Source: a virus. From it: a stretch of DNA of 64,000 nt. The stretch covers positions 1-64,000 of the IMG/VR virus record IMGVR_UViG_3300034073_004354, one strand, 5' to 3'. Positions within the stretch are counted from its first letter, which is position 1, and every line of letters starts with the position of its first letter. The notes beneath the pieces are model-generated. The model had not been told where the DNA came from and made no database searches. It saw only the letters and a program-made list of their open reading frames with translations. The position numbers were made by a program, and so were the translations under genes. Of this stretch, positions 1 through 64,000 are shown one piece after another.

Positions 1-87
1 TAAGGTTTCTAATTTTTTATTCTTCATGTCCATCTTACCATACTTTAATAGCTCATCATTGCTTGGAATAATGATTTTATTAGCCAT
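1..87 (-). CDS. N-terminus of an unidentified protein (cut by window edge)
   Basis: The frame opens with ATG at 87-85 and runs open to the window edge, giving 29 residues that begin MANKIIIPSNDELLKYGKMD. A good ribosome-binding site (AAGGGG) lies about 8 nt upstream. A promoter-like region and the terminator after the capsid gene precede it, so it begins a separate transcription unit. Too little is visible to assign a function. The short lysine-rich start fits a small phage protein and shows no signal peptide. Confidence 0.6.
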   Translation of the reverse strand, partial: MANKIIIPSNDELLKYGKMDMKNKKLETL

Positions 88-121
88 TATAATACCCCTT
101 ATTCAGATAGGGAATAATTAA

Positions 122-156
122 TATTTATAGAATATAAAAAATAGTGTAAAGGTCAA
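122..156 (-). promoter_or_regulatory. Candidate promoter of the gene at 1-87
   Basis: On the minus strand a TTGACC box (156-151) is followed after 16 nt by TATTCT (134-129), a plausible sigma-70 pair. Overlapping it, 129-122 reads exactly TATAAATA, the consensus of T4-type late promoters, which need only this element. It sits about 35 nt upstream of the start codon and just after the capsid terminator, where a new promoter is expected. Which of the two readings is used cannot be decided from sequence. Confidence 0.5.
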
Positions 157-185
157 GCAGGATATAATTTTTAATATTAAAAATA

Positions 186-216
186 AAAAACCCCAGCCAA
201 AAAAGCCGGGGTTTTT
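186..216 (-). terminator. Rho-independent terminator after the major capsid gene
   Basis: Arms AAAAACCCC and GGGGTTTTT, with an extra inner GCC/GGC pairing, enclose an A-rich loop and are followed by a T-rich tail on both strands, so it could work in either direction. It lies about 20 nt beyond the stop codon of the capsid gene and closes the long virion transcription unit. Confidence 0.85.
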
Positions 217-237
217 ATTTTAGATCAACTAGTAAAG

Positions 238-1260
238 TTATTCAGAAACGAAACCGCTAGCGACACCGCGTGGGTTGACGATAGCAATACCGATGATTTC
301 TGAAACAACCCAGCCAAGCTTGAGTTGCTTTGGCTCGTCAGCAGGTAGAACTTCGATGTCCTGACGGACTGGCATTACGCCTACGAACTCTGGCTCGGCG
401 CAAGCAAATACTTGCTTTGGTGGGACGATCTTGGAGACGATGATATCGGCGCCGAAGATGTGACCATAGAGGCCGGTTTGTAGAAGTTCACGTTGGGTGA
501 CTGGATCAACCTGTGAAGCACCTTGAGCACCAGCAGATTCCCAATTGAGAATATCGGTGAATTGATTGATGTTCATGAAGTACTTAGCAGTAACGTTATC
601 CCAACGATCAATTTGGCGCTTGAGGTTAAGTAGACCAACCTTGGCTAGTTCAGTTGGGGTGTGGGTATTGTCTAGAACCTGAAGGGTGTTTTCACCACCG
701 CGTGCAGAGTCAGATGCGAAGTCCATGGCTGCGAAAACGTTGGCGTCTTCTTGTGCCTGGATTTCCTGACGTGCCTTTTGCTGGGCGCGGTCGATTACGT
801 TGAAACGACGACGCTTGACTTCGGCAATGCGGACGGTTGGGTTTGAAACAACTTCAAACTCTGGGACTGATACGCGGTCACCGAATACGCGTGATTCTGG
901 TACTGAACCATTGCTTGAAATAACAACGGCTGCTACGTCGATATCACGGTCGTAGACTGGGAGTGCGCCTTGTGGTAGAGGATCTACAACAAGAGCCTTA
1001 CGGCCAACACCCTGATAGTCTAAGTTTCTACGGATTGGGTTTGCCATAGCTTGACCGAGGGCGATCTTGCCTTCCTGGGTTGAAAGAGCCTGGTGAATCA
1101 TCTCATCTCTCTGGGTTTCAGAGAAGGATGGTGAATCAGTTAAAGATGAACTTGAAGGACTTAGTTCATCAATAATTGAGGCGTACTTGACGATTTTAGC
1201 AAGGGCTTCTTTTACAGAACCTGCGCTAAGTTCGCCTTGTTGATTAAAGATATTTGACAT
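238..1260 (-). CDS. Major capsid protein (HK97 fold, predicted)
   Basis: This 340-residue protein has the architecture of HK97-fold shell proteins. An N-terminal helical arm (about 1-75) is followed by an extended beta segment with an E-loop-like stretch near 125-150. A long charged spine-type helix comes next (about 150-180, rich in R, K, Q and E). The C-terminal A/P-domain ends in GIAIVNPRGVASGF, resembling the final strand of phage capsid proteins. It has a strong ribosome-binding site (AAGGAGA), lies at the end of the virion block and is followed by a terminator, as expected of a highly expressed protein. The N-terminal arm may be removed by the prohead protease. No homology search was possible, so the exact family is inferred. 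Confidence 0.8.
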   Translation of the reverse strand: MSNIFNQQGELSAGSVKEALAKIVKYASIIDELSPSSSSLTDSPSFSETQRDEMIHQALSTQEGKIALGQAMANPIRRNLDYQGVGRKALVVDPLPQGALPVYDRDIDVAAVVISSNGSVPESRVFGDRVSVPEFEVVSNPTVRIAEVKRRRFNVIDRAQQKARQEIQAQEDANVFAAMDFASDSARGGENTLQVLDNTHTPTELAKVGLLNLKRQIDRWDNVTAKYFMNINQFTDILNWESAGAQGASQVDPVTQRELLQTGLYGHIFGADIIVSKIVPPKQVFACAEPEFVGVMPVRQDIEVLPADEPKQLKLGWVVSEIIGIAIVNPRGVASGFVSE

Positions 1261-1284
1261 GATATTCTCCTTTTAATCCTTTAA

Positions 1285-1956
1285 TTAGGCGCAACCAACT
1301 AGGTAAAGAGCGCAGAATTCTGAAACAGTTGAAGTAGATCCTGCATAGTATGGTGGGGTTGAAACAAATGACGAATCAGTTGAGGTACCGAGTGAGTAAG
1401 CAACGTGATCAGCTTTAATTACGCCAGTTAGCTTACCACGGTCATCACCATCAGAGGTGAGTGATCCATAGACTTTGGCATTTACTGCTGGGGCGTATTC
1501 ACCAGAAACCCAAGCATCCTGGGTTACGCCATATAGACCTGGTTTGGTCCAGAGGGTGGCCTTGCCAGAACCACGAATGGTGGAAGGACCGACAACAACG
1601 GTACCTACTGATGGTGCTCCACCAATGCCAGTACCTTGACCTACGGTTGCGCCAATGATTTGACCAAACATAGTGCCGTAACCACGGCCACCGAGACCGC
1701 CAGATGAACCTTCATCAACAAGACCCCATATTGGGCGGGCACCAATTGCTGGTGGACCACCAGACATAGTATCATCTGCTTCACCTAGCATTAGGTAAAC
1801 TTGTGGACCTGGCACCTTAACATCTGCGGCGTAGCCGTCAGTAATATCTAATGCTTCAAAGGCAGCAACCTCACCGCCAACGACTAGATCAACATCATCA
1901 TCTTCTAGGTCGAATTGGCCGAGGGGCTGAATTCCTGGTTGTAGTATAATTAACAT
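1285..1956 (-). CDS. Probable capsid decoration or head-associated protein
   Basis: This is a 223-residue protein of low charge, rich in Gly, Ser, Thr and Val, with little predicted helix. It has an acidic N-terminal stretch (FDLEDDDVDL, about 15-24) and a central Gly-rich loop region (about 83-120, SSGGLGGRGYG). It ends in a hydrophobic segment with two cysteines. The composition is that of a beta-rich virion protein. Its place directly upstream of the major capsid gene, 24 nt away, suggests a decoration or head-stabilising protein. No family was recognised, and a tail or head-fibre component is possible. Confidence 0.4.
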   Translation of the reverse strand: MLIILQPGIQPLGQFDLEDDDVDLVVGGEVAAFEALDITDGYAADVKVPGPQVYLMLGEADDTMSGGPPAIGARPIWGLVDEGSSGGLGGRGYGTMFGQIIGATVGQGTGIGGAPSVGTVVVGPSTIRGSGKATLWTKPGLYGVTQDAWVSGEYAPAVNAKVYGSLTSDGDDRGKLTGVIKADHVAYSLGTSTDSSFVSTPPYYAGSTSTVSEFCALYLVGCA

Positions 1957-2016
1957 ATTCAGACTCCATTAATTTAATTTAAATTTAAATGCACCAAACA
2001 ATTTGATAACATTATT

Positions 2017-5000
2017 TTATAACTTTATTATTTCGCTCAATGCAGAATCAATAAGATCAGATTCTTGAATCAAACCTTTATCATCTGCGATTTCTGCTAA
2101 CTTAACTAGATTTTGAATAACCCAGGCGTATCTTCCTCTGAAGTTGCCTGAAGGTACGCTTTGAGCCACACCTATATTATGTCTTTGTTGCTCGATTTGA
2201 TTTTCTACAACACCACCCCTACCCATTGCATCTGCAATGTCTATGGTCTTAGGATGTGCTTTTCCAATCAATTCTGGGCCAGTCTCATCATGTAGTTCGT
2301 ATAGCATTTTATAATCAGCTTTAGTTTTGCTAGGTTTCTCATTATACATGCCCTTTAGCCCTGTAAAATAAGATTTAGCATAAGGATCTTTTTCGAGACC
2401 TGATATAGCATCCCTATAATATTGCTTTGAAAACTCGTCCGCTTTCTTTTGCATATTAAATTCTATTCCCATGTCACGGATGACACTTGATATTTCAGAA
2501 TTAGCAGTTTTTTCAAAATTTTGTGTAAAATTTTCTGCGCTCTTTCCTCTTCTCATTCTTCTTCTTTCACGCCTAGTCAATATGTCGGCAGAAAAATATT
2601 GCTGTTTGCTTCTTAATAAGTCGCTGCCCCACCTATTTCTAAACGTTGAATCTTTATATTTTTTAATTTTTCCAACAATCAAACTTTTTTTAGTTAAATC
2701 ATTTTCTAATTTTGATTTAATAAACTCAATAACATCTTTATTATTTCTGGCTCCAGACATATAAATTTGTCTTATTATAGCAAAATAATTATCGCCATCT
2801 TCTCCAGCGATACCTACGTTGCCTGGTTGTTCTGGATTTAATAAAGCCAAAGCGGCAGGTGTTTGTAAGACTCCAGAAAGTAAATCTGGTAGGGCATTTT
2901 TAAAATCAACACTCAAATTAGAAACATCATAATATTTATCAAAAATTCTAAGTGATCCTGCTGTATCTGGAGCAACTTCTGGTACCTCTGCTTCCACAGA
3001 ACCACCGCCTCTACCACCACCACCTTCATCACTTTCGGCAGCTTGACCGCCAATACCACCACCACGACCACCAGCACCACCACCAGCAAGTCCTGTTGCA
3101 GCAGGGCCTCTTTCCAAGGGTGTCTCTGATAGGCCTATTATAATTTGTGCTTTTATTCCGGATATTGTTGCTAGCAACCTTCCTATGCTTCTAACTGCCT
3201 CGTCAAAGTCGGGCTCGGTAGCTGGGTCTTCTAAGTCTTGAATTAATCCTGATTTATTATTTGCATCAACTTCTGGATACTTAGGAATTGCTTCCATCAA
3301 ATCATCAATGATTTCTAAAGCTGCTCTAACTTCTTGATCGGTTGGATTTTCTTTATTAATTTTTGTTATTGCATCTCTAGCATTATCAATTTTCTGAATT
3401 AACTCTCTAGTTTTTGTCTCACCATTAGAGCCTGCTTTAAATTTTAACTTATCTAGCGCAGCACGTGCATTATTTAAGTCTATCACTAATTTATCATAAA
3501 ATAAGTCTTTTAAAAATGGGTCTTCTTTAAATAGATTCCAAATACCATATACAGTTGCGGCAGAAACAATTAATTTAAATCCAACAACTAAAAGTGCAGC
3601 AATACCAGTAATAGCAACCCCAGCCTTAGCTGTAAAGAATGCAAAGGCTTTCACTGTTGAAGGAGATGTGTTTTTAATATCTTGTTTAGCTGATTGATCT
3701 ACGAAGCTATTGAACCAACGATTTAAAAAACCTGATGGTTGGGCAACCATACCAGTATCAGTCACGTCAAGTCCGCTAGTAGCGTTACGCCTAGTTAAAC
3801 GAAAAACTCTGGCTCCCTGACCTGTGGTTAAAAATGTATCACCTTGATTTAAAACTTCAGTTACATTTGCACCAGCGGGTAGTTCAACCATATTATAAGT
3901 TCTATTAAACCTTGCCTCAATTCCACGTTCATTTAGCATTCTTACTACATCTCTTGGCGATGTGTTTGGTGGAATTGGCCCGGAGGCTCCAGGGGCTGCT
4001 GGTACATCTGAACTTCCTGGTGGTCTTGTGGCTGGTGGTGTCGTGTTTGGATCGCTTGATGGTCTTGGGGCTGGTGGACCACCTGCATCGCTTGGTGATC
4101 TTGGGGCTGGTGCTGGTGGCCTTGACTCTGGTAAATCTTTTGCAGCTGGAAGAGCAGTGTCGGCTGAGGGTTTACTCACAATCTGACGAACTGAGTCGGT
4201 TGAAAGCGTAGCTGCGTTTGGCAGCACCGGTGCTGGAGTTACACTATTCTTAGATAACTCCAACCATCTTGTAAAAAACCCATTATCCATTGCAAACTTT
4301 GCAATGACACGTTCATGTGTTTGTATAGGTGATTCAAATGCTGTATTTAAAAAATCTTTATTTGGATGGTTATTAATTTCCTGAAAAAGTTTCTTGTATT
4401 CAGTAAAATACTCAGAAAATAAAGTTTTATGCTGTTGTATTAAAGTTTTTATCTCAGCCTCTTCTGCATCCGTAATAGTTTTCCCAGCATTAATTATTCC
4501 TTGAATTTTGGTGGCAATTTGACCTTCAAGGTTAGAAATTCTACGATAGTGATCTTGATTATTCAGGTATCTAAAATAACCATCAAATTCATTTCGTAAA
4601 GCTGTTGCAGCCGCAACATCCATACTTTGAGGCAATCTCAATAAGCTTCTTACTTCATCTAAACTTTTACCTGTTACATTTGCAATTTGATCTAATGGGA
4701 CATTATTTTTTCCTGCAAGCCTAATAAATTCATCTACTTGATTATTATTTTTATATATTGTATGAATTGCCGCTAAGTCTAATCCAGTAATATCTTTTAT
4801 TTCATCAATATTTTTGGAACTATTCTTAAATAACTCTATAGCAAGGTCATCTAAGTTTTTTCCGGTTCCAACCAAAGCTTGTTCCGCTAGTTCTTTTAAT
4901 GTTTTGCCCGCAGCTTGAGCCAGCTCAGGCGTAACCTGTTTTAACATGTTGAAAAGAAAAGTATATGATTTTTTATAAAACTTATTATTATATTTATTGA

Positions 5001-5058
5001 TAACTTTTGAATAAGCATCAAAAACTTCAGAATTATCAGATAATTTATGAATTTTCAT
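2017..5058 (-). CDS. Large virion-associated protein of unknown function with membrane-like segment
   Basis: About 1013 residues. The chosen start is the ATG at 5058, which has GAGG 6-10 nt upstream; a TTG 27 nt further out has no better signal. The first 300 residues are helical and rich in Asn, Lys and Leu, including repeated units resembling TG-K-L-DEV. A proline-rich linker (about 290-375) follows. Near 470-515 there is a long hydrophobic stretch (AGVAITGIAALLVVGFKLIV) of one or two transmembrane helices. A second helical region, a Gly-rich linker (about 660-690) and a basic C-terminal part follow. Large size, linkers and a membrane-like segment next to capsid genes suggest an internal head or ejected protein, but this is inference. 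Confidence 0.4.
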   Translation of the reverse strand: MKIHKLSDNSEVFDAYSKVINKYNNKFYKKSYTFLFNMLKQVTPELAQAAGKTLKELAEQALVGTGKNLDDLAIELFKNSSKNIDEIKDITGLDLAAIHTIYKNNNQVDEFIRLAGKNNVPLDQIANVTGKSLDEVRSLLRLPQSMDVAAATALRNEFDGYFRYLNNQDHYRRISNLEGQIATKIQGIINAGKTITDAEEAEIKTLIQQHKTLFSEYFTEYKKLFQEINNHPNKDFLNTAFESPIQTHERVIAKFAMDNGFFTRWLELSKNSVTPAPVLPNAATLSTDSVRQIVSKPSADTALPAAKDLPESRPPAPAPRSPSDAGGPPAPRPSSDPNTTPPATRPPGSSDVPAAPGASGPIPPNTSPRDVVRMLNERGIEARFNRTYNMVELPAGANVTEVLNQGDTFLTTGQGARVFRLTRRNATSGLDVTDTGMVAQPSGFLNRWFNSFVDQSAKQDIKNTSPSTVKAFAFFTAKAGVAITGIAALLVVGFKLIVSAATVYGIWNLFKEDPFLKDLFYDKLVIDLNNARAALDKLKFKAGSNGETKTRELIQKIDNARDAITKINKENPTDQEVRAALEIIDDLMEAIPKYPEVDANNKSGLIQDLEDPATEPDFDEAVRSIGRLLATISGIKAQIIIGLSETPLERGPAATGLAGGGAGGRGGGIGGQAAESDEGGGGRGGGSVEAEVPEVAPDTAGSLRIFDKYYDVSNLSVDFKNALPDLLSGVLQTPAALALLNPEQPGNVGIAGEDGDNYFAIIRQIYMSGARNNKDVIEFIKSKLENDLTKKSLIVGKIKKYKDSTFRNRWGSDLLRSKQQYFSADILTRRERRRMRRGKSAENFTQNFEKTANSEISSVIRDMGIEFNMQKKADEFSKQYYRDAISGLEKDPYAKSYFTGLKGMYNEKPSKTKADYKMLYELHDETGPELIGKAHPKTIDIADAMGRGGVVENQIEQQRHNIGVAQSVPSGNFRGRYAWVIQNLVKLAEIADDKGLIQESDLIDSALSEIIKL

Positions 5059-5059
5059 A

Positions 5060-5464
5060 TTATTCCTCAAATAGTATAGAATCAATAGTTCTTTCTATTT
5101 TGTATGCCAATTTATAATCTTTCTTATTAGCAGCATCTTCAGCTAAGGCAATTAATTCATCCAATAATTCTTTTTTTGCTTTGGCTTCCATATCTTGAAC
5201 TTTTTTGGCTTCTGCTAAAGGCTTAGGGCTATCTTTTGGCTGGTCTTTTGCCTCATCATCTTCTGATAAGTTTTGAACTTGATTATGTATTTTATTTAAG
5301 CCTTTTTCAACTTTTTCAATATTATCACTCATACCTTTAAGCTTGTTGAATGAATCTTGGGCAACCTTATTAAAATCAGAAGCTCTTCTTACCAAAGATT
5401 CTAGCTCGCACATTACTTCGCTCTTTTTCCATGACTTTCTATCCATGCTATCCCATTGAGACAT
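5060..5464 (-). CDS. Small coiled-coil virion-region protein, unknown
   Basis: 134 residues, almost entirely helical by composition, very rich in Lys, Glu, Asp, Leu and Ala. Heptad-like spacing runs from about 20 to 65 and again from 85 to 130, with a short acidic Pro-containing break (DDEAKDQPKDSPKP). A canonical AAGGAGA site precedes the ATG. Its stop codon lies 1 nt from the start of the next gene, so the two are probably translationally coupled. A scaffold- or chaperone-like partner of the large neighbour is plausible but unproven. Confidence 0.45.
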   Translation of the reverse strand: MSQWDSMDRKSWKKSEVMCELESLVRRASDFNKVAQDSFNKLKGMSDNIEKVEKGLNKIHNQVQNLSEDDEAKDQPKDSPKPLAEAKKVQDMEAKAKKELLDELIALAEDAANKKDYKLAYKIERTIDSILFEE

Positions 5465-5525
5465 TTAATTCTCCTTTACATTTTAAAGAATAATAATTAG
5501 TAATTTAAAAAATATATTAAAATTA

Positions 5526-6218
5526 CTATAACCATAAAAGTTCAAGGGTAGAGTTGGTTGAGGCAGGTGGACCAGTCACAACAGCCACGCCAGGATGGTT
5601 TTGCGTTGGTTGTTTGGTAGTAAATTTTCCATCAAGACCCACATATAGGGTGGCATTTAAAGCATAATTTTGTCTGGTGTCAAACTGATCGGTAGCATAA
5701 AAGCCTCTATTATAATGAACAGTAACTCTTCCAGTACCAACAGTAGAATCATCACCTGGCTGATTTGCTATACGATATGTGTAATTTACAACAACTTTAA
5801 AGCCATCCATAATCCCATCATTATTGCTATCATAATTTAAGGGTGTGCCAGGAGGAATAATAACTACACCATTCACTGTATTTAAAATAACAGAAATAGT
5901 TGAGGTAAAGCTACTTTGAATTATATTTGAAAATTGCAAAAATCCATAGCACTCACTTTTATTAACAACTTGACCATTTTCATCTAGTTCTGTGCTTGGG
6001 GCATTTATTTCAACAACTTCGTCTATTTGATTTTTTGTAAAGGCCTTTGTTCTAACATCATCAATCATTCCAATTGGTGCGGTTCCATCACTAACACCAC
6101 AAACAATGTCATTACCAATAATTTTAAGTTGTGCAATCATCCCTGGTTCAAATTCTGCAGTAGGGTCTAATGGAAAGCTAACAGGTAAGGAAGTTCCAGT
6201 ATGTACGATTCTTAACAT
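5526..6218 (-). CDS. Predicted beta-rich structural protein, unknown
   Basis: 230 residues rich in Thr, Val, Asn and Gly with alternating hydrophobic strands throughout. The N-terminal part (HTGTSLPVSFPLDP, MIAQLKIIGNDIVCGVSDGTAPIGMIDDVR) resembles small phage virion proteins that fold as beta barrels. The second half contains NYDSNNDGIMDGFKV, a DxNxDG-type loop similar to calcium-binding dockerin or EF-like loops. It lies between a terminator and the coiled-coil gene. It could be a head decoration or tail protein. Confidence 0.4.
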   Translation of the reverse strand: MLRIVHTGTSLPVSFPLDPTAEFEPGMIAQLKIIGNDIVCGVSDGTAPIGMIDDVRTKAFTKNQIDEVVEINAPSTELDENGQVVNKSECYGFLQFSNIIQSSFTSTISVILNTVNGVVIIPPGTPLNYDSNNDGIMDGFKVVVNYTYRIANQPGDDSTVGTGRVTVHYNRGFYATDQFDTRQNYALNATLYVGLDGKFTTKQPTQNHPGVAVVTGPPASTNSTLELLWL

Positions 6219-6245
6219 TTAATCCTCTTATATATAATTAATTAA

Positions 6246-6270
6246 AAGGGGGAGCTTTTACTCCCCCTTC
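6246..6270 (-). terminator. Rho-independent terminator between two virion genes
   Basis: A GC-rich perfect stem (AAGGGGGAG paired with CTCCCCCTT, loop TAAAAG) is followed by TTAATTAATT on the minus strand. It lies just after the stop of the gene at 6296-6961 and only about 30 nt before the next start. The T-run is short, so read-through is likely. The only promoter-like element after it is TATATATAAG (about 6223-6233), similar to a T4 late box. Confidence 0.75.
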
Positions 6271-6295
6271 TTTATACGTAAATTATATTAGACAA

Positions 6296-6961
6296 TTAGC
6301 CTTTTTTGATATTTCTTATGGTGGCTAGAATAACGTCTCCAGTCATTCTGTCGCCTTCTGCATAAGATTCTTTGGCCATCTTTTTAAGTCCAACAATAAC
6401 TTGCTCTTGCTGCGCAGCTTTAAAAATTGCTTCCTCTTTGATTTCTTTTGCGGTTGCCAATACCATATCGGCAGCAAAACCTTTTCCATCAACTCTGAGG
6501 TCTTTTGCAATTTTTGAAAGTTCAGCTAAGACATAAGATGATTTTGCATCTAGTGCTGGGGACATAGGATGTGCAGGCATGTTTGGTTTGGCATCTTTTG
6601 CATAAGAACCATCACCGCAGTTGGAGCAACCATCTTTAGCCTTACAGTCATAAGCCATATCATGAACTTTATTACAATTTGGACAAGATTTTTCGTCCTT
6701 GGCCATACAATCATAAGCCATGTCATGGACTTTATTGCACTTAGCGCATTTATCATCTTTGATATAAGACTTAAGCTGATCTAATACCTGGTCCATACTT
6801 CTATTTACGTCTGGACCAGTATCCTTATTGTCTTTGACCAAAAAGTCACTGGCTTTAAAGTCTTTAGCTTCCGATGCTTTTTTCTTTAGGCTGTTGAGTT
6901 GTTCCATAGTTTTTTTAAAACTTTTGGCCAACTCATCACCAGCGTATTTGTTTCCAAACAT
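6296..6961 (-). CDS. Virion-region protein with duplicated Cys-His metal-binding repeats
   Basis: 221 residues. The helical, Lys-rich N-terminus (1-70) is followed by a short metal-site region at about 75-125 holding CAKCNKVHDMAYDC, then CPNCNKVHDMAYDC, then CSNCGDG. This is a tandem duplication of a CxxC-NKVHDMAYDC unit plus a half copy, with ligands suited to zinc. The C-terminal 85 residues are helical (repeats of KIAKDLR / KKMAKES / ATIRNIKKG type). It sits between the protease-scaffold gene and a terminator, so a core or scaffold-associated role is plausible. No family was recognised. Confidence 0.5.
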   Translation of the reverse strand: MFGNKYAGDELAKSFKKTMEQLNSLKKKASEAKDFKASDFLVKDNKDTGPDVNRSMDQVLDQLKSYIKDDKCAKCNKVHDMAYDCMAKDEKSCPNCNKVHDMAYDCKAKDGCSNCGDGSYAKDAKPNMPAHPMSPALDAKSSYVLAELSKIAKDLRVDGKGFAADMVLATAKEIKEEAIFKAAQQEQVIVGLKKMAKESYAEGDRMTGDVILATIRNIKKG

Positions 6962-6970
6962 TGTAACTCC

Positions 6971-9900
6971 TTATTCCCAAAGAGAAGCTAAAGTTTTTGC
7001 ATCAAGTTTGCCACTCTTCTGGCTTGACTGTTCACCATCTTCAGTTAATCCAATATTTAGACCAGAAACATCTGCGGCAACCTTTACCTGTGAAGAACCC
7101 TGGAAATTTGCAACGCTTCTTTTGAAAGCTTCGAAGGCTTTATCATCAAACTCCATCATAACATCAACTTGTCTATCAAGAGCTGGTCTGGATGGGGCAA
7201 GCATTCCTTTTCTCTGCATTTCCATGGCAACATTGTAAGCTCTACGTAGCTTGATTCTGTAAGCCTCTCTTTCTTCTTCGGCTTTCTTATTCATGAAAGC
7301 TTCGGACATTCTAGCTTCTACCTTGCTAACCATACTGTGTGGATCTTTTGAATCTTTTGCTTCATTCATTTTTCCATGTGATTCACCTTCAGCAACGTGT
7401 CTTGCTGCGCTGGAATAATCATCGTGTAGTGAAACTTCTTCATTTCCTACACTTGGTGAAGATAGGTTACCAGTAGGTGCTTTTTCTGCAATGGCTCTTG
7501 CATCGGTCTTGGTTACGCCAGAGATTGGAGCATTTTCCATCATGCCTTCGCCATCATGTGCTTCATTTTCTGCGGAAGCTTTCTTGCCCTTAGCCTTTGG
7601 CTCTGGTTCAGACTTGGATTTTGCCTTTGCTTTTGGCTTGACATCTTCCTCTGCTTCTTCCATTTTCTTGCCTTTGGCCTTGGACTTACCCTTCATTTCT
7701 TTTTCAACCATTTTCTTGCGAGCTTCTTTCAAGATTGCAAAGCGGCGTTGTTGTCTTAGCTCTAAGGCGCTAGCAACTAGTTCTGATTCTTCAGTGGCTA
7801 CTGTGGCAGTCTTTTCTACTTGTGCTGAAGCAACCTTCTGTGATGAATCTTTTTGGCTTGATGATTTCTTTACCATAGCATCTGATAAAGTGTTAGCCAT
7901 GCTAACAAGTGAACGGGCTTGTCCAACGATGGTGCTATAATCATTTAAAGCATCAGAAGCAAGAACGTGAAGTTCTTTCTTTTGAGTTGGGGTTAGAACA
8001 GAATATCTGTCGTAAGTTTCACTTAGAAGTGCAAGCTCATCAGCAGACTCTTGTGATTCTGCAAGTGCAATCTTTAATTCGTTAACAAGTTTTCTTGATA
8101 AAGAAACCATCTTATCAGCGCTTTCTGATTCCTTGCTCTCGCCAAGGCTTTCACCGACGTTAACATTGACATCAACCTTGTCACCCTTGCCAACAAGCTT
8201 CTGTACTGCATCTCTGATCTCAGATGATTTTTCTTCAATATCATCTAGAGCATCATTGATAACTTGCTGTGGTGAGGTTTCTTCTTCCTCGGCACTTGGC
8301 TCGCCGCCTGCTTCACCGCCGAGTCCAAGGTCGTCCATGCCCATTCCCATGCCCATATCACCGGCTGGTGGTGGCATTGGGGCACCTGCGGGGGCTGGTG
8401 GTGCTGGAGGTGGAGGAGGTGCTGCCTGTGCAGTCTTGGTTAGTAGCTTGCCAACGTACTCAAGGCCATTTTGACGAATCTGGGCTACAACTTCGCGTGC
8501 ATAATCTTTGCTGGTAATCCAATCCCAATTTTCATTTAGCTTAGGACCGAAAATATCTTTTGCGGTGGCGGCAATAACTAGCTTGTTACCAGAGTAAACT
8601 TCAAAACAAGAAGCGGCTTTGTTAATGCTTCCATCAGCGGCTACCTTTTGCTTAAACTTGGTAGAAAGTGTTGGGCCATTGTACTTGGCTCTCTTGAGGT
8701 GTTCTTTTACTTTTTCATCACCTGGGAACATACCCTTCTCACCACCCATTGACTTGGTTTGGTGCATTTGCTTATCATTTTCCCAGAACTTGTGATAGTC
8801 TTGTGATTTGAAGGTTGATGGTTCTGGAGCAGAATCAGAACCGCCTTGGAAGTAAGCAATCTTCTTTCCATCAAGATTGGATTGAGCTCTAAGTAACTTT
8901 TCTTTTAGCTCTTTATCTTTTGGAAACATTCCTTTGTCGCCGCCCATGGAAGCATCTTGCTCCATCTGCTTGTCATGTTCACGGACTTGCTTATAATCCT
9001 GTGACTTAAAGGTTGCTGGTTCGATTTCTTTGCCTTCGCCGCCCTGTGGATAGGCTAAGCGGCGGCGAAGTGCTGCACGTTTACGTAGTCTAGACTCGTT
9101 CATTATTTCCTCCATTATGGAATTTATTTTATCTAAGTTATTTAATTTCGAAGTTACAGCTGGAAGTGGACTCACACCAAGTAAATCATCTGTATTATTA
9201 AAAGGATCTTCTGTTTCATTATTACCAGCAATTAATGCACCTGCTGCGCCATTGCTAGCAAAATCTAAGCCTGGCTTTACTTCTGGAATAGATTCGCCGC
9301 TAGTAGCAGATTCTTGCTGTGGTGGTTTTTCACCTGCTCCAGCCAAGATATCTTTAATTGCTTTTTTAAGTGCAGGATCATCTATATTTTCTGCAACAGC
9401 CCTTGCCGCATCAGGATTTTGTGAAATATCTCCTATTGCTTCTGCAACATTTCTAAGATCAGTTGGGTTTACAGAAGGCACATCTACCCTAGCTACCTTT
9501 GTAAAACCATTGGTGTTGAGATATCCACGAATAATTCTTTCGCGCTGATCTAAAGAACAACCATTAGGTCCACAAACAGAGTTTAATAAAATATCTAAAT
9601 CATTTGCAGTTTCTACAGAAAGATCTTTTAACATAGTATTGGTATCAAAACCATAAGACTTAAGTTCTTCATCATGCTTTTTAATTGAAGCAAAGCAGCG
9701 CAATAAAATAGCGCCAGGTTCTGCTGGCTGAACTACCAAGCTGTATTCGATAGGATTTAAGCCAACGTTAATTTCACCCCAAGCCTGTTTGTTGGTAATA
9801 TGATTGCAATATTCCTTAGGTGTAGTGGCTTTTTGACCGCATTCTGTACAGATAGAAGTAGAAACTGCGGTACCCATAGAGCCATAACGTACAATTCCAG

Positions 9901-10417
9901 TCATTACTTTTCTAGCAAGATCAGGATAATTTACCTTATCTAAGGCACACAATCCAACTACTTGCTTTCTTCTTTCATCATAATAAGTATCTAAAATAAT
10001 TCCACGAACTCCATCCACGGAGTCAGATTTATGATCTACACAGAGTGGTCTACCAATCCAACTTCTCGCTGCCTTCTTTAATTCAGACTCTGGAAAAATA
10101 TCGGAATTATTATTTTTATGTGGTTTGACATTTCCATGCCATTTCCATTTTTCATCAAAGTATCCCCAGGCATTTTCTTTACCAACCTTCTTTAAATTTC
10201 CATAATCATCAATGGTTGCAGCTTCAGCAGCCTTTAAAAAGATAATTGAAAAATAAAGAAAGTCATCAGAGCGTGGAGCTATTGCCCTAACAGTTTGTGC
10301 AAACTTATTGAGCCTTTCAGTTATTTCTGGACTGGCAAGATTTTCAAATTCGTGTTGTTCAAGTTTTTTAACAACACTCTCGTCAGCATAGCCTATTTTA
10401 ATAAAATTTTGTGACAT
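6971..10417 (-). CDS. Prohead protease fused to a long scaffold-like protein
   Basis: About 1148 residues. The start taken is the ATG at 10417, because TTAAGG lies 6-8 nt upstream; an ATG 18 nt earlier would place that site inside the gene. Residues about 50-240 look like a phage prohead maturation protease: GRPLCVDHKSDSVDGVRG supplies the His, YGSMGTAVS the candidate Ser, and EYSLVVQPAEPGA the conserved strand after the active site. An inserted CTECG-x-CNH motif may bind zinc. The remainder is typical scaffold: acidic helices, Lys/Ala/Glu-rich coiled coil, a Pro/Gly/Met-rich linker (about 680-730) and a tandem repeat of about 60 residues (FKSQDYK...MGGDKGMFP twice, about 480-600). It lies between portal and capsid genes, as proteases and scaffolds usually do. 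Confidence 0.65.
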   Translation of the reverse strand: MSQNFIKIGYADESVVKKLEQHEFENLASPEITERLNKFAQTVRAIAPRSDDFLYFSIIFLKAAEAATIDDYGNLKKVGKENAWGYFDEKWKWHGNVKPHKNNNSDIFPESELKKAARSWIGRPLCVDHKSDSVDGVRGIILDTYYDERRKQVVGLCALDKVNYPDLARKVMTGIVRYGSMGTAVSTSICTECGQKATTPKEYCNHITNKQAWGEINVGLNPIEYSLVVQPAEPGAILLRCFASIKKHDEELKSYGFDTNTMLKDLSVETANDLDILLNSVCGPNGCSLDQRERIIRGYLNTNGFTKVARVDVPSVNPTDLRNVAEAIGDISQNPDAARAVAENIDDPALKKAIKDILAGAGEKPPQQESATSGESIPEVKPGLDFASNGAAGALIAGNNETEDPFNNTDDLLGVSPLPAVTSKLNNLDKINSIMEEIMNESRLRKRAALRRRLAYPQGGEGKEIEPATFKSQDYKQVREHDKQMEQDASMGGDKGMFPKDKELKEKLLRAQSNLDGKKIAYFQGGSDSAPEPSTFKSQDYHKFWENDKQMHQTKSMGGEKGMFPGDEKVKEHLKRAKYNGPTLSTKFKQKVAADGSINKAASCFEVYSGNKLVIAATAKDIFGPKLNENWDWITSKDYAREVVAQIRQNGLEYVGKLLTKTAQAAPPPPPAPPAPAGAPMPPPAGDMGMGMGMDDLGLGGEAGGEPSAEEEETSPQQVINDALDDIEEKSSEIRDAVQKLVGKGDKVDVNVNVGESLGESKESESADKMVSLSRKLVNELKIALAESQESADELALLSETYDRYSVLTPTQKKELHVLASDALNDYSTIVGQARSLVSMANTLSDAMVKKSSSQKDSSQKVASAQVEKTATVATEESELVASALELRQQRRFAILKEARKKMVEKEMKGKSKAKGKKMEEAEEDVKPKAKAKSKSEPEPKAKGKKASAENEAHDGEGMMENAPISGVTKTDARAIAEKAPTGNLSSPSVGNEEVSLHDDYSSAARHVAEGESHGKMNEAKDSKDPHSMVSKVEARMSEAFMNKKAEEEREAYRIKLRRAYNVAMEMQRKGMLAPSRPALDRQVDVMMEFDDKAFEAFKRSVANFQGSSQVKVAADVSGLNIGLTEDGEQSSQKSGKLDAKTLASLWE

Positions 10418-10479
10418 TATATACCTTAAATTCAAAATATTATTTTCTTATTAGTTGTTTTAAAATTTTGTGTAAAAAA

Positions 10480-12321
10480 TTAATTAATCAAAGTATCTAA
10501 ACCTAAAATTTCTTTATTAATATACTGAATAGTATTTTTAATAGAAGTATCTAGGTCTTGAGATGAATTTTCATATTTACCCATTAGATCAGTTAGTTTT
10601 TGCAAAAATTCAGGTTCCGCAGTTGATAATTTAAATATATCATTTACAATATCATTGTTTGATTTTAAAGAACCAAGAATAGATTGAATTTTTGGTTCAG
10701 TAGTGGAGACATCTTTAATATCTCTACTTGATAATAATTCTAAAGTTTTTTGAAGATTAGTAATCATATCATACAATCTTTTACTATTTCTTTCTACAGA
10801 CTCTGTATACTGACCACCAGTATTCTTTATTACGCCTGGATCTTGAATCTTTTTATACTCTTCTAAATTCTGAGTTAAAAATTCTTTAAATTTATTAAAA
10901 TTATGAATAGATTTTTTAAGATTATCACGAATTTCTTCTGCGGTCTGGGTCACCTTGTTAGAAACTGGCGAGGTTGTAGAGCTGTAAGCCCTTTTGAGTA
11001 AACTTTCATCAGAAAAAATTTTAATATTTTTATTTCCATATTTTGCTCTAATTATTTTAACAATATTATACTCATCAGAGTCGTTAGGCAAATTAATTAA
11101 TTCAAAATTAAAATCATCACCAGTTTGCATCTTAAACCTGCTGGCGATTAATTTCTTAAATAAATCAGTATTTTTAAACCTTGTAGCAACAACAACCTTG
11201 CAGTCTTTTTCATAATTAGCCCTTCTAACCTCATTAAACATCTTAAAGCAATCTTCCTTAACTTCATCTGAGTTTAAAAAATTAACAAAGCTTCTATTAA
11301 AGCTGGGAAAAATTGACTCATTGTCTTGGATGTTTTTTAAATCTTTGATATGAAAATCTCTATAAATTTCTTTTCCAAAAGCAGATTTTAAAATTGAAGT
11401 GGCTGTTCCATCCAAATTTACATAAGGTGTATTAAAATCATTAGATTCGATTGTTTTATAAACTCTAATCATTGGAGACTTTTCTATCAAGCCATCAAAA
11501 TCAAAGGCATATATATTTTTAATATATTCTGGTTTGTTATTTAAAACAATCTTTGAGATATAGTTAGACTTTTTTGCAGTCTTGTGTAATTTGTTTGATA
11601 TATTTAAAATTATAAAATTATTCCATTTATAAATGTTATCAGGAAGTATGGAAGAATATTTAACAATGATATCCTTATCATTACCTATATGTTTGGATAC
11701 TTTATTTAATTTATTTACTCCAGGAATATGTGATTCCTCACCCTTTTTAATATCAACAATGCATCCCGTACTAATCCCAAGTCTTTGAGATAATCCACCA
11801 CAAATCTCCAAAACATTTTTGACGCCAGAGCAAGAAAATGTGCCTAAAGTATTGGGCTGAATATTCTTGCAAATTTTTTTAATTTTATTATCTTCATCAA
11901 CAAAGATAATGTCAATTGCAAACTTTACAGTCCCCATATGATAAATTACATCTTCTGGACGTGTATACTCAAATAATAGTCCAGCACTTTCTTGCAACGA
12001 ATCATATCTTTGTAGTCCGGCCACTTTATCTTGAAAATCTTTGGCTATATCACAAGAAAAATTTGCTATTAAATCTTCATCGTTAATAATTTCAATGCTA
12101 GCCTTATTTTTTTTGTCTTTAGAATAAGATATATTTTCCACCGGACTTGTTACTCCATTTTCATGCTTAATTGGCTCAACTTCTTCGCTTAAATATTTGT
12201 AAGGCGTTAAGCTATCTAGCCGCTCTTGCGTATTTATTTCTTTTGTTGGTTCCTTGTAGCTAGAATTATTTCCCATCTCATATTCAGTAGATAAGATCCA
12301 CGGCCATGCTTTTTTATCCAT
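10480..12321 (-). CDS. DUF192-like plus HAD-like two-domain protein, virion region
   Basis: 613 residues. After a polar leader, residues about 104-195 match the DUF192 pattern: HMGTVKFAIDIIFVDEDNKI, a proline-containing turn, then VLEICGGLSQRLGISTGCIVDI. Residues about 269-450 resemble a HAD-type phosphatase: IYAFDFDG is the DxD nucleophile motif, KVVVATRF could be motif II, and KIFSDES a late acidic motif. The C-terminal 130 residues are coiled coil. The arrangement is unusual for either family. It overlaps the next upstream gene by one base and lies between portal and scaffold genes, so it may be a head or neck component using these folds structurally. Confidence 0.5.
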   Translation of the reverse strand: MDKKAWPWILSTEYEMGNNSSYKEPTKEINTQERLDSLTPYKYLSEEVEPIKHENGVTSPVENISYSKDKKNKASIEIINDEDLIANFSCDIAKDFQDKVAGLQRYDSLQESAGLLFEYTRPEDVIYHMGTVKFAIDIIFVDEDNKIKKICKNIQPNTLGTFSCSGVKNVLEICGGLSQRLGISTGCIVDIKKGEESHIPGVNKLNKVSKHIGNDKDIIVKYSSILPDNIYKWNNFIILNISNKLHKTAKKSNYISKIVLNNKPEYIKNIYAFDFDGLIEKSPMIRVYKTIESNDFNTPYVNLDGTATSILKSAFGKEIYRDFHIKDLKNIQDNESIFPSFNRSFVNFLNSDEVKEDCFKMFNEVRRANYEKDCKVVVATRFKNTDLFKKLIASRFKMQTGDDFNFELINLPNDSDEYNIVKIIRAKYGNKNIKIFSDESLLKRAYSSTTSPVSNKVTQTAEEIRDNLKKSIHNFNKFKEFLTQNLEEYKKIQDPGVIKNTGGQYTESVERNSKRLYDMITNLQKTLELLSSRDIKDVSTTEPKIQSILGSLKSNNDIVNDIFKLSTAEPEFLQKLTDLMGKYENSSQDLDTSIKNTIQYINKEILGLDTLIN

Positions 12322-12608
12322 TAAAGCACCTTTAATAATTCATTTATTACTGATTTAATAAAAAATGGATCACGACCATTTAATATGTTTTTAATCAAGC
12401 TGATACTAACACCAATAGATGAACCGCCTGGTTGTTTTTTGCTAGACATCTCTGTAACTGGTAGTCGATTAATTTTATTTCTCAAATTAGGGTAGGCTCT
12501 CTGCCTTGATTCTAAAGACATTCTACCTACCATTACGTCTATAATGTCCCTAATTTGCTCTGCAACAAACTTAGGATTTTCTGGAAATCCTCTAGCTTCT
12601 TTTTTCAT
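12321..12608 (-). CDS. Small basic protein of the head gene block, unknown
   Basis: 95 residues, basic, mostly helical with a central Gly/Ser loop (KKQPGGSSIGVS). Its stop overlaps the start of the DUF192/HAD gene by one base and its start directly follows the stop of the gene at 12609, indicating translational coupling. No motif was recognised. A head-completion or connector role is possible from position only. Confidence 0.4.
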   Translation of the reverse strand: MKKEARGFPENPKFVAEQIRDIIDVMVGRMSLESRQRAYPNLRNKINRLPVTEMSSKKQPGGSSIGVSISLIKNILNGRDPFFIKSVINELLKVL

Positions 12609-13133
12609 TTACAACTCCGAAAGATACTGACCGGCTCTATGTAATGCTTTTTTATAAGCTGATTCTTTGGAAAGATTAAGATCTTTATTCTTGTTATATT
12701 CTAGAACAATAGTTCTGGAATATATCTTGGATAATTTTTTAATAATATCATTGGTGTTTGGAACATCAGATAACTTTACTTTTAAAATTAAGGAATTAAA
12801 AAGTACGGTAGGATCTTCATCACGAACTTGGGCAAATTTTTTAATTAAAACATCTGCAAAATCAGCTAAATAATATTCACCAGAATTATCTAATTCATTG
12901 CCAATAACAACTAGCGCATCAAAAAGCCTATTTACTGATGTTTTATCTAATAGATTTTTTTCTGCGTCTAATTCATCTGGATTGACTGCATCAAATTCTT
13001 CCACCATCTCTACACCAGTTATAAAGCCCCTGGCACCTTTTTCTGAACCAACACCTTCCACCAAATCATTAGAAGGGCCTGTCTCCACAGGCTCTTCGCC
13101 TACTGGCGCATTGCTGTAGGCAATCCGCCTCAT
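12609..13133 (-). CDS. Helical protein of the head gene block, unknown
   Basis: 174 residues. The N-terminal 45 residues are polar and Gly/Pro/Glu-rich, probably disordered. The rest is helical and ends in SAYKKALHRAGQYLSEL. The start overlaps the stop of the 62-residue gene by 4 bp (ATGA type). No family was recognised. Its place directly after the portal and a small protein fits a head-tail connector or scaffold helper. Confidence 0.4.
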   Translation of the reverse strand: MRRIAYSNAPVGEEPVETGPSNDLVEGVGSEKGARGFITGVEMVEEFDAVNPDELDAEKNLLDKTSVNRLFDALVVIGNELDNSGEYYLADFADVLIKKFAQVRDEDPTVLFNSLILKVKLSDVPNTNDIIKKLSKIYSRTIVLEYNKNKDLNLSKESAYKKALHRAGQYLSEL

Positions 13134-13318
13134 TTTTTCTTACCAAAATTAGGATCAGAAACAATATCTGACACAGAAGCCGGTTTATATCCTTTTTCTA
13201 ACTTCTTTTTTCCGCTTACAATATCAGAAGAAGTAACGGTTTCACCACTAGGATTTCTATATAATGGCTGTACGGAAGAAACTTGTGCTTGCTTTTTTAT
13301 TTTATATTTTGTGGACAT
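13130..13318 (-). CDS. Very small basic protein downstream of portal, unknown
   Basis: 62 residues, strongly basic with lysines at both ends. A short motif is partly duplicated: SSDIVSGKKKLEKG and SVSDIVSDPNFGKKK. It lies 39 nt beyond the portal gene and overlaps the following gene by 4 bp, so it is part of the same translated unit. Basic repeated peptides of this kind can bind nucleic acid or pack inside heads, but nothing here proves it. Confidence 0.45.
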   Translation of the reverse strand: MSTKYKIKKQAQVSSVQPLYRNPSGETVTSSDIVSGKKKLEKGYKPASVSDIVSDPNFGKKK

Positions 13319-13357
13319 AAAAACCCCTAAAATAAGATTTTAAAATTACCAGATTCT

Positions 13358-15085
13358 TTATCCCGGTGGTCCACCGGGAGGCCCGCCAGGCCCGCCAGGG
13401 CCACCGCCTGGAGGCCCAGGCATCTCTAGGCCCGGTAGGCCACCACCGCCGCCTGGAGGCCCGCCGCCGCCATCCCCGCCGCCCACAGCGGTATCTGCCG
13501 CTTCGGGTATGACGCTATCAATGTTTAGACCCTCAAGCTCTCGAAGGCGCATGGCTTGTAGTGCCTCCAATTCCTTCATCTTAATAACATCATGAATGGC
13601 TTCTTCTTTTAATCTTCTTCTTTCTTCATCATAGCTTAAACCAAGACTTCGATACAAGGTTTGCAATGAAACTTGCTTATTAGATACGAAATTACCAATA
13701 TTTTGAATATAGTCATTCATATCATATAAGTTCATATGGTTAAAGTCTACAGTGGGAACTTGTAAAACTTTTTGACCATCTTTATAATTAAAGAAATCTT
13801 GAATCTCTGCAATTGGAGCAAAGATTTTTTGTTCCAACCATTTCTTAATCATGTTTCTAAAAATATCATATCTCTGTCTTAAAACTTCTAAACCAATAGA
13901 CGAGTTTGAATAAGTTACAGATTCTTGATCCATTAAGGATTTTGGAACCATTAAGCCAGTATAGATATTGCTTAAAATATGTTCAATATCAGTATTTATT
14001 TCTAGAATAGATCCGCTAAAACCAATCCTTTCAATGGTTACGCCATCGTGTGTTACAATCTTAAAGTCTTTATCATACTGCGCTTCTTCTAGTGCAATAC
14101 GCATGGCTTCAATGTCAGATTGTGTTGGTCTATACTCATTGCCGCCTAACTTGACTAATGTTAATGGATTAACCATGCCGTCAGCCTGAGCAAACTTTGA
14201 CTCACGTAATTTATCATAAAGCATTAAGTCCTTATAGGTAGATACAATAACGGAAGTACCTCTAGTATCATAGGGTGAACTTAAAAGCTTTAAGTGTGAA
14301 ACGTTTATATTGTCTAAGGGTATAGTTTGACCTTTCTTGACAGCATCTATAATATGTGGTGGAAGTCTTTTCTTTAATGCAATATCAGTTGGAGAATTAG
14401 AATTAACCAATCTTTGCAAGGTTGCATCTGGCTTTAAAGAAATAATAACCTGATCGCCAATAGCGGCCTTTTTAACATGTACATAATCTGGATTTAAAAT
14501 AGTGACCCTTTTCCAGGTTCCGGTTTCACGATCTAATTCTGCATAGGGGAAAACCTCCCCCAACTTCCAGAACTCCAATGAGACACCATAGACAATGGAG
14601 TATAGATCTATTTTTTCTGCCATCTGAAGGAAAAATTCTTGAATTTCCTTTACAGGATGAACAATATTAATTTTGCTGATAGGATAGCTAGCATGTAAGT
14701 TAATTGCATTTCTGACTAGTGGGTGAGTATCGTAGAAAATTCTATTCCAAGCATTCATAGTTACCCTATCTCTGGGTAAGTTTAAGTTTGCCAGCTGGAA
14801 TAAGGGTGAATAAACTTCTGGACCCATCATATCTGTAAGGCCACGTGTGGTAGGTAAAGTAGCCGGGCCAACGGTTGCTCGCTTAGTCATTGCCATTTTG
14901 TAAGCAGAGCTATGAAGAATAGAAGCGGTGGGCTTACTATCTTCCTCGCCAGTCATTTTTTTGCTTTCTGCATCTTGTATCTGCGCTCTTCGTACATCAG
15001 AAAGCTTCTTTAATCCACCGTTGGAAAGTGAATTTTGTACGGCTTCCGCAGTAAGGTTTTGCGGACGATTTACTCTTATACTCAT
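13358..15085 (-). CDS. Portal protein
   Basis: 575 residues. Portal proteins form the dodecameric ring at the capsid vertex through which DNA is packaged. The pattern here is portal-like: LPRDRVTMNAWNRIFYDTHPLVRNAINLHA near the N-terminus, a wing/stem region with KLGEVFPYAELD and ILNPDYVHVKK, the clip-adjacent ILEINTDIEHILSNIYTGLMVPKSLM, and a long C-terminal helix (EERRRLKEEAIHDVIKMKELEALQ). It lies 8 nt after the terminase gene, the classic order. The last 45 or so residues are an unusual Gly/Pro run (GGGDGGGG...PPGG type) encoded by a locally GC-rich stretch (13360-13490). The function is secure by context and architecture; the tail is unexplained. Confidence 0.8.
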   Translation of the reverse strand: MSIRVNRPQNLTAEAVQNSLSNGGLKKLSDVRRAQIQDAESKKMTGEEDSKPTASILHSSAYKMAMTKRATVGPATLPTTRGLTDMMGPEVYSPLFQLANLNLPRDRVTMNAWNRIFYDTHPLVRNAINLHASYPISKINIVHPVKEIQEFFLQMAEKIDLYSIVYGVSLEFWKLGEVFPYAELDRETGTWKRVTILNPDYVHVKKAAIGDQVIISLKPDATLQRLVNSNSPTDIALKKRLPPHIIDAVKKGQTIPLDNINVSHLKLLSSPYDTRGTSVIVSTYKDLMLYDKLRESKFAQADGMVNPLTLVKLGGNEYRPTQSDIEAMRIALEEAQYDKDFKIVTHDGVTIERIGFSGSILEINTDIEHILSNIYTGLMVPKSLMDQESVTYSNSSIGLEVLRQRYDIFRNMIKKWLEQKIFAPIAEIQDFFNYKDGQKVLQVPTVDFNHMNLYDMNDYIQNIGNFVSNKQVSLQTLYRSLGLSYDEERRRLKEEAIHDVIKMKELEALQAMRLRELEGLNIDSVIPEAADTAVGGGDGGGGPPGGGGGLPGLEMPGPPGGGPGGPGGPPGGPPG

Positions 15086-15093
15086 TTATAACC

Positions 15094-17949
15094 TCACATT
15101 CTTAGTCTAGGTGCAAATGCTAGCGTTGGCTTTGGCATGTTAGATTTTTCTTTTGTACCAGGTTTAACTGTAAAACCCTGTGTAGAATCAAACTTCCAAG
15201 CCATATAGGCATACATTAAAGCCATCAACCCATCGTTAGGCGTTGAGCCTTTAATATAAGTTTTTACTTCTTGACCACCTTTATTTCTAATGGCAACACC
15301 CATTGATGTACAATGATCTATTAACCATTCGATATATTCATAGCTTTTCCAAGGGAACCTAATCTTACCCTTTTTCATTTTTTCAAAGATCTCCTCAATC
15401 ATAAGATCTTTATTATAAGTAATCATCAATTCATCTTCACGATATTTAATTGGATTTAAAAGAGCGGCACTACCTTGTGCTCCTAAAAATCTATCACCAA
15501 ATCCATCATTCATCTGCAATTCTCTAACAACATCTTGTCCGAAGAAAAAGTCGGAGACCCCGCGCTTGACAGAAAATCTTTTGAATAACTCATTAACTGT
15601 GGCTTTCTTATATCCGAAAGTTCTTTCTCTTAAAATGTGCGCATGCTCTATTTGAAGTGTTCCATCACCAATGTCAGATAAGATTACTGCACAAGAATAA
15701 GATTGACCCTTAGATTCTTCGTCAGTTTTATCTCCCCAGTCTATTCCTAGGTAGGCAGGTCTTTCATTCGCTAATATTTTCTTTGCAAAGAATCTTTCAG
15801 AATCTTTACAGAATGCTTCTATATGGGTTCTGGTCAATGGCATTCCACCACTAGAGAAAAATTCTCCAACAACTTCATTATTCCAAACACGGTCTGATTG
15901 ATTTGGATTATTTTCTGGCATCAAAGAGTTTATATATTCACGATTAAGGTATGGAATATATAACTGATTAATGTGAAATCCTACATACTTAGACTCTTCT
16001 TCATTTCTGGAGGGTGCCCAGCAACCTCTTTCAATAGCATCAATCTTGTGCTGAATAAAACCGCAAATAGGACATTTGATATTAAAACCGCTAATCCAAA
16101 TTTCTTTCCAAGCATCACTACCTGGCTGATAAAATGGAAAAGTTTTTTCACAATTTTTACAGCCAAGATGATAAAACCTTTGGTCTGACATTTCCCAGGT
16201 AAGTTCAAACCAGCTACCTTTTTCTTTTGGTGTTCCAAAGTAGACCTGGACACCACGACCTACTGGACCATATTTTGCGGCGGTCAGAGTCTTGGTAGAG
16301 TTACCTATTGCAAGTCCCATCATATCTTGACAATTATGGACAACAGGACCGCCAGCATATTTGCTATTTTTAGTTGGAGACAATATAAAATTATGATTTT
16401 CTTCGACCTCTATATCATATACAACTTCTTGCTTTTCTAATTTTTTTATTTTATCTACAATTAATATAGAATAATTTTTAAAATTATTATCCCAAGTATA
16501 ATTGTCAAATTCATTTAAGAAAAGATTTCCAAACTTATAAGTCATTGTGGGATGAATATATTTTTTAATTAAGTTATATAGATTAAAAAATCCTGCTTTG
16601 TTAAAATAAATATAAAAATATCCATCAGACTGTTTTTTATAATGACAATCTATACCTAGACTTTTAAATTTATTTACAAATCTAATCTGAGAGTCTTCAT
16701 CAAAAGAACATGTTGATAAATATGCAGCTCCAGATGTAGGACCCCAAGATTTTATTAGAGAACCATCATCCATAAACCATATTGCAAGACCTCTCTCATC
16801 AATTTCATCGAGAACCCATTGTGGACAACTATATTTAGTTTTAGGAAAATTATTGTTAATGGCAAATAATTTTGATGCAAAGCTAACCGCTTCTTTCTTT
16901 GAAAAACCATTTTGTTTGATATATTTAATTTGAGAATTAAACATATCAGATTTCCAATTACAATATTCTTTTTGCTTTATGCCATGTACAACCTGTAGTC
17001 TATATACATTGTCTTTATATCTACTAAGATGACCATCTCCTAAAAATGAACCTAGAGCGATTTGCTTTTGGTCATCATTAATTGCTCTAATTTTCAAATC
17101 AGAATCTACAGAGGATATAATCAAATCATTATTGCTTAAGTTACATGCTTCTTTCCAACCACCAGTTGTTAAAAACTTATGATTTGGAGTACATTTTATC
17201 TCTCTATTACCAATATATAGCTTCAATAGTTCCCTTGGACTTCTCTTCCAGGCGTTAGTTATTTTTTTATATTCAAAACGTTCCATTTTTTCATTATAAG
17301 ATTTAACCATAGGAAGTTGATTTCCACTTTTAAATTCTTGATATAGTTTTCCAATTTTAACTTTACCGCCATCCGTCTCTATAAATTGATGGTATGGAAA
17401 ACATTCGTCATAAAAGGCAACGTCCAATGTCATACCACGAACCCTGTCTGCATCTGCACCGATACTTTCAACCCATAACGTACCAGTGTTAAATTGCTTC
17501 ATGGTTAAATTATCAACAGCATTTATTGTTCTTAATTTATTTTTATTGACGAAATCATCTTTTGCACTTCTAACAAGATTTTCTAATTTATCTTGTGTAA
17601 ATCTTTTTACTTGCGCTAATGCAGGAAATAAATGCGCTACACGAATTGGTGGCGTTGTAAAAAGACCACTATTAGTAAAGTAAAGGTCTAAGGCACCAGC
17701 CATCATAGTTGCACCAACCTGACGGCCTTTCTTAATAATTACAGGCTTACCCTCCTTCTTTGGAGCTTGAAGGGCAACATAACGATAGATATCAGCCATA
17801 AATTTCCAGCCATTGCCCACAATACGAAAAGGCTCACCATCCAAGGTAAGATTATTTTGGATGAAATGAGCCGGATCGTAATCTAAGAATGTTGTTTTTA
17901 GCTGCGAAAATATTTTATTTTGTTCTTGCTTAAAATCACTTCCTGCCAT
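15094..17949 (-). CDS. Terminase large subunit interrupted by a LAGLIDADG intein
   Basis: This 951-residue precursor would give 594 residues after splicing. The ATPase domain has a Walker A-like KKGRQVGATM (73-82), an adenine/arginine region, and Walker B LDVAFYDE (175-182). The intein starts at Cys183, directly after the catalytic Glu, and ends at Asn539; Cys540 is the +1 nucleophile. The C-extein has a zinc-ribbon-like CKNC/CPIC pair (about 600-640), a feature of GpA-like terminases. A nuclease-type segment follows, with YLGIDWGDKTDEE (RNase H-fold first Asp) and later acidic residues. It powers genome packaging and cleaves concatemers. It sits directly upstream of the portal gene. Confidence 0.9.
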   Translation of the reverse strand: MAGSDFKQEQNKIFSQLKTTFLDYDPAHFIQNNLTLDGEPFRIVGNGWKFMADIYRYVALQAPKKEGKPVIIKKGRQVGATMMAGALDLYFTNSGLFTTPPIRVAHLFPALAQVKRFTQDKLENLVRSAKDDFVNKNKLRTINAVDNLTMKQFNTGTLWVESIGADADRVRGMTLDVAFYDECFPYHQFIETDGGKVKIGKLYQEFKSGNQLPMVKSYNEKMERFEYKKITNAWKRSPRELLKLYIGNREIKCTPNHKFLTTGGWKEACNLSNNDLIISSVDSDLKIRAINDDQKQIALGSFLGDGHLSRYKDNVYRLQVVHGIKQKEYCNWKSDMFNSQIKYIKQNGFSKKEAVSFASKLFAINNNFPKTKYSCPQWVLDEIDERGLAIWFMDDGSLIKSWGPTSGAAYLSTCSFDEDSQIRFVNKFKSLGIDCHYKKQSDGYFYIYFNKAGFFNLYNLIKKYIHPTMTYKFGNLFLNEFDNYTWDNNFKNYSILIVDKIKKLEKQEVVYDIEVEENHNFILSPTKNSKYAGGPVVHNCQDMMGLAIGNSTKTLTAAKYGPVGRGVQVYFGTPKEKGSWFELTWEMSDQRFYHLGCKNCEKTFPFYQPGSDAWKEIWISGFNIKCPICGFIQHKIDAIERGCWAPSRNEEESKYVGFHINQLYIPYLNREYINSLMPENNPNQSDRVWNNEVVGEFFSSGGMPLTRTHIEAFCKDSERFFAKKILANERPAYLGIDWGDKTDEESKGQSYSCAVILSDIGDGTLQIEHAHILRERTFGYKKATVNELFKRFSVKRGVSDFFFGQDVVRELQMNDGFGDRFLGAQGSAALLNPIKYREDELMITYNKDLMIEEIFEKMKKGKIRFPWKSYEYIEWLIDHCTSMGVAIRNKGGQEVKTYIKGSTPNDGLMALMYAYMAWKFDSTQGFTVKPGTKEKSNMPKPTLAFAPRLRM
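16333..17403 (-). other. Intein with LAGLIDADG homing endonuclease in terminase
   Basis: 357 residues between DE|C and VVHN|C. Block A is CFPYHQFI. Block B is IKCTPNHKF, with the conserved Thr and His. Block F is VVYDIEVEENHNFIL, and block G is PVVHN followed by Cys. The two LAGLIDADG dodecapeptides are ALGSFLGDGHLS (about 298-309) and LAIWFMDDGSLI (about 388-399), each with its acidic residue, so the endonuclease looks intact. All splice-junction residues (Cys1, penultimate His, terminal Asn, +1 Cys) are present, so a class 1 splicing mechanism is expected. Confidence 0.93.
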
Positions 17950-17961
17950 AATCTTTCCTAA

Positions 17962-18672
17962 TTAGGAAAGGCTTGTTCTTCCATGCGAATAATAATCTGC
18001 AACCTGATCTTCTGGGTTGGGATTATAGGTATCTACCATTGGAATATAAGATTCTTTCCTGGGTTCATCAGATTTCTTATACTTATTAATTTCATAATTT
18101 ATGAATTCTTTTAATATTCCTTCGTCAATATTTACTGATTCAAATCCTAAGGCATTATTAGACTTACAGGCTCGAATAATAATTATCTCATTAACATCTA
18201 ATTTTCTGCTTACATAATCTTTTATCATTTCCTTGATATAGTCCATGATAACCTGCATCTTCTCTTCACGTCTTTTGAAGGCTTCATCATTATGATCATG
18301 ATCATGGCTAGCGGTCTTTTTGTTGCAACCACAATCTGTCTTGGTAACTTTGCACTTACAATCTTCCTTGCACTTGCAGGGCTTTTTACAACCACAAGAT
18401 TCTTCATTAGCAGTTTTTTCTTCTTGGGCAGTATTACTTTTCTTTTCTAATTCATTAATAATTTTTTTGGCAACATCAAAGCCAACACGGTCTCGAATAT
18501 CTGCAAGCTTTTCTTCGATAGTGTTAAATTTTTTCTTTTTATAAGTCTTATCAAGATATTCTTTAAGATAATCAATCTGATTGGCCTTCTTATCTAAATC
18601 GTGTGCAAATTCATAAAGCCAAAACGGACTGCTTGAATTAATACCTGTATTATCTACCCTGTTGACTTTCAT
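17962..18672 (-). CDS. Protein with a cysteine-rich metal-binding cluster, unknown
   Basis: 236 residues. The N-terminal helical part (about 1-90) carries a lysine-rich coil. Residues about 92-120 form a dense cysteine cluster (CGCKKPCKCKEDCKCK, then CGCNKK) with ten or more cysteines in about 27 residues, followed by HDHDHND. The spacing (CxC, CxxC) is metallothionein-like. The C-terminus is helical and ends in a short polar tail. It lies directly upstream of terminase, 12 nt away. Metal storage, a metal-bound structural knot or disulfide crosslinking are all possible. It is not a recognised small terminase. Confidence 0.5.
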   Translation of the reverse strand: MKVNRVDNTGINSSSPFWLYEFAHDLDKKANQIDYLKEYLDKTYKKKKFNTIEEKLADIRDRVGFDVAKKIINELEKKSNTAQEEKTANEESCGCKKPCKCKEDCKCKVTKTDCGCNKKTASHDHDHNDEAFKRREEKMQVIMDYIKEMIKDYVSRKLDVNEIIIIRACKSNNALGFESVNIDEGILKEFINYEINKYKKSDEPRKESYIPMVDTYNPNPEDQVADYYSHGRTSLS

Positions 18673-18681
18673 ATTTTTATC

Positions 18682-19842
18682 CTATGCCAAATAGTTTTTA
18701 ATAAACTCAACGCCTTGCGATTTACCATCTTCTTTCTTTTTGGTGGTGGAAATAGTTCCACGGTCAATAAAGATTGGGTGACCCATGTCTTTTAGAATTT
18801 GAAAAATTGCAAGTTCTTCCCTGCTATCAAGCTTATATTCTTTCTTTAAAAATTCATAAACCTCTTCAAATGGCTTGCCAGAAGAAACAACTGAATTAAC
18901 TAAAATACCACTAATGGCTCTTTCAAAAGGTGTCATTACCAATTGGATAATTGGTGTGCTGGCCTGCTTCTCTATTTCTGCTTCTTTTACCAAAGACAAT
19001 GTTTCTTCTGCTTTTTTGCTTTTTTCATTTAACTTCTTAATATGCTTCTTTAGTTTAGTAATGCCTTGTAGAATCTCTACGCGAACTTCTTCTAACTTTG
19101 CGATATCTAGACAATTATCTTCATCACGCCTTAGTGCTTCCGAAATCTCTTTGTTTAGCTTTGTAAGGAATTGAATAGCTCTCTCACAACCAAGTGTAGA
19201 GGAACCATCGTGCTTAGGAATTTCTGCTGGATATATCTTAAGTATATAGGCCATAAATTGCTTGGGGTCTCTGTCTTTTTGCCAATCAGTAACCACTGCT
19301 TCTTCTTCTGGCTCTTCATGTAGATCAGATTCTATAACCCCATCTACGCCAGGTAGCATTAATTCAATTGTATCTTCACCACCTCCCAAACCAAGAACAG
19401 ACTCATCGTGAATCATAATTTCTGGGTCTTGAAGATCCACAACCTCTAATCCACCTACAAGTTCTTGACCCATGTCTGGATGATGATGATGTTCCATCTC
19501 ATGGGAATGATCCTGCTCATGTTCATGCTCATGAAATTGAATTGGCATTTCTGAATGCATCATAGGCTGACCAAGCATAGGGGGTGGTAAGGCTGCATCC
19601 AAGGACTGGAGTAGATCCATCTTGTGTGCTTCTGGTTCACCATCTTCTTCATGGATATGATATAGTTCACCAATTTGACTTGGGTCACCAGAAAGGTAGA
19701 CGAAGGTTTCGGAATCTCCATCTTCATCCTCGCTAAAATCAAAACCATCAAGCACTTCTTCAACAATGTTAGAATGCATATCTTGTGCTTTCTTAATATT
19801 GCGAGCGTCCTCTATATATTCTGTTACAATAAACTTTGACAT
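18682..19842 (-). CDS. Acidic virion-region protein with histidine-rich segment, unknown
   Basis: 386 residues. The N-terminal half is very acidic and has a striking histidine cluster at about 103-124 (FHEHEHEQDHSHEMEHHHH), likely to bind transition metals. Acidic Gly-containing stretches follow (GLGGGEDTIELMLPGVDG). The second half (about 185-386) is helical with a long Lys/Glu coiled coil (about 240-290) and ends in a globular stretch. It lies 10 nt upstream of the cysteine-rich gene. Two adjacent metal-binding proteins suggest a linked role. No family was recognised. Confidence 0.45.
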   Translation of the reverse strand: MSKFIVTEYIEDARNIKKAQDMHSNIVEEVLDGFDFSEDEDGDSETFVYLSGDPSQIGELYHIHEEDGEPEAHKMDLLQSLDAALPPPMLGQPMMHSEMPIQFHEHEHEQDHSHEMEHHHHPDMGQELVGGLEVVDLQDPEIMIHDESVLGLGGGEDTIELMLPGVDGVIESDLHEEPEEEAVVTDWQKDRDPKQFMAYILKIYPAEIPKHDGSSTLGCERAIQFLTKLNKEISEALRRDEDNCLDIAKLEEVRVEILQGITKLKKHIKKLNEKSKKAEETLSLVKEAEIEKQASTPIIQLVMTPFERAISGILVNSVVSSGKPFEEVYEFLKKEYKLDSREELAIFQILKDMGHPIFIDRGTISTTKKKEDGKSQGVEFIKNYLA

Positions 19843-19851
19843 TAAGCTCTC

Positions 19852-20922
19852 CTATCCATAAAAACTCATTAAACCTTTATTAGATTCAGATATTGCATTA
19901 TTATCTACACTCTCTGATGTATTAAATTGTCCCTGTAGCGGTCTAGCAGAATCACCAGTATATATTCTTGGATATAGTGGACTCGAGGGAACTGGCATAT
20001 TAATAGACGTTTTTTCCTCAACCACTTCTTCCAGATCTGTATCTAGCGAATCCTCCTCGGTATCCTTCTTTATTTCAGAAAGTTTAAACATCCTCTCTTT
20101 TCTACTACTTATATTAGCAAGTGTTTTAATTTTTTGTTTTGAATCATCTAAAAAATAATCTAAGGTTGGATTTTCTAAGTAATCTGCTAAGTATTTTTTT
20201 CTGATTAAAGCATCCTTAAACCTTCCTGATAACGGGACTTTTTTAAATAAATTTAATTCTTTTAATAATGAGATTGTTAATTCTTCATTAATATAAAGAG
20301 ACTTTGAAATTTTACTAGAAATATATCTATCCTTAATGTTTTTAAAATCAAAAATTTCAGGACTATCTAAAACAAACTCTTTAATCTTTGGATCTATTGT
20401 AAAATTATAACGAACAGCTAAATTGATAGCCCGATAAATTCTTCTTGGATCATCAGTTAGAGTAATTTCTGGAGGAACTGGTGTTTTAATTATTTTATTT
20501 TTAATATCCTCAAAACCCATCTCGGTTGGATCAGAAATTTCTGCTGTAACTAAATCTTGATGCAAAGTATTTATTGTAAAATCTCTGCTGAATGCTTCTT
20601 CCAGACCAGCAAACTTTCCATTTAAATATTCCTTTACACCTTCAGAAACAAAGTGGCTAGAAAAATCAAGATCCATTTCTGGCGAATAAACTGTAACATG
20701 ATAGTCGTCTGCTACTTCAAATGTGGAATCAATCTTTTCAGCAACCAAGACACCAAGTCTAAGAGAATCTGGGGAGTTTGTAGTGATATCTATATCTGTG
20801 GTTTTTACATTTGGAATCTTTAAATAGATATCCCTAGGAATTCCACCGACAATATACGGCTTCTTAATCAAGTAAGTATCCGCAGTTTCTTGTGTTAATC
20901 TTAGGATTTCTCTAAGAGACAT
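19852..20922 (-). CDS. CCA-adding tRNA nucleotidyltransferase-like protein
   Basis: 356 residues. The class II nucleotidyltransferase head is clear. It shows YIVGGIPRDIYL (GG-x-RD motif), TTDIDITT (catalytic DxD), FSRDFTINTL (RRDFTIN motif) and LTDDPRRIYRAINLAVRY (DDPxRIxRA motif with the following nucleotide-recognition region). Neck and body helices follow to about residue 270. The last 80 residues are polar and unrelated, perhaps a virion-targeting extension. The usual role is adding CCA to tRNA 3' ends. No tRNA genes were found in this window, and it is embedded among structural genes, so either tRNAs are elsewhere or the activity is reused. Confidence 0.85.
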   Translation of the reverse strand: MSLREILRLTQETADTYLIKKPYIVGGIPRDIYLKIPNVKTTDIDITTNSPDSLRLGVLVAEKIDSTFEVADDYHVTVYSPEMDLDFSSHFVSEGVKEYLNGKFAGLEEAFSRDFTINTLHQDLVTAEISDPTEMGFEDIKNKIIKTPVPPEITLTDDPRRIYRAINLAVRYNFTIDPKIKEFVLDSPEIFDFKNIKDRYISSKISKSLYINEELTISLLKELNLFKKVPLSGRFKDALIRKKYLADYLENPTLDYFLDDSKQKIKTLANISSRKERMFKLSEIKKDTEEDSLDTDLEEVVEEKTSINMPVPSSPLYPRIYTGDSARPLQGQFNTSESVDNNAISESNKGLMSFYG

Positions 20923-20927
20923 AATTC

Positions 20928-22523
20928 CTACTTAGTTGGTGGTGCGGCTGGTGCGCCACTTGTTAGTCCGGAATCTTGAATCCCTTGCTGGATTGAGGTC
21001 TGTGCTTCTGCATCAGACTTCTCAGCGGGCCCAGCAGCTTCACCTGACTCTTCCATTGGCTCTGCTTCCAGAACCTTATTAACTTCCTTATTGGTCTTGT
21101 TAATAAGATCATTCTTTTTGGCGTCAGAAATTTCTACCAGACTCTTGCCGCTTGATAACATGCCTAACATCTTGGTAACGCGTGTAAGTGCGTAAGAATA
21201 AGCATCAATAAGCTTACTCTGTGCTTCTGCTAACTCAGGGAACATTGGGGCAATACCAATCTTGTCAAGGATAATATCGAATTCGGCCAACTGTCTAATG
21301 GTACGACGGTCTGACAATCTTCCTGCAATTTCCTCTAGCTTCTCTACTGCATCACCTAATCCTACGTCACCAGCCAAAGACTCATACTCTTCTTCTTTTG
21401 CTTCCGTAATTGGCTCTAGTGCTTTTTCCAGAGAAGACTTTGGTTCTGCAGACTCTGTAACGGGGGCTGCTTCGCCAGCAGGTGGTGTTGTGGCTGGAGC
21501 CTGTTTAGTTACTTCTGGCGGTGGAGTTGTTGCCACGGGTGCTGCCGGTGCCGTTGGTGCCGTTGGTGGCTCACCAGTTAACTCCTGTGCGTATTTAACC
21601 AGCTCATTGTAACCATTATTAAATCCAAGTTTTTTAAACTTATTAGCATACTTATAAGCAACATCTGAAGCTGTAATGTTGGTTTGCAAACCACGCATTT
21701 CTTTGTCAAAATTAAAAAGATGTTCGGCTAACTTTTGAGCATCAGAAGCCTTAATGTTAGGATTGTGTGCCCTAATCAATCTATCCAACCTTCTTATGGC
21801 AGTATCTACTTTATTTTTCCAATCATAAAATTGTTCAAAGCTCTCTTGCTTATTAGAAGATTCTGTTTGGCTGGCGGAAGCCTGCTGTTGTTGCTGTTGC
21901 TGTTGTTTTGATTCCTGGTAGTTGTTGTATTCTTGCTTTAGATTTTGAATATCATTATAAACACTATCTGGGATGGCTGCATTTTCTAAACCATAATTAC
22001 CTGGCGAAACAACTGGGAATTGCCAAGCAGACTTGACTAGGCCAGGCTGCTTGCTATTGTATTTAAGATGCTCACCATTTTGATAGTATTTAATCCATTG
22101 CTTAAAAGAAATATCTTCTGCACTGGCCTTATCAAGTGTATTAGAATAATAATCAATTGCAGAACTAACAGTCATATCTTTACTTCTAACAGCATCATAT
22201 ATTTTAGAAACCATATCTGCCCATTTGTTTAAATCAAACTCACCATATTCTTCGACCATGCCATCAGAGTTTGAGTAGGCAATCTTATTTAGTCTAGAAA
22301 AATTTGTAAAAAATAAATAAAAATTATAGTTGGGGACGTCTATTTTTTGGAACAGACTTGCATCTTCAAAAGTTCTTTTTACAATATCACCATCATAATC
22401 TTGGCCAAAAGTAATTTGGGCAATCTTATGCAACTCTATTAGATTTTTATATCCATCTGCATTTTTTACTAGAACATCAGGATATAAAATCATAACTTCT
22501 TTAATATTATCTCTATAATTCAT
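20928..22523 (-). CDS. Virion-region protein with polyglutamine and Pro/Ala linkers, unknown
   Basis: About 531 residues. The start taken is the ATG at 22523, preceded by AGGGG at good spacing; a TTG 15 nt upstream would include that site in the gene. The N-terminal half is helical, with W and Y residues. A run of nine glutamines (after ESK, about residue 212) and a Pro/Ala/Thr linker (about 320-370, PTAPTAPAAPVATTPPPE) separate helical blocks. The C-terminus is acidic and helical. Such linker-rich proteins are common among internal or tail proteins of large phages. No domain was recognised. Confidence 0.4.
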   Translation of the reverse strand: MNYRDNIKEVMILYPDVLVKNADGYKNLIELHKIAQITFGQDYDGDIVKRTFEDASLFQKIDVPNYNFYLFFTNFSRLNKIAYSNSDGMVEEYGEFDLNKWADMVSKIYDAVRSKDMTVSSAIDYYSNTLDKASAEDISFKQWIKYYQNGEHLKYNSKQPGLVKSAWQFPVVSPGNYGLENAAIPDSVYNDIQNLKQEYNNYQESKQQQQQQQQASASQTESSNKQESFEQFYDWKNKVDTAIRRLDRLIRAHNPNIKASDAQKLAEHLFNFDKEMRGLQTNITASDVAYKYANKFKKLGFNNGYNELVKYAQELTGEPPTAPTAPAAPVATTPPPEVTKQAPATTPPAGEAAPVTESAEPKSSLEKALEPITEAKEEEYESLAGDVGLGDAVEKLEEIAGRLSDRRTIRQLAEFDIILDKIGIAPMFPELAEAQSKLIDAYSYALTRVTKMLGMLSSGKSLVEISDAKKNDLINKTNKEVNKVLEAEPMEESGEAAGPAEKSDAEAQTSIQQGIQDSGLTSGAPAAPPTK

Positions 22524-22538
22524 TATTATCCCCTGCAA

Positions 22539-22775
22539 TTATAATTTGTCTGTAATATTTCCAATTGCTATATACCAGGTGCTTTTATTTAATTTGGTTT
22601 CTTCTAAAACCTTTGAATCAGATACAACATTATATATATGTTTTAATACAATTTTTAATTGTTCATTATTTGGTTCCTTAACATTAAAATACTCTTTAAA
22701 GCTTTCGGCAAACCAATTTTTAAAAGATTCCAGCGTTCTTAAATTTTCTAGTTTAATTTCTAATTTATTCGACAT
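22539..22775 (-). CDS. Small helical protein, unknown
   Basis: 78 residues, charged and helical (LENLRTLESFKNWFAESFKEYFNV). The start overlaps the end of the preceding gene by 11 bp, which suggests translational coupling with the putative small terminase. No motif was recognised. The small size and position next to packaging genes fit an accessory packaging or head protein. Confidence 0.4.
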   Translation of the reverse strand: MSNKLEIKLENLRTLESFKNWFAESFKEYFNVKEPNNEQLKIVLKHIYNVVSDSKVLEETKLNKSTWYIAIGNITDKL

Positions 22776-23487
22776 CGATTATATCCAATTGTGGAAATGA
22801 TTGAGTTTGTTGATACTGCTGATATTGACTAGAACCGTATTGCATATTATTTAACCTTGAGTTTATTTTTTCTATAAAAATAGGAATGAATTTTGGATCT
22901 AATTCTTGCAATATTTCAAAAACAATATTTTTTAAAACATTGACTTGTTCATTAACAACATTAATATTAATATTATGTTCCACTCTTTTATCTGCAACAC
23001 CATCAACATATTTTTTCCAATCTTGAACTAAACCACGTTGTGTATTTAGTAACTCAACAAACATCTTATCTTCCCTAATAGAACCACCGGATTGTAGCAT
23101 ATTAAAATAATACTCTAATCTGGATCCAACCAAAGTCATCATTTCTAAGATCTTTCTATTTCCATCCAACTCATTTGAAACAATCTCGTTTATCTTTTGC
23201 TGATAAGCAGAAGAAGAAGCTAGAATTACTTTAGCTTCTAATTCTTTCGAGGTCAAGTCTTGTTCTTTTCTAACAGCCTTAATATTTTCTAAAATCTCTC
23301 CATCAAGATGTAAATGATCTTTTCTAAATTTCTGTAATGTTGCGTAAGAAATCCAGAGGCTTTTCTTCTTGGGATGTTTTTTCTTCAACCAAGCCTCTAC
23401 AATCTTTACCGACTCACCATTTAGAAGTCTTTTAATAATTTCTTCTTTTTCTGGATGTTTAAAGACTTTATTTTGCTGATCATTCAT
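22765..23487 (-). CDS. Possible small terminase subunit (helix-turn-helix N-terminus)
   Basis: 240 residues. Residues about 10-60 (KEEIIKRLLNGESVKIVEAWLKK...SYATLQKFRKDH) look like a helix-turn-helix or homeodomain-like DNA-binding unit of the kind used by small terminases. A long helical middle (about 85-190) could form the oligomerisation core. The tail is Gln/Tyr/Ser-rich and flexible. It lies upstream of the portal-terminase block in the same operon and directly after a terminator hairpin. Another DNA-binding structural protein is the alternative. Confidence 0.35.
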   Translation of the reverse strand: MNDQQNKVFKHPEKEEIIKRLLNGESVKIVEAWLKKKHPKKKSLWISYATLQKFRKDHLHLDGEILENIKAVRKEQDLTSKELEAKVILASSSAYQQKINEIVSNELDGNRKILEMMTLVGSRLEYYFNMLQSGGSIREDKMFVELLNTQRGLVQDWKKYVDGVADKRVEHNININVVNEQVNVLKNIVFEILQELDPKFIPIFIEKINSRLNNMQYGSSQYQQYQQTQSFPQLDIIDVE

Positions 23488-23505
23488 AACTACCTCTAAA
23501 GAAAA

Positions 23506-23541
23506 TAGCCCGCTAAAATAGCAGGCTAAATTTTCAATTTA
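23506..23541 (-). terminator. Probable rho-independent terminator, 19 nt upstream of the next gene
   Basis: TAGCCTGCT and AGCGGGCTA pair (one G-T wobble) around an ATTTT loop. A short T-rich tail (TTTTCT) follows on the minus strand. It lies downstream of the gene at 23562 and ends only about 19 nt before the next start codon, leaving no room for an ordinary promoter. It therefore probably attenuates rather than fully stops transcription, or marks a processing site. Confidence 0.65.
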
Positions 23542-23561
23542 TTATACCAATTTTTTTAAGA

Positions 23562-24029
23562 TTAGAGATACATTATATCTGTTTGTAGCTCTACACTTCC
23601 GCCTGGAAACTTTTTACCATCTTCTGTGGTAAATCCCTCATTCCAATCATAAGTCTTGTTGGTGATAGGATCTTGATATACGCCATCAGAAATTCTGCGA
23701 GCCTGAACGCCAATTCTGTCTGGTGAATATCTAGTTGATAAGGAACGGCTTACATATTCTACGTCTATTATAGACTTCTCGTGAACTGGACCAATATCAT
23801 ATAACTTTTTGGTTCGCTGGCCACCCCTTTCTGACAAGAAATGGTCGCGTGTTTCATAAGTCATTGGTTTGCCGAAAGGAGTCTGTAAGATACCATAGTC
23901 TTGTGAATGTTTTACTATTGAATCTTCGAGTATACTTTCTAATGCAGAAACTCTAAGTTCTCTAGCTAATTTTTTATCTTCGGTTTGTTTTGCTACTTTT
24001 ATTATTCTTAGAACCTTGGTGTCGTTCAT
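23562..24029 (-). CDS. Conserved-looking virion-region protein, unknown
   Basis: 155 residues. A helical N-terminus (about 1-45) leads into a region rich in Tyr, Arg, Gly and Asp (DHFLSERGGQRTKKLYDIG, VSRSLSTRYSPDRIGVQARR). It ends in DGVYQDPITNKTYDWNEGF, a beta-hairpin-like stretch. The composition suits a head or baseplate component. It is followed by a terminator and lies 8 nt after the 525-residue gene. Confidence 0.4.
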   Translation of the reverse strand: MNDTKVLRIIKVAKQTEDKKLARELRVSALESILEDSIVKHSQDYGILQTPFGKPMTYETRDHFLSERGGQRTKKLYDIGPVHEKSIIDVEYVSRSLSTRYSPDRIGVQARRISDGVYQDPITNKTYDWNEGFTTEDGKKFPGGSVELQTDIMYL

Positions 24030-24037
24030 TTTATTTC

Positions 24038-25615
24038 CTATGTAAAAATAATTCTGTTGGTAGACATCATGGCATCTTGAACATGATTCTCTGCTTTATT
24101 TCTACGTGCAGCAGGGATAACACGACCTTTCTCGTCAAAGGTAACCTTGCTAACTGGTAGTCCTAATTTTGGACAATATAGTTCAACAGAAGTTGGAACT
24201 TTAATTAAGTCACCACGATCATAAGCTTCTTTTATCATTTGCTTGCGAATAGATGTATCAGAAGAGTGTTTTAGTAATTGTGTAAATTGTTCAAATGCTA
24301 CGGCAAACTTGTCAGAACCAAATCTTTTTCCAATTACATCAAGAACGTCTTCTGCAATCTTATAGTCCTTGGTTGCTACACCATCAATCATCTTGTCCAT
24401 TAGCTGCTGATAACTCATTGAACCAAGTGGACCTTCATCTCTAGCAATCTTTACAGACTGATGTGTTGATGATAATGAGTCAGCAAATCTTTCAAAGCCT
24501 TCCTTGGAAAAGTCAAAGATAACTTCTTCTTTTGAAGTGGCTTTGGTTGCAAACTTTCTAGGCAACATAATGGCGGGGCCCTTTATTTCTACTGGTACTT
24601 CTATCCTGCTTTTACCTAATCTAGTAGGAATATCAGCAGAAAGAATTAAACCACGTTCATTAGAGCTTGCAACTTTAATATCTGCTCTGGGAATATTAAA
24701 ACTGGAAAGTTCTGCTGATAAAGTATTTATTGCCATATTGACTTGGCTTGTGCTGAATTTAGAAGCAGCGGCAACCAAGGAGCTTTCTAGTCTTTCCAGG
24801 TCTTCAAAGCCGGCAGGTAGGGCGACTTGCTTTTCTTCTAGGATGCTTTCGCCGGTACCACGCTCTGAGGCAAACTTTCTATTAGCTCTATCATTGCCAT
24901 CTTTTTCTGATTCTCTGATTGCAGTATACAAAGAAGTAGAATCTAGATTGACGGTTTCACCACCTAAGATAATTAGGTTAGGCTCCTTGGTTACGCCATC
25001 GCTAATTTGAACTGGGATTAAGGCTGAAGCCTTCTTCATTCCGGTGGTCTTATAATTGGCAGAACAGAGTGCAAAGTGTTCGTTTGCATGAACAACGTCA
25101 ACTCCCTCTGGTGTATGACCCAAGCCACTTAGCTTTGCCATTACAGCCTTTTGAATTGACTTATCTTTACCAGGCTTAAAAGTTCCAAAAGAAGAATCGC
25201 CGCCCAAAGAAAATAAAACAGAGAATGCATTAGACAATTCTGATTCTTTGTGGAGGGGCTGCACATTCTTTTCTTCCATAGTTCTTAGATTAGAACCAGG
25301 GTAGGCAACCTTGGCGAACTGACGGCTATCAGGAAGCAAATCACCTAAGGATTCGCGGAATCCAGTATGTCCACCAGATAATCCATACATCCTGTCATAT
25401 AGGCTGCCAATTTCTTTTTGATTAATAAATTCTTTATTGCTAGCAACTTTGGATAGAACATCACGCATGTTGCCAATTAATTGATCGGTAGGATGTTTTT
25501 CCGCAGCTTTTTCAAGTCTTGCAACGACATAATTAATTGGGTAACTCTGGCCTTCTTCAAGCCTATTTATTATTGAGCTAGCTTCTTTGAGTATATTTTT
25601 AATTTCTTTGCTCAT
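24038..25615 (-). CDS. Virion-region protein, unknown
   Basis: 525 residues with mixed alpha/beta composition. Notable stretches are an N-terminal helix pair (about 1-60), a Gly-rich segment (YGLSGGHTGFRESLGDLLPD), a central region with strands (ADIPTRLGKSRIEVPVEIKG) and a C-terminal globular part with CPKLGLPVSKVTFDEKGR. No known fold was recognised. It is the first large gene of the virion block in transcription order. A tail or baseplate-related structural protein is the most likely class from context. Confidence 0.4.
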   Translation of the reverse strand: MSKEIKNILKEASSIINRLEEGQSYPINYVVARLEKAAEKHPTDQLIGNMRDVLSKVASNKEFINQKEIGSLYDRMYGLSGGHTGFRESLGDLLPDSRQFAKVAYPGSNLRTMEEKNVQPLHKESELSNAFSVLFSLGGDSSFGTFKPGKDKSIQKAVMAKLSGLGHTPEGVDVVHANEHFALCSANYKTTGMKKASALIPVQISDGVTKEPNLIILGGETVNLDSTSLYTAIRESEKDGNDRANRKFASERGTGESILEEKQVALPAGFEDLERLESSLVAAASKFSTSQVNMAINTLSAELSSFNIPRADIKVASSNERGLILSADIPTRLGKSRIEVPVEIKGPAIMLPRKFATKATSKEEVIFDFSKEGFERFADSLSSTHQSVKIARDEGPLGSMSYQQLMDKMIDGVATKDYKIAEDVLDVIGKRFGSDKFAVAFEQFTQLLKHSSDTSIRKQMIKEAYDRGDLIKVPTSVELYCPKLGLPVSKVTFDEKGRVIPAARRNKAENHVQDAMMSTNRIIFT

Positions 25616-25618
25616 TTT

Positions 25619-26128
25619 TTACCCTTTTATAATCTTTCTTAATTCTGGAAACTCACTCATTAGAGCCAAACGCTTTGACTCCGGTTGTTCCATTAATACA
25701 TCCTTAACGAAAGTTTCATCATTAACATTTTCAAGTAAAGCAGTTTTGAAAGTAAAAATACTTTCTTTGTCAAATCCGAAGTTATCAGATGAGAATCTGG
25801 CAATAGGCACCTTCTTATAAGAAAGTGTGATATCGCTTTTGTCATAGCTGCTAACTACCGTCCAGTCTCCACGACCTTCGCTTTCATACTGGGGGTCAGA
25901 AGCTCTGATGAGGTAGGGCTTTCCTTCTACTTCAGAAACGGCCCATAATCCATTGTAAGGATCATCACTATGACGATAGACATCAAAGGCTACCTTCTTA
26001 ATAACACCGTCATCTTCTAAGCTCTTAGAATAAGCAATCTTGTCTTGGTCGCCCAAACTAGGTGCATTTCTTTTTACTACTTCTTCCAAGACTTTATCTA
26101 TGTTTGCCAAATATTTTTCTTTAGACAT
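25619..26128 (-). CDS. Virion-region protein, unknown
   Basis: 169 residues. A helical N-terminus (about 1-45) is followed by a compact beta-rich domain with the strands VAFDVYRHSDDPYNGLWAVSEVEG and DWTVVSSYDKSDITLSYKKVPI. The C-terminus is helical. It lies 3 nt upstream of the 525-residue gene, so the two are co-translated and may interact. It marks the probable boundary between the replication and virion blocks. Confidence 0.4.
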   Translation of the reverse strand: MSKEKYLANIDKVLEEVVKRNAPSLGDQDKIAYSKSLEDDGVIKKVAFDVYRHSDDPYNGLWAVSEVEGKPYLIRASDPQYESEGRGDWTVVSSYDKSDITLSYKKVPIARFSSDNFGFDKESIFTFKTALLENVNDETFVKDVLMEQPESKRLALMSEFPELRKIIKG

Positions 26129-26179
26129 TATACGCCTCTACTTAAATTTTCAATGTTATTAATAGAAATTTGCCCCGTT

Positions 26180-26614
26180 TCATTCCCCAGAGCCAACTTT
26201 GCTTTCTTCAATTCTTTTCAAAATATCCTTAATCTTCTTATTGTTTCTGCAAGCCTTTCTTAATTTTTTAATAATTCCGCCATATCTTTTTTTATCATTT
26301 TTATAGTCAATATTCCCGTGCATGGCTTTATGAACAGCAGATTGTGTAATACCAAGATGATCAGCTATTTCATTTTGTGTCTTACCCATAAGCCTCATAA
26401 GTAATATTTTTTTCTGATGTTCTGTTAAAAAATCACCATGCACAACATCATAAATTTCTTCTAGCAAATTTTCCTTTAAATCTTCAATCCTTTCGTCTAC
26501 TTCATTTTCTGACAAAATATGGTGAATTCCCCTTTCGACAGGAAAATTGTTTAATTTATTTTGCTCAAAAGAGATCTCTACAATCTTATATTGATATAGT
26601 TTGCTTTTATTCAT
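26180..26614 (-). CDS. Helix-turn-helix protein resembling sigma region 4
   Basis: 144 residues. Residues about 66-105 contain LTEHQKKILLMRLMGKTQNEIADHLGITQSAVHKAM (quoted in part): a helix-turn-helix of the sigma-70 region 4 / LuxR type with the GKTQNEIADHLGITQSAVH core. The flanking parts are charged and helical, and no region 2 is present, so it is not a full sigma factor. It directly follows the TOPRIM primase gene with no gap. A role as a transcription regulator or co-factor for late transcription is plausible. Confidence 0.6.
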   Translation of the reverse strand: MNKSKLYQYKIVEISFEQNKLNNFPVERGIHHILSENEVDERIEDLKENLLEEIYDVVHGDFLTEHQKKILLMRLMGKTQNEIADHLGITQSAVHKAMHGNIDYKNDKKRYGGIIKKLRKACRNNKKIKDILKRIEESKVGSGE

Positions 26615-27382
26615 TTAGCCTTCCCAATTAGGTATATAAGGTTCTAAGTCACTTAAGAATGACTTCTGGGTGCCGCCATTAGCAAAATATTCATCAACAT
26701 CTTTGCAGCCCTTGGGTAATAATAAAAATCTTAACTTTATACCGTTATTGGAATATTTGGTAGCAATTCTTTTCATTGAATTTTGACCACCATCATCCCG
26801 GTCTAGTATGAAAGTTATCTTGGAAGTATATCGTGCTAGTTTTAAGAAATGATTCTTAGAAAAAGCAGTTCCACAAATGGCAACGGAATTCTTAATACCA
26901 TTAGAATCTAACGCTATATGATCAAAATATCCCTCTACAACAAAAGCATTTTGTTCTTTTAATAAAGATGCCCTAGAGTTATTAAGCCCATAAAGAAAGT
27001 TAGCCTTTTTAAAGCTACTGTTTTTATACTTTGGTAACTCTAGGACACTCCGTTGTGTGTCTGGTAAAAGCGTTCTACCACCAATACCAACTGGATCTCC
27101 ATATTCAGAATAAATTGGAAATATTAAATAAAAAAATTCTGAGAACCGACTGGTCTCAGAATAGTCTATAATATTAAGCTTCTGCATTACACTAGGTGAT
27201 ACAAACCTGGTAAGCTTAGAAGTGTTCTGTGGAAAGTAACCTAGGCCATATTTTATAATAGCCTCATCAGCAAGGCCCCTTTTATTTTTTAAATAATTAG
27301 CGCATTCTTCTGAATTTTTTAGGTTATCTTGGCAGATCTTTACTAACTTCTTTAGTTCATCAGTTACATCATTTGAAGTCAT
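26615..27382 (-). CDS. DnaG-type primase catalytic core (TOPRIM), zinc domain absent
   Basis: 255 residues. It begins with the DnaG RNA polymerase-domain pattern (YLKNKRGLADEAIIKYGLGYFP, about 24-50), then IFPIYSEYGDPVGIGGRTL, KYKNSSFKKANFLYGL and the TOPRIM motifs VVEGYFDHIAL (catalytic Glu, about 149) and FILDRDDGGQNS (metal-binding Asp residues, about 190). The zinc-binding domain of normal DnaG is missing and is found as a separate gene at 57720-58259. There is also no C-terminal helicase-binding domain. It synthesises RNA primers, presumably together with the separate zinc protein. Confidence 0.87.
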   Translation of the reverse strand: MTSNDVTDELKKLVKICQDNLKNSEECANYLKNKRGLADEAIIKYGLGYFPQNTSKLTRFVSPSVMQKLNIIDYSETSRFSEFFYLIFPIYSEYGDPVGIGGRTLLPDTQRSVLELPKYKNSSFKKANFLYGLNNSRASLLKEQNAFVVEGYFDHIALDSNGIKNSVAICGTAFSKNHFLKLARYTSKITFILDRDDGGQNSMKRIATKYSNNGIKLRFLLLPKGCKDVDEYFANGGTQKSFLSDLEPYIPNWEG

Positions 27383-27385
27383 TAA

Positions 27386-27760
27386 TTACTCCAATTCTTC
27401 TTGGTAAGTTTCTGTTTCTTCAAGATTAGATTCTTTTAGCTTATTAAGATCTTTCATAGCTGAAATAATAAACTTAGATACATTAAAATTGCAATCTTGA
27501 TCACAATTTAATCCAGAAAGTTTGTTTTCTTCCAGGCAGGTTTCTACCTTTTTATTACAAGTTGTACAATCAAACTGAAAAGGCTTTCTCTTATCTAGAC
27601 GAACAATATCGCCACGCTGTTTCATGCTTAATTTTACAAATTTTGATACTGGAACTATTTTTGAACAAAATTCACAAATTACTTCATCCAAATCGACATC
27701 TAATGAGGCATTTGTTGTAATTCTTTTTCCAGGACAACCAGGTAGACAATTAATAAGCAT
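27386..27760 (-). CDS. Zinc-finger protein between recombinase and primase, unknown
   Basis: About 124 residues. The ATG at 27760 is preferred, with GGGAG upstream. Cysteine pairs CLPGCPGK (about 5-10), CEFC (about 31-34) and CTTC (about 61-64), with later single cysteines (CLEE, CDQDC), suggest one or two zinc-binding sites. The C-terminus is helical and acidic. It lies in the replication block 3 nt upstream of the primase gene, so a role as a primase or helicase accessory is possible. No family was recognised. Confidence 0.45.
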   Translation of the reverse strand: MLINCLPGCPGKRITTNASLDVDLDEVICEFCSKIVPVSKFVKLSMKQRGDIVRLDKRKPFQFDCTTCNKKVETCLEENKLSGLNCDQDCNFNVSKFIISAMKDLNKLKESNLEETETYQEELE

Positions 27761-27784
27761 TATCACTCTCCCATATTAATAGAA

Positions 27785-28948
27785 TTAAAAAATCTCTTCC
27801 GCAGTTTCTGGAAATTTTTCTTCACGACCTTCGCCATCAATAGTTACATCGCCGCCATCCATATAAGCAGACCTTACCTTTTCTTCAATTAAAGAAAGGT
27901 TGCTATTGACAAAATCTAAAGCAAGCTCTCTAGAAGATAGCTTTTCGCCCTCTACAACGTAAGTTCTATTATTGGGACGTTCGATAATTCCGTACATACA
28001 TCCAAGATCCAAAAGCTGTTCGTTCTTATATGCAACACCAGATGTGAAGTTGATGAAAAATTCTGCATTCTTAAATGGTTTACCCATCTTATTTTTTTCT
28101 ACCTTAATACGAATCTTGTGACCATACTTCTCTTCATTCTTATCTTCTAGAACATTTTCTGCACCAGACATTGGAGCAACCATCAACATAACACTGCAAG
28201 CGTGCTTCCAAGCTGCACCGCCTGGTGTGGTTTCTGGATTTCCAAACATAACCCCTACTTGTGTCTTAACATGGTTGATTGCAATAAAGCAAACATTGGA
28301 ATCAGCAACAGCAGGAGTCAACTTACGCAACTCTACAGTAAGGAATCTTGAAAGTGGTGCTACTTGCATCTTTCCAACCTCAGAAGATACTTCAGCAGGT
28401 GCTGCCATAGCAGCCACAGAGTCTAATACAACAACACCCATCTTACCTAGGTTTAGCTTAACACTTTTGTTATTAACCTTGTGTGTAATAACTGCACCCT
28501 CCCTAACCATCTCCAACAGTCCAGGGGTTGTGGTCATCTTACCAGTCGCCTTATTAACCTTTGGACGACCTACCAACCCCTCAAAAATCTTTTGTGCTTC
28601 ATTGGTTTTAATCAACAAAACTCTTTCATTATCTACTCCCAATTTTGCAGCCCAATCAGAATCATAAGTATATTCTGCATCAATAAAGCAACAGCAATTC
28701 TCTGGGTCTTTTGACTGCCACTCTGCCATAGCAATTAAAGCCATGAATGTTTTGCCAGAGGATGGTTTGCCAGCCATCTGATAGATTCTACCCCTAGCCC
28801 AACCACCAATCTGTAAAGCACGGTCTAGAGCAGGTGCCCGGGTTGTAAATACAGAAACTTTTTCAATCTCATCTGGATGGCGTACAGTTCCGCCAAACAT
28901 TTCATTGATGTGATCCCAGGCTTGTGCTTCAGTCATTTCTTTCGACAT
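27785..28948 (-). CDS. RecA/UvsX-type recombinase
   Basis: 387 residues. The RecA core is clear: Walker A GKPSSGKTF (about 40-48), CCCFIDAEYTYD containing the catalytic Glu, Walker B MGVVVLDSVAAM, and NVCFIAINHVKTQVG matching the RecA region before the DNA-binding loop. TPGGAAWKHACSVML follows. The C-terminus is acidic. It catalyses strand exchange in recombination and recombination-dependent replication, together with the ssDNA-binding protein and SbcCD encoded nearby. It lies 16 nt after groEL. Confidence 0.9.
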   Translation of the reverse strand: MSKEMTEAQAWDHINEMFGGTVRHPDEIEKVSVFTTRAPALDRALQIGGWARGRIYQMAGKPSSGKTFMALIAMAEWQSKDPENCCCFIDAEYTYDSDWAAKLGVDNERVLLIKTNEAQKIFEGLVGRPKVNKATGKMTTTPGLLEMVREGAVITHKVNNKSVKLNLGKMGVVVLDSVAAMAAPAEVSSEVGKMQVAPLSRFLTVELRKLTPAVADSNVCFIAINHVKTQVGVMFGNPETTPGGAAWKHACSVMLMVAPMSGAENVLEDKNEEKYGHKIRIKVEKNKMGKPFKNAEFFINFTSGVAYKNEQLLDLGCMYGIIERPNNRTYVVEGEKLSSRELALDFVNSNLSLIEEKVRSAYMDGGDVTIDGEGREEKFPETAEEIF

Positions 28949-28964
28949 ATATCAACTCCTTAAT

Positions 28965-30620
28965 TTAGTGTTTGTGATTTAGGCCAGTTTCATTTGGTAA
29001 GCGATACCCCGCAACTGGTTGCCAGCCAGATTGCTTAAAAGGATCATCTGCAATAACAGCATCTGTGGTTAGAAGTAGATGCGCAATGCTAATGGCATTT
29101 TCTAGTGCAGTTCTGGTTACCTTCTTTGGATCAATGACGCCCATTTCAATAAGGTCACCAAAATTCTCAGTAGCAGTATTATACCCATAATCTACTGTGC
29201 CAACTTCTAGTTCACTTAAAATTTCTTGTGGATCCAAACCTGCATTAAGGATAATCTGAGCAGCAGGCGCCCGACAAGCATCAATTAAAACCTCTGCGGC
29301 TGGATGCAAAGCGAATGGTAATGATTGACGCATTTTAATTCTAGTCTCTTCTGCAGCGTGCCAAAGAGCATGGCCACCACCAACAACATAACCCTCATCA
29401 ATGGCTGCTTTGACAGCAAAAACTGCATCTTCTACGCGGTCACCCTTCTCCCTTAGCTCTAGCTCTGTTGCATAACCCACGGTAATAACAGCAACCTTGC
29501 TACTTAGGAAACCAAGGCGATCCCTAATATCCTTATGCTCTGTATCGCCCAATGGATGCTTTAACCATTCACGATAGTGAGAAACCTTCTTATTAACCAA
29601 TCCTTCATTTTTATTTGGGCCAATAATTTTAGTTTTGTAACTTTCTACAATAACTCTATTAGCATGACCAAAATGTGAAAGATCAAAGTCGGAAAGTGGA
29701 ATGCCAAAATCACCACCAACAATAGTTGACCCAGTAAGTGCAGCAAAGTCTTCCAACCATTCCTTACGGTTTTTGCCGAAGTTAGGAATTTTGATAGCAC
29801 AAACATTTAATCTACCTGCTTGAAAATTGGTGGTAAAAAATCCAAGCCCTTCCTTTTTAAGATCCTTGCAAAGAAGTAGGATTTCACCCTGAGTTCCTGC
29901 GATCTTCTTCATAGCATTTTGAAAATCTGTTTCTGCGTGCGTAGTGATTTCATAATCAAAGATTAGAATTCTTACATCATTGAGTTCCCGCTTCGACTCA
30001 TCCTTGTTAAGGAAGCTTTTTGAAATGTAGCCAGAGTCTAATTCAATACCATCAATAACCCGAACTGAATTAGGTACGCCTGGCATTGCCTCTGCGGTAA
30101 TCAAGCCTTCCCTATTTACTGCAATATAAGCTTCTGCAATAACACGACCTAAATCAGGATCATTATTGGTAGAAATAGTTGCAATATGGTGCAGCGATTG
30201 ATCATCACTTAGTGGCTTTGACATCTTGGAAAGCTCATCCAAGATAGAAGTTTTGGCCCAATCCATACCTTTTCTAAAGTTTAAAGGACTGTAGCCTGAA
30301 TTCATTAGCTGTAATCCTTGCTTAAAGATAGCATGTGTTAAAACTGTTGCAGTAGTGGTTCCATCACCTGCAACTGCCGCTGTACGACCCGCGGCTTCCT
30401 TTACTAACTGACAGCCAAGCTCTTCGATGGGATCATCTAAGACCACCTCTCTGGCTACTGAAACACCATCCTTGGTAATGGTTGGCGCCCCAATCGTTCT
30501 ACCAATAATTACATTCTTGCCACGAGGCCCCATAGTTACTTGAACAGTTCTGGTTAGTTTTTCAACACCAGTGAGTACTTTTTGTCTAGCGTCATTTCCA
30601 TATTCTAATAGTTTTGCCAT
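28965..30620 (-). CDS. groEL: GroEL-type chaperonin
   Basis: 551 residues, full length for a group I chaperonin (about 545). It shows TVQVTMGPRGKNVIIG and the nucleotide site KDGVSVAREVVLDDP, then AGDGTTTATVL (about 88-98). The apical domain has GYISKSFL and TTNFQAGRLNVCAIKIP. The equatorial C-terminal half has DRVEDAVFAVKAAIDEGYVVGGGHALW and a final ATP-binding region (TDAVIADDP). The hydrophobic GGM tail is absent and the protein ends in a His-rich sequence. No GroES-like gene is visible in this window. A phage chaperonin could fold capsid, fibre or polymerase proteins. Confidence 0.96.
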   Translation of the reverse strand: MAKLLEYGNDARQKVLTGVEKLTRTVQVTMGPRGKNVIIGRTIGAPTITKDGVSVAREVVLDDPIEELGCQLVKEAAGRTAAVAGDGTTTATVLTHAIFKQGLQLMNSGYSPLNFRKGMDWAKTSILDELSKMSKPLSDDQSLHHIATISTNNDPDLGRVIAEAYIAVNREGLITAEAMPGVPNSVRVIDGIELDSGYISKSFLNKDESKRELNDVRILIFDYEITTHAETDFQNAMKKIAGTQGEILLLCKDLKKEGLGFFTTNFQAGRLNVCAIKIPNFGKNRKEWLEDFAALTGSTIVGGDFGIPLSDFDLSHFGHANRVIVESYKTKIIGPNKNEGLVNKKVSHYREWLKHPLGDTEHKDIRDRLGFLSSKVAVITVGYATELELREKGDRVEDAVFAVKAAIDEGYVVGGGHALWHAAEETRIKMRQSLPFALHPAAEVLIDACRAPAAQIILNAGLDPQEILSELEVGTVDYGYNTATENFGDLIEMGVIDPKKVTRTALENAISIAHLLLTTDAVIADDPFKQSGWQPVAGYRLPNETGLNHKH

Positions 30621-30889
30621 TATATCTTCCTAAATATTTCTAGGTTAAAAAATATTACCTCTTGAAGAGGAATGGGTAATTTATCAATTAATTCTTCTAG
30701 TGATACATAATAATTGTTATTATAAATCCAATCACCAGAATAGTTGTTAAGAATTGTTCCTTCCGAAAAAGTTATCTTGGTATGAAACTTAAGATATACG
30801 CTTCCGGAAGTATTTGTAATAATCTTCTTTGGATAGTTTGGATAAGCCTGCGGAATTATTTCTATTTGAAATGTAATCGCTTCTTTCAA
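30620..30889 (-). CDS. Small protein upstream of groEL, unknown
   Basis: 89 residues, beta-rich (ITFQIEIIPQAYPNYPKKIITNTSGSVYLKF quoted in part). Its stop overlaps the groEL start and its start overlaps the ruvC stop by 4 bp, so ruvC, this gene and groEL are translationally coupled. The size and position recall GroES (about 97 residues), but no GroES mobile-loop or conserved Gly pattern can be seen, so that identity is not claimed. Confidence 0.45.
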   Translation of the reverse strand: MKEAITFQIEIIPQAYPNYPKKIITNTSGSVYLKFHTKITFSEGTILNNYSGDWIYNNNYYVSLEELIDKLPIPLQEVIFFNLEIFRKI

Positions 30890-31440
30890 GGTTTACTCAA
30901 TTTGCTATGCTCCAGATAATATCCCAGAGCCACGATTATAGAGTCTGCTTCGTCGTAGCACTCTTTTTTAATATTACCTGCACGATTATTCTGCGTCAAA
31001 AAATTATTAAACGTTTTCTTACAGAAGTTTAAAACATCTTCTTTATCATCAATATTGCAACTATATTTTGTTTTAACCAATTTTCTAAGTGAAGTCACTG
31101 GCATCCTAATTGGCTTAGACTTAAGAACACGGTATGTTGCCAGCCCGCAGACCTCATTGAAAGAAGATAATATTAAGATAGTATTTGCCGAGCTTTTACC
31201 TTTTGAAAATTTCTTCGCATAATCTTCGATGGCTACAACATCTGGTTTTTCTTTTTGAACTAAATTTGTTATAGCATCAAAAGCGTAATTTAGCCTAAAA
31301 GAAAAATTATCATCAGATTTTTTCTTTGAAGTAGGTTTGATGTGACCATAAGTTTTTAATCTAATATCCTGACCTACTTCCACTTCTAATATTGACCAAC
31401 CTATCGTAGCGGAAGATATATCTAAACCTAATATCAACAT
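30886..31440 (-). CDS. ruvC: RuvC-like Holliday junction resolvase
   Basis: 184 residues. RNase H-like acidic residues sit in the expected places: MLILGLDISSATIGW (first Asp, about 6), DVVAIEDYAKKF (Glu, about 71) and CYDEADSIIVALGY (paired acidic residues near the C-terminus). Basic residues follow the second motif. It resolves four-way junctions arising in recombination-linked replication and packaging. The start codon lies inside a perfect inverted repeat (31438-31462), and the ssDNA-binding gene's terminator is only about 32 nt upstream. Confidence 0.85.
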   Translation of the reverse strand: MLILGLDISSATIGWSILEVEVGQDIRLKTYGHIKPTSKKKSDDNFSFRLNYAFDAITNLVQKEKPDVVAIEDYAKKFSKGKSSANTILILSSFNEVCGLATYRVLKSKPIRMPVTSLRKLVKTKYSCNIDDKEDVLNFCKKTFNNFLTQNNRAGNIKKECYDEADSIIVALGYYLEHSKLSKP

Positions 31441-31462
31441 AAAGACTCCTAGAGTCTTTATG
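31438..31462 (-). promoter_or_regulatory. Inverted repeat covering ruvC ribosome-binding site and start codon
   Basis: On the transcript, CATAAAGACT and AGTCTTTATG form a perfect 10-bp stem with a 5-nt loop (CTAGG). The AGGAG ribosome-binding site spans loop and stem, and the AUG of ruvC closes the stem. This would sequester initiation when folded, suggesting control of translation by temperature, a protein or ribosome traffic. It may alternatively be an RNase III-type processing site. Confidence 0.6.
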
Positions 31463-31471
31463 TTACCAAAT

Positions 31472-31518
31472 AAAAAAACCTAATTCACACGTGCGTGTGC
31501 GTGCGCGTGTGAATTAGG
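31472..31518 (-). terminator. Strong terminator after the ssDNA-binding gene, GT/GC-alternating stem
   Basis: A perfect 13-bp stem (31479-31491 with 31506-31518; CCTAATTCACACG and its complement) with a 14-nt GT/GC loop is followed on the minus strand by TTTTTTTATTT. It is the best terminator in the window. Bases 31486-31511 form an unbroken alternating purine-pyrimidine tract of 26 bp, able to adopt Z-DNA. Confidence 0.9.
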
Positions 31519-31536
31519 CTTGGTTCAAATTAACTA

Positions 31537-32202
31537 TCAGCTCTCGAAATTGAAGAAATCATCATCATCATTGGATTGCTGCTTTGACTTAGCACCACCC
31601 TTAGAATCAGCCTTGGGCTTGGTGGACTCGCCTTCACCCCAACCCATGATTTCACGAACAGATTCTGGTGAAGTAGGTTGTGTTAGCTTTAGCATATCGA
31701 CACGATCATTAAACTTGTTAAAATCTTCACGGAAGGATGATTCCAGTGGTGATTTTGGTCGTGGAGTTACACGATAAAGTGGCTGTGTTCCAGGAGTTCC
31801 TCGTTCAATGGTAATATCGTAACCGGTTACTGGACCCCAATCTTCATCAAGATAAAGAGTCTTAATTCCGTTATAAATTTGGCTACCAATTTCAAGAAGT
31901 TTGAATTCGTTATTGGCACGATCCAAAACTTTGATCATCCAGCGTGGACGACGCTTAAAACCAGCATCCTCTAGTTTTCTAACTAACTTAGCATCACCAA
32001 TTGGTGAGTTTACCTTACGCTTTTTACCATCTGGTGTATCGAGCCAGTGAATATAGAATTGAACTGGATTACCCATAATACGAACACGAGACTTACCAAC
32101 ATCTAACTTCATAAAGTCATTCTTCATGCCAGAGGCTGCAGAACCTTCGCTAACATCACCTGAATTCCAATCAATTTCACCAAATACTACATCTGAACCC
32201 AT
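31537..32202 (-). CDS. Single-stranded DNA-binding protein (gp32-like)
   Basis: 221 residues. The N-terminal region (about 28-150) has an OB-fold-like pattern with LDVGKSRVRIMGNPVQFYIHWLD and WMIKVLDRANNEFKLLEIG, similar to gp32-type SSBs of T4-like phages. A Pro/Ser/Lys linker follows and the end is DDDDFFNFES, the acidic and aromatic tail used by SSBs to recruit partners. It is flanked by a strong terminator downstream. It would coat ssDNA for DnaE and RecA. A strong AAGGAGAG site precedes the start. Confidence 0.8.
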   Translation of the reverse strand: MGSDVVFGEIDWNSGDVSEGSAASGMKNDFMKLDVGKSRVRIMGNPVQFYIHWLDTPDGKKRKVNSPIGDAKLVRKLEDAGFKRRPRWMIKVLDRANNEFKLLEIGSQIYNGIKTLYLDEDWGPVTGYDITIERGTPGTQPLYRVTPRPKSPLESSFREDFNKFNDRVDMLKLTQPTSPESVREIMGWGEGESTKPKADSKGGAKSKQQSNDDDDFFNFES

Positions 32203-32284
32203 GTTTCTCTCCTTTGTTGTTGTTGTTTTGTGCTTGACTATTTAAGGCTTAATGCCATTGACGTCTTTGCTATTGTGTTATTGG

Positions 32285-32872
32285 CTATTCCTGCCATTTA
32301 ATTTCGCCACAAATGTCATCCTCGTCTCTTTCTTTTTCATCATCATAACCAGGAGGACCATAACCCGACTGGCGACGTGCCGAGCTAACCTCTTCTTTAT
32401 ACCCACCCGCCTGGAAATTTCCAAGCGTCTCTAGTGAGTAATCTCTCTTTAAGAAAGTCTTGAAGGCGTAATGCCATCCCAAAAAATAATCTGCTTTATT
32501 TTCTAACCATTTCTTTGCTGCCTTAGCAATAGCAACTTCATTACAAGCATCAATATAGTCATCATCAGCCTGAGCAAACCATTCTTTATTTTTCACTACC
32601 TTATGACCTGCCGAATTAGCCTTCACTAGTGCGGCATTAGTCCAAGCTTTAGATCTGGCACCCTCCTTTATAGAAATCAACCTATCAACTTTTGCAATCA
32701 ACTCTTGACAAATATTTTGCGCATGAAGCGTCATCACCAAGCCACGCTCTGCGATATTTAGATCCATCACACCGTTTCTTGGAAGCCAATCTGATACATT
32801 ATCAATTTCTGTTGTATCAATATCTTCGACGGAAAAATTATCAATCCTGATTTTTTCTCTAAAAGTACCCAT
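32285..32872 (-). CDS. Replication-block protein, unknown
   Basis: 195 residues. A predominantly helical core (about 40-150) contains an internal basic stretch (KANSAGHKVVKNKEWF) and several conserved-looking aromatic residues (FLGWHYAFKTFLKRDY). The C-terminus is polar and rich in Gly, Tyr, Asp and Glu (SGYGPPGYDDEKERDEDD). Its position upstream of the SSB gene, with an 82-nt gap, suggests an SSB or recombinase loader or mediator. No family was recognised. Confidence 0.45.
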   Translation of the reverse strand: MGTFREKIRIDNFSVEDIDTTEIDNVSDWLPRNGVMDLNIAERGLVMTLHAQNICQELIAKVDRLISIKEGARSKAWTNAALVKANSAGHKVVKNKEWFAQADDDYIDACNEVAIAKAAKKWLENKADYFLGWHYAFKTFLKRDYSLETLGNFQAGGYKEEVSSARRQSGYGPPGYDDEKERDEDDICGEIKWQE

Positions 32873-32880
32873 TTAAAACC

Positions 32881-33174
32881 TCACCTATCTTTCATTTCAA
32901 GTTTTGCAACCTTGGCTTCGAGCATGGCAATCTTTTCTACCCAGGAATCCAACTTTCGCAACTTTTGATTGTACATTAAGTTTAATAAAAAGAAGATTAA
33001 AATCATTGCAGTAGGTTGGTTAGCCGGTGGTGTAACAGAAATAATATCACCATCCTGATCTGTTACGAATAATCCAACAAACGCTTCCTTTCCAAAACTT
33101 TTCTCTAACTCTAGATAGTATTCAAATTCTTCTTTTGTAAGATTTAACTTTTGATTGGCAATTGCCTTAATCAT
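32881..33174 (-). CDS. Small protein with one hydrophobic segment, unknown
   Basis: 97 residues. After a charged N-terminus (about 1-40) and ISVTPPANQP, a hydrophobic stretch (TAMILIFFLLNLMY, about 55-70) may cross a membrane. The C-terminus is a short coiled coil (VEKIAMLEAKVAKLEMK). The start overlaps the preceding stop by one base. Membrane anchoring of a replication component is one possible reading. Confidence 0.4.
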   Translation of the reverse strand: MIKAIANQKLNLTKEEFEYYLELEKSFGKEAFVGLFVTDQDGDIISVTPPANQPTAMILIFFLLNLMYNQKLRKLDSWVEKIAMLEAKVAKLEMKDR

Positions 33175-33704
33175 CAGGTACTCCTATTGATACCCTTGAA
33201 CCCACCACGCTTAGAATGAATCGGTGCCTCTTTTCCAAGATTAGGGTTGGTTAAAACCCTCTGTTGATGTAACTTTCTTAGTCGCTCAGCCTTGTTAGAT
33301 AAATCTTCTGGTAGAACATTACCATCATCATCTAACTGATCTAAGTGTTCTGCGTATTCTTTTTCAATCTCACTACGAATATCATCCTCTTCAACATAGT
33401 CAGATTCTTCAGAAGTGGCAATCACCTGACGGGCTGGTTTAGCACTTAAAGAGATATCTTCTAAAATCTGCTTCCCGATCCCACCCTTTAATTCATTAAA
33501 GAAGAATAAAGAAATGTCATAAATCTGTGATTCGGTGAAAGAAGAAGAAAAACGTTCGGCACTAATTTTGTTCTGAATTAAAGTAATAATATTGGTGTCA
33601 CGATTTGAAAAAAGGCTAGAACCACAAGAAGGGCATAAATTCTTCATCAAGGCAAATCGCATTGATTCGTTAACGCCAAAACCACATTCATTACAGTGCA
33701 TCAT
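33174..33704 (-). CDS. Zinc-ribbon protein coupled to DnaE-C, unknown
   Basis: 176 residues. The N-terminus has CNECG (about 4-8) and CPSCG (about 26-30), a four-cysteine zinc ribbon like those of small nucleic-acid-binding or transcription proteins. The middle is helical and acidic. The C-terminus is basic (HSKRGGFKGINRST) and may bind nucleic acid. Its start overlaps the stop of DnaE-C by 4 bp (ATGA type). It may be a polymerase or primosome accessory. Confidence 0.5.
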   Translation of the reverse strand: MMHCNECGFGVNESMRFALMKNLCPSCGSSLFSNRDTNIITLIQNKISAERFSSSFTESQIYDISLFFFNELKGGIGKQILEDISLSAKPARQVIATSEESDYVEEDDIRSEIEKEYAEHLDQLDDDGNVLPEDLSNKAERLRKLHQQRVLTNPNLGKEAPIHSKRGGFKGINRST

Positions 33705-34735
33705 ACTTTTTTTCCTAAGGCACTTTCAAGTAGGGAAAGTGACAAACCCTTTTGTTCCATATATTCATCTACCTTACAAATAGCCCTGATTGGTAAGCCG
33801 TCAGTTAGAACCGTCATATATTTATCATAATCATCTTGCCAAACGGTTAATTCGGCGGTGGAACCTTCTGCATCCTCGACTAAATACTTGGCAAATTTTC
33901 TACCTATATTTTTACCACGTTTAATTTTAAATTCCTTAACCATAGCCTTGATAATTACTTCAATCTTAACCTTAGTTCCAGAAGGAATCTGGGGGATCTT
34001 TCTCAATGGCGTAACATTAGAATCCTGCCGAAAGAAACCTTTGAAAACCTCATGGAGAGAACCGCTGATTGTTCTGCCCAAAACCTCTCTCTCGTTGGTG
34101 AGCAGATCCTTGCGCTCCCATTCTTCATGGTACGTAGGGAATACAATGTCATCAATAGTTTTTCCTTTCTTTTTTTCTTTATTGATCAAATCACGATAAT
34201 GTGAGTGGTTTTCAAAAATATCCTTTCTGGTTCTTCCAAAAGAAGTAAAAGCACCAGCCTTAGACATTGACTCCATGACTCTTTTATTTACTACCCTTGC
34301 ATTTGTTCTAAAGAAAAAATCCTCAATCGAAGCAAAGGGTTGCAATGAGATGATTTCTTGAATTGCAGTATCGCCAACACCCTTAATCGCTGTTAAGCCT
34401 GTAACAATAGTTCCATCTTCCTTGGTAACATAACTGCCGGTGCTTTTGTTAACATCTGGTGGGGTAATGGAAATGCCCATCTTGGAGCATTCGGAAATAT
34501 ATTCTAAGGTTTTATCAGAGTTAGGATCCTCGCTGTTAAGCAATGCACACATAAATTGTGTAGGATAATGACATCTCAACCAAGCAGTATAATAAGAAAT
34601 ATGTGAATAAGAAACTGAGTGAGAATTAGAAGTAAGCATACCGTTAGATAAATAATATTGGTGATCAGGATGCTCTACTTCTAGATCATAAGTATCCATC
34701 ATCCCAACTTCTTTTACTGATTTAATTTTAGCCAA
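33701..34735 (-). CDS. dnaE-C: DNA polymerase III alpha, C-terminal half with C-intein
   Basis: 344 residues, starting with TTG at 34735 behind a strong AGGAGG site that overlaps the methyltransferase stop. Residues 1-37 are a C-intein; Ser38 starts the C-extein SHSVSYSHISYYTAWLRCHY, the conserved DnaE fingers sequence. A helix-hairpin-helix (AIKGVGDTAIQEI, about 118-130) and an OB domain (about 245-330, GTKVKIEVIIKAM... VDEYMEQKG) follow. The tau-binding C-terminal domain of bacterial DnaE is missing. The gene works only if joined to DnaE-N by trans-splicing. Palm and PHP domains are in the other half, 4.7 kb upstream in transcription order. Confidence 0.93.
   Translation of the reverse strand: MAKIKSVKEVGMMDTYDLEVEHPDHQYYLSNGMLTSNSHSVSYSHISYYTAWLRCHYPTQFMCALLNSEDPNSDKTLEYISECSKMGISITPPDVNKSTGSYVTKEDGTIVTGLTAIKGVGDTAIQEIISLQPFASIEDFFFRTNARVVNKRVMESMSKAGAFTSFGRTRKDIFENHSHYRDLINKEKKKGKTIDDIVFPTYHEEWERKDLLTNEREVLGRTISGSLHEVFKGFFRQDSNVTPLRKIPQIPSGTKVKIEVIIKAMVKEFKIKRGKNIGRKFAKYLVEDAEGSTAELTVWQDDYDKYMTVLTDGLPIRAICKVDEYMEQKGLSLSLLESALGKKV
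34625..34735 (-). other. C-intein of the split DnaE intein
   Basis: 37 residues: block F TYDLEVEHPDHQYYLSNG and block G GMLTSN, then Ser+1. The terminal Asn is present; the usual penultimate His is replaced by Ser. Together with the 102-residue N-intein it makes a mini-intein of about 139 residues, without endonuclease. Confidence 0.92.
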
Positions 34736-34743
34736 AAAACCTC

Positions 34744-35550
34744 CTAGTTTGGTTCTGGTGTCCCATTTATTTCTAGATTCAGAAATTCATCCATCTCTTC
34801 TGAACTAGTACTGGGTCCAAAAATTCTTTCGTTAGCTATTTTAATATACTTCTCTTCTTGTTCAATTAAGATAAAATCTCTATCTAAATTCTTGCAGGCT
34901 ACACCCGTCGTTCCACTTCCCGCGCAATTATCTAAAACTATTTCCCCAGGGTTGGTATAAGTCTTTATTAAATATTCAAATAAAGAAACCGGCTTCACCG
35001 TAGGATGAGAACCGCTAGTATCGGTATTAAATTTCTGCCAAGAAGACGGGACCCTTAATTCTGGAACTTCGACAATACCACGGCCTTTGAATTTTCTATA
35101 GTTTTCAGACCTGGTGTTATGATCTTTACGATATCGCTTTGTATGCTTCTTACCAGTGGCAGATGTTCTTTCCTGCATCTGCTTGTTATAAGTCCATTTT
35201 CCTCTTGAAAAAATTAGAACCTGCTCATGCTCTTTGAAAGGTTCTCTGACTGTATTTGCAAAATTACTTCCACGATTTTTAATCCAAATCCATTCGTGAC
35301 GAAACATCTTTGGGTTAGACATAACTAAAGCACTAGAAAAAGGTTGGGAAGCAGTCAGGGCTATAACTGCATTAGGTTTTGTAATTCTTTTATATTGTTC
35401 CCAAAGTTTATCAAAAGGGATTACTGTATCCCATTTGTTTTGGGTAATTCCATAAGGTAAATCACAAAGAATCATATCTATGGAACCATCATCTATCTTC
35501 TTCATTACTTCTAAGCAATCACCCTGATATATCTTGTTTTTTTCTAGCAT
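34744..35550 (-). CDS. DNA adenine/cytosine-N4 methyltransferase
   Basis: 268 residues. Catalytic motif IV is MILCDLPYGITQNKWD (DLPY in place of DPPY, about 31-46). TRD-like basic sequence (about 130-165) comes between it and the SAM-binding motif LDNCAGSGTTGVACKNLDRDF (about 213). Motif IV before motif I is the order of beta-group methyltransferases. A DPPY-type catalytic loop means an amino-methyltransferase (m6A or m4C). It lies within the dnaE gap, directly upstream of DnaE-C. No restriction enzyme was seen beside it, so protection of phage DNA against the host, or an orphan regulatory role, is likely. Confidence 0.87.
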   Translation of the reverse strand: MLEKNKIYQGDCLEVMKKIDDGSIDMILCDLPYGITQNKWDTVIPFDKLWEQYKRITKPNAVIALTASQPFSSALVMSNPKMFRHEWIWIKNRGSNFANTVREPFKEHEQVLIFSRGKWTYNKQMQERTSATGKKHTKRYRKDHNTRSENYRKFKGRGIVEVPELRVPSSWQKFNTDTSGSHPTVKPVSLFEYLIKTYTNPGEIVLDNCAGSGTTGVACKNLDRDFILIEQEEKYIKIANERIFGPSTSSEEMDEFLNLEINGTPEPN

Positions 35551-35669
35551 TTCAAAATCCCGTAGGTTAGGTATAGCTAGTATACCTAGAGCAATCCTAA
35601 TATTACTCTATTTTTAGAACCAAGTTTGGAAAACTTAAACCAACTTCATTTATACTCAAAAATATATTT
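35551..35669. other. Non-coding spacer with palindromes
   Basis: This 119-bp spacer separates the methyltransferase and TadG-like genes. It holds an AGGTATA/TATACCT inverted repeat (about 35569-35587) and a second perfect palindrome AAGTTT-gga-AAACTT (about 35622-35636). No T-run follows either in the minus direction, so these look like protein-binding or processing sites rather than terminators. The word GTATACCTAGA recurs at 36927-36937 on the other side of the TadG-like gene. Confidence 0.4.
35580..35590. repeat. Direct repeat GTATACCTAGA, copy 1
   Basis: An identical 11-mer occurs at 36927-36937, so the pair brackets the TadG-like gene almost exactly. In copy 2 the minus-strand TCTAGGTATAC also serves as ribosome-binding region of that gene. 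It may be a target duplication, a recombination remnant or coincidence. Confidence 0.4.
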
Positions 35670-36923
35670 TTATTGAACTATTCTTAGCTTAGTTGTGCTG
35701 ACGTTAGTTATTTCACAATCTTGTTCTTCATCACCACGAGGTACCTGGCTTGATAATCCAGAAGCTAAAGTAATGTTGTGATTGCCATTAGCGTTAATAA
35801 CATCAGCAACTATAGAACCATAAAAAGAAGCATTGCCATTTGGGTAGACTGTTGATTCTGGTGCATAAATGGTTCCATTAAAAGTGCTAGAGCCATTTAT
35901 TCTAACTACTCTTTCACCAATAACCCTTATCTCAAAACACTCCGGATGATCTGCATTGCCAGTAACACCACCATTTAAATTTACATTACCATTAACATAT
36001 AAAATGGTTGGACTAGTACATCCATCAGATGTGCCAGAAATATTAATCATTTCTCTTGCCGTTCTTTGCTCCAAATCACCATCAACATAATAAACTTCAC
36101 CTTCTTGAAGTGTAGTGACTATAGTTGTATTAGAACCCCTACCCACACGAACACCATTAGGTAGGGCATGATAACTTTCAGGATAATCCACTGGACTGAT
36201 TGGAATTTCCATACCCATAGGTGTAGAGTCGCCTGTGAAGTTATAAGCAGAACCCCTAGAGTCTATGCAAGGGGTTCCTACATCATATTCACAATCTGGA
36301 CCCATATGAATATCTATTCCGTTTTGTACATTAAGACTACCGCCCAAAGTTATCCCACCGGAGTTAGTACAAGCAGATGCGCCGGCAGTTACCTCATCTA
36401 TTCTTAGATCAAAATTTCCACTTAGTTCCAATTGAGAATTGGCAAAGATTAAGCAGGGCCAATCACCATCGTTAGTAGGGACACACTCTTCTTCTAAGGT
36501 AGCAACCTTACCAGCAATAGAAGTTGCATGAACATGGTAAGTATAGTATCCAAACATTCCACCAAATATAGATGGAATATTGGATTCTGTAGTTATTTTT
36601 ACATAATCACCATTATCCATATCTAAGATCCACTCACCACCTTGATTAAAGGTACCAATTTCAGTGGTAACATTTTCAGAGGTTATAGTGGCTCCATAGA
36701 CGGTATGGCTTGTAGCAATAGAGGTTGCTTCTTCAGATACAGTAGTAGTGTTATTACTACCATCATCTTCACTGCCAAGATAGGCGGCGGAAGAAATTGC
36801 GGAAGTATCTGCGGCAGTTTGCAACTGCGCCTTAGAATAAGTCATAAGACCATAATCTATGGAAAGCGCTGCAAATCCAATAAATATGGGAAGTGAAATA
36901 CTAAAATAAGTAGCAGTAGACAT
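35670..36923 (-). CDS. TadG/Flp-pilus-like protein with N-terminal membrane helix
   Basis: 417 residues. The N-terminus (STATYFSISLPIFIGFAALS, then IDYGLMTYSKAQLQTAADTSAISSAAYL) matches the start of TadE/TadG-type pseudopilins: one hydrophobic helix followed by a helix with the AxxxQxxADxxALAxA pattern. A beta-rich extracellular part with paired cysteines follows (about 130-300). The C-terminus has NGSSTFNGTIYAPESTVYPNGN, a beta-solenoid or polymer-forming repeat. In bacteria such proteins assemble Tad pili or the outer surface. In a phage genome this is unexpected and looks host-derived. It lies inside the dnaE gap and has a TATAAATA box just upstream. Confidence 0.7.
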   Translation of the reverse strand: MSTATYFSISLPIFIGFAALSIDYGLMTYSKAQLQTAADTSAISSAAYLGSEDDGSNNTTTVSEEATSIATSHTVYGATITSENVTTEIGTFNQGGEWILDMDNGDYVKITTESNIPSIFGGMFGYYTYHVHATSIAGKVATLEEECVPTNDGDWPCLIFANSQLELSGNFDLRIDEVTAGASACTNSGGITLGGSLNVQNGIDIHMGPDCEYDVGTPCIDSRGSAYNFTGDSTPMGMEIPISPVDYPESYHALPNGVRVGRGSNTTIVTTLQEGEVYYVDGDLEQRTAREMINISGTSDGCTSPTILYVNGNVNLNGGVTGNADHPECFEIRVIGERVVRINGSSTFNGTIYAPESTVYPNGNASFYGSIVADVINANGNHNITLASGLSSQVPRGDEEQDCEITNVSTTKLRIVQ

Positions 36924-36926
36924 TTT

Positions 36927-36937
36927 GTATACCTAGA
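36927..36937. repeat. Direct repeat GTATACCTAGA, copy 2
   Basis: This is the second copy of the 11-mer at 35580-35590, located 4 nt upstream of the TadG-like start codon. On the minus strand it reads TCTAGGTATAC, giving a weak ribosome-binding site (AGG). Confidence 0.4.
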
Positions 36938-36943
36938 ATTTGT

Positions 36944-36951
36944 TATTTATA
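36944..36951 (-). promoter_or_regulatory. Candidate T4-type late promoter box TATAAATA
   Basis: The octamer TATAAATA lies 21-28 nt upstream of the TadG-like start codon, in the short AT-rich spacer after the tnpB gene. With the window's sigma-like factor it fits a T4-style late promoter. An AT-rich background makes chance matches possible. Confidence 0.45.
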
Positions 36952-36981
36952 GTTACAATAAATATTGAAAAATATTCTTTT

Positions 36982-38196
36982 TCAAGATTTAATCTCTGTT
37001 TTCTGGGCAACAGGGACTATACACTCCTGTTCTAAAGGTAACCAATAAAATCCTGTTCTATTAATCCCCTTTAATCGTTGTTCCCTGCTAATTGCAGGCA
37101 ACTGAAGGGCAATATTCTGGGATGCATTTAAATCCGAGTTTCCTGTGTATCCACAGGATCTGCATTTAAATAACAATCCTTTCCTATTCCCCTTACGAAC
37201 CCAACCGCACTGGAAACACCTTTGACTTGTGTAAGTAGGGCTAACCTTAATAATCTGGACACCAGCATCTTTAAGTTTAGAATCCAACTTTTCAAATAGT
37301 TCCCTGTAATTCCAATGAGAAAGGTTGCGGCTTGACTTTCTTCCCTTTCTCATATTTCTAATGTTCTCCCTTCTAACTACCTTTATATTCTGTATATTCA
37401 GTCTGTTTACAGACCAATTTATGTAGTTAGTACGGTGTGCTTCTGCTCTCCTAAATCCCTTGGAACCCTTTTTCTTCCTTGCTAATTTTTGACAAATAGC
37501 TTTGTAATTGTGACCATGGTTATCCTTGTCAACTACTTGACCATTTGAACAAGACAAAATAGAATTTTGCCCTATATCTATCCCTAGGGTTTCCCCAGAT
37601 TCCCTTTCTCTAGGTTCCTCCAATTCAAAACCAAACGTTATGGAATCTTTTGATAACCTAACTCCTGCTTTTAGTGTTCCTGAGGCTAACATTTTATTGA
37701 AGTGCTTTGTTTTCTTAAAAGGTATCTTTATAGTTAGCTTATTACCAAGAGAAGATAGGGTTACCCAACCATCGAAGATGGTATCATTATCCAAGTCTAT
37801 TTTAACAAACCTAGAATCTAACTCTGGTTTAATATCTCCAACTAAAGGCTTTGAAGCAATATTTTTGTTATAGATTTGCTGAATTTTTCTGGCTTTCTTA
37901 AACATACCTTGAGCATTGAACTTATTTATTTGCCAAAGCCTTCGGCTTTGTTTAGCTTTAGTTCCACGGACAATAGCAGAAGCCTGTTTACCAGCAGCTT
38001 GCAATGCTCTTGCAGATAACCAAGTTTGAATCTGGGAAGTTATTCTCTTATCAAGCAGGGCAGGAATTTTATCCATATCCCAAAGGGGATCTATGAAAAG
38101 GGTAGTAACCCTCTGGTATTCTGCAATAAAAAGGGAAAGGTTTTCCATTTTAACCTTTCTGCAGAATTTGGTAGTTACTTTAGTTGACTTTACCAT
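36982..38196 (-). CDS. tnpB: TnpB-family RNA-guided nuclease (IS200/IS605 or IS1341 type)
   Basis: 404 residues, normal length for TnpB. The N-terminal wedge/REC-like part is basic and helical. The RuvC-like core has LGIDIGQNSILSCSNG (first Asp, about 206), VVRRENIRNMRK (Glu, about 274) and SDLNASQNIALQ (third acidic, about 353). A zinc finger CFQCG/CRSCG (about 327-350) lies between the last two. The catalytic DED set therefore looks intact. No tnpA transposase was found nearby. TnpB uses an RNA from its own 3' end to cut DNA. Placed within the dnaE gap, it could act as the homing-type nuclease of this fractured locus. Confidence 0.92.
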   Translation of the reverse strand: MVKSTKVTTKFCRKVKMENLSLFIAEYQRVTTLFIDPLWDMDKIPALLDKRITSQIQTWLSARALQAAGKQASAIVRGTKAKQSRRLWQINKFNAQGMFKKARKIQQIYNKNIASKPLVGDIKPELDSRFVKIDLDNDTIFDGWVTLSSLGNKLTIKIPFKKTKHFNKMLASGTLKAGVRLSKDSITFGFELEEPRERESGETLGIDIGQNSILSCSNGQVVDKDNHGHNYKAICQKLARKKKGSKGFRRAEAHRTNYINWSVNRLNIQNIKVVRRENIRNMRKGRKSSRNLSHWNYRELFEKLDSKLKDAGVQIIKVSPTYTSQRCFQCGWVRKGNRKGLLFKCRSCGYTGNSDLNASQNIALQLPAISREQRLKGINRTGFYWLPLEQECIVPVAQKTEIKS

Positions 38197-38255
38197 GATT
38201 TATATAGAAATATTACTATAATTTTAAATTTATTTTAATAAATAATATAAAGGAA

Positions 38256-38714
38256 TCAAATACATTCTTCAGAGCAGAAGTTACCCTCTTCACCACATAC
38301 TATAAAAGTATTAGGAATTACACCTTTACATTTATAAGTCTTCATTTTTTTAGTCCATTCCTCTTTGGTTTGGCATTCTTCTAAGGAAATTAATAAAGCC
38401 TCCACTTCGTTGGTTTCTTTTAAAATAAAAGTCATCCAGCCTTGGAAGTTACCAACCCGCCAAACATTTGCACCGAAATGGTAAGCATACAAATCTTCTT
38501 TTTGAAAGTGTTCCCTATTTAATTTTATTAAGCCACCTAATGTAGCATGGTCACTGAAGTCTGGAATGGCACCATCCGGTGGCAACAAGCCTTCATCATT
38601 AATCCTACCACAAATATTTATATCAAGTGGAAAAAACCAACGCATACCTGGCAACCACTTCCAATTCTTACAGATTAAAGTTTTGAGTCCTAAATCTATT
38701 TTGTCTTGCAGCAT
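38256..38714 (-). CDS. Unknown protein in the dnaE gap
   Basis: 152 residues with many Trp, Phe, Gly and Cys (WKWLPGMRWFFPLDI, YHFGANVWRVGNFQGWMTF). It ends in a cysteine pair (FIVCGEEGNFCSEECI), perhaps a metal site. The first 110 residues look like a compact globular domain of mixed strands. No family was recognised. It is the first gene upstream of tnpB, with a 59-bp AT-rich spacer between them. Confidence 0.45.
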   Translation of the reverse strand: MLQDKIDLGLKTLICKNWKWLPGMRWFFPLDINICGRINDEGLLPPDGAIPDFSDHATLGGLIKLNREHFQKEDLYAYHFGANVWRVGNFQGWMTFILKETNEVEALLISLEECQTKEEWTKKMKTYKCKGVIPNTFIVCGEEGNFCSEECI

Positions 38715-38740
38715 GTTATTTATCTTTTGTCCAAATTATT

Positions 38741-39061
38741 TTAGTTACTATCTAATGCTGCTCTAACTGCTGCATCTTTAGATTCTAGCAATTTTCTAAG
38801 TGCAACTTCTGTTTCAGGGCTATAAGGCGCTCGTCTAGCAACTTGTTCGGCCAACTCAGCAAATGGTCTTGAAACCTCTTGTAACTTTGGTGGTAAATGA
38901 TCAAATTTGAAATATTTTAAAGTTGGTGATAATTGGTATTGACTATAAACAACCAAATCATTTAAAGTCGGTACTGGCATAGAAACCATAACCTCACCAG
39001 AACGAACCTTGGCACATCCATTTGCCATACAATCTGGATTTGCACAACAGCATGTAATCAT
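38741..39061 (-). CDS. Small cysteine-cluster protein in the dnaE gap, unknown
   Basis: 106 residues. The N-terminus has six cysteines in 17 residues (MITCCCANPDCMANGC), suited to a metal-bound knot. The rest is helical with a Pro/Leu/Tyr stretch, and the C-terminus is rich in Ala, Glu and Lys. No family was recognised. It is preceded by a good ribosome-binding site (GGAGGAG). Confidence 0.45.
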   Translation of the reverse strand: MITCCCANPDCMANGCAKVRSGEVMVSMPVPTLNDLVVYSQYQLSPTLKYFKFDHLPPKLQEVSRPFAELAEQVARRAPYSPETEVALRKLLESKDAAVRAALDSN

Positions 39062-39106
39062 ATAAACTCCTCCCTTTAAATTGTTTTACAAATTAAACTA
39101 AGATTT

Positions 39107-39403
39107 TCATCCATAATGTTCGCTATTTTTAATTGCTGTAATTATATCTTCATAAGCAGCAGCGCACAGCGGAATGTCAGCAGATTCCATTCTTTTGTTG
39201 AGAAATTCTAAGATTAATTTTCTCTCTCGCATTTCTCCCAAAACCTCACTGGCTTCTGGTGGTGGCCAAGACGATCTTGCTTCATAATCCTGAATTATAT
39301 TATCTGCTTTGCTTACTAGTTGCCAGACCCATTCTGCTGCAAACTCTTTATCCTCCAGCCTAAGAAAAAACTCCTCAATAAAATCATCTTTTGTGTACAG
39401 CAT
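39107..39403 (-). CDS. Small helical protein directly after DnaE-N, unknown
   Basis: About 98 residues. The ATG at 39403 has GAGGG 5 nt upstream, so it is preferred over a TTG at 39424 that would overlap DnaE-N. The protein is acidic and helical (DFIEEFFLRLEDKEFAAEWVW), with a short Pro-rich turn (SSWPPPEASE). It is the first gene downstream of DnaE-N. No motif was recognised. Confidence 0.5.
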   Translation of the reverse strand: MLYTKDDFIEEFFLRLEDKEFAAEWVWQLVSKADNIIQDYEARSSWPPPEASEVLGEMRERKLILEFLNKRMESADIPLCAAAYEDIITAIKNSEHYG

Positions 39404-39410
39404 AACACCC

Positions 39411-39719
39411 TCACTTATTAACAACTATTTCTAATTTATCTTCTAAAATTTTCCAGAGCGGCAACATTTCGCCTGTATTAGTTCTAAATTTATGATTGAT
39501 TGTACAAACTGTTTTTGAGCCATCGTCTAATTCTACTTCAAATACTTTTAATTTTCCGTGATAATGATTATCCTTGACAGGGATCATAATATCTTGTCCC
39601 GTTTCTTCATTTCTGCTACGAACCCAACAGCCTGGTTCAACATTTCTGATTGGAATATCTTTCCACTCTCTAGCATCAGAATCTCTGTATACCCGGATTA
39701 ATTCATCAAACTTCAAGGA
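39411..39719 (-). other. N-intein of the split DnaE intein
   Basis: 102 residues from Ser783 to the stop codon (at 39411-39413). Block A is SLKFDELI, with Ser in place of Cys as the first nucleophile. Block B is KTVCTINHKF, with the TxxH motif. Splicing to the partner at 34625-34735 restores YGFNR-SHSVSYSH. No endonuclease domain is present. Confidence 0.92.
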
Positions 39720-42065
39720 GCGATTAAAGCCATATAATCCGAATGGTTCGATTTGCTCATCCCAAATTCTTTTGGCTTCTTCATATTTCATACCAGATAC
39801 TTTCATGCAGTCAGCAATAAAGTTAGCCTCTGTTTTTAAAACTAGATCTGGATCTTTACCTTTTAATTTTGTAATTTTCCTTAGTGCATCTGCTTGGTTA
39901 AGATCCCAACCTGCACAATCCTTGGCAATGGTCATCATGCCTTCTTCATAAAGAGAAACACCATAAGTCTTCTTTAATGAATTTTCCATTTTAGGATGGA
40001 TGTATTCGATTTCTTCTACTCCAAGTTTTCTGTTGATATAATCGTTCCTCTGTTCTGGTGAACAAGAAGGTCTGCCTAGTGCATTAATGTCAGAAATTTC
40101 TTCAATATTTTTTGGCTTAATCTTCATACAAAGTGGGGTAAGTGATGACTCCAATTGAAAGACGCCGGCAGTTTCACCACGTCCAATCATTTTAAAAGTT
40201 TCTGTATCACCTAAGGGAATATCTTCAATAGTTATTTTTTTACTTTTGGTTTCTTGAATTATATTAAAGGTATCAGTAATTACGTTTAATGTATTTAGAC
40301 CAAGAAGATCCATTTTAACTAGACCGAAATCTTCGCACCTAGTTTTCTCCCATTGGGTAACCACCAAGCCGGTTTCTGCATCAATTCTAAGGGGGACAAT
40401 CTCGTATAGTGGACGATCACTAATTACAACCCCAGCGGCATGAACACTCCAATTCCTTGTCAGTCCTTGAAGCTTGCAGGCATTTTCATATAGTTCTGGA
40501 TATTTCTTCATATATGAAGCAAACTCTTTACTTTCTTTCATTGCCTGTTCTACTGTCTCTGTATCTGGCATGATAGAAGTTAAATGATTTGCAATTTTAA
40601 AGGCTTCTGATTTATCACCACCTAGCTCTAGACTTCTAGCTACGTCTTTAATAATCACCTTTGGTGACAGTGTAGACCAATTGCTGATGGAAGCGACTTT
40701 ATCTTCCCCATATTTTTCTTTCAGATATTCTTTCACCTTGGCCGGGTCTGCGAAGTCTGAGTCAATATCTGGAAAGCTTTTCTTTTCTTTATTCTGAAAT
40801 CTTTCAAACAGGAGGTCGTACTTAATGGGGTCAACTGTAGTGATGCCAGTTAAAAATGCAACAATAGAGCCGGCACAACTTCCTCTTGCAGGCGAGCAAG
40901 GCATTCCTTGTGACTTAGCCCAATTTACGAAGTCTGCCACAATAAGCATATAAGAAGAAAAGTTTTTCTCTTCCATTACACTTAATTCTTTTTTAACCCT
41001 ATCCCAGTATTCTTTCTTCTGTTCATCTTCTAGATGGCCTAATTTTTCTTTAAATCCGGCCATACATTTATATCTCAAATAGGACTTATCTTCTTCTATA
41101 TCAGGACAAACCTTGGAAGACCAACCCTTAAATTTTTGATATTCGTTTTCTTTTTGAACTGGAAACTTAGGAAGAATCGCACCCTTTGGTTCAATATAGG
41201 TAGGATTATCACAGGCGTTTAAAATCTTGATAGAATTCTCCATGCCTTTCTTGGCAACATCTGGACCAAAGAAGGATGTAATTTCTTCATATGTTTTAAG
41301 GTACATATCTTGCACGCCATAACGAAATCTATCAGGATCGTTGATTGGCTTTTTGTCTTTAATAGCTAACATAAAATCGTGATACTTGGCATGGTCTTTA
41401 TCTCGATAGTGGGCATCACAAGTAATAACATAGGGGATGCTCTTATCATGCGATAGTCGAATCATTGCTTCATTTAGCTTTCTCTGGCTAACTTCCTTGC
41501 CAGTTTTGCCTGTAGCCTGGAGGTCATGTGGCTGGATTTCAAGAAAGAATCTATCTTTAAAAATAGCATTAAATCGATCAAGATAACAAAGAGCTTCTTG
41601 CTCATTTCCTTCTGTAATTAAAGTTTTGGCAATCAAACCATTAGAACAAGCGGTAAGGGCAATAACACCCTGGTTGAACTGCTCGATATGTTCCCAAGAA
41701 ATTCTGGGCGTTTGTTTACCCATATACCCAGAGACTTGGTTGCGGTAAGCCTCATAATTTAGTCGTAGAATATTTCGATAACCTACTTCATTTTGTGCAA
41801 GTAGAACAAGGTGATAATTCTTCTTATCAGATAGATCTGGTGCGAAGTACGCCTCCATACCTGGAATTAACTTAACGCCATGCTTCTTACTTGCTTTCCA
41901 AGCATCAAAAATAGCTGTCATAGTACCATGATCTGTGACTGCTACGCCTGGATGATCTACTTCTTTAGCGCGAATAAAAAGGTCTTCCACATCATTCATA
42001 CCATCCAAAGGTGAACCCAATTCAGTATGGTTGTGCAAAGACACAAATGGTCCTGAAATACCCAT
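39411..42065 (-). CDS. dnaE-N: DNA polymerase III alpha, N-terminal half with N-intein
   Basis: 884 residues. The PHP domain opens with SLHNHTELGSPLDGM (metal-binding His residues), then VTDHGTM and GMEAYF. The palm has ARGSCAGSIVAFLTGIT and FPDIDSDF (about 428-435, catalytic Asp pair). GLTRNWSVHAAGVVISD and GRGETAGVFQLES are typical alpha-subunit motifs. The extein ends YGFNR at residue 782, after which a 102-residue N-intein runs to the stop. No proofreading exonuclease is fused. The start has a strong GGAGG site. With DnaE-C the spliced enzyme would be about 1089 residues, close to bacterial DnaE. Confidence 0.94.
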   Translation of the reverse strand: MGISGPFVSLHNHTELGSPLDGMNDVEDLFIRAKEVDHPGVAVTDHGTMTAIFDAWKASKKHGVKLIPGMEAYFAPDLSDKKNYHLVLLAQNEVGYRNILRLNYEAYRNQVSGYMGKQTPRISWEHIEQFNQGVIALTACSNGLIAKTLITEGNEQEALCYLDRFNAIFKDRFFLEIQPHDLQATGKTGKEVSQRKLNEAMIRLSHDKSIPYVITCDAHYRDKDHAKYHDFMLAIKDKKPINDPDRFRYGVQDMYLKTYEEITSFFGPDVAKKGMENSIKILNACDNPTYIEPKGAILPKFPVQKENEYQKFKGWSSKVCPDIEEDKSYLRYKCMAGFKEKLGHLEDEQKKEYWDRVKKELSVMEEKNFSSYMLIVADFVNWAKSQGMPCSPARGSCAGSIVAFLTGITTVDPIKYDLLFERFQNKEKKSFPDIDSDFADPAKVKEYLKEKYGEDKVASISNWSTLSPKVIIKDVARSLELGGDKSEAFKIANHLTSIMPDTETVEQAMKESKEFASYMKKYPELYENACKLQGLTRNWSVHAAGVVISDRPLYEIVPLRIDAETGLVVTQWEKTRCEDFGLVKMDLLGLNTLNVITDTFNIIQETKSKKITIEDIPLGDTETFKMIGRGETAGVFQLESSLTPLCMKIKPKNIEEISDINALGRPSCSPEQRNDYINRKLGVEEIEYIHPKMENSLKKTYGVSLYEEGMMTIAKDCAGWDLNQADALRKITKLKGKDPDLVLKTEANFIADCMKVSGMKYEEAKRIWDEQIEPFGLYGFNRSLKFDELIRVYRDSDAREWKDIPIRNVEPGCWVRSRNEETGQDIMIPVKDNHYHGKLKVFEVELDDGSKTVCTINHKFRTNTGEMLPLWKILEDKLEIVVNK

Positions 42066-42123
42066 ATTTCCTCCAGAATATTCTTTTGAAATTATTGCAA
42101 TATTCTCTTTTGTTTAGAAACAA

Positions 42124-42150
42124 ATGGGCCGCCTTATTTTGGCGGCCCAT
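42124..42150 (-). terminator. Strong terminator between the coiled-coil gene and dnaE-N
   Basis: Perfect 10-bp stem ATGGGCCGCC/GGCGGCCCAT with a 7-nt loop and AT-rich flanks. It terminates the upstream unit ending at 42163. The 58 bp to the dnaE-N start (42066-42123) must then hold the replicase promoter. They contain a repeated AGAATATT but no clear -35/-10 pair. Confidence 0.85.
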
Positions 42151-42162
42151 ATTTTATTTGTT

Positions 42163-42579
42163 TTAATCTACCAGATCGGCAATGTTAGTGTATACTTCTG
42201 TAGTAATTTTAGGATCGATATCCTGTTTTAGCATCTTAATGGCTGCATCAATTTCTTTCTTTGGAACACCATTTTGCTTTGCATCAGAAATTAGCTGACG
42301 CTTTTCATCTACCGCCTCTTCAACTTGTTCTACATAACTTTGGATGGTGGTGCTATTTTGGATTAAGGCTTTTCTCTCTTCCTTTAAGGATTTGATTTGC
42401 TCATCAATATTTTCAATCTCACTGTTGGAAAGGATAGCCTCGCGCAAATCTGCTTTAGCATCACGAATTTTATCTCCCAATTCAGAAAGACTCTTTACAA
42501 ACTGTCTAACGGTTTCCTTGTCTGCTACCTTGGGCTCGGTAGCCAATGGATTAAAACTAGCCACAAATTCACTTGACAT
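42163..42579 (-). CDS. Coiled-coil protein, unknown
   Basis: 138 residues, mostly a long coiled coil (about 25-115) with regular Leu/Ile spacing and many Lys/Glu. A short leading segment (FVASFNPLATEPK) precedes it. It is the last gene of the unit carrying the 2675-residue protein and is followed by a strong terminator. It may be a partner or chaperone of the giant protein. Confidence 0.45.
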   Translation of the reverse strand: MSSEFVASFNPLATEPKVADKETVRQFVKSLSELGDKIRDAKADLREAILSNSEIENIDEQIKSLKEERKALIQNSTTIQSYVEQVEEAVDEKRQLISDAKQNGVPKKEIDAAIKMLKQDIDPKITTEVYTNIADLVD

Positions 42580-42601
42580 TCAGCCTCCTCAAACATTTAT
42601 A

Positions 42602-45600
42602 TTACAGAAAATTGGGGTTGATCCTCACATCTTCGAGTCCGGGCAGCCCCAACGATATTATCATACAAAGTAGCTCTTTCTTCCTCAAATTTACTTTATT
42701 AAAATCTTCGCTGTAGCCTAAGAAGTCATTTGCTTCATTTTCATTATCTTCATCGTCTAGGGTAGCAATTATATAATCAATATATGCTCTTAAGTTTTTT
42801 CCCATAGTAGTGTAAAAGGTACCTACCGTTTTTAAAAGACTACCCGGTTTGGTGGGTGAGGTACTTCTTCCAGCATTAGCAAAGTCATTTATATTAGCAA
42901 TACGACCCCCTGAACCGGCTGGATTAACATATCTTATCACTGTGCCGGCATCATTATCATCATTTTGGATAATATCAAAATATTTTCCTGGTGATCTAAA
43001 CCATTTTTTAAGTCTATCACTTACAGAGCTCAACTCTGGCGGGGTTCTTTCTGCAAAGATTGAATTTACTGTATTTTGTATATAAAACTTTCCTTCTGGA
43101 ACACCACCCTCTGCTTCGGAACGTGGAACCATTTTTTCAAACAGATCTTCAACTGTTAATCCGGTACTGGATCTTTTTTCTTTTACACTTGGAATCTCGC
43201 TAAAAATACCAGCAAGTTCATCTAGTCCAAATACAGAAACAATAAATCTTAGCAATCTTTGTTTTTCATCATCATCTAGTTCTGCTCCACGAATAATTGG
43301 ATTTTTGATTATCTTATAACAAGTAATCGGATCCTCTAGTGTAACTCTTACATGTGGATATTTTATTTTGGGATCTTCTTTCTTAAAGAAAGATTCGCCA
43401 CTAATGATGCTGGCAGGCATATTTTTGATAAAACTTACTGTTTTATCAAGCTCACTTTTAATTTCTTTATATAAATCAGTCTCTGCTGCTTTCTTATCCC
43501 TTTGAAGCATCTCCTCTAATTGTTCAGAATGCTCTATAATTAGATCTTCTAGGTCGGCAACAGAATAAGAATATAGGCTTTGCTCACCTGAACTTCTACC
43601 TATTCTGATCAAAATAGAAATATCCAGTGGTTTATCTTCAAAATTCACTACAATACGCCTGCCTGTTAGAATGACACCCTTGGAATCGCCAAGATTAGTC
43701 TCTTTCTTTTGTACATCTAAGGGTATATTAAAACCTACCCAATTCCAAGTTGTTTCACTGCGAGTAGGTGGCCAAGCAATTTGTGTTGATGCCCTAGGTG
43801 TTCTTGTACCAATTTGATGTCGGCTGGTATTTAGCCCAGTCATTGGGGAATCTGGTGATTCCTTATTAGTATAAAAGTTTAGTTTTTTAAACTTATACTT
43901 CAGGCCTTCGGCTGTAAAGTTATCATTAATAAATTTTAAATAGTTCAAGTCCTCGGAGTTAGTGTCAAGTTGATTGTACAGACCAATAAAATTATCTATT
44001 TTAGTTTTAAATATACTATCTATAAGTCCCTTTAATTTTGTAGAAAGATCATCAAGTATAATATCATGATAACGTTTTATTTCAGCATTATCGCTAGTAT
44101 TCATATAATTTATTAATTCTGAAAATGATTCTTCCCCACCTTTTTCAAATAATTCAAACACTTTCTCTTTAAATGCTTCTGTAAAAATAATATTCTCATC
44201 AGCAAGTAATTTTTTAATAGCAAAATCAAGCAAATTATTATCTTCATCCTCTTCCAAACCCAGGGCCAATATTAGCTTTTTTTGATGTGATGGATTTTGA
44301 GAGATTGCCATTAAACATTCAAAAATATTATTTTTATGTGCTGCTACATCTTTTTCTTCACTAGAATCATCAAGCTTCATATAATGTTCTATTAGCTTTG
44401 ACCATCCTACCGAGGTAACGCCAAGCTCATTGTTTAGATGATAGTCAATAGCGCTTCTGCGATCCTCAAATATTTGATATTTTCCTTCTGAGCCGTAAAC
44501 AGTAAAGCGCTCCTCTTGCTTTAGATAATCCAATATACTTGACGGATTTTCTCTGTCTACAAAAGGAATCCAATCCCAACCAAAGACTGTTTCGCTATAT
44601 TCGCCTGGAATAAAATTCAACGTTGTAACTGGCATTATGCTATTAACGGTATTTAAGGCGGTTGATACCAGTGCGCTTTGTGGAGCCTCAGAATTCATCG
44701 CCCTTAATCTTCCCAAAATATATTCTTTTGCAGCAAGCAAATTATCAGTATCAAATATCTCTGTATTGATAACATCCACTATGTTGTTAGTCGTTTCAGT
44801 AGGAGGTGATATTGATTTGCTTAGCTCAAAATAAGCCATATCTAGGTTAGTGCAATATTTTCTATATTTATTGGTTAATTTTCTTAATTTAGAATTATCT
44901 TTTTTCTTTTCATTAATAAGCTCATTATGTTGATTTCTCAATTCATTAATAGCAAGCTCTAGCTCTCCCTTAATATTCTCGAGCGATTCCTTAACAAGAG
45001 TCTCTATTTCTTGTGATGTTTTATCACCACTTAAAACAGTTAAAATATCATTAACATAATCATCTGGAATACTTATTCCACAATAATAATTCGACTCCTC
45101 ATCGTATCCAAAATACTTAGAGATAATTTCATTTAGTTTCTTAATTATATTTATGACATAGACAACAGAAAGTATGGCATTGTTTTGTCTAGCAGTCTTA
45201 ATCGCAGGCAATGCCTTGGCTTTATCATGTGTACCTTGTAAGAATTTTGTGAATTTATTCTTATCTAAATTTAAAGTTGTCAATAACAAGGAGGTTGCTT
45301 CTTGTAACACATTAGAAGACTCTATTTCTTGTATACTTATCTGTTCTAAAAAGGTAACCCAAGACCTATTTGGGTCACCCTCATCATTGGTAACAGAGTC
45401 AATATTTTGTATGACCTCATTGACTGCAATAATTGCTTTTTTAATTGCAGTAGTCAAAATTAACTTTGACATAGATTCATCAAAGGTAAAGCTACTGATA
45501 TCAAAAATATTTTGCTTTATCCAGATTCCAATCTCACCAGTTATTTTTTCAATCTCTTCTATAATTTTATTACCAAAGAATTGATTGTAAAAATCAACCT

Positions 45601-48600
45601 TTGATTTTTGAGGCATTCCTTCTTTAAATTTAAAGACCTTACCATCAAAAGCCCTTCTTAAAGTTTGCTTTAGTGAGATCTTTATTTCATCGGGAATGGA
45701 GCTATTGACAGAAAAGCCTTCAATAAGTTCATCTAGTAAGTTTGTTGATAATGCTGAGCGACTGTACGCTTCAAAAACATGAATTACAGCAGACATTACT
45801 TTACTAAAATTTTCTAATTTTTCAAAATAAATGGGTCCTGTAACAGGAGAGGTGGATTTTATCGTACTTTTAGTACCAGGGACTGCAACATTACTCTCTT
45901 GGAGTTTCTGCGCGGCTTTTGCATAGACATCCAGTCTTCCAGTTTCCTCCCTGTCCCCTTCCCCTGATGGTGCCGCACCAAATATATCACCTCCGCCATA
46001 GTCATCAGGGCTGCCCATACTTCCCATACTTTCCGCACTCTCTAAGGCTTTACGCATGGTTATGTCACCACGACCGCCACCACCATCCTCATCTTGTTCT
46101 TCACCGCCATCTATACTTAGAGTTGCTGCGCTTGCCTCCGTTGCAAAGTAAGTATATTCTTCATGGGTGCTGGGATGCTCATAGCTAAATCCTGAAGGCC
46201 AAATACTTGCTAACGAGCCGGGCGGATACTTAATAAAGATATATGGCTGATTTGTATCATCAATAAAAAACTTTAAGAGATATTTTACTTGGTTGTTTTT
46301 AACATTTGGAAAAACAGTACGCTCTCTTGGATCTTTACTAACCCATTCGCTATACAAAAGTCTATTTTCCATCGGAAATTTTTCCATTAATGCAGTGGTA
46401 TCCGCAAGAGCCAACCAGCCTTGATTTAACACTTCCTGACTGTTTTGCTTACCAGACTTCTGTGTCAAAAGAATATTGTTTGAATCGTTAGTCTCATATG
46501 CAGCATTTCCCTCACCAAACTTAAGGCTATGACCTACATTAAAAATATGTCCAAATGGGCACTTTAGATTTAGGCTTTGTAATATGCTACCTTGTGCTAT
46601 CTGTCCAGCCGCAGTTTTGAGAAGCATTTCTTTAATCTTCTGAATTCGAATTTTATTAAAGCTAGTCTTTGCTAACTCTAACTCACTATCTTTTGCAGCT
46701 TTAAAATTAACAAAATCTTGATGTAAGGTCATTGCATCTTGAAAGTCCAGACCGTTTGAGACTAATTCATTAAATAATTCAGTATACTGTCCTTCATCCT
46801 GGCTAATCACTTCAAGAGTTTTTAGAATAAAGAACTCACTATTGTCATCTTTAACGAATGATGACAAAGAAGTAGGTGCGCCACAGACCCTAAATGTAAT
46901 AGTTCCTGGCTCCAAATCTTTTAAAGTTCCATCAGGATTTGTTGGCTTGATGAAGCTTTCTGTACCTGCCGGACCTAATTTGGAAAAAGCCATTTTAGGA
47001 TGTTTATACTCAGTTAAGTTAGTTACATTTTCAATATGAGCTGTACAGGCAAAATTAGTTTTAGAAAATTTAAATCCACCACGTAGAAAGCTTTTTGCTA
47101 ATTCAATCTGCGCAGCACTCCTTTCATTAGACCAAGCTTCTGAACCAGGTATAATTACATTCTTACTTGCTTCAGTAAAATTATTGATTCTTTTCTTGGC
47201 GTCAGTTGGGTGTTCTACACCACTCCAGCCAAAACTCACACCGACGTTATCTGAAAGGTATGTGCTAGAGTTTGGCTCTACCTTTGCTCCGCAAAAAGAA
47301 CCGGAAGTGCCTTCAGAATCAAAAGGGCACTCAACAAACCTGTCCCTGATAAAGATAGGGCCGCTAAGTTTTTCTGCGCCCACAGCAAACAAAGCCCCAG
47401 CTCTGCGATGCCAACCTTCCTCTTGAAGTTCTGAATTATTACTTTGTAATAAAGTATTAATTTCACTCCAAGTTTTGTTGCCAGTGTAGTTTCTAACTTT
47501 GTTCCTTTCTCTTTCACGGTCATAAAATGATTCATTAAGTACTGGCCAGCCTTCCTCCTTATTTAATAAATTTAAATCAACTAGGTTACCAGTTTTTTTA
47601 TCAAAAATAGAAAAAAGTGGGACCTTAATGCCCTCTACACCAGCATAGTCTTCCTTTTTCTTCATCCGATTGGCTGTCTCAACCCAAGCAAAGCATACAG
47701 GGCATTTCTTTTTTGTAATCGTTTCATCTTTGTTTGCAATAGCACGAATAGAGTTTCTCTTTAAGATTAAGTCATTAAGTTTGACGCTGTCAAGATAGTT
47801 ATTTGATCCAGAAGGATTATCTAGGTTGAAGAAGCTTTCATTTTTAGCATTTAAATATGAAAAAGCACTGTTCTTAAACGAACCTAGAAAGAACTCTAAG
47901 TTTTTTTTGTTGACAATAGTCCTACCAGGAAGATTTGATAATCTAACTAGCTTGTCATTATCTTCACCAGAATCATCCGCCTGAGTTAAAACCCAGGTAT
48001 TATAACTTGCAAGTAGTAAGGCTACGTTTTGAAAGTTTTTAGCTATCGAGTTGTCTTCAAATATTTTTCTTGAAACACAAGAGTTTTTGAATTCAATTAT
48101 TAACTTATCTAAGCTTGGGTCTGAACTCTTTTTTCTTAATTCAAGAAGTATGCTGTACGCTTCTAAGTCTAAGGTTTTAATTTTAAAAACCAGATTATTA
48201 ACCCTGCGCTGGTATGAATAAAGATCGATATTATAAGCTAATGTTTTAAAGCTACTTCTCCCTTGCAAAGCAGCCACTAGTTCTTGATTAATGCTAGAAA
48301 TTTCCTGACCAAAAGAGAATACCATATTAGATATATTTTCTTGAATAATTCCAATTGGCTCAGTCCTTATGTAGGCATTATTAAAATTTTGAATAGCATT
48401 ATTCAACCGTGGGTTGTTTTCCAATTCTTTTTTAATATCAAGAAGGCCAATTCTGGAGGTAATATCGTCTTCTTCCGTTGTCTTTGATGCTATTTGTGGC
48501 AGGTTTAACTTATCTCGCATCAAATTAAACTGCTGAACCATATCTACTTTGTAGAGGCCCATTTCAGCAAAATTCTTTAACCATTGTGGAATTGATTCAG

Positions 48601-50629
48601 TCTCCCGTTTACCTGCAAGCAATTCTATGATCATAGAAATTTTCTCATCCTCTTCTACGGAGGAAGGTGAACGTCCGCTAACTTGTAAAATCTCATCTAC
48701 TTTTTTAATGTATTCAAGATATGAATCATTAAGCCTAATTGCCTCCCTAAACTTATTTTTCAATTCTTTATTAAACTCATTAGGCACAGTATTTTCTGGT
48801 TTAGAAGAGGTGTGATCCTTACTGTATTGTCCAATCCAGTAGGGATACTTCTCACCACTGAGGCCATCATTCTTAACAATTTCAAGGCATTGATTAGGAA
48901 AGTTAAGCCCGCTACTAATCCCGTATGAACTTAGTTTCTCATCAAACTTTTCCTGATTAGTAACTCTTTTACTTCTTTGAATTTCTCTATACTCTTCCCT
49001 CGGCCCCTGGGTGTTAAAATCTTCTGGATTAAACTTTAGTTCTATAAAATATTGAGATTTTTCTCCGCCAGAATCTTTTATTCTAGAAAATGCTTTATTA
49101 TAGATCTTATCTTTTAATAATGAATAAACATCTTTAAAATCTCCAGCCAAAGAATCTAGCCATACTGGAACTTGTTTATTTGCACAACCCAAGATAAAAA
49201 AGATGGCTTCTAGCATCTTCTCTTTATTATCTTCAGACAGCGCAACTGTAATATTCTCAATAAGTGTTTTAACAATTGTCCGGGTGTCATCGCTATGTTG
49301 TGCTTTAAACTTTTCAATAAATGCACTTAATTTACTAAAATCCCCCGCAGGCTTCTTCCTTGTAGCCCTTCCTCTTCCAGATGGTCTACTCCCTGCTGTT
49401 TCTTGTCCACTTGGTTGAGGTATTGTCTTCTTTATTTTTTCAACCAAGGGAGCATTTCTATTTGTATTTAAAATAAATAATTCTTCTGGTGCAAGCCCAG
49501 CCGCTTCCCCCTTGGCTTCCTCATATTCTGAATTTATCTCTTCTGTATTAATCTGCTTATCCCTAAGCCTATCAATAATTTCTAAAAACCAACCTGGTTT
49601 TTCTGGAGTGGTTGACATGGCAATAATCTTTGCTGCAAACTTCATTTTTTTAACAACAAAGCTTAATCTTTCTGATTCTATCTTTGAAGAAATGCTGTTG
49701 CTAGCAATCTCTCGTATATCATCTGGCAAGCTAGAAATATCTTCACCACTAAGCACCTCGGAAATAAGATCCTCTAAATATCCATAGAGTTTATTGTCAC
49801 CAACCTTTTCTTCAACGACAATGGTTTCTGGTACGGCCTGACTAGTTTGTCCTTTAAGTGGATTAAAAGTAAGGCTCTTGCCCTTGGTCCTTGCTTTATC
49901 AGCAGTTAGCGGCTGATCACCTGGCTTATCGGATTCAATTTTTCCATTGAAGTGAAGTTCTGATAGGGCATTTTTACACCAGGTAAGTGCCGATTCTGTT
50001 TCTTTTTTCAAGAACTTATTGCTAGATTCCGAGATGATTTTAATATGCTTCTTCATATCTTCCAAAATTTTACTTGCTTCTCCAAGAAGTCCATCTTCAA
50101 ACTTCAAGGATTCATAAAACTCCAAGTCCCTTCCTCCAAGTGCGTTAGCCTGACCTACGTATTCTAAAGGTTCCTTTACTCCATATAGGTCTTTTAGTCC
50201 CGCAACCTGTGCAGCCCGATCTTTGCTTTTAGTTAAAAAGTCAATAACGTCTATATATTCAGGTTTTTTTTCTGGGGTTACAGCGGGTGAGATTGGTGCA
50301 GGTGCTTGAGGTGTAGCCTTTGAAGCCCTGCTTGGTAATGCACCAAGCGCATCTCTTATAGAGGCTTCTGTTTTTTGACGTAAAGTTTCTTCACCAATAA
50401 AATCTTTTGAGATTGTTAAAAACGTACGAACCATAGGTGGGTCGTCTTCTAAGACTTCAGAAACAGCCTGTTCAATTGTTTTGTCAGAACCTAAATTATT
50501 TTTGATTTCAATAATGGCTTGAATATATTCTGATTTGTCCGATTCACTCAGCCTAGCAAATGCACTTGCTAGGGAACCTGAGTCTTTAAATCCAATAACT
50601 TCTTCTGTTGCCATCTTGTAAAAATTCAT
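42602..50629 (-). CDS. Giant protein (2675 residues) of unknown function
   Basis: The largest gene in the window, with no recognised family. An N-terminal helical region contains an acidic/Ser leader and Pro/Ala linkers (about 95-125 and 250-265). Long alternating helices run through most of it. Cysteine motifs occur near residue 974 (CPVCFAW), 1100 (CPFDSEGTSGSFCG) and 1357 (CPFGHIFNVGH), suggesting one or more zinc sites in a central domain. A Gly/Asp/Glu-rich linker lies near 1510 (GGEEQDEDGGGGRG). The C-terminal 900 residues are largely helical with occasional strands. Size and linkers suggest a tail tape measure-like, internal or ejected virion protein. There is no transmembrane segment and no RNA polymerase DFDGD motif. 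Confidence 0.5.
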   Translation of the reverse strand: MNFYKMATEEVIGFKDSGSLASAFARLSESDKSEYIQAIIEIKNNLGSDKTIEQAVSEVLEDDPPMVRTFLTISKDFIGEETLRQKTEASIRDALGALPSRASKATPQAPAPISPAVTPEKKPEYIDVIDFLTKSKDRAAQVAGLKDLYGVKEPLEYVGQANALGGRDLEFYESLKFEDGLLGEASKILEDMKKHIKIISESSNKFLKKETESALTWCKNALSELHFNGKIESDKPGDQPLTADKARTKGKSLTFNPLKGQTSQAVPETIVVEEKVGDNKLYGYLEDLISEVLSGEDISSLPDDIREIASNSISSKIESERLSFVVKKMKFAAKIIAMSTTPEKPGWFLEIIDRLRDKQINTEEINSEYEEAKGEAAGLAPEELFILNTNRNAPLVEKIKKTIPQPSGQETAGSRPSGRGRATRKKPAGDFSKLSAFIEKFKAQHSDDTRTIVKTLIENITVALSEDNKEKMLEAIFFILGCANKQVPVWLDSLAGDFKDVYSLLKDKIYNKAFSRIKDSGGEKSQYFIELKFNPEDFNTQGPREEYREIQRSKRVTNQEKFDEKLSSYGISSGLNFPNQCLEIVKNDGLSGEKYPYWIGQYSKDHTSSKPENTVPNEFNKELKNKFREAIRLNDSYLEYIKKVDEILQVSGRSPSSVEEDEKISMIIELLAGKRETESIPQWLKNFAEMGLYKVDMVQQFNLMRDKLNLPQIASKTTEEDDITSRIGLLDIKKELENNPRLNNAIQNFNNAYIRTEPIGIIQENISNMVFSFGQEISSINQELVAALQGRSSFKTLAYNIDLYSYQRRVNNLVFKIKTLDLEAYSILLELRKKSSDPSLDKLIIEFKNSCVSRKIFEDNSIAKNFQNVALLLASYNTWVLTQADDSGEDNDKLVRLSNLPGRTIVNKKNLEFFLGSFKNSAFSYLNAKNESFFNLDNPSGSNNYLDSVKLNDLILKRNSIRAIANKDETITKKKCPVCFAWVETANRMKKKEDYAGVEGIKVPLFSIFDKKTGNLVDLNLLNKEEGWPVLNESFYDRERERNKVRNYTGNKTWSEINTLLQSNNSELQEEGWHRRAGALFAVGAEKLSGPIFIRDRFVECPFDSEGTSGSFCGAKVEPNSSTYLSDNVGVSFGWSGVEHPTDAKKRINNFTEASKNVIIPGSEAWSNERSAAQIELAKSFLRGGFKFSKTNFACTAHIENVTNLTEYKHPKMAFSKLGPAGTESFIKPTNPDGTLKDLEPGTITFRVCGAPTSLSSFVKDDNSEFFILKTLEVISQDEGQYTELFNELVSNGLDFQDAMTLHQDFVNFKAAKDSELELAKTSFNKIRIQKIKEMLLKTAAGQIAQGSILQSLNLKCPFGHIFNVGHSLKFGEGNAAYETNDSNNILLTQKSGKQNSQEVLNQGWLALADTTALMEKFPMENRLLYSEWVSKDPRERTVFPNVKNNQVKYLLKFFIDDTNQPYIFIKYPPGSLASIWPSGFSYEHPSTHEEYTYFATEASAATLSIDGGEEQDEDGGGGRGDITMRKALESAESMGSMGSPDDYGGGDIFGAAPSGEGDREETGRLDVYAKAAQKLQESNVAVPGTKSTIKSTSPVTGPIYFEKLENFSKVMSAVIHVFEAYSRSALSTNLLDELIEGFSVNSSIPDEIKISLKQTLRRAFDGKVFKFKEGMPQKSKVDFYNQFFGNKIIEEIEKITGEIGIWIKQNIFDISSFTFDESMSKLILTTAIKKAIIAVNEVIQNIDSVTNDEGDPNRSWVTFLEQISIQEIESSNVLQEATSLLLTTLNLDKNKFTKFLQGTHDKAKALPAIKTARQNNAILSVVYVINIIKKLNEIISKYFGYDEESNYYCGISIPDDYVNDILTVLSGDKTSQEIETLVKESLENIKGELELAINELRNQHNELINEKKKDNSKLRKLTNKYRKYCTNLDMAYFELSKSISPPTETTNNIVDVINTEIFDTDNLLAAKEYILGRLRAMNSEAPQSALVSTALNTVNSIMPVTTLNFIPGEYSETVFGWDWIPFVDRENPSSILDYLKQEERFTVYGSEGKYQIFEDRRSAIDYHLNNELGVTSVGWSKLIEHYMKLDDSSEEKDVAAHKNNIFECLMAISQNPSHQKKLILALGLEEDEDNNLLDFAIKKLLADENIIFTEAFKEKVFELFEKGGEESFSELINYMNTSDNAEIKRYHDIILDDLSTKLKGLIDSIFKTKIDNFIGLYNQLDTNSEDLNYLKFINDNFTAEGLKYKFKKLNFYTNKESPDSPMTGLNTSRHQIGTRTPRASTQIAWPPTRSETTWNWVGFNIPLDVQKKETNLGDSKGVILTGRRIVVNFEDKPLDISILIRIGRSSGEQSLYSYSVADLEDLIIEHSEQLEEMLQRDKKAAETDLYKEIKSELDKTVSFIKNMPASIISGESFFKKEDPKIKYPHVRVTLEDPITCYKIIKNPIIRGAELDDDEKQRLLRFIVSVFGLDELAGIFSEIPSVKEKRSSTGLTVEDLFEKMVPRSEAEGGVPEGKFYIQNTVNSIFAERTPPELSSVSDRLKKWFRSPGKYFDIIQNDDNDAGTVIRYVNPAGSGGRIANINDFANAGRSTSPTKPGSLLKTVGTFYTTMGKNLRAYIDYIIATLDDEDNENEANDFLGYSEDFNKVNLRKKELLCMIISLGLPGLEDVRINPNFL

Positions 50630-50645
50630 TTATTCACCCTGTTTT

Positions 50646-52010
50646 CTATTTTAGTAACTTAAAGTCTTCTTTTATTTCTGATATTTTAGAGTTGATTATA
50701 CTAAAAATTTCTGAAAGTCCCTCTTCCTCGGATCTAGTTTTTGCGGATAGGATTCTAGAATTAGGCGAAATATTAATAAAATCTGTTTTGTGGTTATTTA
50801 TCTTTTGTATTATTTCTTGATTATTCAAATCTATTTCTTTATCCAAAGAAAGATTTAGACCAACCAAATCAAACAAAAGTTTTCTATCTAAATTATTTTT
50901 GGTTAAAGATAACAGCTTCCAGAACGGATACATTAAAATAGATTTATAATAGATTTTTTTCTTACCCAACATTGCTTTGGTGTTGGAGAAGGAATTATCA
51001 AAAAGATAACTAATATCTCTTCCATCAACTTGAATATCCTTATAAAGCAAGGTCATCTTTTCGTTACCCTCTCTTGGTATAGGTAATAAGATTCCAAAAA
51101 CTTTATTTTGTATCATCCTTTCTTCATCTTTATGAGGGCTAATTACTATTGTTTTTTTAGAATCAAAAAGTAAGTTACCTAATAATGGCCTGGATAGGAG
51201 TATTCCAGAATCATGGGCTGGTGAAGGAAACTTTCTCCTATTAAATTTTGAAAAATCTAAAACATTCTGCAATGGATGAAGCTTATTAAGATAATAATTC
51301 TCGCCCATAGTTCCCTTTGTTAAGGATGGTAGTATATCTAAGGACTCATTATAATAAGAAAAAATTTCTTCATGAAGCTTTTCAATAAGAAGATCCAAAT
51401 CAGATTCTTTTAATCCTTCTAGGCTTTGAATAGTTGATAATTTTCTCTCAAGCACTTTGCCGATACAATATAATGTGGTTTGGATCCTTGCTCGTTTTTT
51501 TGCAAGGGTCACCGGTTCTATCTCCATTAGACTATGAAGATTTTTCTTATCTAAGATTTTCTTTTCTACTTCAAAGCTGGTTCCGTTCTTTACCGCTTGT
51601 TTTTTTGCTAAATCATGATAAATTTCATAATTTTGCACGGGATTAACTTCTTGTATTTTGGTGGTGGTATAGTCCAAGACTATTTTTTTTAGATACTCAA
51701 CCTTAGACCCGATCCTAGAAGCTATTTCAGCCTTATCATTTTCTAGATGATAAGGCTGAGGAATATTATAAGTTTCATAAAATTGTTTTCTCGAAGTGCG
51801 ATAAATAAGTATGGCTGCAGCAACATCTGCAGCATCTTCAAAATTCATATCTTCTAATGGTAAGTTAACAAACTCTCTTTCGATATCCAAAATTCTTTTG
51901 TGAGAATTGTTGGGTGATTTATGTTTTTCTAAGATTGATATTTTATAAAAAGATATATTCTTTTCATTCTCTATATATCTTAGTACTTCACCCCTGGCCT
52001 CTTTCAACAT
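50646..52010 (-). CDS. Helical protein, unknown
   Basis: 454 residues, helical throughout and rich in Lys, Glu, Leu and Ile. LLSRPLLGNLLFDSKKTIVISPHKDEERM is a less helical stretch (about 262-295) with strand-like spacing. The start overlaps the sigma-factor gene by 23 bp, which suggests coupling. It precedes the 2675-residue gene by 16 nt. No motif was recognised. Tail or baseplate assembly is possible by position. Confidence 0.45.
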   Translation of the reverse strand: MLKEARGEVLRYIENEKNISFYKISILEKHKSPNNSHKRILDIEREFVNLPLEDMNFEDAADVAAAILIYRTSRKQFYETYNIPQPYHLENDKAEIASRIGSKVEYLKKIVLDYTTTKIQEVNPVQNYEIYHDLAKKQAVKNGTSFEVEKKILDKKNLHSLMEIEPVTLAKKRARIQTTLYCIGKVLERKLSTIQSLEGLKESDLDLLIEKLHEEIFSYYNESLDILPSLTKGTMGENYYLNKLHPLQNVLDFSKFNRRKFPSPAHDSGILLSRPLLGNLLFDSKKTIVISPHKDEERMIQNKVFGILLPIPREGNEKMTLLYKDIQVDGRDISYLFDNSFSNTKAMLGKKKIYYKSILMYPFWKLLSLTKNNLDRKLLFDLVGLNLSLDKEIDLNNQEIIQKINNHKTDFINISPNSRILSAKTRSEEEGLSEIFSIINSKISEIKEDFKLLK

Positions 52011-52758
52011 CTAAATACTCCGGTTCAGATTCTTCATTGCCAAATTTCTCTGTTCCATCATCCACACCAAAGATTGTCCGAAAGGATCTTTTGTTTGCCA
52101 GCTTTTTCAACCGCATAGAAGCTGCCCATCCAGATAATCCAACCTCATCCGCGGCGTCCTTAATCGAATAATCCTTAAAATAAACAAGCTCAATAATCTT
52201 GCGAGTTTTATAATCTAGTTTTGCACAAATTTTCTTAATAGAAGATTCAAATTCTGATTTATCATATCTAGTTTTAAAAACTGCACTATCTGAGCCAGGG
52301 GTGCCTTCTTCTGCAATAGTATTTTCAAAAAGGACAGAATCTGCTTCACCCTGACCTTGTGACTTATTGGCTTGAAATTGGCTAAAATTAATTTCTTCTC
52401 TAATTCTTTTTATCTTGGCTGTACCTTCATCTTTTGCTTGAAGCGCGAAGGCATCATTAGACATCTTATTTTCACTACGCAAAAAAGAAATCTTCTTATT
52501 ATGAATATGCTTGTGCAAGAAGGTACTCAGCTTTACATCCCGGTGTGGATCGAATGCTTTAATCCCTTCAATTGCAATTATAGATAATTCGCTTTTTGCA
52601 TCTTCAAATTTAAAACCAGGAATATACATGGTAGACGCATACTTGTTAAGTAAGGGATCAATCTTTGCTAGAATCTTGTCAAAGCCTTCACCTGTATTCG
52701 TATCTACATAGAAGGTATCATCATAAACATCAACATATGCTCGATATCCTCTTTCCAT
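51988..52758 (-). CDS. Sigma-70-family RNA polymerase sigma factor
   Basis: 256 residues. Region 2 is recognisable in DAKSELSIIAIEGIKAFDPHRDVKLSTFLHKHIHNKK (about 55-90; quoted only in part), which follows the GLxxAxxxFDPxxxxKFSTYxxxxI pattern. Region 4 is KLDYKTRKIIELVYFKDYSIKDAADEVGLS (about 190-220), a helix-turn-helix. A variable polar linker separates them. It is small and lacks region 1, like T4 gp55, the late sigma. The TATAAATA boxes in this window fit such a factor. It would redirect host RNA polymerase to late genes. Confidence 0.8.
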   Translation of the reverse strand: MERGYRAYVDVYDDTFYVDTNTGEGFDKILAKIDPLLNKYASTMYIPGFKFEDAKSELSIIAIEGIKAFDPHRDVKLSTFLHKHIHNKKISFLRSENKMSNDAFALQAKDEGTAKIKRIREEINFSQFQANKSQGQGEADSVLFENTIAEEGTPGSDSAVFKTRYDKSEFESSIKKICAKLDYKTRKIIELVYFKDYSIKDAADEVGLSGWAASMRLKKLANKRSFRTIFGVDDGTEKFGNEESEPEYLDVERGQG

Positions 52759-52768
52759 TCAGCCTCCA

Positions 52769-53500
52769 TTAAACATCCCAACTGTTTTGACACAAACTCT
52801 GATAATCACACCAATTACACAATATAGATGGTTTCTTCTCCCATTCAATATTGGTATCAATAGATTTACCAACACTTAAAACTTTTTTTACGGTATTCTC
52901 ATAATCTTTTTCGGCAAATTCATAGTCCAACGTGTCACACTTGTGCTTCAATAAAACATAAGCACCACTAATTTTTTCAGCATCAGGATAAATTTCCTTT
53001 ATTGCTAAAGCATATAATAACAATTGAAAATTAGATAAATATTTTGGATTTTTATTGGTTTTGTAATCTACAACCTTATATTCGCCAGGTCCAACTTTAT
53101 CGATCCTGTCAATAAAACCACGAACTGTATATTCGCCAATTTTAAAATCAAAGTTTAACTCATTAGCAATAACTTGTGGTAATCCTGTTGCATTAATCTT
53201 GTCAAGATATGACTTTAAGACTTCTTTAAGCTCAGGTAGTTCTGGTTTTAAAATATCCATATCAAATTCTGACAAGGCCAACTTAAAACAATCCCTCATA
53301 ATTGTAGGGTACTCCGTTGGGCCTCTTACGTTTTCACATAAGTCTTTATGGAATAACTCTAAAACACGATGGGCGCATTTTCCAAACTCAAGATGGCTCC
53401 AATCTTGTTCAGCCACCTCTGGCTTTTCAATATATTGATAGTGGTATTTTTTGGGGCACTTTTCGTAAGTACCGATTGAAGATGCGGAAAGTTTTATCAT
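52769..53500 (-). CDS. PD-(D/E)XK nuclease, Cas4/AddB-like with Fe-S cysteines
   Basis: 243 residues. The motif FIDRIDKVGPGEYKVVDYKT (about 130-150) has the D...D-x-K pattern of PD-(D/E)XK enzymes, with LLLYALAIKEIYP after it (the QxxxYxxxL motif). Four cysteines, C15 and C228-x2-C231-x5-C237, match the Fe-S cluster of Cas4, AddB and RecB-like nucleases. It is likely an exonuclease for recombination or end processing and lies near SbcC/SbcD. A CRISPR adaptation role is unlikely as no array or cas1 was seen here. Confidence 0.85.
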   Translation of the reverse strand: MIKLSASSIGTYEKCPKKYHYQYIEKPEVAEQDWSHLEFGKCAHRVLELFHKDLCENVRGPTEYPTIMRDCFKLALSEFDMDILKPELPELKEVLKSYLDKINATGLPQVIANELNFDFKIGEYTVRGFIDRIDKVGPGEYKVVDYKTNKNPKYLSNFQLLLYALAIKEIYPDAEKISGAYVLLKHKCDTLDYEFAEKDYENTVKKVLSVGKSIDTNIEWEKKPSILCNWCDYQSLCQNSWDV

Positions 53501-53508
53501 TATAGCCC

Positions 53509-54387
53509 CTAATAAATTTTGGATTGTGTTCTATGTTCAATCCATCTAAATACAAAGCTGTTGGGTGGGCCAGCGGTAGCAGTTAGGTTTAAGCCCTTAC
53601 CCTCTATCTTCTGCGTTGATCTAATCCAGCGATTATCCCTACTATCTCTATAATAAAAACTAATTTGACCAGTCGCCGGATTAATCATGTGCCTAACATA
53701 GTTAGATGTATTTAATTGGTTAATTTGTATATTTTGAAATTGAAATGGACTGACTGAATCCATTGTACCATGCGGTCGATTGATTATCTTTACAACCTGA
53801 TTTTCTTGCGATTCCTTGGTTGTTCCATCAATTATAATATAAAAAGCCTTGGGATCAAAATTTATATTGTTATTTGGAGTTGATATAGGCGGCTTTTGTG
53901 ATGGGAACTTCTTAATCTCAAAGTTAACAAAGTCAAGTGTGGTATCGCCAGGAATATCTTCACCACGATTATTGGTAGTAGAACCCTTTAAGTCTAAGTC
54001 TTGAAAGGGAATCGAACTGGCTTGTGCGATATTACCATTGGCATCATAAGATAAGTGATCTACCGGAACACTATCTGGCGGAAGTAAATTGATACCTTCT
54101 TGTTCCGTTAACCTAGTTCTGTCTAAAGCTGTTTGATCGGTAAACCAAGTCCGCTCCAAGATAGAAGTGTATTCTATACCTGATTTTGCAAATGCCTTCA
54201 AAACAGTTGTTTTGCCCGTAGTTGGTAGCACAATTTTATCAACATAAATTGTAGAATCCTCTGTGGGGATTGAACCATCTAATGTATAAAAAATTGTTGC
54301 TGGCTTGTTAGCAGATAAATATACAAACTCTGGAAAGCCAGCAATCACCTGATCTTCACTTTCTTCTAAAAAAAGAACTATGGCCAT
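53509..54387 (-). CDS. Structural protein with chitobiase-like beta domain
   Basis: 292 residues. Residues about 22-75 (ANKPATIFYTLDGSIPTEDS, then IVLPTTGKTTVLKAFAKSG) match the CHB_HEX_C / chitobiase-type beta-sandwich. A Pro-containing linker and a second beta-rich region with ITFYYRDSRDN-like strands follow. These domains occur in phage tail and surface proteins that touch polysaccharide. It lies among recombination genes, with a TATAAATC box about 41 nt upstream of its start. A tail or baseplate part is likely. Confidence 0.6.
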   Translation of the reverse strand: MAIVLFLEESEDQVIAGFPEFVYLSANKPATIFYTLDGSIPTEDSTIYVDKIVLPTTGKTTVLKAFAKSGIEYTSILERTWFTDQTALDRTRLTEQEGINLLPPDSVPVDHLSYDANGNIAQASSIPFQDLDLKGSTTNNRGEDIPGDTTLDFVNFEIKKFPSQKPPISTPNNNINFDPKAFYIIIDGTTKESQENQVVKIINRPHGTMDSVSPFQFQNIQINQLNTSNYVRHMINPATGQISFYYRDSRDNRWIRSTQKIEGKGLNLTATAGPPNSFVFRWIEHRTQSKIY

Positions 54388-54427
54388 ATCTCCCCCTGTT
54401 TTGATATAACAAACAATATAATTATTA

Positions 54428-54435
54428 GATTTATA
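54428..54435 (-). promoter_or_regulatory. Candidate late promoter box TATAAATC
   Basis: TATAAATC differs by one base from the T4 late consensus and stands about 41 nt upstream of the structural gene's start, a spacing like that at 122-129. It lies in a 57-bp spacer between sbcC and that gene. This is an inference from similarity only. Confidence 0.35.
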
Positions 54436-54444
54436 CTTGCAATA

Positions 54445-56550
54445 TCAGAGGGCGATATAATTAATGGAACTTTCGCCATTAACTTTTGTAATATCTAAAA
54501 TATTATTAAATCTTTCTTTTAAAGAATCGTTGTGTGTGATTACTAGAATCTTATACTTCTTTTCAAGTGCCTTAATCACATTTACAAAGAGTGACTCAGT
54601 ACCCTGACGATCCAAAGGTGAGTTGATTTCGTCTAACAACAAGAACTCTAAGGAAGATCCTCCATGCCTACTTGAAATCTCACTCAAAGCGATTCTAAGT
54701 GCCAATGAAATTCTAAACTTCTCCCCACCACTTAATGACTTAAAGTTTTGAACCACGCCTTCTTTTTTAACCCGTAGATCCAAAGTATCTACAACAGAAA
54801 CACCATCCGAACCAACCCGCTGTGTATCTAGGAAAATCTGGAATGGCTCATTGCAAATAGAGTTTAGAATTTCATTAGAAGTCTTTTCCAAGTCTTCAAT
54901 TAATGCATTCAATAAAATAGTTTGAATTCCATTTTTCCCAAGCAACTTTACCATCTTTTCTAAGGTCGAAATTGATTTTTGTTTTTCTAGGAACTTCTTC
55001 TTAGTTTCTTCGCCTTCAGAGATTTTATTGCCAACATTAGAAATCTTTTCAGTTAAAACACCAATGTTGTGATTGTTCTTCTCAATAGACTTACTTAGTT
55101 CAGCCTTCTCCTCTTTTTTGTTCGCAATATTTTTCTGTAATTCTTTAAAGCTATCATCCTTTAAAGATTCTAAAATAGACTCATTGGCGGAAATTTCAGC
55201 AGTTAACTTTAACAACTCTTTTTCTAAATGTGAATTGTCAGTAGTTAATTCCAAAACTCTTTCTTCTGAAATCTTAGACTCAGCCTCCAAGGTCTTGATC
55301 TTAGATAAGTATACTTCCTTCTTTCTCTTGTTATTTTTTGCAACTTCTAAGTTTAGAATTTTTTCTTCAACTTCTTTGACCTTATTCTGACAATAGATAA
55401 AGGTTGACTTATATTCATCTAGTTGCTTTTTCTGCTCATTAAGAAGGTGGTTGTATAATTCGTCATGAATAGCCTGTGAGCAAACATAGCAAGAATCTTT
55501 GGCAATCTTTCTTTCAGCGACGGCTTTCCCAAGTTGCTTAGAAATCTCCATCTTTGCCTTGTATTCAATTGCCTCTTGCGATAGGGCAGTCAGCCTTTCT
55601 TCTGCGTCTTCTATGATTATAAGCCCGTCAATCTTACTATTAAACTCTTTTGCCTCCTCCGCTTTGGTGGCTAAATTATCCTGATGCTTTTTTAGATTAT
55701 CTTGGTTAGATTTAAATAGTCGATTTGCCTTGTCATAATCTTTTCTGATGCCCTCTAAAAGAGCTACCGTCTGGTCCCATTTTGCTGTATCTAGACTGGA
55801 CTTTAGCTCCTGGTATCTTGTATTTAAGCTTTGCAAGACATGATCTAATTCGTCACGCGACTTAAGCTGTGCCTCTAGATTGGAAGATTCATTATTTAAA
55901 AGTAAATTCAAAGATTCTAATTCTACAACGTTTTTATCATAATCCTCTATCTTAGATTCTAAAAGCTTTGACTCTGCCCTTAACTCTTTGAGAGAAAACT
56001 TGATTTTTTCCTCATACTCATCCCACTTAGAGATATCCATAATAGATTTTAAAATCTCTTTTTTTCTGGAAGCATCGGTTTCTGTAAACTCAGAAATGTC
56101 ATTCTGACGGAAATAAGCCGAATTTATAAAAGTCTTATAATCGAACTTAATAGCTTTTACAATTTCATCATTGGTTAAGCTGGGTGTAGAACCAGATATA
56201 TCTACCCAATTATTATTAGCGTCTTGCTTTAAGAATTCAACGTTAGAAGTTGAACCAGAACGCTGACGCTTCCTTACTACACGATAAGTTTCACCACCAT
56301 GTTTGAAAGTAAAGGTAACCCTGCAATTACTCTCACCCCAAAAAATTACATCATCCATAGAGGCAACTCTAGCTTTATTAAACAAACACCATAAGATAGA
56401 TTCAAAAACTGCGCTCTTACCAGAGCCATTGGAAATGTCATAATTACCTTCTACGTTTCCAATTAATAAGGCAGAATCAAATTGTGAAAAATCAACGGTG
56501 CTGTCTCTGTGAGAAAAAAAGTTTTTAATCTCTAAACTAACTGGAACCAT
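54445..56550 (-). CDS. SbcC/Rad50-like ATPase (T4 gp46 equivalent)
   Basis: 701 residues. Walker A is NGSGKSAVFE (about 42-51). A long coiled coil is broken by a zinc hook, CYVC (354-357). The signature motif LSGGEKFRISLALRIAL and Walker B LEFLLLDEINSPLD lie near the C-terminus. It partners with the SbcD-type nuclease encoded upstream, 9 nt away, to process DNA ends for recombination-dependent replication. It is shorter than E. coli SbcC, as is usual for phage gp46. Confidence 0.94.
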   Translation of the reverse strand: MVPVSLEIKNFFSHRDSTVDFSQFDSALLIGNVEGNYDISNGSGKSAVFESILWCLFNKARVASMDDVIFWGESNCRVTFTFKHGGETYRVVRKRQRSGSTSNVEFLKQDANNNWVDISGSTPSLTNDEIVKAIKFDYKTFINSAYFRQNDISEFTETDASRKKEILKSIMDISKWDEYEEKIKFSLKELRAESKLLESKIEDYDKNVVELESLNLLLNNESSNLEAQLKSRDELDHVLQSLNTRYQELKSSLDTAKWDQTVALLEGIRKDYDKANRLFKSNQDNLKKHQDNLATKAEEAKEFNSKIDGLIIIEDAEERLTALSQEAIEYKAKMEISKQLGKAVAERKIAKDSCYVCSQAIHDELYNHLLNEQKKQLDEYKSTFIYCQNKVKEVEEKILNLEVAKNNKRKKEVYLSKIKTLEAESKISEERVLELTTDNSHLEKELLKLTAEISANESILESLKDDSFKELQKNIANKKEEKAELSKSIEKNNHNIGVLTEKISNVGNKISEGEETKKKFLEKQKSISTLEKMVKLLGKNGIQTILLNALIEDLEKTSNEILNSICNEPFQIFLDTQRVGSDGVSVVDTLDLRVKKEGVVQNFKSLSGGEKFRISLALRIALSEISSRHGGSSLEFLLLDEINSPLDRQGTESLFVNVIKALEKKYKILVITHNDSLKERFNNILDITKVNGESSINYIAL

Positions 56551-56559
56551 TGCAAACTC

Positions 56560-57723
56560 CTAAATCATAATCTTTTTGGCTTCAATTAAAATCAGATTTT
56601 TTTCAGAAGGCTCTATGCTAGATTGATCATTTAAAAAAGCCTCAAACATAGTGTAATCATCTTTATGCTTGAGAATTGCTTCATCCCTTACCATCCTGTT
56701 GAAAATAGGCTCTATGATAATTTTAGAGACATAGAAACAATCAAAGCTATAAGCTATTTTTTCTAATTCACTTTTCTTAATAAAAGAAGTCATATTTTCT
56801 TTTATAATAACTTTTATCCTAATAATCTTATCTTTTATCTCATACTCTGAAACCTTTTTCTTAAAAACATCTAAGAAATTAACATGATCAGAGTCTTCCA
56901 TATTTACAGATACTTCTAACAGTTGTCTAGATGGGCACTTTAAAACTTTAGTTTTTTTAGTGTTGGTATCATAATCAAAAAAGAACTTATCAATGTTTTC
57001 ATCACCAAAGTTTAACTTTTCCATAGAGCCGGTATAAAGGGCAATCGGCTCTTTTCTTTTGATAATTTTAAACTGATGATAATGCCCCATAGCAACAAGA
57101 TCACAACCAGAAAAAGCTTCTGGTCTAGCCAGCACTTCGGCACCACCATAATCTTGATAACTTCCGGTATGGAAAAAGTTATGACCAATTGCAATCCTTG
57201 GATTATCATCGCACTGGTCAATGAGTGCCTTAATTTCCTTTTCAAAAAGGATAGAATCTTCTTCTGTATTCTTGCCAAGATACATTCTTCTATCACGGTA
57301 TGGAATTAAAATCAGATTGGCCCCATCCTTACTTCTACTGTGAAACTTAATAACCTCAGGATTTAAGACCAATCTAACATTAGGATAATCTTTGGCTGCC
57401 AAGGATGAAATTGAGCTAGTAAAAGTATCACCCACTTTTCTATAATCATGGTTTCCCATAATAATTATAGAAGTGATATTTGCCATAGATAATTTCTTAA
57501 TCGCTTGATTTAGAACGTTCATATGCTCAGGTGCTGGTGTCCTTGAATCAAAGGCATCGCCAGTTTGCACAAAGGCATCCGCACCATTATTAATAGCATA
57601 ATCTACAATATAATTAAGCGTTCTTTCATAATCTTCGATACGGGTATTCCCACCAGTCTTGGTAGAACGTCCTAAACCAAAAACTGCGCCAATATGCGTA
57701 TCACCACAAATAATAACTTTCAT
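56560..57723 (-). CDS. SbcD/Mre11-like nuclease (T4 gp47 equivalent)
   Basis: 387 residues. All phosphoesterase motifs are present: ICGDTHIG (about 5-12), QTGDAFDSR, IMGNHDYR, IGHNFFHTG and GHYHQF. A C-terminal capping domain follows. With SbcC it makes the two-subunit end-processing complex that feeds RecA. It overlaps the primase zinc-domain gene by 4 bp, tying the two processes together. Confidence 0.94.
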   Translation of the reverse strand: MKVIICGDTHIGAVFGLGRSTKTGGNTRIEDYERTLNYIVDYAINNGADAFVQTGDAFDSRTPAPEHMNVLNQAIKKLSMANITSIIIMGNHDYRKVGDTFTSSISSLAAKDYPNVRLVLNPEVIKFHSRSKDGANLILIPYRDRRMYLGKNTEEDSILFEKEIKALIDQCDDNPRIAIGHNFFHTGSYQDYGGAEVLARPEAFSGCDLVAMGHYHQFKIIKRKEPIALYTGSMEKLNFGDENIDKFFFDYDTNTKKTKVLKCPSRQLLEVSVNMEDSDHVNFLDVFKKKVSEYEIKDKIIRIKVIIKENMTSFIKKSELEKIAYSFDCFYVSKIIIEPIFNRMVRDEAILKHKDDYTMFEAFLNDQSSIEPSEKNLILIEAKKIMI

Positions 57724-58259
57724 CCGGCATACCTTTCTTCAATTATTGAAGTTATCTTGTTAAATAGTTTTTTGGCCATAACATCATCTTGTGGATCAAT
57801 ATCTAATATGTATTGATCTGTATATTTCATTAATTCAGAAATCCATTTTAAATCTTCTTTATGCTCTAACATGGTATTTCTAAATAGATGAGATATCTGT
57901 AATAATGTATAAAAATTATTAATTTCAATATTAAAACTTCTACTATTGGATGATGGTTCCACCCTATTTCTAAGAATAGAAACCGCCTCACCAAAAGTAA
58001 TACCAGTACATAGCATATAAAAATCTATGGAGTTAGAACTGGCACCACACCCAAAGCAATAAAAATTATTTCTAATGCTATCTATATAGAGGGAGCCAGT
58101 TCTTTCCCCACCGCTTTTATGATTTGCAGATGGGCATTTGCATCTTTTATTAAAGTTTCCAGAAGATACATCTTCGGTATCAATTCCAAACTCCTGAGCA
58201 ACATCTAAGATTAGAACGCCAGAAGTAATATCTTCTTTCGATATATATCCACTTTTCAT
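57720..58259 (-). CDS. DnaG-type zinc-binding domain (CHC2) as a free gene
   Basis: 179 residues. About residues 36-75 show the CHC2 zinc ribbon: RCKCPSANHKSGGERTGSLYI (Cys/His ligands), then FYCFGCGASSNSIDFYM. EAVSILRN closes the domain. The rest is helical, perhaps for partner contact. It lacks the RNA polymerase/TOPRIM core, which is at 26615-27382. The zinc domain reads template sequence in primases, so the two proteins probably act in trans. It is co-translated with the SbcD gene. Confidence 0.87.
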   Translation of the reverse strand: MKSGYISKEDITSGVLILDVAQEFGIDTEDVSSGNFNKRCKCPSANHKSGGERTGSLYIDSIRNNFYCFGCGASSNSIDFYMLCTGITFGEAVSILRNRVEPSSNSRSFNIEINNFYTLLQISHLFRNTMLEHKEDLKWISELMKYTDQYILDIDPQDDVMAKKLFNKITSIIEERYAG

Positions 58260-58283
58260 ACAATTCCTATTCAGATAGAGTGG

Positions 58284-58472
58284 TTACTTGTTAAGTTTTA
58301 AAATGTCTCTTAGCATCTGCCTTTGAGCACAAACAGCAATATATAATTTTTCATCTTTAATATTGATATTGTTAGTCTCAGCAAAATTTTCCATATCCCT
58401 AATGAAAGTGTTTAAAGACCTCAATCTAAGTAACATTTCTGATTTAAGGTCTTTGATTTCAAAGTCATCCAT
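58284..58472 (-). CDS. Small helical protein, unknown
   Basis: 62 residues, helical and charged (MDDFEIKDLKSEMLLRLRSL), with a C-terminal half rich in Arg, Leu and Lys. It overlaps the preceding gene by one base and lies 24 nt upstream of the CHC2 gene. It may be an accessory of the primase or nuclease. Nothing more can be said. Confidence 0.4.
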   Translation of the reverse strand: MDDFEIKDLKSEMLLRLRSLNTFIRDMENFAETNNINIKDEKLYIAVCAQRQMLRDILKLNK

Positions 58473-58852
58473 TATTGCTTTTCTTGTCTTCTAAGTTTCT
58501 TTTCAAGCTCCCTTACTTTAACCTCTAAGGTAAGGTTCTTGTCTTTTAAAGCAATGCTTGCGCGCAAGGCCAAGATAATCAACCCAAAGACACCTGCCCC
58601 TGGGTCATGTGAATCTAATTCGTCTGCGGCCACCATGAGCCTGTTGAATATAGAGATCGTATTCTTATCATACGCAGAAGTTCTGTTGTCTGGGTGAGTT
58701 TTATCTTCCAGCAAGGCCTTATATTCTTCCACCGCGCGTTCGTATTTTGCGAGCGGGGTTTCTGGTTTGTCGGAATTATGACGGTTTCGATAGTTTGCAG
58801 ATATCTTTGGCTTATCCTGATTACTTCTCTGTTGGTTTTCTTCTTCACTCAT
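58472..58852 (-). CDS. Polar, coiled-coil protein, unknown
   Basis: 126 residues. A polar, probably disordered N-terminus (about 1-40, rich in Gln, Asn, Arg and Pro) is followed by a helical domain (about 40-100) and a short coiled coil of alternating Lys/Glu/Leu (LEVKVRELEKKLRRQEKQ). It overlaps the preceding gene by 8 bp. No family was recognised. Confidence 0.4.
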   Translation of the reverse strand: MSEEENQQRSNQDKPKISANYRNRHNSDKPETPLAKYERAVEEYKALLEDKTHPDNRTSAYDKNTISIFNRLMVAADELDSHDPGAGVFGLIILALRASIALKDKNLTLEVKVRELEKKLRRQEKQ

Positions 58853-59186
58853 AATTAAAGTCCTCTTTTAAAATTAAGGCAATCCAGATGCCACAATCCT
58901 TATGTATTCTAATAAATGATTGGATATTATTCAATATATTTTTATCATATGCGTTGTAATTTCTATAAAGAAGCGAAAGTGTATTCACACATTTGTTATA
59001 ATCATTAATTGGAGAATCAAAAAGTTCGCAAGCAGAATCAAAAAAGTTTAGCAAGGTATTGTATAAGTCTTCGGATATCTGTTCTAAATCTATAATAGGA
59101 TTTTGAACAGATTTACAAATAACAAACTCCCCATGTTTTAGTCCATTACACCCTAAAACAAGGTATGCCTTAAGGCGATTACCCAC
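58845..59186 (-). CDS. Small protein of unknown function, GTG start
   Basis: 113 residues with a GTG start at 59186, preceded by GGAGT at 7-8 nt spacing. An ATG slightly upstream (59200) is in another frame. The N-terminus (MGNRLKAYLVLGCNGLKHGE) is partly hydrophobic. The rest is helical with Tyr, Asn and Cys (CVNTLSLLYRNYNAYDK). It lies next to the fibre gene with a 29-bp spacer that contains TATAAATC (59202-59209). Confidence 0.45.
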   Translation of the reverse strand: MGNRLKAYLVLGCNGLKHGEFVICKSVQNPIIDLEQISEDLYNTLLNFFDSACELFDSPINDYNKCVNTLSLLYRNYNAYDKNILNNIQSFIRIHKDCGIWIALILKEDFNYE

Positions 59187-59215
59187 AAAAACTCCAGCAT
59201 GGATTTATAAAATTG

Positions 59216-61264
59216 TTATACGTATCTGACTAGGCTTGCTGTCATGGCGGCTACCCAACGAATATTGGTGGCTGCAATACCAGTTACATCCAGCCTCAAG
59301 CTGCCGTTAGTGGTATCTGCGGATACTGCTGCCGTTATACCAACCAATGCAGGGTCAGAATCCACTGTCACAACTGGTGTGCCAACTATACTGGTAGTCC
59401 CAACTAAGTTGGCCCTCTTTATTATACCAGATATAGTTATTCCGCCCGAATTATATGTAGATGACATGGCGGAAACTTCTATCGTAAATTTTAAGGTGGT
59501 ATAGCTTAATAAAGTATATTGTTCAGAAACATTATTTAAAAAGATTTGTGTTGCAGCACCGCTATTTGTTTGGCCAAACCAAGTTGCCACTACACGCTGT
59601 GCAGTTCCCCCAACAAATCCTGGATATGGGTTAAAACTTCCAGAAGATTGTGCTGATTCGGCAAAGTTTCTTGCCACGCCAGAACTACCACCAGCTATGG
59701 AACTATAAGTTCCAGAGGCTTCATTAGATTGTCCACCACCCACGAAGGAAATAATCCCAGAAGCTGTATTATCATTACCACCAGCTATTGTTGCATAGTT
59801 TCCAGTTACATTATTTCCCGAACCACCCCCAACTGTAGCTATAATTCCGGAAGCTTGATTATTGCTACCACCAGCTATAGTAGATGCAGAACCGGTGGCT
59901 GTATGACCAACGCCACCACCAATAAAAGAAGAATCACCATATGCCTTATTTAGTAACCCACCAGATACTACTGCATATTGTACAGTGGCCTCATTTTGGC
60001 TGCCACCAGATATTACCGTGTATTGATCAGATGCTTGGTTGGTATTACCACCACCTATAAAGCTATATGCACCAGAAATCGTATTGCTAAATCCACCAGA
60101 AATAGTTGAGTAACTTTTTGATATTTCATTATCCCTGCCGCCACCAACAAAAGCGTAATCTGTACCCAACCCACTCCCATCTATTAGGTTGGATCTTCCG
60201 CCCACGATGGTGCTATAATCTGCATAAGCACCAGAAATTTCATTATCTATTCCGCCACCAATAAGGGCTGCGCCATAGTAAGCAGTTGGCGGCCTAGCTC
60301 CAACACCATCTAGGTTTATTTTATTTCCCAAGCCACTATCTTTTCCACCTCCACCAATAAATGAAGATTTGGATGCTGGACCAGATATGTAATTCTCTAC
60401 ACCACTTAGAATTCCAGACTTCTCAGAATTATCAATTTCATTTTTATATCCAGAACCAATAAAAGACTTGATGCTTCCAGCTTTCACCTGGTTAAGTTCG
60501 CCGCTAATTATAGAAGAATCATCAGCCGAACTAACGTTATCATGACCACCACCAATATAATTTCTGGAACCAGTGGCTTGATTATTTTCGCCACCAGAAA
60601 CTGTACTTGATTCACCAGAAGAAAGATTTTCTTTTCCGCCAGTTACAGAAGACTTATCACCAGAAGAAATATTATCCAATCCTACGCCAAAGGAATAAAG
60701 GCCCCGATTGGAATCGTCCCATTGTGTTGAGTTTGTTTTACCGCCCCTAACGGCACCTTTTACCTTGTCAAAAATAAACCTAGAACTATATTTTGGATCA
60801 GGATCCTTTTCTAATGAAGGTGCCCCAACAACATAGCTATATTCCAGAAACTCAGGGGCTGGTTTAATAATTTCTTCTGTATAATCTACTGCAGCAGGAA
60901 TTTCGCTTCTTATTTGCGAAAGATCTAAATAATAATAAGTATCACCATCTATCACTTCTGACTCTGGGATTGCAGAATCTTGGTCTAAGAATGGCTGAAC
61001 ATTTCTGACAGTAATCGCATTATCTGCTATGTTGGAATTTTGAATTTGCCCAGTTACATGACTAACCAAATCAATTTTTTGTGCAGAACCATCTTTGTGT
61101 AGTCCATCATGCTTATGGCCTGCAACAAGTGGATCTGTTGGTTCATATAGATCACCTTCGGTGCTTCCATATAAACCGCCAAACATAGCGTTGGCAGATT
61201 CGGCGGTAAATACGGTTTGTGACTCAACATACTTAGTTAACTTATTGCGAATTTTTCTGGCCAT
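59216..61264 (-). CDS. Fibre or adhesin-like protein with GG-x-N repeats
   Basis: 682 residues. The N-terminal part (about 1-190) probably attaches to the virion. From about 200 to 560 there are many (roughly 18) units of about 16-20 residues, each carrying GG-x-x-N and S/T-I/F-x-G-G, for example ASGIISFVGGGQSNEASG. Such Gly/Ser/Asn repeats resemble the head repeats of trimeric autotransporter adhesins and form triple beta-rolls or solenoids. A C-terminal beta-rich domain (about 565-682, LNNVSEQYTLLSYTTLKF) may be the tip or trimerisation part. It is a likely host-contact fibre. Confidence 0.7.
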   Translation of the reverse strand: MARKIRNKLTKYVESQTVFTAESANAMFGGLYGSTEGDLYEPTDPLVAGHKHDGLHKDGSAQKIDLVSHVTGQIQNSNIADNAITVRNVQPFLDQDSAIPESEVIDGDTYYYLDLSQIRSEIPAAVDYTEEIIKPAPEFLEYSYVVGAPSLEKDPDPKYSSRFIFDKVKGAVRGGKTNSTQWDDSNRGLYSFGVGLDNISSGDKSSVTGGKENLSSGESSTVSGGENNQATGSRNYIGGGHDNVSSADDSSIISGELNQVKAGSIKSFIGSGYKNEIDNSEKSGILSGVENYISGPASKSSFIGGGGKDSGLGNKINLDGVGARPPTAYYGAALIGGGIDNEISGAYADYSTIVGGRSNLIDGSGLGTDYAFVGGGRDNEISKSYSTISGGFSNTISGAYSFIGGGNTNQASDQYTVISGGSQNEATVQYAVVSGGLLNKAYGDSSFIGGGVGHTATGSASTIAGGSNNQASGIIATVGGGSGNNVTGNYATIAGGNDNTASGIISFVGGGQSNEASGTYSSIAGGSSGVARNFAESAQSSGSFNPYPGFVGGTAQRVVATWFGQTNSGAATQIFLNNVSEQYTLLSYTTLKFTIEVSAMSSTYNSGGITISGIIKRANLVGTTSIVGTPVVTVDSDPALVGITAAVSADTTNGSLRLDVTGIAATNIRWVAAMTASLVRYV

Positions 61265-61277
61265 AGAATACTCCTAA

Positions 61278-61574
61278 TCAATCTTCATTAGAAGACAAAT
61301 CTTTTAATAGTTTTTTAACTACATTACTAGTTTTAAACCTTAAAGATTTATATGATTTTAAAATCATTTCTTCCTGTGTCTTAGGATTTCTAACTGGACG
61401 TGGTTCATGCTCATAAAGATAAAATCTTCCGAATCCTACAATAGAGATTTCTTGCCCTGCTTTAAGTTCGTCTACCATAAGCTTAAACAATTCTTCTAAA
61501 ATAACATCTGCTTCTTTTTGATTAAGAAATGTTCTTTTTGCTAACTTTTTAGACAAAGTTTTTTTATTGATCAT
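61278..61574 (-). CDS. HU/IHF-family DNA-binding protein
   Basis: 98 residues, standard HU length. It has LAKRTFLNQKEADVILEELFKLM, then ISIVGFGRFYLYEHEPRPVRNPKTQEEM (in two pieces), which follows the GFGTFxxxxRxxRxxRNPxTGE pattern of the DNA-binding arm. It bends DNA and may help compact the genome or form replication or packaging complexes. Its start overlaps the HNH gene stop by 4 bp. Confidence 0.93.
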   Translation of the reverse strand: MINKKTLSKKLAKRTFLNQKEADVILEELFKLMVDELKAGQEISIVGFGRFYLYEHEPRPVRNPKTQEEMILKSYKSLRFKTSNVVKKLLKDLSSNED

Positions 61575-62008
61575 TCTTTTCCCTTTTGATAAAGGTAAAT
61601 TTTAGAAACATGTTCTAAAAACTTCTCCTTATCATTCTTATGTTTTAAAAAATTACAACTAGTGCAACAAGGAACTAGATTGCTTTTAAAGTAGCCTAGA
61701 ACATTATCTACCCTATCTAAGCTAATTCTATATAACTTGTCACCGCAGTAATGACAGATAGAATCTTTAAAAGAAAAAAATTCTTTCTTGGTTAATTTAA
61801 ATTCAATATTTCTTTTGGCGGCACTTCTTTTGCATTCTCTGTATAATCTATCAGGATTAGACTTCCAAGAATCATCCCAATTTTTTCTTTTATTATTTCT
61901 ACAAAGACTACAAATTCTGTGCCGCCCTCTAGAGCCGTTCTTATGAAAATTCTGTATAGCTTTTGTTTGAGAACAAGAATTGCATTTTCTTTCGACTTCT
62001 TCATTCAT
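61571..62008 (-). CDS. HNH endonuclease
   Basis: About 145 residues. The ATG at 62008 has GGAG 6 nt upstream; an earlier in-frame start would read through the alternating GC tract. CNSCSQTKAIQNFHKNG plus CSLCRNNKR is a zinc-finger-like N-terminus. The HNH core is CHYCGDKLYRISLDRVDN followed by YFKSNLVPCCTSCNFLKH, with CxxC pairs around the catalytic region. It is probably a free-standing homing-type endonuclease. Confidence 0.88.
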   Translation of the reverse strand: MNEEVERKCNSCSQTKAIQNFHKNGSRGRHRICSLCRNNKRKNWDDSWKSNPDRLYRECKRSAAKRNIEFKLTKKEFFSFKDSICHYCGDKLYRISLDRVDNVLGYFKSNLVPCCTSCNFLKHKNDKEKFLEHVSKIYLYQKGKE

Positions 62009-62018
62009 TATTACTCCG

Positions 62019-62040
62019 TACACGCGCGTGTGCGTGTGCA
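62019..62040. repeat. Alternating purine-pyrimidine tract upstream of the HNH gene
   Basis: A 22-bp alternating tract containing the palindrome ACACGCGCGTGT (62020-62031). It stands between the stop of the 70-residue gene and the HNH ribosome-binding site. It shares the word GCGTGTGCGTG-type sequence with the terminator at 31472-31518. GC-rich alternation of this type is rare in the AT-rich surroundings. There is no T-run, so it is not a terminator. Confidence 0.6.
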
Positions 62041-62042
62041 GT

Positions 62043-62255
62043 CTAACCAACTATATCATCAGAAAACTTTCCCCTATATTTTTCAGATTCTTTAAGATCA
62101 TCATCTATATTTTTACCAGAAGAAATATAGGCTTTGCCAAGTCTTTCAAACTCATCATCTTCCATGCTAGAAGTATCTATGCCATAATTTTCATAAAGCC
62201 TTTCTAATTTCTTAGAAAATTCGCTTCTTTCTTTTTCTGGCTTAGTATTCTTCAT
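62043..62255 (-). CDS. Small acidic protein, unknown
   Basis: 70 residues, charged and helical (MKNTKPEKERSEFSKKLERL), with an acidic middle (SSMEDDEFERLGKAYISSG). It overlaps the KH gene by one base and lies before the HNH gene. No motif was recognised. It may be a short regulator or a chaperone partner of its neighbours. Confidence 0.4.
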   Translation of the reverse strand: MKNTKPEKERSEFSKKLERLYENYGIDTSSMEDDEFERLGKAYISSGKNIDDDLKESEKYRGKFSDDIVG

Positions 62256-62515
62256 TATTCTAATGGTTTGTTCATTACATTTATTAGTACCCTAACACCA
62301 TTCTTGGCACCAGAGGCTTTTGAGATAGTACGAAGGGCACTTGCTACACGGCCACCCTTTCCGATTAACTTGCCTACATCATCTTTTGCAACTGTAATCT
62401 CATAAAGAACACCCTTCTCGGATTGCTCTTCCGTAATCTTAACATTTTGCACATCATCAACAATGGATTTCACCATTGTTTCAACTAACACCTTGATCTC
62501 TTTCATCTTTCCCAT
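62255..62515 (-). CDS. KH-domain RNA-binding protein (KhpA-like)
   Basis: 86 residues, the normal size of bacterial KhpA. It has YEITVAKDDVGKLIGKGGRV, where GKGG is the KH G-x-x-G loop, then ASALRTISKASGAKNGVRVLI. It binds RNA in bacteria, where KhpA works with KhpB in cell division and sRNA matters. In a phage it might stabilise or regulate transcripts. It overlaps the end of the Hsp20 gene; a second ATG at 62506 is also possible as start. Confidence 0.85.
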   Translation of the reverse strand: MGKMKEIKVLVETMVKSIVDDVQNVKITEEQSEKGVLYEITVAKDDVGKLIGKGGRVASALRTISKASGAKNGVRVLINVMNKPLE

Positions 62516-63017
62516 CCTTAATTTTAATAGTTAAAAAATCTACTTTTACTTTTTCTGGAATCATAATATGAAGCAATCCATGCCGCATGGTTGCAGAAGA
62601 TTTAAAGATATCAAATTCTTCACTAATAAAGAGCCTGACACAAAACTTTCTTCTGGCGATTCCACGCGAAATGGTGCCAATATGAATTCTAGGCCGGCTC
62701 TCTTTAGAATACTCCTGAAAAGAATCATCAGGCTCTACGTTTGGGGTGCTGGATTGTGAGATACTATCCAAACCATTACCCTTTACAATTAAAACACTGT
62801 TTTCAACTTCTACCGAAATATCTTCGGGGGCATAACCTGCAAGAGCAAAAGAAATGTTAAATCCATTTTGATCCCGCCACTCATCTGTCTTGGGAAAGTT
62901 AGTAATGGATCCTTTGTTGAGTTTTACAACTTCATTAAAGTAATTATCATTACTAAATAACATTTCAACAACCTTTGCAGGCAAGGAATACCTTTTTTTA
63001 TCCATCGGTGTCTTCAT
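62481..63017 (-). CDS. Hsp20-type small heat-shock protein
   Basis: 178 residues. The alpha-crystallin domain is recognisable (about 45-165): NGFNISFALAGYAPEDISVEV, NSVLIVKGNG, then RGIARRKFCVRLFISEEFD and LLHIMIPEKVKVD, matching the Hsp20 beta-strands and the final I-x-I/V type strand. It holds unfolding proteins and would cooperate with the phage GroEL. It overlaps the membrane-protein gene by 20 bp; an in-frame ATG 12 nt later is also possible. Confidence 0.88.
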   Translation of the reverse strand: MKTPMDKKRYSLPAKVVEMLFSNDNYFNEVVKLNKGSITNFPKTDEWRDQNGFNISFALAGYAPEDISVEVENSVLIVKGNGLDSISQSSTPNVEPDDSFQEYSKESRPRIHIGTISRGIARRKFCVRLFISEEFDIFKSSATMRHGLLHIMIPEKVKVDFLTIKIKDGKDERDQGVS

Positions 63018-63345
63018 CCTCTTCTGTCTTCATATTTGATTCAGTTTTCTCTAACTCTTTTGCTTTTAGAGCAATAATCATGTCAAGATAGTCAATAATA
63101 TAACCAAGCTTATAAGCTAAAAGACTAATAGTGGCACCCGCAACAACTGGGTGAATTCCAAAAATAAAACTTAAAATTAACCCAACCCAAAAGCCAGAAC
63201 ACATCATGCAAGATATTAATTTCCCAAAAAATCCTGATTTCGCAGTAATGAAATTTCTGATTTTGTCAAAAATTGATGCATTGACCACTAAATTCGTTAT
63301 ACCAACACCAGACAATAGAAACAATAAAAAATTGATAATTGTCAT
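62998..63345 (-). CDS. Small membrane protein (DUF1360-like)
   Basis: 115 residues. A hydrophobic N-terminal segment (NFLLFLLSGVGITNLVVNAS) is followed by LISCMMCSGFWVGLILSFIFG, a C-x-x-C-x-G-F-W-V-G pattern as in DUF1360 proteins. A third hydrophobic stretch follows (VVAGATISLLAYKLGYIIDY). The C-terminus is acidic and cytoplasmic-like. It probably sits in the inner membrane. Function is unknown. Confidence 0.65.
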   Translation of the reverse strand: MTIINFLLFLLSGVGITNLVVNASIFDKIRNFITAKSGFFGKLISCMMCSGFWVGLILSFIFGIHPVVAGATISLLAYKLGYIIDYLDMIIALKAKELEKTESNMKTEEDEDTDG

Positions 63346-63351
63346 AACGAT

Positions 63352-63930
63352 TTACCTCTTTCCATTGAAAAAACTGATTTGACCAAGGTTATCAGCATCA
63401 ATATATTCTACACAGTCTTCGCCCATAAACTTAATTCTATATCTAGCCATCTTATCAGGATCCTCATCGCTAGGCTTTTCTACAAACTGTCCGTTAATAG
63501 AAGGGCTGATTTTAATGTAACCGCCATGACCACCGTTGTGAGTATTTAACTTAATCCACAGATCCTTCTGATCGTATTCTATATCAGAAACCAATTTTAA
63601 GACACCCTTACCTGGTGCAATCCTTTTTTCTAAATCCAGTACGTCTGGCTTGTAAGTAATAAAACCAGTTACAACTACACCTACATAGGATGCAAACAAA
63701 TCTTTAAGTGGCTCCAGCATAAACTGCTGAGGTTCTTCTGGCGGAACAACAATCATAACCTCATTAACTGTCGCTACCTTTTCTGGTGGCGGTGTCATTT
63801 CATTTGTAGCCACAGTTTCTTTTGATTCCAAATCCGATAATTCTTCGGATAGAATCTCTTTAATCTCTAAGATATTCTTCCAAAGTTCTTTGCATTTGTT
63901 GACTAATCCAGATGTGTTCAGTTTGCGCAT
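63352..63930 (-). CDS. Unknown protein, possible envelope or virion part
   Basis: 192 residues. An N-terminal coiled coil (about 8-40) leads into a Pro/Glu linker (EMTPPPEKVATVNEVMIVVPPEEPQQ, quoted in part). A globular beta-rich domain (about 75-192) contains GVVVTGFITYKPDVLDL and LNTHNGGHGGYIKISP. It ends in FFNGKR. It has an AAGGA site 9 nt before ATG. No family was recognised. It precedes the membrane-protein gene by 6 nt. Confidence 0.45.
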   Translation of the reverse strand: MRKLNTSGLVNKCKELWKNILEIKEILSEELSDLESKETVATNEMTPPPEKVATVNEVMIVVPPEEPQQFMLEPLKDLFASYVGVVVTGFITYKPDVLDLEKRIAPGKGVLKLVSDIEYDQKDLWIKLNTHNGGHGGYIKISPSINGQFVEKPSDEDPDKMARYRIKFMGEDCVEYIDADNLGQISFFNGKR

Positions 63931-64000
63931 GTCGTGAATTCCTTAATGGTAAATAGTTATTGTAGAAATCATCAAGATAGAATGTTACATACATCTCTGT

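What the first reader, a model, noticed from the sequence alone, without database searches (positions are those of the whole stretch)
33701..42065. Fractured DNA polymerase III alpha joined by a split intein, with a 4.7 kb cargo between the halves
DnaE-N ends in a complete N-intein (block A SLKFDELI, block B TxxH motif). DnaE-C opens with a complete C-intein (blocks F and G, terminal Asn, +1 Ser). Joining the exteins restores YGFNR-SHSVSYSH, a conserved DnaE motif, and gives a polymerase of about 1089 residues. The halves lie in the same orientation, N first, separated by six genes. This is the fractured-gene pattern known from environmental phage data, here in the replicase itself, so phage replication would depend on trans-splicing.
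Basis: partly seen in the sequence, partly recalled or inferred. Interest (0 to 1): 0.93.

Follow-up and report, generated by a model that had tools for sequence, protein, structure and literature searches.

The report
Phage replicase gene split by intein
A large bacterial virus encodes its DNA-copying enzyme as two separate proteins that very probably stitch themselves together by protein splicing; dozens of related virus contigs show the same split, and in this one the gap between the halves has filled with six unrelated genes.

Summary
Window 39411-42065(-) encodes DnaE-N (782 residues) fused to a 102-residue N-intein; 33701-34735(-) encodes a 37-residue C-intein fused to DnaE-C (307 residues). 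Joined, they give an uninterrupted 1089-residue Pol III alpha. The halves lie 4.7 kb and six genes apart. The intein of a relative that keeps it in one piece models as the cyanobacterial Npu DnaE intein (TM 0.87). Close relatives carry the same dnaE without intein, junction intact. Of 45 contigs (window included) with both halves in the stretch held, 43 are split at this site and 2 keep the intein whole. Of the 43, 31 have one nuclease-sized ORF between the halves (mostly one Vsr-like family), 10 a short gap, and 2 (window and sister) several cargo genes and no such nuclease; one further contig has 12 kb between the halves, nuclease included. So this is a derived fractured gene: homing endonuclease lost, splicing parts kept under purifying selection, cargo moved in. 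The phage also carries a split IMP dehydrogenase. Splicing and dependence on it are inferred, not assayed. Fractured genes are known; I found no paper on this DnaE group, but the founding paper could not be read.

The parts
39720..42065 (-). DnaE N-extein, 782 aa: PHP, palm with motifs PDIDSD (Asp 433) and MDLLGL (Asp 586), thumb, most of the fingers
   Evidence: Pfam; PHROG; positions; the catalytic role of these Asp is recalled
39414..39719 (-). N-intein, 102 aa, Ser1, block B TINH at 73-76; stop codon 39411-39413
39107..39403 (-). cargo gene 1 (98 aa, unknown), 86% to an L011 gene
   Evidence: start set by comparison with L011 11668-11964
38741..39061 (-). cargo gene 2 (106 aa, phrog_1761-like, unknown), 84% to an L011 gene
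38256..38714 (-). cargo gene 3 (152 aa, unknown), 54% to an L011 gene
36982..38196 (-). cargo gene 4: TnpB, 404 aa; Glu and third Asp of the nuclease site aligned, first Asp read by eye; nearest viral relatives (59%) sit directly behind an IS607 transposase gene, which is missing here
35670..36923 (-). cargo gene 5: Tad/DUF7305 protein (417 aa), 55% to an L011 gene
34744..35550 (-). cargo gene 6: N6/N4 DNA methyltransferase (268 aa), no match in L011
34740..34745 (-). AGGAGG, likely ribosome-binding site of DnaE-C
   Evidence: read
34625..34735 (-). C-intein, 37 aa, TTG start, ends LTSN
33704..34624 (-). DnaE C-extein, 307 aa, starts SHSVSYSH (+1 Ser): HhH, OB; stop codon 33701-33703

Best explanation
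The two genes encode the halves of one phage DNA polymerase III alpha. The N-intein and C-intein associate, fold into a Hint domain and, by Ser1 / Asn / +1 Ser chemistry, cut themselves out and join GFNR to SHSV, giving a 1089-residue replicase. Evolutionarily it is a derived fractured gene: a split intein with a free-standing Vsr-like homing endonuclease spreads into intein-free dnaE alleles at the site FNK^SH; in the lineage of the window and its sister L011 the endonuclease has been lost. Splicing is now needed for a full-length polymerase and is kept by purifying selection, while the gap, where insertions cost the polymerase nothing, has collected cargo (unknown genes, a Tad-type protein, an orphan IS607-type TnpB, a DNA methyltransferase). 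Shown: anatomy, homology, site identity, intein-free and unsplit relatives, nuclease in most relatives, truncated and missing nucleases, selection. Inferred: splicing activity, homing activity, essentiality, order of cargo gain.
For: Extein continuity. Intein residues in seven split loci. Solved-structure search with the N-intein profile: DnaE inteins first (7qil 1.8e-13, Nostoc 2keq 1.3e-12), gp41-1 4.9e-7; C-half profile 4lx3_B 0.0051. Model of the unsplit relative L059 (pLDDT 84.7, pTM 0.47): intein part matches Npu DnaE 4kl5_A, TM 0.87 to target, rmsd 2.0; extein part matches Pol III alpha. Close intein-free relatives with precise empty site (L014 against L012, 488 of 600 nt identical across the joined flanks). 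45 contigs with both halves: 43 split, 2 unsplit; between the halves 31 nuclease-sized ORF, 10 short gap or truncated ORF, 2 cargo. Nuclease model best matched by Vsr 1cw0 (E 1.1e-3, probability 1.00, TM 0.55 to target). Extein tree: window and L045 (the L011 contig) form one cargo clade, 99/97; states need 17 changes against 30.3 in shuffles, as low in 0 of 200. Intein dN/dS about 0.12 between window and L011.
Against: No splicing or homing was assayed. The intein lacks the penultimate His of typical block G (LTSN), in the window and the other six loci. intein_Nterm is sub-threshold for the window's N-intein. Synonymous sites are saturated, so dN/dS is rough. The nuclease's Vsr match is modest (no hit at E 0.001 or below). 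On the intein tree the states are not clearly clustered (11 changes, shuffled mean 12.3, as low in 29 of 200). Contigs are metagenomic and several are near-copies. Nuclease-sized ORFs were counted by length; L050's does not belong to the family.
Confidence: 0.88

Rival explanations
1. The halves are a decaying pair or work as an unspliced two-subunit polymerase; the intein parts are relics.
For: No splicing data. The Asp motifs taken as catalytic lie in the N half (roles recalled), so an unspliced N half might keep some activity.
Against: Intein dN/dS about 0.12 against L011 although synonymous sites are saturated. Ser1 or Cys1, TxxH, terminal Asn and +1 Ser are kept in all seven aligned split loci. 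Two relatives keep the intein unsplit inside dnaE, where it must splice or disrupt the protein (L059, L085).
Confidence: 0.05
2. Assembly artefact: the interval between the halves is chimeric and the true gene is contiguous.
For: Metagenome-derived record; the second near-identical record may come from the same sample.
Against: The second record agrees over 21 kb. The relative L011 from another metagenome (DnaE-N 90% identical) has the same split with partly the same genes between (86%, 84%, 54%, 55%). Each half ends at an intein boundary.
Confidence: 0.02
3. The unit is still mobile: the orphan TnpB in the gap acts as an RNA-guided homing nuclease and the methyltransferase guards the occupied site, so intein plus cargo spread together.
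For: TnpB sits in the gap where relatives carry a nuclease; nuclease-site residues look conserved (and by eye); a methyltransferase lies nearby in the same gap.
Against: Sister L011 has the split but no match to TnpB or the methyltransferase. The longest exact match between the TnpB 3' region and six intein-free dnaE junctions is 11 nt. The nearest TnpB relatives sit in an IS607 element elsewhere in other viral contigs, so a transposon remnant is simpler. No convincing Rfam RNA in the interval.
Confidence: 0.05

Closest known systems
Fractured genes (Dassa et al. 2009; paper not held, known here from recall, citations, and the PMC7891396 passage on AceL NrdHF)
   Same: DNA-synthesis enzyme gene broken by a split intein in a phage; most relatives have a free-standing nuclease-sized gene between the halves, best matched to Vsr
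   Different: In the window that gene is absent and six other genes (4.7 kb) fill the gap; the target is DnaE, at one site shared by dozens of contigs
Cyanobacterial split DnaE intein (Ssp, Npu)
   Same: Same protein, nearly the same split point (102/37), among the nearest solved inteins by sequence and the best intein match by fold
   Different: Inserted four residues downstream (FNR^SHS against Y^CFNKSHS; the longer cyanobacterial site is recalled, AEY and CFN seen in PMC8484483 passages); Ser1/+1 Ser instead of Cys; halves 4.7 kb apart in a phage
Split inteins in phage PolB (Pseudomonas phage MIJ3, PMC6892783; Aes123 and CP21, PMC12707363; passages read)
   Same: Phage replicative polymerase with a split intein; those newly described in PMC12707363 also use Ser1 and +1 Ser; MIJ3 has an HNH gene between
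   Different: Family B polymerase, other insertion site; no multi-gene cargo in the passages read
Inteins in bacterial DnaE, e.g. Desulfonema (PMC6390638, passages read)
   Same: Inteins in DnaE outside cyanobacteria
   Different: In that paper a 415-residue intein inside one half, not a split intein between two halves
IMPDH-1-type split intein (name recalled)
   Same: Second split gene of this same phage, IMP dehydrogenase, with a separate ORF between the halves
   Different: Different gene; a nuclease-like ORF (by eye) still lies in the gap

Membership tests
Split intein | N- and C-intein on separate genes, each fused to half of one protein | tested here: met
Split intein | Nucleophile at position 1, block B TxxH, terminal Asn, +1 Cys/Ser/Thr | tested here: met
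   Ser1, TINH 73-76, Asn37, +1 Ser
Split intein | Penultimate His in block G (usual, not universal) | tested here: not met
   LTSN in the window and the other six loci
Split intein | Hint fold | tested here: met
   on the unsplit relative L059 only: Npu DnaE TM 0.87; the window's halves were not modelled jointly
Split intein | Trans-splicing activity | not testable with these tools
   needs expression
Fractured gene with homing endonuclease | Free-standing homing endonuclease gene between the halves | tested here: not met
   a profile of the between-ORF family finds no member in the window or L011; TnpB is present but of transposon type
Fractured gene with homing endonuclease | DNA-synthesis or repair enzyme in a phage | tested here: met
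   DnaE; virus record; portal and large terminase in the window
Cyanobacterial DnaE split-intein allele | Insertion site Y^CFN with +1 Cys | tested here: not met
   site FNR^SHS, +1 Ser
Bacterial Pol III alpha (DnaE) | PHP, palm, fingers, HhH, OB over the joined exteins | tested here: met
   the OB match (PF01336) is below Pfam's cut-off
IS607 element | IS607 transposase (serine recombinase) next to TnpB | tested here: not met
   present in L116 (NF033518, 168 bits); none among the gap genes

The most novel reading that the evidence does not exclude
The gap of a split-intein gene is a cargo bay: once an essential replicase is split, foreign genes can settle between its halves without harming it, are anchored by the essential flanks, and may travel with the intein. 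In this phage an orphan RNA-guided TnpB may have taken over the lost homing nuclease's role. The 12-kb case (L176, nuclease still present) would be a second, apparently separate bay; it was not placed on the tree.
Probability: 0.1. Interest if true: 0.85.

Novelty: new variant of a known kind. Interest (0 to 1): 0.62.

Why it matters
It ties the best-known split intein, cyanobacterial DnaE, to a large phage population that splits the same polymerase four residues away at nearly the same intein position. The question where split DnaE genes come from becomes testable with real intermediates: intein-free, unsplit, split with nuclease, split with truncated nuclease, split with short gap, split with cargo. 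It also offers many natural Ser1/+1 Ser split inteins as candidate tools, and replicases apparently built from four or five chains.

Tried and rejected
Tried without result: Rfam on the interval (three matches far below gathering score, taken as chance); tRNA scan (none in the window); repeats in 32.5-43 kb (I saw no clear transposon ends around TnpB among the families listed, which were capped); promoter and terminator scan (promoters fewer than in shuffles; the one strong hairpin lies upstream of dnaE-N at 42124-42150); a TnpB guide against the empty dnaE site (at most 11 nt); a co-conversion tract around the junction (synonymous sites near saturation across gap and flanks). Alignment A5 misaligned N- and C-intein pieces and was replaced by A6. 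A scan with DnaE-C alone found two loci. Rossellomorea phage phiT1 has dnaE annotated in two pieces with no intein at this site and was set aside.

Counts are contigs, not phages. L044 (twin of the window) was left out and the trees; L068 and L069 (near-copies of L066), L053 and L113 (partial) were left out of the trees. L071, L080 and L089 had no N half in the stretch held; L071's was found 12 kb away; none was found in the records of L080 and L089. L134, L151, L152, L154, L157, L163, L164 and L165 came later and are not in the 45. L090-L112 (23 weaker matches) were not classified.

Literature: 10 searches in an open-licence library; passages of 13 papers seen, none read whole. None of the listings or passages I saw reports a phage DnaE split intein. 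Dassa 2009 is not held; its abstract, as I recall it, speaks of eight enzyme types, so DnaE may already be among them.
Full report
Observation. The window lies in a virus record of 147,740 bases. On the minus strand, 39411-42065 encodes 884 residues: DnaE residues 1-782, then a 102-residue N-intein; 33701-34735 encodes 344 residues: a 37-residue C-intein, then 307 residues of DnaE. The exteins meet at positions 794 and 793 of phrog_405 and 750 and 749 of TIGR00594, so nothing is missing; joined length 1089 residues. The C half starts at TTG 34735 behind AGGAGG. Between the halves are six same-strand genes: three of unknown function, TnpB, a Tad/DUF7305 protein, and an N6/N4 methyltransferase. 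A second record repeats the arrangement with one mismatch in 21,032 bases.

Is it an intein? Ser1, TINH, terminal Asn and +1 Ser are present; the penultimate His is not. A profile of seven related N-inteins finds DnaE inteins first among solved chains (7qil 1.8e-13, Nostoc 2keq 1.3e-12; gp41-1 4.9e-7), and the C-half profile finds the 36-37-residue C-inteins 4lx3_B and 4qfq_B (E 0.0051 and 0.015). The two window halves could not be folded as one unchanged sequence, so I folded the relative L059, which keeps the intein in one piece (mean pLDDT 84.7, pTM 0.47): its intein part matches Npu DnaE 4kl5_A (TM 0.87 to target, rmsd 2.0) and its exteins match Pol III alpha.

Relatives. A scan with DnaE-N gave 33 loci: 7 split at this site (L011, L012, L013, L016, L030, L033, L038; L016 is the second copy of the window's phage) and 26 without intein at this site, 23 of them close with the junction FNK^(S or A)HS and 3 distant. 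L014 is intein-free and close to split L012: across 600 nt of joined flanks 488 are identical, and the intein sits exactly between the FNK and SHS codons. A scan with the C-intein junction gave 69 viral loci, 46 of them at this site (the other 23 were not classified), and 2 contigs binned as bacterial genomes. I examined 48 contigs (window, L045-L089, L113, L114): 45 had both halves in the stretch held; 43 are split, 2 (L059, L085) contiguous.

What lies between. Of the 43 split contigs, 31 have one ORF of at least 300 aa, 10 a short gap or a truncated ORF, and 2 (window and L045, the L011 contig) several other genes. I aligned the ORFs of 29 of the 31 (all but the near-copies L068 and L069) and the truncated one of L046: zinc-finger-like Cys/His positions at the start and an E-x-D-G-x-x-H-F motif near the end. 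L050's is not of this family: a profile built without it does not find it. 17 of the 30 match ROS_MUCR and 4 of 30 DUF559. The model of one (pLDDT 85.7, pTM 0.50) is matched best by the Vsr endonuclease (1cw0, E 1.1e-3, probability 1.00, TM 0.55 to target), a modest match. The profile finds no member in the window or L011. L165, found later, has a LAGLIDADG gene instead. L046 has the nuclease truncated, and its relatives L047 and L048 have gaps of 113 and 63 nt while L081 keeps it, which looks like repeated loss.

Mobility and selection. On the extein tree (67 rows) the five states need 17 changes against 30.3 in shuffles (as low in 0 of 200); window and L045 form one clade, 99/97; the short-gap state is not clustered (7 changes, as low in 137 of 500 shuffles). 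On the intein tree (42 rows) the states are not clearly clustered (as low in 29 of 200). Intein and extein distances correlate (r 0.56, 0 of 2000 permutations as high), so much is vertical, but L047's intein groups with L049/L059 (98/97) while its extein groups with L081 (100/95), which suggests transfer. Between window and L011 the intein has dN/dS about 0.12 and the N-extein 0.03; for C-intein and C-extein alone dS could not be computed. Synonymous sites are near saturation in shared cargo genes and flanks too (pS 0.54-0.85), so split plus shared cargo is old and no co-conversion tract can be seen.

Cargo. Shared with L011: ORF98 (86%), ORF106 (84%), ORF152 (54%), Tad (55%); only in the window: TnpB and methyltransferase; only in L011: TadE-like and FeoA genes and a 174-aa gene with weaker relatives elsewhere. 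TnpB's nearest viral relatives (59%) lie directly behind an IS607 transposase (NF033518, 168 bits); here that gene is missing. I found no sign that TnpB targets dnaE. A further case is L071, read as L176: N and C halves 12.1 kb apart, with a nuclease of the family (E 1.8e-80) plus AAA and metallopeptidase/VWA genes between.

Same phage, other inteins. IMP dehydrogenase is split too: N half, a 364-aa ORF that looks nuclease-like by eye (no Pfam match), C half, at G000 70574-73191. The large terminase (window 15094-17949) and an AAA ATPase (G000 124623-128171) carry contiguous LAGLIDADG inteins. No family A or B polymerase was found in this record or its twin.

Known and new. Split inteins in phage PolB, a phage-like fractured nrdHF, and inteins in bacterial DnaE are in print (PMC6892783, PMC12707363, PMC7891396, PMC6390638; passages read). 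Ten searches showed no phage DnaE split intein, but the founding fractured-gene paper was not readable. I file this as a new variant: same mechanism, without the defining endonuclease, with cargo, in a DnaE group whose nearest solved inteins are DnaE ones. A phage origin of cyanobacterial split DnaE is open: closeness in sequence, fold and split point speaks for it; the four-residue shift of the site and Cys against Ser speak against a simple allele; I built no tree with cyanobacterial sequences.

Noticed in passing
L075 348-8131; L087 40-8092; L067 411-8077: dnaE broken into several pieces by successive split inteins: four in L087 and L067, five visible in L075. DnaE and intein matches support most ends; the ends of L075's first piece and the N end of some others are by eye.
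   Followed up: partly
L033/L051: dnaE in three pieces: a second split intein at PARG^C with another nuclease-like ORF between; L034 (L035 and L036 alike) carries a contiguous intein at that same second site.
   Followed up: partly
L176 (G008 22500-40500): Halves of dnaE 12.1 kb apart with nuclease, AAA and metallopeptidase/VWA genes between.
   Followed up: partly
L006 6574-9191 (G000 70574-73191): Split IMP dehydrogenase with a separate ORF between the halves, in the same phage.
   Followed up: yes
window 15094-17949; L009 5123-8671: Large terminase and an AAA ATPase with contiguous LAGLIDADG inteins.
   Followed up: partly
L003 6045-10966: DnaE split at a different site near the PHP domain, with an ORF between the halves that weakly matches Vsr (E 0.0057, below cut-off).
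   Followed up: partly
L163, L164, L165: The same FN^SH site split in a more distant DnaE group, with Vsr-like or LAGLIDADG ORFs between.
   Followed up: partly
L113 and L114: Same split dnaE on contigs binned as Thioploca and Paracaedibacteraceae MAGs; phage or cellular not decided.
   Followed up: no
window 42602-50629: 2675-aa ORF of unknown function upstream of dnaE; matches in 29 held loci, overlapping loci of one contig counted apart.
   Followed up: no
window record and IMGVR_UViG_3300035670_011573: Constant offset of 79,313 between the two records suggests a genome of about 227 kb (from coordinates).
   Followed up: no
L025 3558: An intein-free relative with Ala at the +1 position (FNK-AHS), which would not support normal splicing.
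   Followed up: no
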